In this document: piece after piece, positions 1 to 64,000 of the stretch
Layout: the number at the start of each line of letters is the position of its first letter
Numbering within the stretch: position 1 is the stretch's first letter
From: Agelas oroides
Taxonomy: Eukaryota > Porifera > Demospongiae > Agelasida > Agelasidae
Direction: 5' to 3'
DNA: 64,000 nucleotides
NCBI GenBank assembly: GCA_949130485.1
Contig: OX422192.1
Span: forward strand, 5,340,085-5,404,084
The notes under the pieces: model-generated
The model's input: only the letters and a program-made list of their open reading frames with translations
Databases searched by the model: none
Told to the model about the DNA's origin: nothing
Translations under genes and position numbers: made by a program

Positions 1-3000
1 AAGTGCTTTCTCGAACTTTCCTGACACATAAACATGTCTGCACGAGCTTCACAGAACCCCCTCATTGGTGAAACCTGCTTTCTCGCTCATTCCTGCCAGT
101 TTAACAGGCCTGCACGGGCCTAACAAGACCCCCACAGTTGTGAAAACGGCTTTCTCGATCCTTCTTGGCACTTAAGCAGACCTACACGAACAAGACCTCC
201 ACAGTGGTGCAAGCGGCTTTCTCGATCATTCCTGGCATTTAAACAGACCTGCACTAGCTTCACAACCCCCCCACGGTGGTGAAAACGGCTTTCGCAATCT
301 TTCCTGGCACTTAAACAGCCCTGCACCAGCTTCACAGGACCTCCACAGTGGTGAAAAGTGCTTTCTCGAACTTTCTTGACACCTAAACAGGCCTGCACGA
401 GCTTCAGAGAACCTCCTCAGTGGTGAAACCCGCTTTCTCGATCATTCCTGGCACATAAAAGGACCTGCATGAGCTTCACAGGACCTCCACAGTAGAGAAA
501 ACTGCTTTGTGCAATCTTTCCTACCACTTAAACAGGCCTGCACGAGCTTCACAGTCCCTCCAAAGTGGAGCAAACTGATTTGTAGATCTTTCCTGTCACT
601 TAAACATTCCTGCACCAGACCTCCACAGTGGTGAAAAGTGATTTCTCGATCTTTCCTGCCAGTTAAACAGGCCGGCACGGGCCTAACAAGGTCCCCACAG
701 TGGTGAAAACGGCTTTTTCGATCTTTCCTGGCATTTAAGCGGGCCTACACGAGTCTCTCAAGACCTCCACAGTGGTGAAAACAGCTTTCTCGATCATTAC
801 GGACACTTAAACATCCGTTCACGAGGAGGTGAAAACGGCTTTGTCGATCTTTCCTGGCGCTTAAACAGCCCTGCACCAGCTTCGCAGGACCTCCACAGTG
901 GTTAAAAGGGCTTTCTCGAACTTTCTTGACACCTAAACAGGCCTGAACGAGCTTCAGAGAACCTCCTCAGTGGTGAAACCTGATTTCTCGATCATTCCTG
1001 CCAGTTTAACAGGCCTTCACGGGCTTAACAAGACCCCCACAGTTGTGAAAACGGCTTTCTCGATCCTTCTTGGCACTTAAACAGACCTACACGAGCTTCA
1101 TAACTCCTCCACAGTGGTGAAAACGGCTTTCTCAATCATTCCTGGCATTTAAACAGACCTGCACGAGCTTCACAACACCCCCAGGGTGGTGAAAACAGCT
1201 TTCGCGATCTTTCCTGGCACTTAAACAGCCCTGCACCAGCTTCACAGGACCTCCACAGTGGTGAAAAGTGCTTTCTCGAACATTCTTGACACCTAAACAG
1301 GCCTGCACGAGCTTCAGAGAACCTCCTCAGTGGTGAAACCTGCTTTCTCGATCATTCCTGGCACATAAAAGGACCTGCAAGAGCTTCACAGGACCTCCAC
1401 AGTGGAGAAAACCGCTTTGTGCGATCTTTCCTACCACTTAAACAGGCCTGCACGAGCTTCACAGTCCCTCCACAGTGGAGAAAACTGATTTGTAGATCTT
1501 TCCTGTCACTTAAACATTCCTGCACCAGACCTCCACAGTGGTGAAAAGTGATTTCTCGATCATTCCTGGCAGTTAAACAGGCCGGCACGGGCCTAACAAG
1601 ACCCCCACAGTGGTGAAAACGTCTTTCTCGATCTTTTCTAGCACTTAAGCAGACCTACACGAGCTTCACAAGACATCCACAGTGGTGAAAACGGCTTTCT
1701 CGATCATTCCTGGCATTTAAACAGACCTGCACGAGCTTCACAACACCCCCACGGTGGTGAAAACGGCTTTCGCGATCTTTCCTGGCACTTAAACAGCCTT
1801 GCGCCAGCTTCACAGGACCTCCACAGTGGTGAAAAGTGCTTTCTCGAACTTTCTTGACACCTAAACAGGCCTGCACGAGCTTCAGAGAACCTCCTCAGTG
1901 GTGAAACCTGCTTTCTCGATCATTCTTGGCACATAAAAGGACATGCATGAGCTTCACAGGACCTCCTCAGTGGAGAAAACTGCTTTGTGTCATCTTTCCT
2001 ACCACTTAAACAGGCCTGCACGAGCTTCACAGTCCCTCCACAGTGGAGAAAACTGATTTGTAGATCTTTCCTGTCACTTAAACATTCCTGCACCAGACCT
2101 CCACAGTGGTGAAAAGTGATTTCTCGATCTTTCCTGCCAGTTAATCAGGCCGGCACGGGCCTAACAAGATCCCCACAGTGGTGAAAACGGCTTTCTTGAT
2201 CTTTCCTAGCACTTAAACAAGCCTACACGAGCTTCTCAAGACCTCCACAGTGGTGAAAACAGCTTTCTCGATCATTACGGACACTTAAACAGGCCTTGAC
2301 GAGGAGGTGAAAACGGCTTTGTCGATCTTTCCTGGCACTTAAACAGCCCTGCACCAGCTTCGCAGGACCTCCACAGTGGTGAAAAGTGCTTTCTCGAACT
2401 TTCTTGACACCTAAACAGGCCAGCACGAGCTTCAGAGAACCTCCTCAGTGGTGAAACCTGCTTTCTCGATCATTCCTGCCAGTTAAACAGGCCTGCACGG
2501 GCCTAAGAAAACCCCCACAGTGGCTAAACGGCTTTCTCGATCTTTCCTGGCACTTAAGCTGGCCTACACGAGCTTTACAAGACCTCCACAGTGGTGAAAA
2601 AGAGTTTCACGATTATTTTTGGCACATAAAAGGACCTGCATTAGCTTCACAGTCCCTCCACAGTGGAGTAAAGTGCTTTGTGCGATCTTTCCTACCACTT
2701 AAACCGGCTTGCACGAGCTTCACAGTCCCTCCACAGTGGAGAAAAATGATTTGTAGATCGTTCCTCTCACTAAAACTGTCCTGCACCAGCTTCACAGGAC
2801 TTCCACCGTGGTGAAAAGTGCTTTCTCGATCTTTCCTGCCAGTTAAACAGGCCGGCACGGGCCTAACAAGACCCCCACAGTGGTTAAAACGGCTTTATCG
2901 ATCTTTCCTGGCACATACAAAGGCCTGCACGTGCTTCACACTCCCTCCACAATGGAGAAAACTGATTTGTAGATCTTCCCTGTCACTTAAACAGTCCTGC

Positions 3001-6000
3001 ACCAGCTGCACAGGACCTCCGCAGTGGTGAAACCTGCTTTATAGAGCATTCCTCCAAGTTATACAGGCCGGCATGGCTTAACACGACCTGCACAGGGGTG
3101 AAAAGTGTTTTGTCGAACATTTTTGGCACCTAAACAGGCCTGAACGAGCTTCAGAGAATATCCTAAGTGGCGAAAACAGCTTTCTTCGTCCTTTCAGCCG
3201 CTAAAGCAGGCCTCCGCGAGCTTCACAAGATCTCCACAGTGGTGAAAACGGCTTTCTCGATCATTCCTGGGAAATAAAAAGACCTGCATGAGTTTCACAG
3301 GACCTTCACAGGGGAGAAAACTGCTTTGTGCGATCTTTCCTACGATTTAAACAGACATGCACGAGCTTCACAGTCCCTCCACAGTGGAGAAAACTGATTT
3401 GTAGATCTTTCCTGTCACTTAAACATTCTTGCACCAGACCTCCAAAGTGGTGAAAAGTGATTTCTCGATCATTCCTGGCAGTTAAACAGGCCGGCACGGG
3501 CCTAACAAGACCCCCACAGTGGTGAAAACGTCTTTCTCGATCTTTCCTAGCACTTAAGCAGGCCTACACGAGCCTCACAAGACATCCTCAGTGGTGAAAA
3601 CGGCTTTCTCGATCATTCCTGGCATTTAAACAGACCTGCACGAGCTTCACAACACCCCCACGGTGGTGAAAACGGCTTTCGCGATCTTTCCTGGCACTTA
3701 AACAGCACTGCACCAGCTTCACAGGACCTCCACAGTGGTGAAAAGTGCTTTCTCGAACTTTCTTGACACCTAAACAGGCCTGCACGAGCTTCAGAGAACC
3801 TCCTTAGTGGTGAAACCTGCTTTCTCGATCATTCCTGGCACATAAAAGGACATGCATGAGCTTCACAGGACCTCCTCAGTGGAGAAAACTGCTTTGTGTG
3901 ATCTTTCCTACCACTTAAACAGGCCTGCACGAGCTTCACAGTCCCTCCACAGTGGAGAAAACTGATTTGTAGATCTTTCCTGCCAGTTAATCAGGCCGGC
4001 ACGGGCCTAACAACATCCCCACAGTGGTGAAAACGGCTTTCTCGATCTTTCCTGGCAGTTAAGCAGGCCTGCACGGGCCTAAGAAGATCCCCACAGTGGC
4101 TAAACGGCTTTCTCGATCTTTCCTGGCACTTAAGCTGGCCTACACGAGCTTCACAAGACCTCCACAGTGGTGAAAAAGGGTTTCTCGATCATTTTTGGCA
4201 CATAAAAGGACCAGCATGAGCTTCACAGTCCCTCCACAGTGGAGTAAAGTGCTTTGTTCGATCTTTCCTACCACTTAAACTGGCCTGCACGAGCTACACA
4301 GTCCCTGCACAGTGGAGAAAACTGATTTGTAGATCTTTCCTGTCACTTAAACATTCCTCCACCAGCTTCACAGGACCTCCACAGTGGTGAAAATTGATTT
4401 CTCGGTCTTTCCTGCAAGTTAAACAGGCCGGTACTGGCCTAACAAGAACCCCACAGAGGTGAAAACGGCTTTATCGATCTTTCCTGGCACTTAAATAGTC
4501 CTACACGAGCTCCACAAGACCCCCACAGTGGAAGAAAACGGCTTTCTCGATCATTCCTGGCACATAAAAAGACCTGCATGAGTTTCACAGGACCTCCACA
4601 GGGGAGTAAACTGCTTTGTGCGATATTTCCAACCATTTAAACAGACATGCACGAGCTTCACAGTCCCTCCACAGTGGAGAAAACTGATTTGTAGACCTTT
4701 CCTGGCTCTTAAACATTCCTGCACCAGACCACGACAGTGGTGAAAAGTGATTTCTCGATCTTTTCCTGCCAGTTAAACAGGCCGGCACGGGCCTAACAGG
4801 ATCCCCACAGTGGTGTAAACGGCTTTCTCGATCTTTCCTGGCACTTAAACAGGCCTACACGAGTTTCACAAGACCTCCACAGTGGCGAAAACGGGTTTCT
4901 CGATCATTGTGGACTCTTAAACAGGCCTTCACGAGTTTACAAGACCACCACAGCGGTGAAAACGGCTTTCTCGATCTTTCCTGGCACTTAAACAGCCCTG
5001 CACTAGCTTCACAGGATCTCCACAGTGGTGAAAATTGCTTCCACGAACATTCTTAACACCTAAACATGCCTGCACGAGCTTCAGAGAACCCCCTCAGTGG
5101 AGAAACCTGCTTTCTCGATCATTCCTGCCAGTTAAACAGGCCGGCACGGGCCTAACAAGACCCCCACAGATGTGAAAACAGCTTTCTCGATCCTTCCTGG
5201 CACTTAAGCAGGCCTGCACGAACTTCACAATACCTCCACAGTGGTGAAAACAGCTTTCTCGATCATTGCGGATACTTCAACAGGCCTTCACGAGGAGGTA
5301 GAAACGGCTTTCTCGATCTTTCCCAGCACTTAAACAGCCCTGCACCAGCTTCACAGGACCTCCACAGTGGTGAAAAGTGCTTTCTCGAACATTCTTGACA
5401 CCTAAACAGGCATGCACGAGCTTCAGAGAACCTCCTCAGTGGTGAAACCAATCATTCCTGGCACATAAAAGGACCTGCATAAGCTTCACAGGACCTCCAC
5501 AGTGGAGAAAACTGCTTTGTGCGATCTTTCCTACCACTTAAACAGGCCTGCACGAGCTTCACAGTCCCTCCACAGTGGAGAAAACTGATTTGTAGATCTT
5601 TCCTGTCACTTAAACAGTCCTCCACCAGCTTCACAGGACCTCCACCGTGGCACATAAAAGGACCTGCATGAGCTTTACACTCCCTCCACAGTGGAGAAAA
5701 CTGATTTGTAGATCTTTCCTGTCACTTAAACAGGCCGGCACGGGCCTAACAAGACCCCCACAGTGGTGAAAACGGCTTTATCGATTTTTCCTGGCACATA
5801 AAAAGGCCTGCACGTGCTTCACAGTCCCTCCACAGTGGAGAAAACTGATTTGTAGATCTTTCCTGTCAGATTAAACAGTCCTGCACCAGCTGTACAGGAC
5901 CTTCACAGCGGTGAAACCTGCTTTATAGAGCGTTCCTCCAAGTTATACAGACCGGCATGGCTTAACAGGACCTGCACAGTGGTGAAAAGTGTTTTGTCGA

Positions 6001-8806
6001 ACATTCTTGGCACTTAAACAGGCCTCTACGAGCTTCATAAGACCTCCACAGTGGTGAAAACGGCTTTCTCGATCATTCCTGGCATATAAAAAGACCTGCA
6101 TGAGTTTCACAGGAACTCCACAGGGGAGAAAAATGCTTTGTGCGCTCTTTTCTACCATTTCAAGAGACCTGAACGAGCTTCACAGTCCCTCCACAGTGGA
6201 GAAAACTGATTTGTAGATCTTTCCTGTCACTTAAACATTCCTGCACCAGACCGCCACATTGGTGAAAAGTGATTTCTCGATCTCTCCTGGCAGTTAAACA
6301 GGCCGGCACGGGCCTAACAAGGCCCCCACAGTTGTGAAAACGGCTTTCTCGATCCTTCCTGGCACTTAAGCAGGCCTACACGACCTTCACAAGACCTCCA
6401 CAGTGGTGAAAACGGCTTTCTCGATTTTTCCTGGTACTTAAACAGCCCTGCACCAGCTTCACAGGAGTTCCACAGTGGTGAAAAGTGCTTTCTCGAACTT
6501 TCTTGACACCTAAACAGGCCTGCACGAGCTTCAGAAAACCCCCTCAGTGGAGAAACCTGCTTTCTCGATCATTCCTGCCAGTTAAACAGGCCGGCACGGG
6601 CCTAACAAGACCCCCACAGTTGTGAAAACGGCTTTCTCGATCTTTCCTGGCACTTAAACAGCCCTGCACCAGCTTCACAGGACCTCCACAGTGGTGAAAA
6701 GTGCTTTCTCGAAATTTCTTGACACCTAAGCAGGCCAGCACGATCTTCAGAGAACCTCCTCAGTGGTGAAACCTGCTTTATCGATCATTCCTGCCAGTTA
6801 AACAGGCCAGCACGGGCCTAACAAGACCCCCACAGTTGTGAAAACGGCTTTATCGATCCTCCTCACACTTCAGCAGACCTACACGACCTTCACAAGACCT
6901 CCACAGTGGTGAAAACTGCTTTCTCGATCATTGCGGACACTTCAACAGGCCTTCACGAGGAGGTGAAAACGGCTTTCTCGATCTTTCCTGGCACTTAAAC
7001 AGCCCTGCGCCAGCTTCACAGGACCTCCACAGTGGTTAAAAGTGCTTTCTCGAACTTTCTTGACACCTAAACAGGCCTGCACGAGCTTCAGAGAACCTCC
7101 TCAGTGGTGAAACCTGCTTTCTCGATAATTCCTGCCAGTTAAACAGGCCGGCACGAGCTTCACAAGACCTCCACAGTGGTGAAAACGGCTTTCTCGATCA
7201 TTCCTCGCATTTAAACAGACCTGCACGAGCTTCACAACACCCCCACGTTGGTGACAACGGTTTTCGCGATCTTTCCTGGCACTTAAACAGCCCTGCACCA
7301 GCTTCACAGGACCTCCACAGTGGTGAAAAGGGCTTTCTCGAACATTCTTGACACCTAAACAGGCCTGCACGAGCTTCAGAGAACCTCCTCAGTGGTGAAA
7401 CCTGCTTTCTCGATCATTCCTGGCTCACAAAATGACCTGCATGTGCTTCACAGTCCCTCCACAGTGGAGAAAACTGATTTGTAGATCTTTCCTGTCACTT
7501 AAACAGTCTTGCACAAGCTTCACAAGACCTCCACAGTGGTGTAAACGGCTTTCTCCATCATTCCTGGCACATAAAAAGACCTGCATGAGCTTAACAGGAC
7601 CTCCACAGTGGAGAAAACTGCTTTGTGCGATCTTAGCTACCACTTAAACCGGCCTTCACGAGCTTCACAGTCCCTCTACAGTGGAGAAAACTGATTTGTA
7701 GATCTTCCCTGTCACTTAAACAGTCCTGCACCAGCTGCACAGGACTTCCACAGTGGTGAAACCTGCTTTATAGAGCATTCCTCCAAGTTATACAGGCCGG
7801 CATGGCTTAACAGGACCTGCACAGTGGTGAAAATTGTTTTGTCGAACATTCTTGGCACTTAAACCGGCCTGAACGAGCTTCAGAGAATGTCCTCAGTGGC
7901 GAAAACAGCTTTCTTCGTCCTTTCAGGCTCCAAAGCAGGCCTCAGCGAGCTTCACAAGACCTCCACAATGGTCAAAACGGCTTTCTCGATTTTTCGTAGC
8001 ACACAAACAGGCCTCCACGAGCTTCACAAGACCTCCACAGTTGAGAAAACTGATTTGTACATCTTTTCTGGCACTTAAACATTCCTGCAACAGCTTCACA
8101 GGACCTCCACAGTGGTGAAAAGTGCTTTCTCGAACATTCTTAGCACCTAACAGGCCTGAACGAGCTACAGAGAACCTCCTCAGTGGCGAAAACTGCTTTT
8201 TCAGTGTTTCTTGCTCTTAAACAGGCCTCCACGATCTCTACAAGACGTCCACAGTGGTGGAAACTGCTCTTTCGAGCTCTCCTGGCACTTTAACAGGCCT
8301 GCACGAGCTTCACAAGACCTGCACAGCGGTGAAAACTTTTTCTCGGTCTTTCATGGCTGTTAAACAGGCCTCCACGAGCTTCGCAAGACCTCCACAGTGG
8401 TGAAAAGTGCTTTCTCGAACCTTCTTGGCACATAAGCTGCCATGCACGAGCTTCGGAGAACATCCTCAGTGGTGAAACCTGCTTTCTTGATCATTCCTGC
8501 CAGTTAAACAGGCCGGCACGGGGCTAACAAGATCCCCACAGTGATGAAAACGGCTTTCTCGATCTTTCCTGGCACTTAAGCAGGCCTACACGAGCTTCAC
8601 AAGACCTCCACAGTGGTGAAAACGGCTTTCTCGATCATTCCTGGCACTTAAACAGACCTGCACGAGCTTCACAACACCCCCACTGTGGTGAAAACGGCTT
8701 TCGCGATCTTTCCTGGCACTTAAACAGCCCAGCACCAGCTTCACAGGACCTCCACAGTGGTTAAAAGTGCTTTCCCGAACCTTTTTGACACCTAAACAGT
8801 CCTGCA
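1..8806 (-). repeat. 72-bp satellite array, minus orientation
   Basis: Continuous tandem monomers of about 72 bp, read here on the minus strand. Each carries a recognisable series of blocks: AGGCCTGTTTAAGTG, then CAGGAAAGATCGAGAAAG, then TTTTCACCACTGTGG, then a CTTGTGAAGCTCGTG-like block. Several monomer variants alternate, for example one with TTTAGGTGTCAAGAAAG and one with the CCCGTGCCGGCCTG block. A shortened variant missing 9 bp (CACCAGACCTCC in plus orientation) recurs near 613, 1523, 2091, 3432, 4722 and 6244, and I did not see it in the plus-oriented array. No transposon interrupts this block. Reading frames of 60-92 codons exist on both strands but are frame-neutral repeat translations. 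The left edge of the array is outside the window. Confidence 0.97.
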
Positions 8807-8820
8807 CTGTTTAGGTGTCA
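8786..8820. repeat. Palindromic switch point of the satellite
   Basis: A 14-bp arm ending CCTAAACAG (8786-8799) is followed by seven central bases (8800-8806) and then by its exact reverse complement (8807-8820). Outward from this core the two arms stay nearly identical for about 115 bp. They share the uncommon monomer variant GCTGGTGCTGGGCTG and then diverge into different monomer types. The array runs minus to the left and plus to the right. This is what a fold-back or inverted-duplication event inside the array would leave; an assembly artefact is the alternative. Confidence 0.9.
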
Positions 8821-10440
8821 AGAAAGTTCGAGAAAGCACTTTTAACCACTGTAGAGGTCCTGTGAAGCTGGTGCTGGGCTGTTTAAGTGCCAGGAAAGAT
8901 CGCGAAAGCCGTTTTAACCACTGTGGAGGTCCTGTGAAGCTGGTGCTGGACTGTTTAAGTAATAGGAAAGATCTACAAATCAGTTTTCTCCATTGTGGAG
9001 GGACTGTAAAGCTCAAGCAGGTGCTTTTATGTGCCAGGAATTATCGAGAAAGCCGTTTTCACCACTGTGGAGATCTTGTTAGCCCCGTGCCGGCCTGTTT
9101 AACTGGCAGGTTTGATCAAGAAAGCAGGTTTCACCACTGAGGAGGTTCTCTGAAGCTCGTGCATGCCTGTTTAGGTGTCAAGAAAGTTTGAGAAAGCGCT
9201 TTTCACCACTTTGGAGGTCCTGTGAAGCTGGTGCAGTGCTGTTTAAGTGCCAGGAAAGATCGAGAAAGCCGTTTTCACCCCTGTGGAGGTCTTGTGAAGC
9301 TCGTGTAGGCCTGCTTAATTGCAAGGAAAGATGGATAAAGCCGTTTTCAGCATTGTGGGGGTCTTGTTAGGCCCGTGCCGGCCTGTTTAACTGGCAGGAA
9401 AGATCGAGAAATCACTTTTCACCACTGTGGAGGTCCTGTGAAGCTGGTGCAGGAATGTTTAAGTGACAGGAAAGATCCGGAAATAAGTTTTCTCCACTGT
9501 GGAGAGACTACGAAACTCATGCAGGCCTTTTTATGTGCCAGGAATTATCGAGAAACCCGTTTTCACCACAGTGGAGGTCTTGTGAAGCTCGTGTAGGCTT
9601 GCTTAAGTGCCAGGAAAGATCGAGAAAGCCGTTTTCACCACTGTGGGGTTCTTCTTAGGCCCGTGCCAGACTGTTTAACTTGCAGGAAAGATCGAGAAAG
9701 CACTTTTTACTACTGTGGAATTACTGTGAAGCTCGTGCAGGCCTGTTGAAGTGGTAGGAAAGATCGAGAAAGCACTTTTCACCACTGAGGAGGTCCTGTG
9801 AAGCAGGTGCAGGGCTGTTTAAGTGCCACGAAAGATCGCGAAAGCCGTTTTCACCACTGTGGAGGTCTTGTGAAGCTCGTGTAGGCCTGCTTAAGTACTA
9901 GGAAAGATGGATAAAGCCGTTTTCACTACTGTGGGGGTCTGGTTAGGCCCGTGACGGCCTGTTTAACTGGCAGGAATGATCGATAAAGCAGGTTTCACCA
10001 CTGATGAGGTCCTATGAAGCTCGTGCAGGCCAGTTTAGGTGTCAAGAAAGTTCGAGAAAGCACTTTTCACCACTGTGGAGGTCCTGTGAAGCTGGTACAG
10101 TGCTGTTTAAGTGCCTGGAAAGATCGAGAAAGCCGTTTTCACCTCTGTGGAGGTCTTGTGAAGCTCGTGAAGGCCTGTTTAAGTGTCCGGAATGATCGAG
10201 AAAGCCGTTTTCACCACTATGTAGGTCTTGTGAAGCTCGTGTAGGCCTGCTTAAGTGCAAGGAAAGATCGGGAATGCCGTTTTCACCACTTTGGATGTCT
10301 TGTTAGGCCCGTGCCGGCCTGTATAAGTGGCAGGAAATATCGAGAAAGCACTTTTCACCACTGTGGAGGTCCTGTGAAGCTGTTGCAGGGCTGTTTCAGT
10401 GCCAGGAAAGATCGAGAAAGCCGTTTTCACCACTGTGGAG

Positions 10441-12260
10441 GTCTTGTGAAGCTCGTGTAGGCCCGCTTAAGTGCCAGGAAACATCGAGAATGCCGTTTTC
10501 ACCACTGTGGAGTTACTGTGAAGCTCGTACAGGCCTGTTTAAGTGGCAGGAAAGAACGAGAAAGCACTTTTCCCCACTGTGGAGGTCCTGTGAAGCTGGT
10601 GCAGGACTGTTTAAGTGACAGGAAAGATCTACAAATCAGTTTTCTCCACTGTGGAGGGACTGTGAAGCTCGTGTAGCACTGCTTAAGTGACAGGAAGGAT
10701 CGATAAAGCCGTTTTCACAACTGTGGGGGTCTTGTTAGGCCCGTGCCGGCCCGTTGAACTATGATCGAGAAAGCAGGTTTCACCACTGAGGACGTTCTCT
10801 GAAGCTCGTGCAGGCCTTTTTAGGTGTCAAGAAAGTTCGAGAAAGCACTTTTCACCAGTGTGGAGTACCTTTGAAGCTGGTGCAGGGCTGTTTAAGAGCC
10901 AGGAAAGATCGAGAAAGCCGTTTTCACCTCTGTGGAGGTCTTGTGATGTTCGTGTAGGCCAGCTTAAGTGCCAGCAAAGATCGAGAAAGCCGTTTTCACC
11001 ACTGTGGAGTTACTTTGAAGCACGTGCAGGCCTGTTTAAGTGGCAGGAAAGTTCGAGAAGGCACTTTTCCCCACTGTGGAAGTCCTGTGAGGCTGGTGCA
11101 GGACTGTTTAAGTGGTAGGAAAGATCGCACAAAGCAGTTTTCTCCACTGTGGAGGGACTGTAAAGCCCGTGCAGGCCTGTTTAAGTGGTACGAAAGATCA
11201 CTCAACGCAGTTCTCTCCGCTGTGGAGGTCCTGTGAAGCTCATGCAGGTCCTTTTATGTGCCAGGAATGATCGAGAAAGCCGTTTTCACCACTGTGGAGG
11301 TCTTGTGATGCTCGTGTAGGCCTGCTTAAGTGCCAGGAAAGATCGAGAAAGCCGTTTTCACCACTGTGGAGTTACTGTGAAGCTCGTACAGGCCTGTTTA
11401 AGTGGCAGGAAAGATTGAGAAAGCACTTTTCCCCACTGTGGAGGTCCTGTGAAGCTGGTGCAGGACTGTTTAAGTGACAGGAAAGATCTACAAATCAGTT
11501 TTCTCCACTGTGGAGGGACTGTGAAGCTCGTGTAGTACTGCTTATGTGACAGGAAGGATCGAGGAAGCCGTTTTCACAACTGTGGGGGTCTTGTTAGGCC
11601 CGTGCCGGCCTGTTGTACTATGATCGAGAAAGCAGGTTTCACCACTGAGGAGGCTCTCTGAAGCTCGTGCAGGCCTTTTTAGGTGACAAGAAAGTTCGAG
11701 AAAGCACTTTTCACCAGTGTGGAGTACCTGTGAAGCTGGTGCAGGGCTGTTTAAGAGCCAGGAAAGATCGAGAAAGCCGTTTTCACCTCTGTGGAGGTCT
11801 TGTGATGCTCGTTTAGGCCAGCTTAAGTGCCAGCAAAGATCGACAAAGCCGTTTTCACCACTGTTGAGTTACTGTGAAGCACGTGCAGGCCTGTTTAAGT
11901 GGCAGGAAAGATCGAGAAGGCACTTTTCCCCACTGTGGAAGTCCTGTGAAGCTGGTGCAGGACTGTTTAAGTGGTAGGAAAGATCGCACAAAGCAGTTTT
12001 CTGTACTGTGGAGGTCCTGTGAACCTCATGCAAGTCTTTTTATGTACCAGGAATGATCGAGAAAGCCGTTTTAACCACTGTGGAGGTCCTGTGAAGCTGG
12101 TGCTGGACTGTTTAAGTGACAGGAAAGATCTACAAATCAGTTTTCTCCACTGTTGAGGGACTGTAAAGCCCGTGCAGGCCTGTTTAAGTAGTACGAAAGA
12201 TCACTCAAAGCAGTTCTCTCCTCTGTTGAGGTCCTGTGAAGCTCATGCAGGTCCTTTTAT
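10441..12260 (+). repeat. Higher-order duplication, offset about 859 bp
   Basis: Sequence from about 10441 to 11300 reappears from about 11300 onward with a constant offset of 859 bp (about 12 monomers less 5 bp). The landmark AGTTACTGTG sits at 10511 and 11370, and CACGTGCAGG at 11021 and 11880. The copies differ by scattered substitutions. The second copy gains roughly two extra monomers near 12000-12140 before the shared CACTCAA/GCAGTTCTCTCC segment returns. The pattern fits unequal exchange inside the array. Confidence 0.85.
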
Positions 12261-15200
12261 GTGCCAGGAATGATCGAGAAAGCCGTTTTCACCACTGTGG
12301 AGGTCTTGTGAAGCTCATGTAGGCCTGCTTAAGAGCCAGGAAAGATCGAGAAAGCCGTTTTCAACACTGTGGAGGTCTTGTGAAGCTCGTGTAGGCAGGC
12401 TTAAGTTCCAGGAAGAATCGAGAAAGCCGTTTTCACCGCTGTGGGGGTCTTGTTAGGCCCGTGCAGGCCTGTTTACCTGGCAGGAATAATCGAGAAAGCA
12501 GGTTTCACCACTATTTAGGTGCCAAGAATGTTCGGGAAAGCTACTGTGGAGGTCCTGTGAAGCTGGTGCAGGGATGTTTAAGTGCCAGGAAAGATCGCGA
12601 AAGCAGTTTTCACCACAGTGGAGGTCTTGTGAAGCTAGTTGAGGTCTGTTTAAGTGCCAGGAAAGATCGAGACAGACGTTATCTCCTCTGTGGATGTCTT
12701 GTGAAGCTCGTGAAGGCCTGTTTAAGTGCCAGGAATGATCAAGAAAGCCGTTTTCACCACTGTAAATGTTTTGTTTGACCCGTTCCGGCCTGTGTAACTT
12801 GCAGGAATGATCGAGAAAGCTGGTTTTACCTCTGAGGACGTTCTCTGAAGCTCGTGCAGGCCTGTTTAGGTGTGAAGAAAGTTCGAGAAGGCACTTTTCA
12901 CCACTGTGGAAGTCCTGTGAAGCTAGTGCAGAGCTATTTAAGTGTCAGGAAAGATCGCGAAAGCCGTTTTCACCGCAGTGGAGGTCTTGTGAAGGTCGTG
13001 CAGGTCTGTTTAAGTGGCAGGAAACATTGAGAAAACTCTTTTCACCCCTGTGGAGGTCCTCTGAAGCTGGTGCAGGGCTGTTTAAGTGCCAGAAAAGATC
13101 GAGAAAGCCGTTTTTACCACAGTGGAGGTCTTGTTAGGCCCGTGCCGGCCTGTTTAACTGGTACGAATGATCGAGAAAGCACTTTTTACCACTGTGGAGC
13201 TACTGTGAAGCTCGTGCAGGCCTGTTTATGTGGCAGGAAAGAGTGAGAAAGCACTTTTAACCACTGTGGAGGTACTTTGAAACAGGTGCAGGGCTGTTTA
13301 AGTGCCAGGAAAGATGGCGAAAGCCGTTTTCCCCACTGTGGATGTCTTGTGAAGCTCGTGTATGCCTGTTTAACTGGCAGGAATGATCGAGAAAGCAGGT
13401 TTCACCACTGAGGAGGTTCTCTGAAGCTCGTGCAGGCCTATTTAGGTGTCAAGATTGTTCGAGAAAGCACTTTTCACCACTGTGGAAGACCTGTGAAGCC
13501 GGTGCAGGGCTGTTTAAATGCCAGGAAAGATCGCGAAAGCAGTTTCCACCACAGTGGAGGTCTTGTTAGGCCCGTGCAGGCCTGTTTAACTGGCACGAAA
13601 GATCGAGAAAGCACTTTTTACCACTGTGGAGTTATTGTGAAGCTCATGCAGACCTGTTTAAGTGGTAGGAAAGAGTGAGAAAGCACTTTTAACCACTGTG
13701 GTGGTCCTTTGAAGCTGGTGCAGGGATGTTTAATTGCCAGGAAAAATGGCGAAAGCCCGTTTTCTCCACTGTAGGGGTCTTGTTAGGCCCGTTCCGGCCT
13801 GTTTAACTGGCAGGAATGATCGTGAAAGCAGGTTTCACCACTGAGGAGGTTCTCTGAAGCTCGTGCAGGCCTATTTAGGTGTCAAGAATGTTCGACAATG
13901 CACTTTTCACCACTGTGGAGGTGCTGTGAAGCTGGTGCAGGGCTGTTTAAGTGCCAGGAAAGATCGCGAAAGCGGTTTGCACCACAGTGGAGATCTTGTG
14001 AAGCTCGTGCAGGTCTGTTTAAATGCCAGGAAAGATCGCGAAAGCTGTTTTCACCACTGTGGGGGTCTTGTTAGGCCCGTTCCGGCCTGTTTAACTGGCA
14101 GGAATGATCAAGGAAACAGGTTTCACCACTGAGGAGGTTCTCTGAAGCTCGTGCAGGCCTATTTAGGCGTGAAGAATGTTCAAAAAAGCACTTTTCACTA
14201 CTGTGGAGGACCTGTAAAGCTGGTGCAGGGCTGTTTATGTGCCAGGAAAGATCGCAAAAGCAGTTTCCACCACAGTAGAGGTCTTGTGAAGCTCGTGCAG
14301 GTCCGTTTAAGTGCCAGGAAAGATCGAGAAAGACTTTTTCGCCTCTGTGGATGTCTTGTGAAGCTCGTGAAGGCCTGTTTAAGTGACAGGAATGATCAAG
14401 AAAGCCGTTTTCACCACTGTGGATGTCTTGTTAGACCCGTGCCGGCCTGTGTAACTGGCAGGAATGATCGAGAAAGCTGGTTTCACCTCTGAGGAGGTTC
14501 TCTGAGGCTCGTGCCGGCCTGTTTAGGTGTCAAGAAAGTTCGAGAAGCCACTTTTCACCACTGTGGAAGTCCTGTGAAGCTGGTGCAGGGCTGTTTAAGT
14601 GTCAGGAAAGATCGCGAAAGCCGTTTTCACCGCAGTGGAGGTCTTCTGAAGGTCGTGCAGGTCTGTTTAAGTACCAGGAAAGATCGAGAAAGCCGTTTTC
14701 ACCTCTGTGGAGGTCTTGTGAAGCTCGTGTAGGCCTGTTCAAGTGACAGGAAAGATCGAAAAAGCCGTTTTCACCACTGTGGGGTTCTTGTTAGGCCCGT
14801 TCCGGTCTGTTTAACTGGCAGGAATGTTTGAGAAAGCAGGTTTCACTTATAACGAGGTTCTCTGAAGCTCGTGCTGGCCTATTTAGGTGCCAAGAATATT
14901 CGAGAAAACACTTTTCACCACTGTGCAGGACCTGTGAAGCTGGTGCAGGGCTGTTTAAGTGCCAGGAAAGATCGAGAAAGCCGTTTTCCACACTGTGGGG
15001 GTCCTGTTAGGCCCGTGTCGGCCTGTTTACCTGACAGGAAAGATCGAGAAAGTACTTTTCACCACGGTGGAGGTCCTGTGAAGCTGGTGAAGGACTGTTT
15101 AAGCGACTGGAAAGATCTACAAATCAGTTTTCTCCACTGTGGAGGGGCTGTGAAGCTCGTACAGTCCTGTTTAAGTGGCAGGAAAGAGTGAGAAAGCACT

Positions 15201-18200
15201 TTTAACCACTGTGGAGGTACTTTGAAGCTTGTGCAAGGCTGTTTCAGTCCCAGGAAAGATGGCGAAAGCCGTTTTCACCACTGTGGAGGTCTTATGAAAG
15301 CTCGGGTATGCCTGCTTAAGTGCCTGGAATGATCGAAAAACCCGTTTTCCCCACTTTGGTGTCCTGTTAGGCCCGTTACGGTCTGTTTAACTGGCAGGAA
15401 AGATCGAGAATATACTTTTCACCATTGTGGAGGTCTTGTGAAGCTGGTGCAGGACTGTTTAAGTGACAGGAAAGATCTACAAATCAGTTTTCTCCACTGT
15501 GGAGGGACTGTGAAGCTCGTGCAGGCCTGTTTAAGTGGTAGGAAAAATCACACAAAGCACTTTTCACCATTGTGGAGGTCCCGTGAAGCTGGTGCAGGGC
15601 TATTTAAGTGCCAGGAATGATCGAGAAAGCCGTTTTCACCACAGTGGAGGTCTTGTTAGGCCCGTGCCGGCCTGTTTAACTTGCACGAAAGATCGAGAAA
15701 GCACTTTTTACCACTGTGGAGTTACTGTGAAGCTCGTACTGGCCTGTTTAAGTGGCAGGAAAGAGTGAGAAAGCACTTTTAACCGCTGTGGAAGACCTTT
15801 GAATCTGGTGCAGGGCTGTTTAAGTGCCAGGAAAGATGGCGAAAGCCGTTTTCACCACTGTGGAGGTCTTATGAAGCTCGTGTATGCCTGCTTAAGTGCC
15901 AGGTAAGATCGAAAAAGCTGTTTTCCCCACTGTGGGGGTCCTGTTAGGCCCGTGCCGGTCTGTTTAACTGGCAGGAAAGATCGAGGAAGTACTTTTCACC
16001 ACTGTGGAGGTCCTGTGAAGCTGGTGCAGGACTGTTTAAGTGGCAGGAAAGATCTACAAATTAGTTTTTACCACAGTGGAGGTCTTGTGAAGCTCGTGCA
16101 GGTCTGTTTAAGTGCCAGGAAAGATCGCGAAAGCCGTTTTCACCCCTGTGGAATTCTTGTGAGGCTCGTGAAGGCCTATTTAAGTGCCAGGAATGATCAA
16201 CAAAGCCGTTTTCACCACTGTGGGGGTCTTGTTAGGCCTGTGCCGGCCTGTTTACCTTGCAGGAATAATCGAGAAAGCAGGTATCACCACTGAGGAGGTT
16301 CTCTGAAGCTCGTGCAGGCCTATTTAGGTGCCAAGAATGTTCGGGAAAGCTACTGTGGAGGTCCTGTGAAGCTGGTGCAGGGATGTTTAAGTGCCAGGAA
16401 AGACCGCGAAAGCAGTTTTCACCACAGTGGAAGTCTTGTGAAGCTAGTTCAGGTCTGTTTAAGTGCCAGGAAAGATCGAGAAAGACGTTTTCTCCTCGGT
16501 GGAGGTTTTGAGAAGCTCGTGAAGGCCTGTTTAAGTGCCAGGAAAGATCCAGAAAGCCGTTTTCACCACTGTGGAAGTCTTGTTAAGTCCGTGCCTGCCT
16601 GTTTAACTGGCACGAAGGATCGAGAAATCACTTTTTACCTCTGTAGGGTTACTTTGAAGCTCGTGCAGGTCTGTTTAAGTGGCAGGAAACATTGAGAAAG
16701 CTTTTTTCACCTCTGTGGAGGTCCTCTGAAGATGGTGCAGGGCTGTTTAAGTGCCAGGAAAGATCGAGAAAGCCGTTTACACCACAGTGGAGGTCTTGTT
16801 AGGCCCGTGCCGGCCTGTTTAACTGGTACGAAAGATCGAGAAAGCACTTTTTACCACTGTGGAGCTACTGTGAAGCTCGTGCAGGCCTGTTTAAGTGGCA
16901 GGAAAGAGTGAGAAAGCACTTTTAACCACTGTGGAGGTACTTTGAAACTGGTGCAAGGCTGTTTAAGTGCCAGGAAAGATGGCGAAATCCGTTTTCCCCA
17001 CTGTGGATGTCTTGTGAAGCTCGTGTATGCCTGCTTAAGTGCCAGGAAAGATCGAGAAAGCCGTTTTCACCACTGTGGGGATGTTGTCAGGCCCGTGCCG
17101 GCCTGTTTAACTGGCAGGAATGATCGAGAAAGCAGGTTTCACCACTGAGGAGGTTCTCTGAAGCTCGTGCAGGCCTATTTAGGTGTCAAGAATGTTCGAG
17201 AAAGCACTTTTCACCACTGTGGAGGACCTGTGAAGCTGGTGCAGGGCTGTTTAAATGCCAGGAAAGATCGCGAAAGCAGTTTTCACCACAGTGTAGGTCT
17301 TGTGAAGCTCGTGCAGGTCTGTTTAAGTGCCAGGAAAGATCGAGAAAGCCGTTTTCACCTCTGTGGAAGTCTTGTGAAGCTCGTGAAAGCCAGTTTAAGT
17401 GCCAGGAATGATCGAGAAAGACGTTTTCACCACCGTGGAGGTCTTGTTAGGCCCGTGCTGGCCTGTTTAACTGGCACGAAAGATCGAGAAAGCACTTTTC
17501 ACCACTGTGGAGGTCCTGTGAAGCTGGTGCAGGACTGTTTAAGTGACAGGAAAGATCTACAAATCAGTTTTCTCCACTGTGGAGGGACTGTGAAGCTCGT
17601 GCAGGCCTTTTTAAGTGGTAGGCAAAATCGCACAAAGCACTTTCCACCACTGTGGCGGTCCTGTGAAGCTGGTGCACGGCTGTTTAAGTGCCAGGAAAGA
17701 TCGTGAAAGCCGTTTTCGTCGCAGTGGAGGTCGTGTAGGCCTGCTTAAATGCCAAGAATGATTGAGAAAGCCGTTTTCACCATTGTGGGGATCATGTTAG
17801 GCCTGTGCAGGCCTGTTTAACTGGCGTGAACGATCGAGAACGCAGGTTTAACCTCTGAGGAGGTTCTCTGAAGCTCGTGCAGGCCTGTTTAGGTGCCATG
17901 AAAGTTATAGAAATCACTTTTCACCACTGTGGTGGACCTGTGAAGCTGGTGCAGGGCTGTTTAAGTGCCAGCAAAGATCGCGAAAGCCATTTTCACCGCA
18001 GTGGAGGTCGTGTAGGCCTGCCTAAATGCCAGGAGTGATCGAGAAAGCCGTTTTCACCACTGTGGGGATCTTGTTAGGCCCGTGCCGGCCTGTTTAACTG
18101 GCAGGAATGATCGAGAAAGCAGGTTTCACCACTGAGGAGGTTCTCTGAAGCTCGTGCAGGCCTATTTAGGTGTCAAGAATGTTCGAGAAAGCACTTTTCA

Positions 18201-18366
18201 CCACTGTGGAGGACCTGTAAAGCTGATGCAGGGCTGTTTGAAGGCCAGGAAAGATCGCGAAAGCAGTTTTCACCACAGTGGAGGTCTTGTGAAGCACGTG
18301 CAGGTCGGTTTAAGTGCCAGGAAAGATGGCGAAAGCCGTTTTCACCACTGTGGAGGTCTTGTGAAG

Positions 18367-18654
18367 CTCGTGTATGCCTGCATAAGTGCCAGGAAAGGTC
18401 GAGAACTCCGTTTTCACCACTGTGGGGGTATTGTCAGGCCCGTACAGGCCTGTTTAGCTGGCAGGAATGATCGAGAAAGTACTTTTCACCACTGTGGAGG
18501 TCCTGTGAAGCTCGTGTATGCCTGCATAAGTGCCAGGAAAGGTCGAGAACTCCGTTTTCACCACTGTGGGGGTATTGTCAGGCCCGTGCAGGCCTGTTTA
18601 GCTGGCAGGAATGATCGAGAAAGTACTTTACACCACTGTGGAGGTCCTGTGAAG
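18367..18654 (+). repeat. Dimer duplication of 144 bp
   Basis: Two consecutive 144-bp blocks (two monomers each) are nearly identical. Both contain the rare strings TGTATGCCTGCATAAGTG (18371 and 18515) and GAGAACTCCG and the variant GTTTAGCTGGCAGG. Only a few positions differ. This is a very recent local duplication. Confidence 0.9.
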
Positions 18655-19760
18655 CTGGTGCAGGGCTGTTTAAGTGCCAGGAAAGATCGAGAAAGCCGTT
18701 TTCAACACAGTGGAGGTCTTGTGAAGCTCGTGCAGGTCTGTTTAAGTGCCAGGAATGATCGACAAAGCCGTTTTCACCATTGTTGAGGTCTTGTGTAGCT
18801 CGTGACGGCCTGTTTAAGTGCCAGGAATGATCAAGAAAGCCGTTTTCACCTCTGTAAATGTCTTATTAGACCCGTTCCGGCCTGTGTAACTGGCAGAAAT
18901 GATCGAGAAAGCTGGTTTCACCTCTGAGGAGGTTCTCTGAAGCTCGTGCAGGCCTGTTTAGGTGTGAAGAAAGTTCGAGAAGGCACTTTTCACCACTGTG
19001 GAAGTCCTGTGAAGCTGGTGCAGGGCTATTTAAGTGTCAGGAAAGATCGCGAAAACCGTTTTCACCGCAGTGGAGGTCTTGTGAAGGTCGTGCAGGTCCG
19101 TTTAAGTGCCAGGAAAGATCGAGAAAGCCGTTTTCACCAATGTGGAGGTCTTGTTAAGTCCGTGCCTGCCTGTTTAACAGGCACGAAGGATCGAGAAATC
19201 ACTTTTTACCTGTGTAGGTTTACTTTGAAGCTCGTGCAGGTCTGTTTAAGTGGCAGGAAACATTGAGAAAGCTCTTTTCACCCCTGTGGGGGTCCTCTGA
19301 AGCTGGTGCAGGGCTGTTTAAGTGCCAGGAAAGATCGACAAAACCGTTTTCACCACAGTGGAGGTTTTGTTAGGCCCGTGCCGGCCTGTTTAACTGGTAC
19401 AAATGATCGAGAAAGCACTTTTTACCTCTGTGGAGCTACTGTGAAGCTCATGCAGGCCTGTTTAAGTGGCAGGAAAGAGTGAGAAAGCACTTTCAACCAC
19501 TGTGGAGGTACTTTGAAACTGGTGCAGGGCTGTTTAAGTGCCAGGAAAGATGGCGAAAGCCGTTTTCCCCACTGTGGATGTCTTGTGAAGCTCGTGTATG
19601 CCTGCTTAAGTGCCAGGAAAGATCGAGAAAGCTGTTTTCACCACTGTGGGGTTCTTGTCATGCCCGTGCCGGCCTGTTTAACTGGCAGGAATGATCGAGA
19701 AAGCAGGTTTCACCACTGAAGAGGTTCTCTGAAGCTCGTGCAGGCCTATTTAGGTATCAA

Positions 19761-20207
19761 CACTGCAAAAACAAGTTGGTTGTTTTAACCACAGAGTGGT
19801 TACCCTGGTTGCAGACAAGCTGGAGAGACAGTGGTTATGAGAGGTTTGCTTTGATATGGAAGTCTAATTGCATAAGGCAACCCAAGATGCAGCAGCCCAG
19901 TTCCTCTTACAACCACAATACACTAACAACCTTCAGAACATCTGTGAATGAGTCACAACAAATGCACTTCAAAGTTGTAGCAACGACCTTTCATGCTCTT
20001 AATGCAAGCAGGTGATTCCCTCACAGATGTTCTGAGGGTTGTCAGTGTATTGTGGTTGTATGCTAAATTGGGCTGCTGCATCTTGGGTTGCCTTATACAA
20101 TTAGACTTCCATATCAACGCAAACTTCTCATAACCACTGTCTCTCCAGCTTGTCTGCAACCATGGTAACCACTCTGTGGTTAAAACAACCAACTTGTTTT
20201 TGCAGTG
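19761..20207. mobile_element. Hairpin MITE, CACTG termini, 2-bp target duplication
   Basis: A 447-bp insertion with two inverted arms of about 195 bp (19761 to about 19955, and about 20013-20207) around a spacer of under 60 bp. The termini read CACTGCAAAAACAAGTTGG and its complement. Removing it and one AA restores an ordinary monomer (GGTATCAAGAGTGTTCG, compare 25087-25110), so the target duplication is 2 bp. It encodes nothing I recognise. Short termini starting CAC with a 2-bp duplication suggest the CACTA/Mirage/Chapaev group, which is inference. The termini closely match those of the split element at 36725, so both may be moved by one transposase family. Confidence 0.92.
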
Positions 20208-22685
20208 AAGAGTGTTCGAGAAAGCACTTTTCACCACTGTGGAGGTCCTGTGAAGCTGGTGCAGGGCTGTTTAAATGCCAGGAAAGATGGCGAAAGACGT
20301 TTTCACCACTGTGGAGGTCTTGTGAAGCTCGTGTATGCCTGCTTAAGTGCCAGGAAAGATCGAGAACTCCGTTTTCACCACTGTGGGGGTCTTGTCAGGC
20401 CTGTGCCGGCCTGTTTACCTGGCAGGAATGATCGAGAAAGTACTTTTCACCACTGTGGAGGTCCTGTGAAGCTGGTGCAGGACTGTTTAAGTGACAGGAA
20501 AGATCTACAAATCAGTTTTCTCAACTGTGGAGGGACTGTGAAGCTCGTGCAAGCCTTTTTAAGTGGTAGGAAAAATTGCACAAAGCACTTTCCACCACTG
20601 TGGCGGTCCTGTGAAGCTGGTGCATGGCTGTTTAAGTGCCAGGAAAGATCGTAAAAGCCGTCTTCGCCGCAGTGGAGGTCGTGTAGGCCTGCTTAAATGC
20701 CAAGAATGATCGAGAAAGCCGTTTTCAACACTGTGGGGTTCTTGTTAGGCGACTGTTTAACTGGCAGGAACGATCGAGAAAGCAGGTTTCACCTCTGAGG
20801 AGGTTCTCTGAAGCTCGTGCAAGCCTGTTTAGGTGTCAAGAAAGTTCTAGAAAGCACTTTTCACCACTGTTGAAGTCCTGTGAAGCTGGTGCAGGGCTGT
20901 TTAAGTGCCAGGAAAGATGACGAAATCCGTTTTCACCACTGTGGAGGTCTTGTGAAGCTCGTGTATGCCTGCGTAGGTGCCAGGAAAGATCGAAAAAGCC
21001 GTTTTCACCACTGTGGGGGTCTTGTTAGGCCCGTGCCGGCCTGTTTAACTGGCAGGAATGATCGAGAATGCAGGTTTCACCACTGAGGAGGTTCTCTGAA
21101 GCTCGTGCAGGCCTATTTAGGTGTCAAGAATATTCGAGAAAGCACTTTTCACCACTGTGGTGGACCTGTGAAGCTGGTGCAGGGCTCTTTAAGTGCCAGG
21201 AAAGATCGCGAAAGCAGTTTTCACCACAGTGGTGGTCTTGTGATGCTGGTGCAGGGCTGTTTAAAAGCCAGGAAAGATCGCGAAAGCAGTTTTCACCACA
21301 GTGGAGGTCTTGTGAAGCATGTGCAGGTCTGTTTAAGTGCCAGGGAAGATCGAGAAAGCCGTTTTTACCTCTGTGAAGGTCTTGTGAAGCTCGTGAAGGC
21401 CTGTTTAAGTGCCAGGAATGATCGAGAAAGCCGTTTTCACCACAGTGGAGGTCTTGTTAGGCCCGTGCCGACCTGTTTAACTGGCACGAAAGATCGAGAA
21501 AGCAGTTTTTACCACTGTGGAGTTACTGTGAAGCTCGTACAGGCCTGTTTATGTTGCAGGAAAGAGTGAGAAAGCAATTTTAACCACTGTGGAGGTCTTT
21601 TGAAGCTGGTGCAGGGCTGTTTAAGTGCCAGGAAAGGTTGCGAAAGCCGTTTTCACCGCAGTGGAGGTCGTGTGAAGCTCGTCAAGGCCTGTTCATGTGA
21701 TAGGAAACATCGAGACAGCCGTTTTCACAACTGTGGAGGTCTTGTTAGGCCTGTGCCGGCCTGTTTAACTGGTAGGAATGATCAAGAAAGCAGGTTTCAC
21801 CACTGAGGAGGTTCTCTGAAGCTCGTGCATGCCTATTTAGGTGTCAAGATTGTTCGAGAAAGCACTTTTCACCACTGTGGAGGACCTGTGAAGCTGGTGC
21901 AGGGCTGTTTAAATGCCAGGAAAGATCGAGAAAGCCGTTTTCACCTCTGTGGAGGTCTTGTGAAGCTCGTGAAGGCCTGTTTAAGTGCCAGGAATGATCG
22001 AGAAAGCCGTTTTCACCACAGTGGAGGTCTTGTTAGGCCCGTGCCGGCCAGTTTAACTGGCACGAAAGATCGAGAAAGCACTTTTTACCACTGTGGAGTT
22101 ACTGTGAAGCTCGTACAAGCCTGTTTAAGTGGCAGTAAAGAGTGAGAAAGTACTTTTCACCACTGTGGAGGTCCTGTGAAGCTGGTGCAGGACTGTTTAA
22201 GTGACAGGAAAGATCTACATATCAGTTTTCTCCACTGTGGAGGGACTGTGAAGCTCGTGCAGGCCTGCTTAAGTGGTAGGAAAAATCGCACAAAGCACTT
22301 TACACAATTGTGGAAGTCCTGTGAAGCTGATGCAGGGCTGTTTAAGTGCCAGGAAAGATCGCGAAAGCCGTTCACACCGCAGTGGAGGTCGTTTAGGCCT
22401 GCTTAAATGCCAGGAATGATATAGAGAGCCGTTTTCACCACTGTGGGGATCTTGTTAGGCCCGTCCCGGCCTGTTTAACTGGCAGGAATGATCAAGAAAG
22501 CAGGTTTCACCACTGAGGAGGTTCTCTGAAGCTCGTGCAGGCCACTTTAGGCGTCAAGAAAGTTCGAGAAAGCACTTTTTACCACTGTGGAGGTCCTGTG
22601 AAGCTGGTGCAGGGCTGTTTAAGTGCCAGGAAAGATCGAGAAAGCCGTTTTCACCACAGTGGAGGTCTTGTTAGGCCCGTGCCGG
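20208..22685 (+). repeat. 72-bp satellite array, plus orientation, block 2
   Basis: Satellite continues directly from the MITE in the same orientation and ends at CCGG (22682-22685), the target duplication of the Ginger1 insertion. It includes monomers of the CTACAAATCAG and GGCCCGTGCCGG types. No gene is seen. Confidence 0.97.
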
Positions 22686-22987
22686 TGTCACAGGATATTT
22701 TGTATCCCCCGAAATATTGTATCCCCATGCAAAATATCCTAGGATATACTGCATCCCCCTAGGATATTTGGTATCCCCCTCACACTCAGTATATTATGTA
22801 TCCCCATGTAAAATGTCCTAGTATTTTTTGTACCCCTTCTATGTTAATGATTACCATATTGAATGTTACACTGTTTCCATGTGGCATTGTTGATTACCAC
22901 GTTTAAAGACTGAAGAATGTGAAAAACAAGCTTAAGTGCATATCTACTTACAAGTGTATTAACAGTACAAGTACAATAACAGCATGT

Positions 22988-23509
22988 CTACTTAGCACAA
23001 GTAGAACAAAACCAATCACTATCTGCTCTTTTAATGTGTGCACACTGAAAATGAAACCATGTATCAACACCATCACATTGAATCATCTCATCTAGAGAGT
23101 CTGGTCTACCGCAGTGGCAGTACACAGGAATGAGAATGTTTGCAAGCATACTTCGCTCGACTTTCTTTTTTGTCTGTGGAAAAGGAGAGAGGACTTTCAT
23201 CTGGAAACACTTCACGAGGTGGCTTCGCATCTTTGTCTGGTCGATTGAAACCTCCTCAATGTCGTTTCCAGCAGCGATGTGAAGTGCAGTTGCAATCACG
23301 AACAGGCCACAATCACGCTGTTGCTGGACTGGCACTGACGATATGAGGAGGCCATTGCTTCCATGTGGCATTGTTGCCCCATAAACCTGGAGTAGTTGCT
23401 GCTCCACAGATGTGGTGAGGGGAAGTGAGGAGAGACTGTCGTATATGCTAACGTCATTCTCATGGAAGCTGGACAGAATCCAGTGATGTCGTTCACTCAC
23501 AAACAGTAT
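22988..23509 (-). CDS. Ulp1-type C48 protease domain with PHD finger (last exon)
   Basis: 173 codons plus stop, starting after an AG acceptor at 23511-23510. Residues 9-10 (HW), D24 (in IYDSL), the QQQ at 62-64 and C67 (in DCGLF) match the His, Asp, Gln and Cys catalytic set of Ulp1/SENP cysteine proteases. The DQTKMRSHL and SPFP stretches (90-111) fit the Ulp1 domains common in animal transposons. Residues 131-171 form a PHD-type zinc finger: CHC, IQC, WFH, FQC, then C-x2-C. The fourth zinc ligand, expected about three residues after C145, is V148, so the finger may be damaged or unusual. An upstream TTG at 23530 lies inside the likely intron. The protease may process the transposase or remove SUMO; its role in Ginger elements is not established. 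Confidence 0.88.
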   Translation of the reverse strand: MLFVSERHHWILSSFHENDVSIYDSLSSLPLTTSVEQQLLQVYGATMPHGSNGLLISSVPVQQQRDCGLFVIATALHIAAGNDIEEVSIDQTKMRSHLVKCFQMKVLSPFPQTKKKVERSMLANILIPVYCHCGRPDSLDEMIQCDGVDTWFHFQCAHIKRADSDWFCSTCAK

Positions 23510-23639
23510 CTGCAAAGCTGAAGAAGTCAAACTGGTGTATAGTTAGCCATGTATGTGAGCAGTAGCTATGTAGACTTAGACAGTAATATTTAGAGCATAA
23601 TTATCGTGTACGATTGACTAGTTATATGTACTCAATTAC

Positions 23640-23873
23640 AGTTTGTGACAAACCTTCAGGCACAAAGCCACCAGAAAAGGTAATAGGAGTGAGTCCACCA
23701 GCTGTTTGGTACCTCAAAGATGACTGAAGGCCTTGCATGTGTGGGAACTGAGCAGATAGAAGTTTACTCGCTGCATCCATGTGCTTGTCTGTCAGCATGC
23801 CATTAGGACTTTCTAGGACAGCTTTATCTCTCATTGTGAGGTTCAACTCTGCCACCCAAGGTTGCTCAGAGGT
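23640..23873 (-). CDS. Ginger1 transposase exon 3, N-terminal part of Ulp1 region
   Basis: 234 bp, exactly 78 codons, between an AG acceptor (23875-23874) and a GT donor (23639-23638). Both ends are phase 0, which fits a direct join to the Ulp1 exon. The translation includes DKHMDAASKLL, QFP and GLQ segments. These resemble the substrate-contacting N-terminal section that precedes the His-Trp motif in transposon-borne Ulp1 domains. Assignment rests mainly on position and frame continuity. Confidence 0.7.
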
Positions 23874-23974
23874 CTGTGTGTGAAAAGTTGCAGGTCGTAC
23901 AAGTCAGAGAGAATACTTCTTTGGCAACTAACATACATTACCAACACGACATGTATACATGCATCAAAACCAAC

Positions 23975-24077
23975 CTTTGCTCTTTTTTTTTGGAGGAAGT
24001 GGATTTCCTGACCCACCAGTTCTCTTTCCTGGCTTTCTGCTGTTATTAACTGAAGGCTTGGTGTGATCAGTTGTGTC
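23975..24077 (-). CDS. Ginger1 transposase exon 2, basic linker
   Basis: A 103-bp exon-like segment that continues the phase-0 frame of the GPY/F exon. It encodes a hydrophilic linker ending in proline and lysine (PPKKKSK), which looks like a nuclear localisation signal. The nine-base A run near its end makes it one base out of frame with exon 3. Confidence 0.65.
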
Positions 24078-24120
24078 CTGCATCCAACAAAGACGTACAA
24101 TACATGTCAATACACTAACC

Positions 24121-24170
24121 TGGACAAACACATGTGTACGTACATACATACATACATACATGCATACATA
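24121..24170. repeat. TACA/CATA microsatellite in Ginger1 intron
   Basis: A short run of TACATACATACA repeats lies just inside the first intron on minus. Its translation gives an artificial Cys-Met-His-Val string that is not protein. Confidence 0.8.
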
Positions 24171-24171
24171 C

Positions 24172-24513
24172 CTTTTGTGGCTTCAGTCTACCCCCATCTG
24201 GGTCTAGCCAAAGCTTCAGTCTATGCCAGTTGATTGCTGTCTTCTTCAGATCTCCTTTCCCATCCTTCAACCGGTAGCGCAAGTCTTCAACGATTGTGTA
24301 CGGCCCCCCAGGAAACAGCTGGTCCAGCTTGCCACCTTTCCTCCCCTCATTCTTCATGTCTTTCACAAGCACCTTGTCCCCGACTTTCAGTTTTGTGTTT
24401 GTGTTGTGTTTTGCATCATAGTGTTTCTTTTGATGCTCCTGGGCTTTTTCAATGCGACACAGCTCCTTAAATACTGATGGCATCTTTCCAGAAACTTCTA
24501 CCGAAGGTGTCAA
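24172..24513 (-). CDS. Integrase C-terminal tail with GPY/F motif
   Basis: About 114 codons on minus to a GT donor (24171-24170, context AAAG/GTATG). The series EKAQEHQKKHYDAKH, then KVGDKVLVKD, then GGPYTIVEDL is the typical end of Gypsy and Ginger1 integrases: a helical stretch, a small beta barrel and the GPY/F motif, which is involved in DNA binding and multimerisation. Nothing upstream of about 24520 resembles the DDE core or zinc-binding domain; the TIR begins about 100 bp further on. The internal deletion breakpoint must therefore lie near 24515-24600. Translation beyond the donor runs into a TACA microsatellite in the intron. Confidence 0.9.
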
Positions 24514-24723
24514 GATTCAAAAACGGCACAGCAAGCTCACTCTCATTGGCTAGCTTCTTCGTTTGTTCAATTTAGTCCGTACCGCAACGGGATACAAAAT
24601 TTCCTAGGGGATACATTTGGGGGTACCGTATATCCTGAGGATATTTCGTGCGGGGGTACGTAATATCCTAGGATATTATGTACGGGGATACAAAAAACCG
24701 GGGATGCCAAATATCCTATGACA

Positions 24724-27700
24724 CCGGTCTGTTTAACTGGTACGAAAGATCGAGAACGCACTTTTTACCAATGTGGAGCTACTGTGAAGCTCGTGCAGGC
24801 CTGTTTAAGTGGCAGGAAAGAGTGAGAAAGCACTTTTAACCACTGTGGAGGTACTTTAAAACTGGTGCAGGGCTGTTTAAGTGCCAGGAAAGATGGCGAA
24901 AGCCGTTTTCCCCACTGTGGATGTCTTGTGAAGCTCGTGTATGCCTGCTTAAGTGCCAGGAAAGATCGAGAAAGCCGATTTCACCACTGTGGTGATATTG
25001 TCAGGCCCGTGCCGGCCTGTTTAACTCGCAGGAATGATCGAGAAAGCAGGTTTCACCACTGAAGAGGTTCTCTGAAGCTCGTGCAGGCCTATTTAGGTAT
25101 CAAGAGTGTTCGAGAAAACACTTTTCACCACTGTGGAGGTCCTGTGAAGCTGGTGCAAGGCTGTTTAAGTGCCAGGAAAGATCGCAAAAGCCGTTTTCAC
25201 CTCTGTGGAGGTCTTGTGAAGTTGGTGAAGGCCTGTTTATGTGCTAGGAATGATCGAAAAAGCCGTTTTCCCCTCTGTGGGAGTCCTGTTAGGCCCGTGC
25301 CGGCCTGTTTAATTGGCAGGAAAGGTCGAGAAAGTACTTTTCACCACTGTGGAGGTCCTGTGAAGCTGGTGCAGGACTGTTTAAGTGACAGGAAAGATGT
25401 ACAAATCAGTTTTCTCCACTGTGGAGGGACTGTGAAGCTCGTGCAGGCCTGTTTAAGTGGTAGGAAAAATCGCACAAAGCACTTTTAACCATTGTGGAGG
25501 TCCTGTGAAGCTGGGGCAGGGCTATTTAAGTGCCAGGAAAGATCGCGAAAGCCGTTTACACCGCAGTGGAGGTCGTGTAGGCCTGCTTAGATTCCAGGAA
25601 TGATCGAGAAAGCAGGTTTCACCACTGAGGAGGTCTTGTGAATCTCGTGTATGCCTGCTTAAGTGCCAGGAAAGATCGAGAACTCCGTTTTCACCACTGT
25701 GGGGGTATTGTCAGGCCCGTGCCGGCTTGTTTAACTGGCAGGAATGATCGAGAAAGTACTTTTCACCACTGTGGAGGTCCTGTGAAGTTGGTGCAGGACT
25801 GTTTAAGTGACAGGAAAGATCTACAAATCAGTTTTCTCCACTGAGGAGGGACTGTGAAGCTCGTGCAGGCCTTTTTAAGTGGTAGGAAAAATCGCACAAT
25901 GCACTTTCCACCACTGTGGCGGTCCTGTGAAGCTGGTGCAGGGCTGTTTCAGTGCCAGGAACGATGGCGAAATCCGTTTTCACCACTGTTGAGGTCTTGT
26001 TAGGCCCGTACCGGCCTGTTTAACTGGCAGGAATGATCGAGAAAGCAGGTTTCACCTCTTAGGAGGTTCTCTGAAGCTCGTGCAGGCCTGTTTAGGTGTG
26101 AAGAAAGTTCGTGAAAGCACTTTTCACCACTGTGGAAGTCCTGTGAAGCTGGTGCAAGGCTGTTTAAGTGTCAGGAAAGATCGAGAAAGCCGTTTTCACC
26201 ACTGTGGTGATCTTGTTAAGCCCGTGCCGGCCTGTTTAACTGGTACGAAAGATCGAGAAAGCACTTTTTACCCCTTTGGAGTTACTGTGAAGCTCGTACC
26301 GGCCTGTTTAAGTGACAGGAAAGAGTGAGAAAGCACTTTTAAGCACAGTGGGGGTCCTTTGAAACTGGTGCAGGGCTGTTTAAGTGCCAGGAAAGATGGC
26401 GAAAAACCGTTTTCACCACTGTGGAGGTCTTATGAAGCTCGTGTATGCCTGCTTAAGTGCCTGGAAAGATCGAGAGAGCCGTTTTCACCACTGTGGGGGT
26501 CTTGTTAGGCCCGTGCCCGCCTGTTTAACTGGCAGGAATGATCGTGAAAGCAGGTTTCACCACTGAGGAGGTCTTGTTAGCCCCATGCCGGCCTGTTTAA
26601 CGAGCAGGAATGATCGAGAAAGCAGGTTTCACTGCAGAGGTGGTTCTCTGAACCTTGTGCAGGCCTACTTAGATGTCAAGAATGTTCGAGAAAGCACTTT
26701 TCACCACTGTGGAGGTCCTTTGAAGCTGGTGCAGGGCTGCTTAAGTGCAACGAAAGTTGGCGAAAGCCGTTTTCACCACTGTGGAGGTCTTATGAAGCTT
26801 GTGTATGCCTGCTTAAGTGCCAGGAAAGATCGCGAAAGCCGATTTCACCACTGTGGGGGTCTTGTTAGGCCCGTACCGGCCTGTTTAACTGGCAGGAATG
26901 ATCGTGAAAGCAGGTTTCGCCATTAAGGAGGTTCGCTGAAGCTCGTGCAGGCCTATTTAGGTGTCAAGAGTGTTCGAGAAAGCACTTTTCAGCACTGTGG
27001 AGGTCCTGTGAAGCTGGTGCAGGGCTGTTTAAGTGCCAGGAAAGATGGCGAAAGCCGTTTTCACCACAGTGGAGGTCTTGTGAAGCCCTTGCAGGTCTGT
27101 TTGAGTGCAAGGAAAGATCGAGAAAGCCGTTTTCACCTCTTTGGGGGTCTTGTGAAGCTCGTGGAGGCATGTTTAAGTGCCAGAAATGATCGAGAAAGCC
27201 GTTTTAACCACTGTGGAGGTCTTGTTAAGTCCGTGCCGGCTTGTTTAACTGGCAGGAAGGATCGAGGAATCACTTTTTACTACTGTGGGCTTAGTGTGAA
27301 GCTCGTGCAGGCCTATTTAGGTGTCAAGAATGTTCGAGAAAGCACTTTTCACCACTGTGGAGGACCTGTGAAGCCGGTGCAAGGCTGTTTAAGTGCCAGG
27401 AAAGATGGCGAAAGCAGTTTTCACCACAGTGTAGGTCTTGTGAAGCTCGTGCAGGTCTGTTTAAGTGCCAGGAAAGATCGAGAAAGCCGTTTTCACCTCT
27501 GTGGAGGTCTTGTGAAGCGCGTGAAGACCTGTTTAAGTGCCAGGAATGATCGAGAAAGCTGCTTTCACTGCTGTGGAGGCCTTGTGAAGCTCGTGTATGC
27601 CTGCTCAAGTGCCAGGAATGATCGAGAAAGCCATTTTCACCACTGTGGAGTTACTGTGAAACTCGTGCAGGCCTGTTTAAGGGGCAGGAAAGAGTGAGAT

Positions 27701-30700
27701 AGCACTTTTAACCACTGTGGTGGTCCTTTGAAGCTGGTGCAGGGCTGTTTAAGTACAAGGAAAGATGGCGAAAGCCGTTTTCACCACTGTGGAGGTCTTA
27801 TGAAGCTTGTGTATGCCTGCTTAAGTGCCAGGAAAAATCGAGAAAGCCGTTTTCACCACTGTGGGGGTCTTGATAGGCCCGTGCCGGCTTGTTTAACTGG
27901 CAGGAATGATCGAGAAAACAGGTTTCACCACTGAGGAGGTTCTCTGAAGCTCGTGCAGGCCTATTTAGGTGCCAAGAGTGTTCGAGAAAGCACTTTTCAC
28001 CACTGTGGAGATCCTGTGAAGCTGGTGCAGGGCTGTTTAAGTGCCAGGAAAGATGGCGAAAGCCGTTTTCACCACTGTGGAGGTCTTGAGAAGCTCGTGC
28101 AGGTCTCTTTATATGCCAGGAAAGATCGAGAAAGCCGTTTACACCTCTGTGGTGATCTTGTGAAGCTCGAGAAGACCTGTTTAAGTGCCAGGAATGATCG
28201 CGAAAGCCGTTTTCACCACTGTGGAGGTCTTGTGAAGCTCGTGAAGGCCTGTTTAAGTGCCAGGAATGATCGAGAAAGCCGTTTTCACCACTGTGTGAGT
28301 CTTGTTAGGCCCGTGCCGGCCTGTTTAACTGGCAGGAATGATCGAGAAAGCAGGTTTCACCACTGAGGAGGTTCGCTGAAGCTCGTCCAGGCCAGTTTAG
28401 GTGTCAAGAAAGATCGAGAAAGCACTTTTAACCACTGTGGAGGTTCTGTGAAGCTGGTGCAGTACTGTTTAAGTGACAGGAAAGATCTACAAATCAGTTT
28501 TCTCCACTGTAGAGGGACTGTGAAGCTCGTGCAGGCTTGTTTAAGTGGTAGGAAAAGTCGCACAAAGCAGTTTTCCCCACTGTAGAGGTCCTGTGAAGCT
28601 CATGCAGGCCTTTTTATGTGCTAGGAATGATCGAGAAAGCTGTTTTCACCACTGTGGGGGTCTTGTGAAGCTCGTGTAGGCCAGCTTAAGTGCCAGGAAA
28701 GATCGAGAAAGCCGTTTTCACCACTGTAGGGATCTTGTTAGGCCCCGTGCCGGCCTGTTTAACTGGCAGGAAAGATCGAGAAAGCACTTTTCACCACTGT
28801 GGAGGTCCTGTGAAGCTGGTGCAGGACTGTTTAAGTGACAGGAAAGATCTACAAATCCGTTTTCACCACAGTGGAGGCCTTGTGAAGCTGGTGCAGGTCT
28901 GTTTAAGTGCAAGGAAAGATCGACAAAGGCGTTTTCACCACTGTGGTTATCTTGTTAGGCCCGTGCCGGCCTGTTTAACAGGCAGGAACGATTCAGAAAG
29001 CAGGTTTCACCACGGAGGAGGTTCTCTGAAGCTCGTGCAGGCCTGTTTACGTGTCAAGAAAGTTCCAGAAAGTACTTTTCACCAATGGGGAGGTCCTGTG
29101 ATGCTGGTGCAGGGCTGTTTAAGTGCCAGCAAAGATCACGAAAGCCGTTTTCACCACGGTGGAGGTCTTGTGAAGCTCGTACATGCCTGTTAATGTGCTA
29201 GGAAAGATCGAGAAGCTGTTTTCATCACTATGGAGGTCCTGTGAAGCTGGTGCAGGACTGTTTAAGTGGCAGGAAAGATCTACAAATCAGTTTTCTCCAC
29301 TGTGGAGTGACTGTGAAGTTCGTGCAGGCCTGTTTAAGTGGTAGGAAAGATCGCACAAAGCAGTTTTCTCCACTGTGGAGGTCCTGTGAAACTCGTGCAG
29401 GCCTTTTTATTTGCCAGGAATGATCGAGAAAGCCGTTTTCACCACTGCGGAGGTTTTGTTAGGCCCGTGTCGGCCTGTTTAACTGGCAGGAATGGTCGAG
29501 AAAGCAGGTTTCACCACTAAGGAGGTTCTCTGAAGCTCGTGCAAACCTGTTTATGTGTCAAGAATGTTCGAGAAAGCACTTCTCACTACTGTGGAGGTCC
29601 AGTGAAGCTGGTGCAGGGCTGTTTAAGTGCCAGGAAAGATGGAGAAAGCCGTTTTCACCTCTGTGGAGGTCTTGTGAAGCTCATGAAGGCCTGTTTAAGT
29701 GCCAGGAGAGATCGAGAAAGCCGTTTTTACCACTGTGGAGGTTTTGTGAAGCTCGTGAAGGCCTCTTTAAGTGCCAGGAAAGATCGAGAAAGCTGTTTTC
29801 ACCACTGTGCAGGTCTGGTGAAGCTCGTACAGGCCTCTTAATGTGATAGGAAAGATCAAGATAGCCGTTTTCACAACAGTGGAGGTCTTGTGAAGCTCGC
29901 GGAGGCCTGTTTTTAGTGCCAGAAAGGACGCTGTTTTCGCTACGGAGGATATTCTCTGAAGCTTGTTCAGGCCTGTTTAGGTACCAAGAATTTTCGACAA
30001 AACACTTTTCACCACTGTGCAGGTCCTTTTAAGCCATGTCGGCCTGTTTAACTGGCAGGAATCATCGAGAAAGCAGCTTTCACCACTGAGGAGGTTCGTG
30101 CAGGCTTGTTTAGGTGCCAAGAATGTTGAAGAAAGCACTTTTCACCACTGTGCAAGTCCTGTTAAGCCCGTGCCGGCCGGTTTAAGTGGCAGGAATGATC
30201 AAGAAAACAGCTTTCTCCACTGTAAAGATATGGTAAAGCTCGTTCAAGCCTGTTGAAGTGGCAGGAAAGAACGAGAAAGCAGGTTTCACCACTGAGGAGG
30301 TTCTCTGAAGCTCGTGCAGGCCTGTTTAGGTGTCAAGAAAGTTCGAGAAAGCACTTTTCACCACTGTGGAGGTGCTTTGAAGCTCGCGCAGGGCTGTTTA
30401 AGTGCCAGGAGAGATCGAGAAACCCGTTTTCACCTCTGAGGAGGTCTTGTGAAGCTCGCGGAGGCCTGTTTTTAGAGCCAGAAAGGACGAAGAAAGCTGT
30501 TTTCGCCACTGAGGATATTCTCTGAGGCTCGTTCAGGCCTGTTTAGGTACCAAGAATGTTCGACAAAACACTTTTCACCACTGTGCAGGTCCTTTTAAGT
30601 CATGCCGGCCTGTTTAACTGGCAGGAATCATCGAGAAAGCAGTTTTCACCACTGAGGAGGTTCACTGAGGCTCGTGCAGGTCTGTTTAGGTGCCAAGAAT

Positions 30701-33700
30701 GTTGAAGAAAGCACTTTTAACCACTGTGCAAGTCCTGGTAAGCCCGTACTGGTCGGTTGAAGTGGCAGGAATGATCGAGAAAGCAGTTTACTCCACTGTC
30801 GAGGTTTGGTGAAGCCTGCGAAGGCAAGTTTAAGGCGACAAGAATGCTCGATAAAGCAGTTTTCACCACTGTGCAGGTCCTGTTAAGCCCGTGCCGGCCT
30901 GTTTCAGTGGCAGGAATGATCGAGAAAGCAGCTTTCTCCACTGTAAAGGTATTATGAAGCTCGTGTAGGCCTGTTTAAGTGGCAGGAAAGAACGAGAAAG
31001 CAGTTTTCACCACTGTGGAGGTCTTGTGAAGCTCGTGAAGGCCTGTTTATGTGATAGGAAAGATCGAGATAGCCGTTTTCACCACAGTGGTGGTCTTGTG
31101 AAGCTCGAGGAGGCCTGTTTAAGTGCCAGGAAAGATCGAGAAAGCCGTTTTCACCACTGTGGAGGTCTTGTGAAGCTCGTGTAGGCCTGTTTAAGTGCCA
31201 GGAATGATCGAGAAAGCCGTTTTCACAACTGTGGAGGTCTTGTGAAGCTCGTGAAGGCCTGTTTAAGTGCCAGGAAAGATCGAGAAAGCCGTTTTCACCA
31301 CTGTGGAGGTCTTGTGAAGCTCGCGGATAACTGTTTTAGAGCCAGAAAGGACGAAGAAAGCTGTTTTCACCACTTAGGATATTCTCTGAAGCTCGTTCAG
31401 GCCTGTTTTGGCACCAAGAATGTTCGAGAAAGCAGTTTTCACCACTGAGGAGATGCTCTGAGGCTCTTGCAGGCTTGTTTAGGTGCCAAGAATGTTGTAG
31501 AAAGCACTTTTCACCACTGTGCAAGTCCTGTTAAGCCCGTGCCGGCTGGTTTAAGTGGCAGGAATGATCAAGAAAGCAGCTTTCTCCACTGTGAAGGTAT
31601 TGTGAAGCTCGTGCAAGGCTGTTGAAGTGGCAGGAAAGAACGAGATAGCAGGTTTCACCACTGTGGAAGTTCTCTGAAGCTCGTGCAGGCTTGTTTAGGT
31701 GTCAAGAAAGTTCGAGAAAGCCCTTTTCACCACAGTGGAGGTGCTTTGAAGCTCGTGCAGGGCTGTTTAAGTGCCAGGAAAGATCGAAAAAGCTGTTTTC
31801 ACCACTGTGGAGTTCTTGTGAAGCTCGTGAAGGCCTGTTTATGTGATAGGAAAGATCGAGACAGCCGTTTTCACAACTGTGGAGGTCATGTGAAGCTCGC
31901 GGAGGCCAGGCAAAAAGGACGAAGAAAGCTGTTTTCGCCACTGAGGATATTCTCTGACGCTCGTTCAGTCCTCTTTAGGTACCAAGAATGTTCGACAAAA
32001 TACTTTTCACCACTGTGCAGGTCCTGTCAAGCCATGCCGGCCTGTTTAACTGGCAGCAATGGTCGAGAAAGCAGTTTTCACCACTGAGGAGGTTCTCTGA
32101 GGCTCGTGCAGGCTTGTTTAGGTGCCAAGAATGTTGAAGAAAGCACTTTTCACCACTATGCAAGTCCTGTTAAGCCCATGCCGGCAGGTTTAAGTGGCAG
32201 GAATGATCAAGCAAGCAGCTTTCTCCACTGTAAAGGTATTGTGAAGCTCGTGCAAGCCTGTTGAAGTGTCAGGAAAGAACGAGAAAGCAGGCTTCACCAC
32301 TGAGGAGGTTCTCTGAAGCTCGTGCAGGGCTGTTTAAGTACCAGGAAAGATGGAGAAAGCCGTTTTCACCTCTGTGGAGGTCTTGTGAAGCTCGTGAAGG
32401 CCTGTTTAAGTGCCAGGAAAGATTGAGAAAGCCGTTTTCACCACTGTGGAGGTCTGGTGAAGCTCGTGAAGGCCTGTTTAAGAGCCAGGAACGATCGAGA
32501 AAGCCGTTTTCACCACTGTGGAGGTCTTGTGAAGCTCGTACAGGCCTCTTAATGTGATAGGAAAGATCGAGATAGCCGTTTTCACAACTGTGGAGGTCTT
32601 GTGAAGCTCGCGGAGGCCTGTTTTAGAGCCAGAAAAGACGAAGAAAGCTGTTTTCGCCACTGAGGATATTCTCTGAAGCTCGTTCAGGCCTGTTTAGGTA
32701 CCAAGAATGTTCGTCAAAGCACTTTTCACCACTGTGCAGGTCCTTTTAAGCCATGCCGGCCTGTTTTACTGGCAGGAATCATCGAGAAAGCAGCTTTCAC
32801 CACTGAGGAGGTTCTCTGAGGCTCGAGCAGGCTTGTTTAGGTGCCAAGAATGTTGAAGAAAGCACTTTTCACCACTGTGCAAGTCCTGTTAAGCCCGTAC
32901 CGGCTGGTTTAAGTGGCAGGAATGATCAAGAAAGCAGCTTTCTCCACTGTAAAGGTATTGTGAAACTCGTGCACGCCAGTTGAAGTGGCAGGAAAGAACG
33001 AGAAAGCAGGTTTCACCACTGTGGAGGTTCTCTGAAGCTCGTGCAGGCCTGTTGAGGTGTCAAGAAAGTTCAAGAAAGCACTTTTCACCACTGTGGAGGT
33101 GCTTTGAAGCTCGTGCAGGGCTGTTTAAGTGCCAGGAAAGATCGAGAAACCCGTTTTCACCTCTGAGGAGGTCTTGTGAAGCTCGCGGAGGCCTGCTTTA
33201 GAGCCAGAAAGGACGAAGAAAGCTGTTTTCGCCACTGAGGATATTCTCTGAAGCTCGTTCAGGCCTGTTTAGGCACCAAGAATGTTCGAGAAAGCAGTTT
33301 TCACCACTGAGGAGGTGCTCTGAGGCTCTTGCAGGCTTGTTTAGGTGCCAAGAATGTTGAAGAAAGCACTTTTCACCACTGTGCAATTCCTGTTAAGCCC
33401 GTGCCGGCTGGTTTAAGTGGCAGGAATGTTCAAGAAAGCAGCTTTCTCCACTGTAAAGGTATTGTGAAGCTCGTGCAAGGCTGTTGAAGTAGAAGGAAAG
33501 AACGAGAAAGCAGGTTTCACCACTGTGGAGGTTCTCTGAAACTCGTGCAGGGCTGTTTAAGTGCCAGGAAAGATCGAGAAAGCTGTTTTCACCACTGTGG
33601 AGTTCTTGTGAAGCTCGTGAAGGCCTGTTTATGTGATAGGAAAGATCGAGACAGCCGTTTTCACAACTGTGGAGGTCTTGTGAAGCTCGCGGAGGTCTGT

Positions 33701-36700
33701 TTTAGAGCCAGAAAGGATGAAGAAAGCTGTTTTCGCCACTGAGGATATTCTCTGAAGCTCGTTCAGGCCTCTTTAGGTACCAAGAATGTTCGACAAAATA
33801 CTTTTCACCGCTGTGCAGGTCCTGTTAAGCCATGCCGGCCAGTTAAACTGGCAGCAATGGTCGAGAAAGCAGTTTTCACCACTGAGGAGGTTCTCTGAGG
33901 CTCGTGCAGGCTTGTTTAGGTGCCAAGAATGTTGAAGAAAGCACTTTTCACCACTATGCAAGTCCTGTTAAGCCGATGCCGGCAGGTTTAAGTGGCAGGA
34001 ATGATCAAGAAAACAGCTTTCTCCACTGTAAAGGTATTGTGAAGCTCATGCAAGCCTGTTGAAGTGGCAGGAAAGAACGAGAAAGCAGGTTTCACCACTG
34101 AGGAGGTTCTCTGAAGCTCGTGCAGGGCTGTTTAAGTGCCAGGAAAGATGGAGAAAGCCGTTTTCATCTCTGTGGAAGTCTTGTGAAGCTCGTGAAGGCC
34201 TGTTTAAGTGCCAGGAAAGATCGAGAAAGACGTTTTCACCACTGTGGAGAAGCTCGTACACGCCTCTTAATGTGATAGGAAAGATCGAGATACCCGTTTT
34301 CACAACTGTGGAGGTCTTGTGAAGCTCGCGGAGGCCTGTTTTAGAGCCAGAAAGGACGAAGAAAGCTGTTTTCGCCACTGAGGATATTCTCTGAAGCTCG
34401 TTCAGGCCTGTTTAGGTACCAAGAATGTTCGACAAAACACTTTTCACCACTGTGCAGGTGCTTTTAAGCCATGCCGGCCTGTTTAACTGGCAGGAATCAT
34501 CGAGAAGGTAGTTTTCACCACTGAGGAGGTGCTCTGAGGCTCGTGCAAGCTTGTTTAGGTGCCAAGAATGTTGAAGAAAGCACTTTTCACCACTGTGCAA
34601 GTCCTGTTAAGCCCGTGCCGGCCGGTTTAAGTGGCAAGAATGTTCAAGAAAGCAGCTTTCTCCACTGTAAAGGTATTGTGAAGCTCGTGCAAGGCTGTTG
34701 AAGTGGCAGTAAAGAACGAGAAAGCAGGTCTCACCACTGTGGAGGTTCTCTGAAGCTCGTGCAGGCCTGTTTAGGTGTCAAGAAAGTTCGAGAAAGCACT
34801 TTTCACCACTGTGGAGGTGCTTTGAAGCTCGCGCAGGGCTGTTTAAGTGCCAGGAGAGATCGAGAAACCCGTTTTCACCTCTGAGGAGGTCTTGTGAAGC
34901 TCGCGGAGGCCTGCTTTAGAGCCAGAAAGGACGAAGAAAGCTGTTTTCGCCACTGAGGATATTCTGTGATGCTCGTTCAGGCCTGTTTAGGTACCAAGAA
35001 TGTTCGATAAAAACACTTTTCACCACTGTGCAGCTCCTGTTAAGCCATTCCGGCCTCTTTAACTGGCAGGAATGATCGAAAAAGCAGGTTTCACCACTGT
35101 GGAAGACCTGTGAAGCTCGTTCCGGCCTGTTTCAGTGGTAGGAAAGATCGCACAAAGCAATTTTCTCCACTGTGGAGGTCCTGTGAAGCTGGCGCAGGAC
35201 TGTTTAAGTGCTGGCGCAGGACTTATTAAGTGCCTGGAAAGATCTCCAAATCAGTTTTCTCCACTATGGAGTGACTGTGAAGCTCGTGCAGGCCATTTTA
35301 TGTGTCAGGAATGATCGAGAAAGCCGTTTTCACAACTGTGGAGGTTCTCTGAGGCTCTTGAAGGTCTGTTTAAGGGCCAGGAAAGAGCGAGAAAGCAATT
35401 TTCACCACTGACGAACTTCTCTGAGGCCCGTCCAGGCCAGTTTATGTGCCAAGAAAGTTCGTGAAAGCACTTTTCACAACTGTGCAGGTCTTGTTAGGCC
35501 CGTGCCAGCCAGTTTAACTGACAGGAATGATCGGGAAAGCAGGTTTCACCACTGAGGAGGTTCTCTGAAGCTCGTGCAGGGCTGTTTAAGTGCCAGGAAA
35601 GATGGAGAAAGCCGTTTTCACCACTGTGGAGGTCTTGTGTAGCTCGTGAAGGCCTGTTTAAGTGCCAGGAAAGATCGAGAAAGCCGTTTTCACCACTGTG
35701 GAGGTCTTGTGAAGCTCGTGAAGGCCTGTTTAAGTGCCAGGAAAGATCGGGAAAGCCGTTTTCACAACTGTGGAGGTCTTGTGAAGCTCGCGGAGTCCTG
35801 TTTTTAGAGCCAGAAAGGACGAAGAAAGCTGTTTTCGCCACTGAGGATATTCTCTGAAGCTCGTTCAGGCCTGTTTAGGTACCAAGAATGTTCGACAAAA
35901 CACTTTTCACCACTGTGCAGGTCCTTTTAAGCCATGCCGGCCTGTTTAACTGGCAGGAATCATCGAGAAAGCAGTTTTCACCACTGAGGAGGTTCACTGA
36001 GGCTCGTGCAGGCCTGTTTAGGTGCCAAGAATGGTGAAGAAAGCACTTTTAACCACTGTGCAAGTCCTGTTAAGCCCGTACCGGTCGGTTTAAGTGGCAG
36101 GAATGATCGAGAAAGCAGTTTACTCCTCTGTCGAGGTTTGGTGAAGCCTGCGAAGGCAAGTTTAAGGCGACAAGAAAGCTCGATAAAGCAGTTTTCACCA
36201 CTCCCGTGCCGGCCAGTTTCTGTGGCAGGAATGATCAAGAAAGCAGCATTCCCCACTGTAAAGTTATTGTGAAACACGTGCAGACCTGTTGAAGTCGCAG
36301 GGAAGAACAAGAAAGCAGGTTTCACCACTGAGGAGGTTCTCTGAAGCTCGTGCAGGCCTGTATAAGTGATACGAAAGATCACACAAAGACATTTTCACCA
36401 CTGTGGAGATCTTGTGAAGCACTGTGGAGGTCTTGTGAAGCTCGTGAAGGCCTGTCTATGTGCTAGGAAAGATCAAGAAAGCTGTTTTCACCACTGTGCA
36501 GGTCTTGTGAAGCTCGTGAAGGCCTGTTTATGTGATAGAAAAGATCGAGATAGCCGTTTTCACAACTGTGGAGGTCTTGTGAAGCTCGCGGAGAACTGTT
36601 TCAGAGCCAGAAGGACGAAGAAAGCTGTTTTCGCCACTGAGGATATTCTCTGAAGCTCGTTCAGGCCTGTTTAGGTACCAAGAATGTTCGAGAAAGCAGT

Positions 36701-36724
36701 TTTCACCACTGAGGAGGTGCTCTG
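24724..36724 (+). repeat. 72-bp satellite array, plus orientation, block 3
   Basis: About 12 kb of satellite starting at the second CCGG. From about 29900 a distinct variant appears: GAAGAAAGCTGTTTTCGCC followed by GAGGATATTCTCTGA. It recurs near 30487, 31349, 31919, 32636, 33207, 33714, 34357, 34930, 35818 and 36613, always next to TTTAGGTACCAAGAATG. Spacing varies between about 500 and 900 bp, so it marks an irregular higher-order repeat. The block ends at CTCTG (36720-36724), the target of the CACAG-ended element. The longest open stretches here (up to 250 codons at 26945-27697) are repeat translations. Confidence 0.97.
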
Positions 36725-36737
36725 CACAGCAAAAACA

Positions 36738-36835
36738 AGGGTATGAAGTTCATACCAAAAGAGTATGACCTTCATCCCAACGAATTTCATACCTATGGTA
36801 TGAATTGAGCGAGTATGACTTTCATACTTTCAGCG
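36738..36835. repeat. Subterminal GGTATGAA/TTCATACC palindromes, left end
   Basis: Several short palindromic units built on GTATGAA and TTCATAC lie just inside the left terminus. The same motif forms a denser array inside the other end (41490-41725). Repeated subterminal palindromes are often transposase-binding sites in such elements; that role is inferred. Confidence 0.75.
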
Positions 36836-36965
36836 GTGCGTAGTTTATACCGCAGATGGGAGAAGACGTTCGTCATACCGAAGCTGCGTGTGAACTTCAT
36901 GCCCCGCTGCAAGCGCTGTTATTAGGTCAAAGGTCAAAAGCGTCGGTGGAAGTGAAATCTATTTA

Positions 36966-37344
36966 GGCCATACCAAATTGATTTTATGTTTCACGGATTA
37001 CTTAGGTCAGAAACATGACCCGGTAGGCAGGCAAAAAAATCAAAATAAAAATGACTGAACTTCTCATGAATTTAATTAGATACCACTCAGTAACACAAAA
37101 CTGCTCGCCATCCTCCATTCTTGCTACGTGGTGAGTACTTAGCCTTGTTCCCAGGCCTTCGCACGTTCGTCGCTTGCTGCACGATAATTTGTAGTGCTAT
37201 CGACGAATGCGCGAAGGCCTGGGAACGAGGCTAGAGAGTACTGGATTACGTGTGAATATTAATTGCATTTTTACATTTTTTTTTCAATTTTCAAAAAAAA
37301 GACCCGGCCGGATCCGTGAAACATAAGATCAATTTGGTATGGCC
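36966..37344. mobile_element. Harbinger-like MITE nested in the CACAG element
   Basis: A 379-bp insertion with inverted ends GGCCATACCAAATTGAT of about 33 bp, flanked by TTA on both sides (36963-36965 and 37345-37347). A 3-bp TTA/TAA target duplication and GG-starting ends fit the PIF/Harbinger superfamily (Tourist-like MITE). It has no coding capacity. It must have inserted after the host element formed. Confidence 0.8.
37141..37232. repeat. Hairpin of about 92 bp inside the Harbinger-like MITE
   Basis: Arms of about 32 bp beginning AGCCTTGTTCCCAGGCCTT and ending in its near complement flank a short loop of about 28 bp. It may be a second nested fold-back element or a structural part of the MITE. 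I see no clear target duplication. Confidence 0.75.
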
Positions 37345-37348
37345 TTAT

Positions 37349-37670
37349 GCGTTTAAGAAATTTTATATTCTGCATGCATGATCATGAATCCATATTTCGA
37401 TGCAACTTAGCCATGGAGCAGTGATCCCCGTCTCTCAAGACAGATTTCTCATGCAGGTAAGTCAATAGCTGATGAGACATTGTGTTGAAAATTTGGATTT
37501 ATCTGTGTACCTTCTTAGGGGTGGATGGGAATTGTGCTAAACATGCATGGTTAATTTGTCACAAACTAGCAAATGCAATGAATGTTCCCATGCTTCCATC
37601 CTCCCACAAGGGTTGTCATTTTTATGGGCACTATAGTCACAGTAGCAACTGAAGTCAGCCTAGAAACTGT
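37349..37670. other. Unassigned interior of the CACAG element
   Basis: Non-repetitive, AT-rich sequence between the nested MITE and the 186-bp repeat. I see no convincing reading frame, motif or RNA gene in it. Confidence 0.5.
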
Positions 37671-37683
37671 ATGTAAAATAGAT

Positions 37684-39205
37684 TTTCCCATTCCAGTCCA
37701 GCACAGGTGTACCAGAGTTACAAACCATGCAATTTGATATTAATATGAATGTACAGTCAGAGTGGAGTTGATTGATACCTAGTTTGTCCTATTTGAAGTA
37801 GTTTTTGTCTCGTACGTTTGAAAAGGCTAAGGCGATTGACCATCAAGTTGATATTCGGTTGGGTGTAAACTACAATTTCCCGTTCCAGTCCAGCACACAG
37901 TGTTCCAGAGTTACAAACCAATTTGATATTATGAATGTACAGGTAGAGTGGAGTTGATTGATACCTAGTTTGTCCTATTTGAAGTAGTTTTGGTCCCGTA
38001 GGTTTGAAAAAGCTAAGGCGATTGACCATCGAGTTGATATTCGGTTGGGTGTAAACTACAATTTCCCGTTCCAGTTCAGCACACAGTGTGCCAGAGTTAC
38101 AAACCAATTTGATATTATGAATGTACAGGTAGAGTGGAGTTGATTGATACCTAGTTTGTCCTATTTGAAGTAGATTTGGTCTCGTAGGTTTGAAAAGGCT
38201 AAGGCGATTGACCATCAAGTTGATATTCGGTTGGGTGTAAACTACAATTTCCCGTTCCAGTCCAGCACACAGTGTTCCAGAGTTACAAACCAATTTGATA
38301 TTATGAATGTACAGGTAGAGTGGAGTTGATTGATACCTAGTTTGTCCTATTTGAAGTAGTTTTGGTCCCGTAGGTTTGAAAAAGCTAAGGCGATTGACCA
38401 TCGAGTTGATATTCGGTTGGGTGTAAACTACAATTTCCCGTTCCAGTTCAGCACACAGTGTTCCAGAGTTACAAACCAATTTGATATTATGAATGTACAG
38501 GTAGAGTGGAGTTGATTGATACCTAGTTTGTCCTATTTGAAGTAGATTTGGTCTCGTAGGTTTGAAAAGGCTAAGGCGATTGACCATCGAGTTGATATTC
38601 GGTTGGGTGTAAACTACAATTTCCCGTTCCAGTCCAGCACACAGTGTTCCAGAGTTACACAACAATTTGATATTATGAATGTACAGGTAGAGTGGAGTTG
38701 ATTGATACCTAGTTTGTCCTATTTGAAGTAGATTTGGTCTCGTAGGTTTGAAAAAGCTAAGGCGATTGACCATCGAGTTGATATTCGGTTGGGTATAAAC
38801 TACAATTTCCTGTTCCAGTCCAGCACACAGTGTTCCAGAGTTACAAACCAATTTGATATTATGAATGTACAGGTAGAGTGGAGTTGATTGATACCTAGTT
38901 TGTCCTATTTGAATTAGTTTTGGTATCATAGGTTTGGAAAAGCTAAGGCGATTGACCATCGAGTTGATATTTGGTTGGGTGTAAACTACAATTTCCCGTT
39001 CCAGTCCAACACATAGTGTGCCAGACTTACAAACCAATTTGATATTATGAATGTACAGGTAGAGTGGAGTTGATTGATACCTAGTTTGTCCTGTTTGAAG
39101 TAGTTTTGTACTCATTGGTTTGAAAAAGCTAAGGCGATTTAGTATCGAAATGATATTTGGTTGGGTGTAAACTGCATTTTTCCGTTCCATTCCTATGGTT
39201 CCTAC
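37684..39205. repeat. 186-bp tandem repeat, about eight units
   Basis: The landmark GAATGTACAG recurs at 186-bp steps (GTACAG at 37751, 37937, 38123, 38309, 38495, 38681, 38867 and 39053). Inner units differ by a few per cent; the outermost are more diverged. Because 186 is 62 codons, the minus strand stays open for 483 codons (37757-39208), with a 62-residue unit containing YTQPNI, SMVNRL and QSTPLYLY. Variants among units are mostly amino-acid changing, the translation resembles no family I know, and it has no associated gene structure. I treat it as a minisatellite within the transposon. Confidence 0.93.
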
Positions 39206-40492
39206 CATGTCTAATTTTTAATCTATTTATTCATCTTTACTGTTTCTCCTTACAAGACCACATGGGCAAAGGTAGACAACCTGGGTGTTGTCTGTGGAAG
39301 ACTGAAGTTGCTGTCGTTATGGAGATATTGGACTGAGTCTATTTAGTTGTTGACAGCAGTGTTTTTGTTTTTTGTATGTTCAGTTCCTGTCATCATTTGC
39401 TCATTCTGTCATGCATTGGTAAAAGTCTGGGCCGAACCATAAGTTATGGATTACTACCACTGTCAGTGCGTGAGACAGTCCTCAACAAGTCAGCTCCACC
39501 TATTCGTGCGTGTGCGCGTGCGCAATTGTTTGAACTTTGACCTTGAGCGCGCTCGCGCTAGAAGTGTGATACTTTTGAAAATGAAGCGCGAGTGAAGGAA
39601 GGAGGTGTGCCACGGAACTCGGTCTGAACAGGACAACGGTGAGCAGTGTTTCTCGCAAAATTTATCTTGCTAGTACGTAGAAAGCTGGGAAATATGTCAG
39701 AATAGTATACAGTCACTTGTAGCCCTGTGACATTCTCATATGCTGTATATGAAGCTCTTAAAAACGCTCTTGATGGTGTGGATTTTGATTTCTGTTTCAG
39801 TACATATGGTGCTGGACTTCTGATGTCATCTCCCTCCTCGTACATATAGATGAGGTGAGCCTGGGATATTGTTACAAATTATGACGTATGAATTCATCCT
39901 GTCATTCTTCCTCATTACGGCACTCAGACTGTGTATCACGGAACAAGAGCAAAGCAGGTACAGTACACTTTAACACACATACATACAGACATAAGTACAC
40001 CTCCTATCTTTCCGTCTGACAGTGTACCCGCAACTTTTCTGTCGAGTCTATATCGAAGAACAAGAGCCAGTGAAGAATTAAAGGTACAGTTCCCTTTTGT
40101 CTCGTACTGCACCCTCATTTTTCTGTCGCCTATTGTAACCTTGTTCTTCTTTCTGTCCCATACTCCAATTCCACATTCTTTCTGTTTCATAGTACACTTC
40201 CTTCCTCTTTGATATTGCTGTCTCCCCACACACGTACACACAAAGGTAGACAGAAGCCAGCCTGATGTATTGCCACAGTGAATATTTGCTCCTTACATTC
40301 TTCTTCACCACTTTTACATCCAGGGTCTATCACAGAACAAAAGCCAAATAAAGAATTAGAGGTACAGTTCTTTCTCTCTCATAGTGCACCCTTGTCCTTT
40401 CTGTCCCATAACTGTACCCACATTCTTTGCACGATATTCTTACCCCTCGTATATACACACTGGGTAGATTGAGGCCAGCCTGGGTATGGACT
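39206..40492 (+). other. Element interior with duplicated exon-like segments
   Basis: Non-satellite sequence with several short segments bounded by AG and GT and sharing one theme. 39928-39957, 40047-40083 and 40324-40361 each carry a GAACAA-AGCC core followed by GTACAG. The clearest, 40324-40361, is 38 bp and ends AAAGAATTAGAG/GT. A matching 38-bp segment lies on minus at 42162-42199, in the other half of the split element. They may be duplicated small exons of a decayed gene, reading roughly T-E-x-x-P-x-K-E-L-E; the second copy is out of frame. I cannot name the gene. Confidence 0.45.
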
Positions 40493-41476
40493 TTACCTGC
40501 CACTGAAAAAGGCCTGCACGAGCTTCACAGGACCTCAAGAGTGGAGAAAATTGCTTTGTGCGATCTTTCCTACCTCTTAAACAGGCCTGCACGAGCTTCG
40601 CAGGTCTTCCACAGTGGTGAAACCTGCTTTCCCGATCATTCCTGTCAGTTAAACTGGCCGGCACGGGCCTATCAAGAACTGCACAGTGGTGAAAAGTGCT
40701 TTCACGAACTTTGTTGGCACATAAACTGGCCTGCACGGGCCTCAGAGAACTTCCTCAGTGGTGAAAATTGCTTTTTCGGTCTTTCCTGGCCCTTAAACAG
40801 GCCTTCACGATCTTCACAAGACCTCGACACTGATGCAAACGGCTTTCTCGATCATTCCTGGCACATAAAAAGGCCTGCACGAGCTTCACAGTCACTCCAC
40901 AGTGGAGAAAACTGATTTGGAGATCTTTCCAGGCACTTAATAAGTCCTGCGCCAGCACTTAAACAGTCTTGCACCAGGTTCACAGGACAATCCACAGTGG
41001 AGAAAATTGCTTTGTGCGATCTTTCCTACCACTTAAATAGGCCGGCACGAGCTTCACATGTTGAAAACGGCTGTCTCGATGTTTCCTATCACATAAACAG
41101 GCCTTCACGAGCTTCACAAGAACTCCACAGTGGTGAAAACAGCTTTCTCGATCTTTCCTGGCACTTAAACAGCCCTGCACGAGCTTCAAAGCACCTCCAC
41201 TGTGGTGAAAAGGGCTTTCTCAAACTTTCTTGACACCTAAACAGGCCTGCATGAGCTTCAGAGAACCTCCACAGTGGTGAAACTTGCTTTCTCGTTCTTT
41301 CCTGCCACTTCAACAGCCTTGCACGAGCTTCACAATAACTTTACAGTGGAGAAAGCTGCTTTCTTGATCATTCCTGCCACTTAAACCAGCTGGCACGGGC
41401 TTAACAGGACTTGCACAGTGGTGAAAAGTGCTTTCTTCAACATTCTTGGCACCTAAACAAGCCTGCAAGAGCCTCA
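40493..41476 (-). repeat. Inverted satellite segment of 984 bp
   Basis: Satellite monomers run on minus here while flanking blocks are on plus. Its right end (complement TGAGGCTCTTGCAGG) continues the monomer broken at 36724. Its left end (complement TTTTTCAGTGGCAGGTAA) joins cleanly to the plus block that resumes at 42241 (AGATTGAACGGCCG), compare the intact monomer at 44045-44080. Both joins therefore restore normal monomers if 40493-42240 is flipped. Confidence 0.93.
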
Positions 41477-42240
41477 CACAGCAAAAACAATGGTATGAAG
41501 TTCATACCAAAATAGGTATGATTTCGCTTTTTACACTGAGCATACCAAAAACGGTATGAATTTCATACCAAAAATGGTATGAATTTCATACCAAAAACGG
41601 TATTAATATCATACCAAAGCGGTATGAATATCATACCAAAACGGTATGAATTTCATACCAAAAAGGGTATGATCATCACACAAGTAGATAGTATGATTTT
41701 CATCCATGAATTGGTATGGTTGTCATGCTGCTTATAGCAGTATAATCTATGCATTGTACATTCAGCTTGTCCTTGCTGTTGAATGACAGTATTGTGGCAA
41801 AACGGATTATAATGCACACAAGGAAATGCACTGACACCAAAAGCAAGTAAACCTTAGTCTACTTAGTTCAAGTATAAAGTCACTTGTTGCTTTTGTACTT
41901 TCTGCAGCATAGATATCTGCATCTGTGGGGAAACAAGACAGTACTATATCATTGGGCAGAAATAAAAGGGAAAGTGCATGTATGGGCTCTGGGAAAGGAG
42001 AGAGTAGGGTACAGTGGAGAAACAAAACACAAGTTTATGTGTGTGTATAAGTATACATGTGCATGCCGTACCTGTACTTCTTCACTTTGTTGTTGTTCTG
42101 TGTCTGTGTGAGTGTGTGTGTGCAGAGGAGGGAAGAGAGAAAACGAGGAAGGAACATCTACCTCTAATTCTTTGCTTGGCTCGCTTTCCGTGTTTGACTC
42201 TGAACGAGGGAGTAATAGGAAAGGAAGAGGTTATCATTGT
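41477..42240 (-). mobile_element. CACAG-ended transposon, right 0.76 kb, inverted
   Basis: Begins CACAGCAAAAACAATGG and carries GGTATGAATTTCATACC-type palindromes. In its original orientation this is the right end of the element starting at 36725. On minus it contains the 38-bp exon-like segment 42199-42162, ending AAAGAATTAGAG before GT, and an AG-bounded stretch near 41930 that stays open for about 40 codons (ADIYAAESTKATSDF). The product is not recognised. A TG-rich tract lies at 42091-42122. Confidence 0.85.
41490..41725. repeat. Cluster of GGTATGAATTTCATACC palindromes
   Basis: At least five copies of a 17-18 bp palindrome separated by AAAA-type spacers, at the terminus of the inverted element half. 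They are candidate transposase-binding or hairpin-forming subterminal repeats. Confidence 0.88.
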
Positions 42241-44509
42241 AGATTGAACGGCCGTTTTCACCATTGTGGAGGTCTTGTGAAGGTCGTGGAGGCCTGTTTA
42301 ACAGCCAGCAAAGACCGAGAAAGCAGTTTTCACCACTGTGGAGGGTCGCTTAAGCTCGTGCTGGCATGTTTAAGTGGCAGGAATGATCGAGAAACCAGTT
42401 TTCACCAGTGTGTCAGTCTTGTGAAGCTCGTGAAGGCCTGTTTAAGTGCCACGAAAGATCGAGAAAGCCGATTTCACCACTGTGGATATCTTGTGAAGCT
42501 CGTGCAGGCCTGTTCATGTGCTAGGAAAGATCGAGAAAGCCGTTTTGACTACTGTGCAGCTCTTGTAAAGCTCGTGAAGGCCTGTTTAAGAGCCAGGAAA
42601 GACCGAGAAAGCAGTTTTCACCACTGAGGAGGTTCTCTGAGGCACGTGCAGGCCTGTTTATGTGCCAAGAATGTTGAAGAAAGCACTTTTAACCACTGTG
42701 CAAGTCCTGTTAAGCCCGTGCCCGACGGTTTAAGTGGCAGGAATGATCGAAAAAGCAGTTTTCACCATTATGGAGGTCCTGTGAAGCTGGTGCAGGGCTG
42801 TTTAAGTGGCAGGAAAGATCTACAAATCAGTTTTCTACACTGTGGAGTGACTGTGAAGCTCGTGCAGGTCTGTTTAAGTGGTAGGAAAGATCGCACACAG
42901 CAGTTTTCTCCACTGTGGAGGTCCTGTGAAGCTCGTGCAGGCCTTTGTATGTGCCAGGAATGATCGAGAAAGCCGTTTTCAACACTGTGGAGGTCTTGTT
43001 AGGCCCGTGCCGGCCTGTTTAACTGGCAGGAATGATCGAGAAAGCAGGTTTCACCACTGAGGAGGTTCTCTGAAGCTCGTGCAAGCCTGTTTAGGTGTCA
43101 AGAAAGTTCGAGAAAGCACTTTTCACCACTGTGGAGGTCCTGTGAAGCTGGTGCAGGGCTGTTTAAGTGCCAGGAAAGATCGAGAAAGCACTTTTCACCA
43201 CTGTGGAGGTCTTGTGAAGCTCGCCAGAAAGGACGAAGAAAGCTGTTTTCGCCACTGAGGATATTCTCTGTAGCTCGTTGAGGCCTGTTTAGGTGCCAAG
43301 AATGTTCAACAAAACACTTTTCACCACTGTGCAGGTCCTGATAAACCTTTTTAACTGGCAGGAATGATCGAGAAAGCAGATTTCACCACTGTGGAAGATC
43401 TGCGAAGCACATGCCGGCCTGTTTTTGTGGTAAGAAAGATTGCACAAAGCAATTTTCTCCACTGTGGAGGTCCTGTGAAGCTCGTGCAGGCCTTTGAGTG
43501 CCAGGTAAGATCGAGAAAGCCGTTTTCACCACTGTGGAGGACTTATGAAGCTTGCAGAGGCCTGTTTTAGAGCCAGAAAGGACGAAGAAAGCTGTTTTCG
43601 CCACTGAGGATATTCTCTGCAGCTCGTTCAGGCCTGTTTAGGTACCAAGAATGTTCGACAAAACACTTTTCACCACTGTGCAAGTCCTGTTAAGCCATGC
43701 CGGCCTGTTTAAATGGCAGGAATGAGCGAGAAAGCAGCTTTCTCCGCTGTAAAGGTATTGTGAAGCTCGTGCAAGCCTGTTGAAGTGTCAGGAAAGAACG
43801 AGAAAGCAGTTTTCACCATTGAGGAGGTTCTCCGAAGCTTGTGCAGACAGTTTATGTGCCAGGAAAGCTCGAGAAATCAGTTTTCACCACTGTGCAGGTC
43901 CTGTTTCAGTGGCAGGAATGATCAAGAAAGCAGCTTTCTCCACTGTGCAGGTCTTGTGAAGCTCGAGCAGGCCTGTTTAAGTGCCAGGAAAGATCGAGAA
44001 AGCCGTTTTCACCACTGTGGAGGTCCTGTGAAGCTCGTGCAGGCCTTTTTCACTGGCAGGTAAGATCGAGAAAGCCGTTTTCACCACTGTGGTGGTTTTG
44101 TGAAGCTCGTGGAGGACTGCTTTAGAGCCAGAAAGGACGAAGAAAGCTGTTTTCGCCACTGAGGATATTCTCTGAAGCTCATTCTGGCCTGTTTATGTGC
44201 AAAGAATGTTGAAGAAAGCACTTTTACCCACTGTGCAAGTCCTGTTAAGCCAGTACCGGTCGGTTTAAGTGGCAGAAATGATCGAGAAAGCAGTTTACTC
44301 CACTGTCGAGGTTTGGTGAAGCCTGCGAAGGCAAGTTTAAGGCGACAAGAAAGCTCGATAAAGCAGTTTTCACCACTGTGCAGGTCCTGTTAAGCCCGTG
44401 CCGGCCTGTTTCAGTGGCAGGAATGATCAAGAAAGCAGCTTTCCCCACTGTAAAGTTATTGTGAAGCACGTGCAGACCTGTTGAAGCGGCAGGAAAGAAC
44501 GAGAAAGCA

Positions 44510-45768
44510 GGTTTCACCACTGAGGAGGTTCTCTGAAGCTCGTGCAGGCCTGTATAAGTGATACGAAAGATCACACAAAGCAATTTTCACCACTGTGGAG
44601 ATCTAGTGAAGCTGGTGCAGGACTGTTTAAGTGCCAGGAAAGATCGCGTAAGCCGTTTACACCACAGTGGTGGTCTTGTGAAGTTTGAGCAGGCCTGTTT
44701 AAGTGCCAGGAAAGATCGAGAAAGAGGTTTTCACCACTGTGGAGGTCTTGGAGTAGGCCTGTTTGAGTGCCAGGAAAGATCGAGAAAGTCGTTTTCACCA
44801 CTGTGGAGGTCTTGTGAAGCTCGTGTAGGCTTGTTTAAGTGCCAGGAATGATCGAGAAAGCCGTTTTCATCACTGTGGAGGTCTTGTGAAGCTCGTGAAG
44901 GCCTGTCTATGTGCTAGGAAAGATCGAGAAAGCCGTTATCACCACTGTGCAGTTCATGTCAAGCTCGTGAAGGCCTGTTTATGTGACAGGAAAGATCGAG
45001 ATAGCCGTTTTCACAACTGTGGAGGTCTTGTGAAGCTCACGGAGAACTGTTTTAGAGCCAGAAAGGACGAAGAAAGCTGTTTTCGCCACTGAGGATACTC
45101 TCTGAAGCTCGTTCAGGCCTGTTTAGGTACCAAGAATGTTCGACAAAACACTTTTCACCACTGTGCAGGTCCTTTTAAGCCATGCCGGCCTGTTTAACTG
45201 GCAGGAATCATCGAGAAAGCAGTTTTCACCACTGAGGAGGTTCTCTGAGGCTCATGCAGGCTTGTTTAGGTGCCAAGAATGTTGAAGAAAGCAGTTTTCA
45301 CCACTGTGCAAGTCCTGTTATGCCTGTGCCGGCCGGTTTAAGTGGCAGGAATGATCAAGAAAGCAGCTTTCTCCACTGTAAAGGTATTGTGAAGCTCGTG
45401 CAAGCCTGTTGAAGTGGCAAGAAAGAATGAGAAAGCAGGTTTCACCACTGAGGAGGTTCTCTGAAGCTCGTGCAGTCCTGTATAAGTGATACGAAAGATC
45501 ACACAAAGCAATTTTCACCACTGTGGAGATCTTGTGAAGCTGGTGCAGGACTGTTTAAGTGCCAGGAAAGATCGCGTAAGCCGTTTACACCACAGTGGTG
45601 GTCTTGTGAAGCTTGAGCAGGCCTGTTTAAGTGCCAGGAAAGATCGAGAAAGAGGTTTTCACCACTGTGGAGGTCTTGGAGTAGGCCTGTTTGAGTGCCA
45701 GGAAAGATCGAGAAAGTCGTTTTCACCACTATGGAGGTCTTGTGAAGCTCGTGCAGGCCTTTTTCAGT
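44510..45768 (+). repeat. Higher-order duplication, offset 928 bp
   Basis: The segment 44510-44840 reappears at about 45438-45768 with few changes. Both copies contain GTATAAGTGATACGAAAG, the CGCGTAAGCCG variant and the internally deleted monomer GGAGGTCTTGGAGTAGGCC. Confidence 0.85.
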
Positions 45769-48214
45769 GCCAGCTAAGATCGAGAAAGCCGTTTTCACCA
45801 CTGTGGTGGTCTTGTGAAGCTCGTGGAGGCCTGCTTTAAAGCCAGAAAGGACGAAGAATGCTGTTTTCGCCACTGAGGATATTCTATGAAGCTCATTCAG
45901 GCCTGTTTAGGTACCAAGAATGTTCCCTCTTTCACCACTGTGCAGGTCCTGTTAAGCCATGCCGGCCTGTTTAACTGGCAGGAGTGATCAAGAAAGCAGC
46001 TTTCTCCACTGTAAAGGTATTGTGAAGATCGTGCAAGGCTGTTGAAGTGGCAGGAAAGAACGAGAAAGCAGGTTTCACCACTGAGGAGGTTCTCTGAAGC
46101 TCGTGCAGGGCTGTTTAAGTGCCAGGAAAGATGGAAAAAGCCGTTTTCACCTCTGTGGAGGTCTTATGAAGCTCGTGAAGGCCTGTTTAAGTGCCAGGAA
46201 AGATCGAGAAAGCCGTTTTCACCACTGTGGAGGTCTTGTGAAGCTCGTGAAGGCCTGTTTAAGTGCCAGGAAAGATCGAGAAAGCCGTTTTCACCACTGT
46301 GGAGGTCTTGTGAAGCTCGTACAGGCCTGTTAATGTGCTAGGAAAGATCTCGAAAGCTGTTTTCACCACTGTGGAGTTCTTGTGAAGCTCGTGAAGGCCT
46401 GTTGATGTGATAGGTAAGATCGAGATAGCCGTTTTCACAACTGTGGAGGTCTTGTGAAGCTCGCGGAGAACTGTTTTAGAGCCAGGAATGACGAAGAAAG
46501 CTGTTTTCGCCACTGAGGATATTCTCTGAAGCTCGTTCAGGCCTGTTTAGGTACCAAGAATGTTCGACAAAACACTTTTCACAACTGTGCAGGTCCTTTT
46601 AAGCCATACCGGCCTGTTTAACTTGCAGGAATCATCGAGAAAGCAGTTTTAACCACTGAGGAGGTTCTCTGAGGCTCGTGCAGGCTTGTTTAGGTGCCAA
46701 GAATTTTGAAGAAAGCACTTTTCACCACTGTGCAATTCCTGTTAAGCTCGTGCCAGCCGGTTTAAGTGGCAGGAATGATCAAGAAAGCAGCTTTCTCCAC
46801 TGTAAAGGTATTGTGGACCTCGTGCAAGCCTGTTGAAGTGGCAAGAAAGATCGAGAAGTCCGTTTTCACCACTGTGGAAGTCTTGTGAAGCTCGTGAAGG
46901 CCTGTTTATTTACTAGGGAAGATCGAGAAAGCCGTTTTCACCACTGTGCAGGTCTTGTGAAGCTCGTGAAGGCCTGTTTAAGGGGCCGGAAAGATCGAGA
47001 AAGCAGTTTACTACACTGTGGATGTCCTGTGACGCTCGTGCAGGCCTGTTCAAGTGACAGCAAAGGTGGAGAAAGCAATCTTTACCACTGTGGTGGTTTC
47101 GTGAAGATCGTGCAGGCCTATTTAAGTGGCACGAATGGTCGACAAAGCAGTTTTCAGCACTGAGCAGGTCTTGCGAAGATCGTGAAAGCCAGTTTAAGTG
47201 CCAGGAAAGACCGAGAAAGCAGTTTTCACCACTGATGAGGTTCTCTGAGGCTCGTGCAGGCCTGTTTAGATGCCAAGAATGTTGAAGAAAGCTCTTTTAA
47301 CCACTGTGCATGTCCTGCTAAGCCCGTGTTGCAGGAACGATCGAGAAAGCAGTTTTCTCCACGGTCGAGGTTTAGTGAAGCTCGTGAAGGCCAGTTAAGT
47401 GACAAGAAAGCTCGAGAAAGCAGTTTTCACCACTGTGCAGGTCCTGTTAAGCCCGTGCCGGCCTGTTTCAGTGGCAGGAATGATCGAGAGCGCAGCTTTC
47501 TCCACTGTGGAGGTATTGTGAAGCTCGTGCAGGCCTGTTGAAGTGGCAGGAAAGAACGAGAAAGCAGTTTTCTCCACTGTAAAGGTATTGTGAAGCTCGT
47601 GCAGGCCTGTTGAAGTGGCAGGAAAGAACGAGAAAGCAGTTTTCACCACTGAGGAGGTTCTCTGAGGCTCGTGCAGGCCTGTTTAGATGCCAAGAATGTT
47701 GAAGAAAGCTCTTTTAACCACTGTGCATGTCCTGCTAAGCCCGTGTTGCAGGAATGATCGAGAAAGCAGTTTTCTCCACTATCGAGGTTTGGTGAAGCTC
47801 GTGAAGTCCAGTTAAGTGACAAGAAAGCTCGAGAAAGCAGTTTTCACCACTGTGCAGGTCCTGTTAAGCCCGTGCCGGCCTGTTTCAGTGGCAGGAATGA
47901 TCGAGAGCGCAGCTTTCTCCACTGTGGGGGGTTTTGTGAAGCTCGTGCAGGCCTGTTGAAGTGGCAGGAAAGAACGAGAAAGCAGTTTTCTCCACTGTAA
48001 AGGTATTGTGAAGCTCGTGCAGGCCTGTTGAAGTGGCAGGAAAGATCGAGAAAGCAGTTTTCACCACTGTGGAGGTCTTGTGAAGCTGGTGCAGGACTGT
48101 TTAAGTGCCAGGAAAGATCGCGTAAGCCGTTTACACCACAGTGGTGGTCTTGTGAAGCTCGAGCAGGCCTGTTTAAGTGGGAGGAAAGATCGAGAAAGAG
48201 GTTTTCACCACTGT

Positions 48215-49078
48215 GGAGGTCTTGGAAGCTCGTGTAGGCCTGTTTGAGTGCCAGCAAAGATCGAGAAAGCCGTTTTCACCACAGTGGAGGTCTTGTGAAG
48301 CTCGTGCAGGCCTATTGAAGTGGCAGGAAAGAACGAGAAAGCAGTTTTCACCACTGTGGAGGTGTTGTGAAGCTCGTGTAGGCCTGTTTCAGTGCCAAGA
48401 AAGGTCAAGAAAGCCGTTTTCACCACAGTGGAGGTCTTGTGAAGCTCGAGCAGGCCTGTTTAAGTGCCAGGAATGACCGAGAAAGCTGTTTTCACCACTG
48501 TGGAGGTCTTGGAAGCTCGTGTAGGCCTGTTTGAGTGCCAGCAAAGATCGAGAAAGCCGTTTTCACCACAGTGGAGGTCTTGTGAAGCTCATGCAGGCCT
48601 ATTGAAGTGGCAGGAAAGAACGAGAAAGCAGTTTTCACCACTGTGGAGGTGTTGTGAAGCTCGTGTAGGCCTGTTTCAGTGCCAAGAAAGGTCAAGAAAG
48701 CCGTTTTCACCACAGTGGAGGTCTTGTGAAGCTCGAGCATGCCTGTTTAAGTGCCAGGAATGATCGACAAAGCTGTTTTCACCACTGTGGAGGTCTTGGA
48801 AGCTCGTGTAGGCCTGTTTGAGTGCCAGCAAAGATCGAGAAAGCCGTTTTCACCACAGTGGAGGTCTTGTGAAGCTCGTGCAGGCCTATTGTAGTGGCAG
48901 GAAAGAACGAGAAAGCAGTTTTCACCACTGTGGAGGTGTTGTGAAGCTTGTGTAAGCCTGTTTCAGTACCAAGAAAGGTCAAGAAAGCCGTTTTCACCAC
49001 AGTGGAGGTCTTGTGAAGCTTGAGCAGACCTGTTTAAGTGCCAGGAATGATCGAGAAAGCTGTTTTCACCACTGTGGA
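48215..49078 (+). repeat. 287-bp higher-order repeat, three units plus partial
   Basis: GGAGGTCTTGGAAGCTCG occurs at 48215, 48502, 48789 and 49076, exactly 287 bp apart. Each unit is four monomers, one of them 1 bp short overall. The four monomers are distinct (GAGTGCCAGCAAAG, TATTGAAGTGGCAGG, TTTCAGTGCCAAGAAAGG and a GAATGA type), and the order is kept. The same unit recurs at 60007 and 60294. Confidence 0.93.
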
Positions 49079-49800
49079 GGTCTTGGAAGCTCGTGTAGGC
49101 CTGTTTGAGTGCCCGGAAAGATCGAGAAAGCCGTTTTCACCACTGTGGAGGTCTTGTCTTGTGAAGCTCATGAAGGCCCGGTTATGTGCCAGAAAAGACC
49201 GAGAAATCAGTTTTCACCACTGAGGAGGTTCTCTGAGGCTCGTGCAGGCCTGTTTAGGTGCCAAGAATGTTGAAGAAAGCTCTTTTAACCACTGTGCATG
49301 TCCTGCTAAGCCCGTGCCAGCCGGTTTCAGTGGCAGGAATGATCGAGAAAGCAGCTTTCTCCACTGTAGAGGTATTGTGAAGCTTGTGCAGGCCTGTTGA
49401 AGTGGCAGGAAAGAAGGAGAAAACAGTTTTCTCCACTGTGGAGGTCTTGGAAGCTCGTGTAGGCCTGTTTGAGTGCCCGGAAAGATCGAGAAAGCCGTTT
49501 TCACCACTGTGGAGGTCTTGTCTTGTGAAGCTCATGAAGGCCCGTTTATGTGCCAGAAAAGACCGAGAAATCAGTTTTCACCACTGAGGAGGTTCTCTGA
49601 GGCTCGTGCAGGCCTGTTTAGGTGCCAAGAATGTTGAAGAAAGCTCTTTTAACCACTGTGCATGTCCTGCTAAGCCCGTGCCAGCCTGTTTCAGTGGCAG
49701 GAATGATCGAGAAAGCAGCTTTCTCCACTGTAGAGGTATTGTGAAGCTTGTGCAGGCCTGTTGAAGTGGCAGGAAAGAAGGAGAAAACAGTTTTTTCCAC
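49074..49800 (+). repeat. Duplication with 364-bp offset
   Basis: Two consecutive copies of about 364 bp (landmark TTGGAAGCTCGTGTAGG at about 49083 and 49447). Each contains a 5-bp micro-duplication GTCTTGTCTTGTGAAG. That marker also occurs near 52408, 60519 and 60868, tying these distant segments to one ancestor. Confidence 0.85.
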
Positions 49801-50631
49801 TGTAGAGGTATTGTGAAGCTCGTGTAGGCCTGTGGAAGTGGCAGAAAAGAACGAGAAAGCTGTTTTCACCACTGTGGAGGTCTTGTGAAGCTGGTGCAGG
49901 ACTGTTTAAGTGCCAGGAAAGATCGTGTAAGCCGTTTACACCACAGTGCAGGTCCTGTTAAGCCCGTTCCGGTCTGTTTCAGTGGCAGGAATGATTGAGA
50001 AAGCAGCTTTCTCCACTCTAGAGGTATTGTGAAGCTTGTGAAGGCCTGTTGAAGTGGCAGGAAAGAACGAGAAAGCAGTTTTCACCACTGTGGAGGTGTT
50101 GTGAAGCTGGTGCAGGACTGTTTAAGTGCCAAGAAAGATCGCGTAAGCCGTTTACGCCACAGTGGTGGTCTTGTGAAGCTCGAGCAGGCCTGTTTAAGTG
50201 CCAGGAAAGATCGAGAAAGCCGTTTTCACCACTGTGGAGGTCTTGTGACGCTCGTGAAGGCCTTTTTAAGAGCCAGGAAAGATCGAGAAAGCAGTTTACT
50301 ACACTATGGAAGTCCTGTGAAGTTCGTGCAGGCCTGTTCAAGTGACAGCAAAGGTGGAGAAAGCAATCTTTACCACTGTGGTGGTTTCGTGAAGCCCGTG
50401 CAGGCCTGTTTAAGTGGTAGGAATGATCGACAAAGCAGTTTTCACCACTGAGCAGGTCTTGCGAAGCTCGTGAAGGCCAGTTTAAGTGCCAGGAAAGACC
50501 GAGAAAGCAGTTTTCACCACTGAGGAGGTTCTCTGAGACTCGTGCAGGCCTGTTTAGGTGCCAAGAATGTTGAAGAAAGCTCTTTTAACCACTGTGCATG
50601 TCCTGCTAAGCCCGTGCCGGTCGGTTTAAGT

Positions 50632-51567
50632 CATGAAAATATACACACCCCGTAAATATGGGCATCCCGGGGTTCCCATTTTTACCTGATTTTAGGGACC
50701 CCGTTGTGATTATAGGAACCCCCTTTAGCACGCAAACGGCTGATAACACGGATGATGCGTACAATACTGGTGGATACAGTCAGGTTCGTAAACATGTCAG
50801 GCGCAGAATGGCCAAGTATAAAGTGGCCAATTCAGGTATATACTAGAGATCATACCCGGACAGATGGAAGGTTCGTGCTAGAAATTGAAGATCGAGGGAT
50901 CAGTGAAGAACTGCAGTCTGACGAGCAAAGTGCTGATAGGAGATTTTCATTCACAGCTGCGTTTACAACTATACTTGCGCTATCAGCTGTACAAAGTTGC
51001 TGCATCAGCTCCAAGATTATAGCTAGTAGTGGCGCTAGGATAAGCTCCAGAGCAAAAGAAGAGAATCATAGCAAGTATTTTAAGTGCATCAATCTATGTT
51101 CTGATCTAATGTACCTGACATACACTCAAATTGGTATTGTTCAACCTGTAGCTAACTTTCCACTTCATTTTTGTACAATTGTACATGCCAGGATGTTTTG
51201 AAGTCGCAGTTTGTGTAGCGAATATACATTAGCTATGCGAAGCCTATTTTCATGTAAGTATAGAGGTACCCAGATGCCTACATTTACGTTTAAAATTTTA
51301 CCGACTACATAAGATGCCTATTTTCTCATGGGGATACCTGTACTCACAGGCGAAATCTCACTGTTTACATAGGGACGCCTATACTCATTGTTAAAATGCA
51401 ATGTTTGCATGGGGTGCCTATTTTCACAGCGGGATGCCCATAGTTACTGTGAAAATGGACACCCGGATGCCTATATTCACGTAAATATAGGCATCGGGAT
51501 GCCTATTTTTACGTGAAAATAGGCATCAGGGATGCGTATATTTGGGGATGCCTATATTCACTTGACA
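50632..51567. mobile_element. Non-autonomous element with Ginger-like right end
   Basis: About 936 bp of non-satellite DNA. The right end reads CTTGACA followed by CCGG, as in Ginger1 elements. The right 320 bp is a run of GGATGCCTATTTTCACG-like repeats in both orientations, similar in style to the GGATAC motifs of the element at 22686. The left end (TCATGAAAATATACACACCCC region) aligns imperfectly with the inverted right end and lacks TGTCA. The satellite string CCGGTCGGTTTAAGT is present on both sides (50617-50631 and 51568-51582). It is either a 15-bp duplication or a CCGG duplication with a left end overwritten by satellite. A 149-codon frame at 50752-51201 is not recognised. Confidence 0.78.
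51250..51567. repeat. Subterminal GATGCCTATWTTCAC repeats
   Basis: Eight or more diverged copies of GGATGCCTATTTTCACG in direct and inverted orientation fill the right end of the element, including the near-palindrome around 51480-51530. They could fold into long hairpins. Confidence 0.85.
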
Positions 51568-53214
51568 CCGGTCGGTTTAAGTGGCAGGAATGATCGAGAA
51601 AGTGGTTTTCTCCACTGTCGAGGTTTGGTGAAGCTCGTGAAGGCCAGTTAAGTGACAAGAAAGCTCGAGAAAGCAGTTTTCACCACTGTGCAGGTCTTAA
51701 GCCCGTGCCGGGCTGTTTCAGTGGCAGGAATGATCGAGAAAGTAGCTTTCTCCACTGTAAAGGTATTGTGAAGCTCGTGCAGGCCTGTTTAAGTGCCAGG
51801 AATGATCGGGAAAGCTGTTTTCACCACTGTGCAGGTCTTGTGAAGCTCGTGAAGGCCTGTCTATGTGCTAGGAAAGATCAAGAAAGCCGTTTTCACCACT
51901 GTGCAGGTCTTGTGAAGCTCGTGAAGGCCTGCTTAAGAGCCAGGAAAGATCGAGAAAGCAGTTTACTACACTGTGGAGGTCCTGTGAAGCTCGTGCAGGC
52001 CTGTTTATGTGACAGCAAAGATGGAGAAAGCAATCTTTACCACTGTGGTGGTTTCGTGAAGCCCGTGCAGGCCTGTTTAAGTGGCAGGAATGGTCGACAA
52101 AGCAGTTTTCAGCACTGAGCAGGTCTTGCGAAGCTCGTGAAGGCCAGTTGAAGTGCCAGGAAAGACCAAGAAAGCAGTTTTCACCACTGAGGAGGTTCTC
52201 TGAGGCTCGTGCAGGCCTGTTTAGGTGCCAAGAATGTTGAAGAAAGCTCTTTTAACCACTGTGCATGTCCTGTTAAGCCCGTGCCGGCCTGTTTCAGTGG
52301 CAGGAATGATCGAGAAAGCAGCTTTCTCCACTGTAAAGGTATTGTGAAGCTTGTGCAGGGCTGTTGAAGTGGCAGGAAAGAACGAGAAAGCAGTTTTCAC
52401 CACTGTGGTCTTGTCTTGTGAAGCTCATGAAGGCCGGTTTATGTGCCAGGAAAGACCGAGGAATCAGTTTTCACCACTGAGGAGGTTTTCTGAGGCTCGT
52501 GCAGGCCTGTTTATGTGCCAAGAATGTTGAAGAAAGCTCTTTTAACCACTGTGCATGTCCTGCTAAGCCCGTGCCGGCCTGTTTCAGTGGCAGGAATGAT
52601 CGAGAAAGCAGCTTTCTCCACTGTAGAGGTATTGTGAAGCTTGTGCAGGCCTGTTGAAGTGGCAGGAAAGAACGAGAAAGCAGTTTTCTCCACTGTAAAG
52701 GTATTGTGAAGCTCGTGTAGGCCTGTTGAAGTGGCAGGAAAGAACGAGAAAGCTGTTTTCACCACTGTGGAGGTCTTGTGGAGCTGGTGCAGGACTGTTT
52801 AAGTGCCAGGAAAGATCACGTAAGCCGTTTACACCACAGTGGTGGTCTTGTGAAGCTCGAGCAGGCCTGTTTAAGTGCCAGGAAAGATCGAGAAAGAGGT
52901 TTTCACCACTGTGCAGGTCTTGTGAAGCTCGTGAAGGCCTGCTTAAGAGCCAGGAAAGATCGAGAAAGCAGTTTACTACACTGTGGAGGTCCTGTGAAGC
53001 TCGTGCAGGCCTGTTCAAGTGACAGCAAAGATGGAGAAAGTAGCTTTCTCCACTGTAAAGGTATTGTGAAGCTTGTGCCGGTCGGTTTAAGTGGCAGGAA
53101 TGATCGAGAAAGCAGTTTTCTCCACTGTCGAGGTTTGGTGAAGCTCGTGAAGGCCAGTTTAAGTGACAAGAAAGCTCGAGAAAGCACTTTTCACCACTGT
53201 GCAGGTCCTGTTAA
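51568..53214 (+). repeat. 72-bp satellite array, plus orientation, block 5
   Basis: Satellite in plus orientation between the Ginger-like element and the TTAA composite, ending CCTGTTAA. It contains the GTGACAGCAAAGATGG and GGAGAAAGCAATCTTTACC variants. These form a higher-order block also present near 54575, 61603 and 62322. Confidence 0.97.
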
Positions 53215-53721
53215 CTCTTTAACAACCGTAGGCTATTTACTGGAAGTGTTTATTAGGCTATGGATACCTTCCATGGTCCGTATTTTCACTTCTGCTTGGA
53301 GCTAGCACTGGAAACTTAACTCAAAGCTTTATTGACATATTCTCTGTAGGTTCATGACCTTGGACACACCCACTCATTAGCGAGCGTTCAATAGTCAGGG
53401 CCCTCCAACCAGAGAACGCTCCTCCGGACTAAAAGCTGCCTAAAATGCCAGAAATGGAGTCCCTACAAGGTGAAAGGAGCGTTTTCTACGCCCGTTTGTG
53501 CAAGAAAGCAGACAAATGGCCCACCCGGCATTGACCAAGGCTTTTCTACAGGCAGCTGCAACCGCCGCCATGCACTGTCAGCCAAAGCGGTGCACCCACC
53601 CACCTCCCCCTGTCCCACCCTTTCTGCTAGCGCAGAGCCTATCTTCAAAACGGATTGCGCCAACTGATAACATGCGGCCAAAATCTGACGACGCCATATG
53701 GCGTCATTGGTTGGTAAAGGG
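53215..53721. mobile_element. piggyBac-like MITE, copy 1
   Basis: 507 bp, TTAA on both sides, inverted ends of about 13 bp. It has no convincing coding capacity; reading frames of 65-102 codons on both strands are not conserved in any recognisable way. A palindrome, GACGCC-ATAT-GGCGTC, lies 16 bp from the right end at 53690-53705. Confidence 0.88.
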
Positions 53722-53725
53722 TTAA

Positions 53726-54055
53726 TCAGAGAACAAAAGTGTCCATAAAGCAGCCATTTAATGATATTCATGAGAACTGTGTGGACAGGTAAGGTCAGGC
53801 TGCGTCAAGTAAAGACCTACTGCACAGACATGGCTGTCACCAGTCTTTGCATGGCTGTTAATGGAATTCATGACCCACAAATACGCCTAAACACAAAGCT
53901 AAAGGACTTTTAATGAGATTCATAGCTTTATGATGACATCCATGACACACCTGACACGGGTTGCAGTCAGTGAAGGGTTAGACAGAGGCCTAAGGCTAAA
54001 TTCAAGTTTAACCTGCCAGCTACTTCAAAACTCCTGACTCCAAATTTCGGCTCAC
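53726..54055. other. 330 bp of captured non-satellite DNA
   Basis: Sequence unlike the satellite and unlike the flanking MITEs, bounded by TTAA on each side. It contains repeated ATTCATGA-type words. I see no gene, RNA or known repeat in it. It is presumably genomic DNA from the place where the two MITEs once lay side by side. Confidence 0.7.
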
Positions 54056-54059
54056 TTAA

Positions 54060-54566
54060 CTCTTTAACAACCGTAGGCTATTTACTGGAACTGTTTATTA
54101 GGCTATGGATACCCTCCATGGTCCGTATTTTCACTTCTGCTTGGAGCTACCACTGGAAACTTAACTCAAAGCTTTATTGACACATTCTCTGTAGGTTCAT
54201 GACCTTGGACACACCCACTCATTAGCGAGCGTTCAATAGTCAGGGCCCTCCAACCAGAGAACGCTCCTCCGGACTAAAAGCTGCCTAAAATGCCAGAAAT
54301 GGAGTCCCTACAAGGTGAAAGGAGCGTTTTATACGCCCGTTTGTGCAAGAAAGCAGACAAATGGCTCACCCGGCATTGACCAAGGCTTTTCTACAGGCAG
54401 CTGCAACCGCCGCCATGCACTGTCAGCCAGAGCGGTGCACCCACCCACCTCCCCCTGTCCCACCCTTTCTGCTAGCGCAGATCCTATCTTCAAAACGGAT
54501 TGCGCCAACTGATAACATGCGGCCAAAATCTGACGACGCCTTAAGGCGTCATTGGTTGGTAAAGGG
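54060..54566. mobile_element. piggyBac-like MITE, copy 2
   Basis: 507 bp, same length and direction as copy 1, with roughly ten substitutions between them. The terminal palindrome reads GACGCC-TTAA-GGCGTC (54535-54550): relative to copy 1 the first and fourth central bases both changed and the palindrome is kept. Confidence 0.88.
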
Positions 54567-55721
54567 TTAAGCCCGTGCCGGCCTGTTTCAGTGGCAGGAA
54601 TGATCGAGAAAGTAGCTTTCTCCACTGTAAAGGTATTGTGAAGCTCGTGCAGGCCTGTTTAAGTGCCAGGAATGATCGAGAAAGCTGTTTTCACCACTGT
54701 GCAGGTCTTGTGAAGCTCGTGAAGGCCTGTCTATGTGCTAGGAAAGATCAAGAAAGCCGTTTTCACCACTGTGCAGGTCTTGTGAAGCTCGTGAAGGCCT
54801 GCTTAAGAGCCAGGAAAAGCAGTTTACTACACTGTGGAGGTCCTGTGAAGCTCGTGCAGGCCTGTTCAAGTGACAGCAAAGATGGAGAAAGCAATCTTTA
54901 CCACTGTGGTGGTTTCGTGAAGCTCGTGCAGGCCTGTTTAAGTGGCAGGAATGGTCGACAAAGCAGTTTTCACCACTGAGCAGATCTTGCGAAGCTCGTG
55001 AAGGCCAGTTGAAGTGCCAGGAAAGACCAAGAAAGCAGTTTTCACCACTGAGGAGGTTCTCTGAGGCTCGTGCAGGCCTGTTTAAGTGCCATGAATGTTG
55101 AAGAAAAGTATTTAAACCACTGTGCATGTCCTGCTAAGCCCGTGCCGTTCTGTTTAAGTGGCAGGAATGATCGAGAAAGCAGTTTTCTCCACTGTCGAGA
55201 TTTGGTGAAGCTCGTGAAGGCCAGGTAAGTGACAAGAAGGCTCGAGAAAGCACTTTTCACCACTGTGCAGGTCCTGTTAAGCCCGTTCCGGCATGTTTCA
55301 GTGGCAGGAATGATCGAGAAAGCAGCTTTCTCCACGGTAAAGGTATTGTGTAACTTGTGCAGGCCTGTTGGAGTTGCAGGAAAGGACGAGAAAGCAGTTT
55401 TCACCACTGTGGAGGTCTTGTGAAGCTGGTGCAGGACTGTTTAAGTGCCAGGAATGATCGCGTAAGCCGTTTGCACCACAGTGGTGGTCTTGTGAAGCGC
55501 GAGCAGGCCTATTTAAGTGCCAGGAAAGGTCGAGAAAGAGGTTTTCACCACTGTGGAGGTCTTGGAAGCTCGTGTAGGCATGTTTAAGTGCCAGGAAAGA
55601 TCGAGAAAGCCGTTTTCACCACTGTGGAGGTCTTGTGAAGCTCGTGTAGTCCTGTTTAAGTGCCAAGAATGAGCGAGAAAGCCGTTTTCACCACTGTGCA
55701 TGTCTTGTGAAGCTCGTGAAG

Positions 55722-57640
55722 GCCTGTTTATGTGACAGGAAAGATCGAGATAGCCGTTTTCACAACTGTGGAGGTCTTGTGAAGCTCACGGAGAACTGTT
55801 TTAGAGCCAGAAAGGACGAAGAAAACTGTTTTCGCCACTGAGGATATTCTCTGAAGCTCGTTCAGGCCTGTTTAGGTACCAAGAATGTTCGACAAAACAC
55901 TTCACCACTGTGCAGGTCCTTTTAAGCCATGCCGGCCTGTTTAACTGGCAGGAATGATCGAGAAAGCAGTTTTCACCACTGAGGAGGTTCTCTGAGGCTC
56001 GTGCAGGCTTGTTTAGGTGCCAAGAATGTTGAAGAAAGCACTTTTCCCCACTGTGCAAATCCTGTTAAGCCCGTGCCGGCCGGTTTAAGTGGCAGGAATG
56101 ATCAAGGAAGCAGCTTTCTTCACTGTAAAGGTATTGTGAAGCTCGTGCAAGCCAGTTGAAGTGGCAGGAAAGAACGAGAAAGCAGGTTTCACCACTGAGG
56201 AGGCTCTCTGAAGCTCGTGCAGGCCTGTATAAGTGATACGAAAGATCACACACAGCAATTTTCTCCACTGTGGAGATCTTGTGAAGCTGGTGCAGGACTG
56301 TTTAAGTGCCAGGAAAGATCGCGTAAGCCGTTTGCACCACAGTGGTGGTCTTGTGAAGCAAGAGCAGGCCTATTTAAGTGCCAGGAAAGATCGAGAAAGA
56401 GGTTTTCACCACTGTGGAGGTCTTGGAAGCTCGTGTAGGCCTGTTTGAGTGCCAGGAAAGATCGAGAAAGTCGTTCTCACCACAGTGGAGGTCTTGTGAA
56501 GCTCGAGCAGGCATGTTTAAGTGCCAGGAATGACTGAGAAAGCCGTTTTCACCACTGTGGAGGTCTTGTTAATGCTCGTGAAGGCATGTTTATGTGACAG
56601 GAAAGATCGAGATAGCCGTTTTCACAACTGTGGAGGTCTTGTGAAGCTCGCGGAGAACTGTTTTAGAGCCAGAAAGGACGAAGAAAGCTGTTTTCACCAC
56701 TGAGGATATTCTCTGAAGCTCGTTCAGGCCTGTTTAGGTACCAAGAATGTTCGACAAAACACTTTTCACCACTGTGCAGGTCCTTTTAAGCCATGCCGGC
56801 CTGTTTAACTGGCAGGAATGATCGAGAAAGCAGTTTTCACCACTGAGGAGGTTCTCTGAGGCTCGTGCAGGCTTGTTTAGGTGCCAAGAATGTTGAAGAA
56901 AGCACTTTTCCCCACTGTGCAAGTCCTGTTAAGCCCGTGCCGGCCGGTTTAAGTGGCAGGAATGATCAAGGAAGCAGCTTTCTTCACTGTAAAGGTATTG
57001 TGAAGCTCGTGCAAGCCAGTTGAAGTGGCAGGAAAGAACGAGAAAGCAGGTTTCACCACTGAAGAGGTTCTCTGAAGCTCGTGCAGGCCTGTATAAGTGA
57101 TACGAAAGATCACACACAGCAATTTTCTCCACTGTGGAGATCTTGTGAAGCTGGTGCAGGACTGTTTAAGTGCCAGGAAAGATCGCGTAAGCCGTTTGCA
57201 CCACAGTGGTGGTCTTGTGAAGCAAGAGCAGGCCTATTTAAGTGCCAGGAAAGATCGAGAAAGAGGTTTTCACCACTGTGGAGGTCTTGGAAGCTCGTGT
57301 AGGCCTGTTTGAGTGCCAGGAAAGATCGAGAAAGTCGTTCTCACCACAGTGGAGGTCTTGTGAAGCTCGAGCAGGCATGTTTAAGTGCCAGGAATGACCG
57401 AGAAAGCCGTTTTCACCACTGTGGAGGTCTTGTTAATGCTCGTGAAGGCATGTTTATGTGACAGGAAAGATCGAGATAGCCGTTTTCACAACTGTGGAGG
57501 TCTTGTGAAGCTCGCGGAGAACTGTTTTAGAGCCAGAAAGGACGAAGAAAGCTGTTTTCACCACTGAGGATATTCTCTGAAGCTCGTTCAGGCCTGTTTA
57601 GGTACCAAGAATGTTCGACAAAACACTTTTCACCACTCTG
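55722..57640 (+). repeat. 864-bp higher-order repeat, two copies plus partial
   Basis: Near-identical copies are offset by 864 bp, exactly 12 monomers (AGGCCTGTATAAGTGATACG at 56221 and 57085). A third partial copy follows from about 57445. Before about 55900 the offset is 862 because the first copy lacks two T in the AAACAC-TTCACC stretch. Very few differences are visible, so this is among the youngest duplications in the window. Confidence 0.93.
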
Positions 57641-60006
57641 CAGGTCCTGTTAAGCCATGCCGGCCTGTTTAACTGGCAGGAAACATCGAGAAAGAAGTTT
57701 TCACCACTGAGGAGGTTCTCTGAGGCTCGTGAAGGCTTGTTTAGGTGCCAAGAATGTTGAAGAAAGCACTTTTAACCACTGTGCAAGTCCTGTTAAGCCT
57801 GTGCCGGCCTGTTTAAGTGGCAGGAATGATCAAGAAAGCAGCTTTCTCCACTGTAAAAGTATTGTGAAGCTCGTGCAAGCCTATTGAAGTGGCAAGAAAG
57901 ATCGAGAAACCCGTTTTCACCACTGTGGAGGTCTTGTGAAGCTCGTGAAGGCCTGTTTATGTGTTATGAAAAGTCGAGAAAGCCGTTTTCACCACTGTGC
58001 AGATCTTGTGAAGCTGGTGAAGGCCTGTTTATTTGCTAGGAAAGATCGAGAAAGCCGTTTTCACCACTGTGCAGGTGTTGTGAAGCTCGTGAAGGCCTGT
58101 TTAAGGGGCAGGAAAGATCGAGAAAGCAGTTTACTACACTGTGGAGGTTCTGTTAAGCCCGTGCCGGTCTGTTTCAGTGCCAAGAATGATTGAGAAAGCA
58201 TCTTTCTCCACTGTAAAGGTATTGTGAGGCTTGTGCAGGCCTGTTGAAGTGGCAGGAAAGAGCGAGAAAGCAGTTTTCACCATTGTGGAGATCTTGTGAA
58301 GATGGAGCAGGACTGTTTCAGTGCCAGGAAAGATCGCATAAGCCGTTTACACCACAGTGGTGGTCTTGTGAAGCTGGAGCAGGCCTGTTTAAGTGCCAGG
58401 AGAGATCGAGAAAGAGGTTTACACCACTGTGGAGGTCTTGGAAGCTTGTGTAGGCCTGTTTGAGTGCCAGTAAAGATCGAGAAAGTCGTTTTCACCACAG
58501 TGGAAGTCTTGTGAAGCTCGTGAAGACCTGTTTCAGTGCCAGGAAAGATCGAGAAAGAGGTTTACACCACTGTGGAGGTCTTGGAAGCTCGTGTAGGCCT
58601 GTTTGAGTGCCAGGAAAAATCGAGAAAGTCGTTTTCACCACAGTGGAGGTCTTGTGAAGCTCGTTAAGACCTGTTTCAGTGCCAAGAAAGGTCGAGAAAG
58701 CCGTTTTCACCACAGTGGAGGTCTTGTGAAGCTAGAGCAGGGCTGGTTAAGTGCTAGGAAAGATCGAGAAAGCCGTTTTCACCACTGTGGAGGTCTTGGA
58801 AGCTCGTGTAGGCCTGTTTGAGTGCCAGGAAAGATCGTGAAAGTCGTTTTCTGCACTGTGGAAGTCTTGTGAAGCTCGAGCAGGACTGTTTAAGAACCAG
58901 GATAGATCGCGTAAGCCGTTTACACCATAGTGGTGGTCTTGTGAAGCTCGAGAAGGCCTGTTTAAGTGGGAAGAAACATCGAGAAAGAGGTTTTCACCAC
59001 TGTGGAGGCCTTGGAAGCTCGTGTAAGCCTGTTTGAGTGCCAGCAAAGATCGAGAAAGCCGTTTTCATCACAGTGGAGGTCTTGTGAAGCTCGTGCAGGC
59101 CTATTGAAGTGGCAGGAAAGAACGAGAAAGCAGTTTTCACAACTGTGGAGGTGTTGTGAAGCTCATGTAGGCCTGTATAAGTGCCAGGAATGATCGAGAA
59201 AGCTGTTTTCACCGCTGTGGAGGTCTTGGAAGCTCGTGTAGGCCTGTTTGAATGCCAGCAAAGATCGAGAAAGCCGTTTTCACCACAGTGGAGGTCTTGT
59301 GAAGCTCGTGCAGGCCTATTGAAGTGGCAGGAAAGAACGAGAAAGCAGTTTTCTCCACTGTCGAGGTTTGGTGAAGCTCGTGAAGGCCAGTTAAGTGACA
59401 AGAAAGCTCGAGAAAGCAGTTTTCACCACTGTGCAGGTCCTGTTAAGCCCGTGCCGGCCTGTTTCAGTGGCAGGAATTTATCGAGAGCGCAGCTTTCTCC
59501 ACTGTGGAGGTATTGTGAAGCTCGTGCAGGACTGTTTAACTGCCAGGAATGATCGAGAAAGCTGTTTTCACCACTGTGGAGGTCTTGGAGCTCGTGAAGG
59601 CCAGTGAAGTGACAAGAAAGCTCGAGAAAGCAGTTTTCACCACTGTGCAGGTCCTGTTAAGCCCGTGCCGGCCTGTTTCAGTGGCAAGAATGATCGAGAG
59701 CGCAGCTTTCTCCACTGTGGAGGTATTGTGAAGCTCGTGCAGGACTGTTGAAGTGGCAGGAAAGAACGAGAAAGCAGTTTTCTCCACTGTAAAGGTATTT
59801 TGAAGCTTGTGCAGGCCTGTTGAAGTGGCAGGAAAGATCGAGAAAGCAGTTTTCACCACTGTGGAGGTCTTGTGAAGCTGGTGCAGGACTGTTTAAGTGC
59901 CAGGAAAGATCGCGTAAGCCGTTTACACCACAGTGGTGGTCTTGTGAAGCTCGAGCAGGCCAGTTTAAGTGGGAGGAAAGATCGAGAAAGAGGTTTTCAC
60001 CACTGT

Positions 60007-60500
60007 GGAGGTCTTGGAAGCTCGTGTAGGCCTGTTTGAGTGCGAGCAAAGATCGAGAAAGCCGTTTTCACCACAGTGGAGGTCTTGTGAAGCTCGTGCA
60101 GGCCTATTGAAGTGGCAGGAAAGAACGAGAAAGCAGTTTTCACCACTGTGGAGGTGTTGTGAAGCTCGTGTAGGCCTGTTTCAGTGCCAAGAAAGGTCAA
60201 GAAAGCCGTTTTCACCACAGTGGAGGTCTTGTGAAGCTCGAGCAGGCCTGTTTAACTGCCAGGAATGATGGAGAAAGCTGTTTTCACCACTGTGGAGGTC
60301 TTGGAAGCTCGTGTAGGCTTGTTTTAGTGCCAGCAAAGATCGAGAAAGCCGTTTTCACCACAGTGGAGGTCTTGTGAAGCTCGTACAGGCCTATTGAAGT
60401 GGCATGAAAGAACGAGAAAGCAGTTTTCACCACTGTGGAGGTGTTGTGAAGCTCGTGTAGGCCTGTTTCAGTGCTCGGAAAGATCGAGAAAGCCGTTTTC
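60007..60500 (+). repeat. 287-bp higher-order repeat, second locus
   Basis: GGAGGTCTTGGAAGCTCG at 60007 and 60294 with the same four-monomer order as 48215-49078. The two loci are about 11.8 kb apart, so the pattern was carried by a larger duplication or exchange. Confidence 0.88.
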
Positions 60501-60520
60501 ACCACTGTGGAGGTCTTGTC

Positions 60521-61240
60521 TTGTGAAGCTCATGAAGGCCGGTTTATGTGCCAGGAAAGACCGAGAAATCAGTTTTCACCACTGAGGCTCGTGCAGGCCT
60601 GTTTAGGTCCCAAGAATGTTGATGAAAGCTCTTTTAACCACTGTGCATGTCCTGCTAAGCCCATGCCAGCCTGTTTCAGTGGCAGGAATGATCGAGAAAG
60701 CAGCTTTCTCCACTGTAGAGGTATTGTGAAGCTCGTGTAGGCCTGTTGAAGTGGCAGGAAAGATCGAGAAAGCCGTTTTCACCACTGTGCAAGTATTGTG
60801 AAGCTCGTGAAGGCCTGTTTAAGAGCCAGGAAAGATCGAGAAAGCGGTTTTCACCACTGTGCAGGTCTTGTCTTGTGAAGCTCATGAAGGCCGGTTTATG
60901 TGCCAGGAAAGACCGAGAAATCAGTTTTCACCACTGAGGAGGTTCTCTGAGGCTCGTGCAGGCCTGTTTAGGTCCCAAGAATGTTGATGAAAGCTCTTTT
61001 AACCACTGTGCATGTCCTGCTAAGCCCATGCCAGCCTGTTTCAGTGGCAGGAATGATCGAGAAAGCAGCTTTCTCCACTGTAGAGGTATTGTGAAGCTCG
61101 TGTAGGCCTGTTGAAGTGGCAGGAAAGATCGAGAAAGCCGTTTTCACCACTGTGCAAGTATTGTGAAGCTCGTGAAGGCCTGTTTAAGAGCCAGGAAAGA
61201 TCGAGAAAGCAGTTTTCACCACTGTGCAGGTCCTGTTTAG
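60521..61240 (+). repeat. Duplication with 365-bp offset
   Basis: Two consecutive nearly identical copies. The rare string GTTTAGGTCCCAAGAATGTTG is at 60601 and 60966, and AATGTTGATGAAAGC is in both. The first copy lacks about 13 bp after CACTGAGG relative to the second. Confidence 0.88.
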
Positions 61241-64000
61241 CCCGTGCCGGCCTGTTTCAGTGGCAGGAATGATCGAGAAAGCAGCTTTCTCCACTCTAGA
61301 GGTATTGTGAAGCTTGTGCAGGCCTGTTGAAGTGGCAGGAAAGAACGAGAATGCAGTTTTAACCACTGAGGAGGTTCTTTGAGACTCGTGCAGGCCTGTT
61401 TAGGTGCCAAGAATGTTGAATAAAGCTCTTTTAACCACTATGCATGTCCTGCTAAGCCCGTGCCGGTCGGTTTAAGTGGCAGGAATGATCGAGAAAGCAG
61501 TTTTCTCAACTGTCGAGGTTTGGTGAAGCTCGTGAAGGCCTGTTAAGTGACAAGAAAGTTCGAGAAAGCACTTTTCACCACTGTGCAGGTCCTGTTAAGC
61601 CCGTGCCGGCCTGTTTCAGTGGCAGGAATGATCGAGAAAGTAGCTTTCTCCACTGTAAAGGTATTGTGAAGCTCATGCAGGCCTGTTTAAGTGCCAGGAA
61701 TGATCGAGAAAGCTGTTTTCACCACTGTGCAAGTCTTGCGAAGCTCGTGAAGGCCTGTCTATGTGCTTGGAAAGATCAAGAAAGCCGTTTTCACGACAGT
61801 GCAGGTCTTGTGAAGCTCGTGAAGGCCTGCTTAAGAGCCAGGAAAGATCGAGAAAGCAGTTTACTACACTGTGGAGGTCCTGTGAAGCTCGTGCAGGCCT
61901 GTTCAAGTGACAGCAAAGATGGAGAAAGTAGCTTTCTCCACTGTAAAGGTATTGTGAAACTCGTGCAGACCTGTTTAAGTGGCAGGTATAGTCGACAAGG
62001 CAGTTTTCACCTCTGAGCAGGTCTTGCGAAGCTCGTGAAAGCCAGTTTAAGTGCCAGGAAAGACCGAGAAAGCAGTTTTCACCACTGAGGAGGTTCTTTG
62101 AGGCTCGTGCAGGCCTGTTTAGGTGCCATAAATGTTGAAGAAAGCTCTTTTAACCACAGTGCATGTCCTGCTAAGCCCGTGCCGGTCGGTTTAAGTGGCA
62201 GGAATAATCGAGGAAGCAGTTTTCTCCACTGTCGAGGTTTGGTGAAGTTCGTGAAGGCCAGTTAAGTGACAAGAAAGCTCGAGAAAGCAGTTTTCACCAC
62301 TGTGCAGGTCCTGTTAAGCCCGTGCCGGCCTGTTTCAGTGGCAGGAATGATCGAGAAAGTAGCTTTCTCCACTGTAAAGGTATTGTGAAGCTCGTGCAGG
62401 CCTGTTTAATTGTCAGGAATGATCGAGCAAGCTGTTTTCACCACTGTGCTGGTCTTGTGAAGCTCGTGAAGGCCTGCTTAAGAGCCGGGAAAGATCGAGA
62501 AAGCAGTTTACTACACTGTGGAGGTCCTGTGAAGCTCGTGCAGGCTTGTTCAAGTGACAGCAAAGATGGAGAAAGCAATCTTTACCACTGTGGTGGTTTC
62601 GTGAAGCCCGTGCAGGCCTGTTTAAGTGGCAGGAATGGTCGACAAAGCAATTTTCACCACTGAGCAGGTCTTGCGAATCTCGTGAAGGCCAGTTGAAGTG
62701 CCAGGAAAGACCAAGAAAGCAGTTTTCACCACTGAGGAGGTTTTCTGCGGCTCGTTCAGGCCTGTTTAGGTGCCAAGAATGTTGAATAAAGCTCTTTTAA
62801 TCACTGTGCATGTCCTGCTAAACTCGTTCCGGTCGGTTTAAGTGGTAGGAATGATCGAGAAAGCAGTTTTCTCCACTGTCGAGGTTTGGTGAAGCTCGTG
62901 AAGGCCAGTGAAGTGACAAGAAAGCTCGAGAAAGCACTTTTCACCACTGTGCAAGTCCTGTTAAGCCCGTGCCGGCATGTTTCAGTGGCAGGAATGATCG
63001 AGAAAGCAGCTTTCTCCAGGTATTGTGAAGCTTGTGCAGGCCTGTTGAAGTGGCAGGAAAGAACGAGAAAGCAGTTTTCACCACTGTGGAGGTCTTATGA
63101 AGCTGGTGCAGGTCTGTTTAAGTGCCAGGAAAGATCGCGTAAGCCGTTTACACCACAGTGGTGGTCTTGTGAAGCTCGAGCAGGCCTGTTTAAGTGCCAG
63201 GAAAGATCGAGAAAGAGGTTTTCACCACTGTGGAGGTCTAATGAAGGTCGTGTAGGCCTGTTTAAGTGCCAGGAATGATCGAGAAAACCGTTTTCACCAC
63301 TGTGGAGGTCTTGTGAAGCTCGTGTAGGCCTGCTTATGTGTTAGGAAAGATCGAGAAAGCCGTTTTCACCACTGTGCAGGTCTTGTGAAGCTCGTGAAGG
63401 CCTATTTAAGAGCCAGGAAAGAACGAGAAAGCAGTTTACTATACTGTGGTGGTCCTGTTAAGCCCGTTCCGGCATGTTTCAGTGGCAGCAATGATGGAGA
63501 AAGCAGATTTCTCCACTGTAAAGGTATTGTGTAACTTGTGCAGGCCTGTTGGAGTTGCAGGAAAGGACGAGAAAGCAGTTTTCACCACTGTGGAGGTCTT
63601 GTGAAGCTGGTGCAGGACTGTTTAAGTGCCAGGAAAGATCGCGTAAGCCGTTTGCACCACAGTGGTGGTCTTGTGAAGCTCGAGCAGGCCTATTTAAGTG
63701 CCAGGAAAATCGAGAAAGAGGTTTTCACCACTGAGGAGGTGCTTTGAGGCTCGTGCAGGCCTTTTTAGATGCCAAAAATGTTGAAGAAAGCTCTTTTAAC
63801 CACTGTGCATGTCCTGCTAAGCCCGTGCCGGTCGGTTTAAGTGGCAGGAATAATCGAGGAAGCAGTTTTCTCCACTGTCGAGGTTTGGTGAAGTTCGTGA
63901 AGGCCAGTTAAGTGACAAGAAAGCTCGAGAAAGCACTTTTCACCACTGTGCAGGTCCTGTTAAGCCCGTGCCGGCCTGTTTCAGTGGCAGGAATGATCGA

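Follow-up and report, generated by a model that had tools for sequence, protein, structure and literature searches.

A satellite-embedded transposon of the sponge Agelas oroides split by a small inversion

Introduction

How can the two ends of what looks like a single transposon come to point in the same direction, with the satellite DNA between them reversed? The question is raised by a locus of Agelas oroides on contig OX422192.1 of the assembly GCA_949130485.1. "The window" refers here to the whole stretch that was analysed, 64,000 nucleotides long (positions 5,340,085 to 5,404,084). The original prediction, made from the letters of the window, was that a transposon had inserted into a satellite array and was afterwards broken by an inversion of the segment 40493–42240. 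This interpretation is right in substance: one element in the satellite, later split by a two-break inversion of 1760 bp, is very probably the correct description of the locus, and the inversion can be considered an ordinary small event that is well supported.

Arrangement of the locus

A motif search of the window places the CACAGCAAAAACAA termini at 36725 and 41477, both on the plus strand, in keeping with the observation that the two element ends point the same way. The strand map of the 72-bp satellite, with plus at 24726–36718, minus at 40493–41478 and plus again at 42241–50638, likewise agrees with the proposed reversal of the satellite between the ends. The left, larger part of the element (36725–40486, 3762 bp, plus strand) keeps its original orientation and contains a nested element and an array of 186-bp repeats. 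It is followed by the inverted segment, 40487–42246 (1760 bp, minus strand), with the breakpoints 40486/40487 and 42246/42247. The segment is composed of 990 bp of flipped 72-bp satellite (40487–41476, minus strand), including one copy of the TG duplication, and of the flipped right end of the element (41477–42246, 770 bp, minus strand), which has the terminal CACAGCAAAAACAA and 23-bp repeats with GGTATGAA/TTCATACC. Past the distal breakpoint the satellite continues in its original orientation (42247–50638, plus strand). Over both parts, and with the nested element of 379 bp counted in, the window copy measures 4532 bp.

Intact relatives and the ancestral order

The genome searched, 259 Mb in 141 contigs, contains at least 40 matches to the left end of the element, at least 40 to the right end, at least 45 to the left core, and at least 54 to the right core. 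Twenty fetched copies with both ends and one further copy, L041, make up the 21 relatives compared. The ends face each other in all 20 fetched copies, and 19 of them have the 14-base end at both termini with at most two mismatches, L023 being without one. In 18 of the 20 the complement of 42246 comes immediately after the base equivalent to 40486; the two others, L016 and L017, carry a 12-bp deletion just left of the join and then continue with the same sequence as the other relatives. In L041 the two pieces abut at 6129 and 6130, with zero bases between them. Flipping the segment restores the order known from the relatives, which establishes this order as the ancestral one and bears out the original reconstruction of an element with facing CACAG ends. 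The 20 copies were also examined for a continuation from position 40492 that does not resemble the complement of 42240, and none has one.

The direction of neighbouring ends was also surveyed. Among 100 of the 121 ends, with neighbours up to 16 kb apart, there are 26 facing, three diverging and two same-direction pairs. One of the same-direction pairs is the window copy. The other, on C8, with ends 15.9 kb apart, was rejected as a second case: it consists of two separate copies whose other ends were found in the right-end search, and it arises because 100 of the 121 ends are covered.

Across the genome, 32 sites match the intact junction with up to two mismatches, compared with 0 for the control. 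Each inverted junction has a single match when two to three mismatches are allowed, and both of these lie within the window. This bears on the reading in which part of the array was flipped by the assembler. Arrays of satellite DNA are easily misassembled, while false flips usually require inverted repeats on either side; in this case element meets satellite at both edges with no visible homology, and neither junction recurs elsewhere in the genome, which makes an assembly error quite unlikely.

Breakpoints and junctions

The inverted segment exceeds the 40493–42240 originally proposed by 6 bp at each end, so that the inversion stands and its coordinates have to be corrected. The sequence of the relatives at the join is GGGTA and then CAATCT or CATTCT, which matches 40486|42246 only, and the breakpoints 40486/40487 and 42246/42247 are preferred because the element sequence of the relatives decides between the two placements. 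The satellite is diverged near the distal join, and its similarity alone cannot separate them: the satellite-only score is 109.5 for the original placement and 108.5 for the corrected one, with offsets of -1 and 1, respectively. Inspection by eye of the window and of the junction sequences of the relatives revealed neither microhomology nor an inverted repeat at the junctions, and end joining therefore fits.

A 38-bp exon-like motif at 40324 had been expected to share one orientation with its copy at 42162 after the flip, and this was confirmed. Its ungapped matches in the flipped right part reach 28/38 and 25/38, against at most 19/38 in the right part as found, and the best further copy lies at 42162–42199. 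The next best matches, in the left part, amount to 23 and 21 bases, the opposite strand reaching 21. The motif is an internal repeat, with only the two copies in the flipped right part clearly above the control.

Satellite register and the order of events

The register of the satellite was determined with the segment flipped back and the element and one TG removed. The restored insertion site then has an offset of 0 and the distal join one of 1, against 39 bp in the arrangement as found; in a background of 400 satellite positions drawn at random from the window, 380 are at offset 0 and 97.75% are within 3 bp. The broken monomer at 36724 thus rejoins its continuation, as predicted. The rejoining of the monomers at 40493 and 42241 holds as regards their near-register, but the exact coordinates of that join are shifted by 6 bp.

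The flip also brings a TG after the far end of the element, equal to the TG that precedes 36725, so that facing ends and a TG duplication appear together as had been anticipated. A matching 2-bp duplication is present in 16 of the 20 relatives and missing from four. Since the TG duplication is visible only after the flip, the insertion preceded the inversion, in accordance with the order of events originally put forward; a transposon end and satellite were flipped together, which makes the event datable as post-insertion. Five of the 20 relatives (L010, L015, L023, L026, and L028), on five contigs, are embedded in the same 72-bp satellite. In all five the satellite has the same orientation on both flanks, and the register offsets are 0, 0, 17, 0, and 0. 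The exception is L023, which has a shortened end and is without a matching duplication.

One insertion or two

Two independent truncated insertions in opposite orientation could resemble one split element by chance. The family has many copies, some of them close to each other, such as those on C3 with ends 417 bp apart that belong to two neighbouring copies. Moreover, the closest relatives of the window copy differ between its outer left pieces and its right ones. Right of the join L041 is the closest of the 21 relatives (543/547 bases), and left of the join it ties with L026 as the closest (627/636 bases). The outer left pieces, which L041 does not have, are closest to L011/L013, L025, and L026. 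As the closest relative differs by piece, the pieces do not indicate one single nearest copy; such a pattern is compatible with exchange within the family or with its star-like spread, and is by itself no proof of one insertion. A single insertion is favoured because of the zero-gap join and the satellite register. Against two insertions, the bases at which the two parts stop are direct neighbours in the intact element, and the same flip restores both the satellite register and the TG duplication, so that a chance resemblance is highly improbable.

Mechanism of the inversion

With a single insertion, the element first lay in the satellite, flanked by the TG duplication. Very probably two double-strand breaks followed later: one cut the element at a distance of 770 bp from its right end, the other fell 990 bp out in the satellite, and the 1760 bp between them were rejoined in inverted orientation. 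The joining was probably of the non-homologous type, as suggested by the lack of microhomology and inverted repeats visible by eye. Inversions generated by aberrant transposition are known for other DNA transposons, and a transposase acting on mismatched ends might be invoked here as well. Neither breakpoint coincides with an element end, one being 770 bp inside and the other 990 bp outside, and this origin is extremely improbable. The two-break inversion is like any simple inversion of this kind repaired by end joining in being balanced, with zero element bases lost and no visible microhomology. The mechanism would be the same, and the difference is that here a transposon end and satellite were flipped together.

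The element and its family

The nested 379-bp element (36966–37344) carries inverted repeats (GGCCATACCAAATTGAT...) together with a TTA duplication of 3 bp. None of the 21 relatives shows a match to it, and its empty site was seen in all 20 that hold that region. The 186-bp tandem array (37672–39193, plus strand) comprises 8.2 copies. The relatives range in length from 2952 to 9105 bp (n = 20), the number of 186-bp units varies among the six examined, and nine of the 20 carry other, unmatched stretches of 230 to 2218 bp. Long open frames of up to 1209 aa in the 20 relatives are explained by the 62-codon unit, which in one of its six frames is free of stops. A coding role of the array was considered and rejected. 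In 281 units the substitutions at the three codon positions number 685, 734, and 574, with 229 gapped bases, and 260, 199, and 256 once sites variable in over 10% of the units are left out; no single position stands out, and the array is therefore treated as non-coding.

With its CACAG ends, 2-bp duplications and variable 186-bp array, the split element looks non-autonomous. Its placement near EnSpm/CACTA is provisional because no transposase with these ends was found. In one source, EnSpm/CACTA, Mirage, Chapaev, and Transib form a group with which CA..TG ends and 2-bp duplications agree, and the EnSpm/CACTA (CMC/CMCT) group is given CA..TG ends and duplications of 2–5 bp (PMC12730594). The split element, with CACAG...CTGTG and 2 bp, has these traits of the EnSpm/CACTA (CMC/CMCT) group, which are not exclusive to it. 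Animal TRC elements have 2-bp duplications and ends that start with CCC, according to two reports (PMC1636069, PMC4298943). The CACAG ends of the split element correspond neither to this CCC nor to the classical CACTA core. It resembles EnSpm/CACTA and animal TRC elements such as SmTRC1 in the CA..TG ends and 2-bp duplications (PMC12730594, PMC1636069, PMC4298943), and SmTRC1 also in having a tandem-repeat region and size variants, those of SmTRC1 being described as truncated (PMC1636069). It differs from all of them in its CACAG termini, and no transposase was found in the copies examined. Tetris, by the title of its report a foldback element, is a DNA transposon linked to a satellite of Drosophila virilis and is likewise tied to tandem repeats (PMC4079207); the terminal repeats of the split element, by contrast, are short, and its array is internal. 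A literature search for EnSpm with a 2-bp TSD and CACAG yielded nothing relevant by title.

The genome has 22 matches to Transposase_21. No facing pair of CACAG ends surrounds the five of these matches that were inspected (loci L029–L034, two of which cover the same match); L033 has two weak one-sided end matches. L034 was considered as an autonomous partner and rejected, as its Transposase_21 match lies between facing CACTACTAGAC ends at a distance of 8.0 kb from each other, which assign it to a different family. In six one-ended loci (L035–L040), the five reading frames scanned against Pfam contain no transposase. L036 has a reverse transcriptase (RVT_1), the remaining scanned frames gave chance-like low-complexity matches, and the frames of L037 are the antisense of the 186-bp array. 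Ends similar to CACAG occur elsewhere in the window, in a 447-bp element with long inverted repeats at 19761–20207, whose CACTGCAAAAACAA ends are close to those of the split element. A pair of CACTGCAAAAACAA ends 439 bp apart is also found within another copy of the split family (L037:2783–3221).

Other features of the satellite array

The satellite changes strand also at a near palindrome at 8741–8880 of the window, with its centre at 8800–8807. The arms match at 96% over the first 100 bp and at 79, 89, 88, and 83% over the next four, and at 70–76% thereafter; in 100 background samples the median is 73%, the 95th centile 85%, and the maximum 89%. This switch may be an older inverted duplication. 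The array is further interrupted by inserts. A non-satellite one of 2 kb (22686–24725) has GGATAT/ATATCC repeats near its edges, and parts of it look, by eye, as though they were coding on the minus strand. Another non-satellite insert, of 931 bp (50639–51569), has 32-bp repeats of the TAGGCATC type near its right edge. A third insert (53215–54565) contains, as judged by eye, two near-identical copies of about 510 bp, extending from TTAACTCTTTAAC to AAAGGGTTAA and lying about 330 bp apart.

Significance

A single case such as this alters no understanding of transposons or of satellites. One may speculate that short blocks of this satellite flip so often that embedded transposons serve as dated orientation markers, and that the switch at 8800–8807 is a second, older event. 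This broader view is rather unlikely; if true, most such flips would escape notice unless an element whose order is known had been inserted there. Small inversions are otherwise hard to detect in satellite arrays. The locus described here provides a clean, base-exact example of one, in which a transposon known from many intact relatives spans one of the breakpoints and so reveals the ancestral order and the relative timing.
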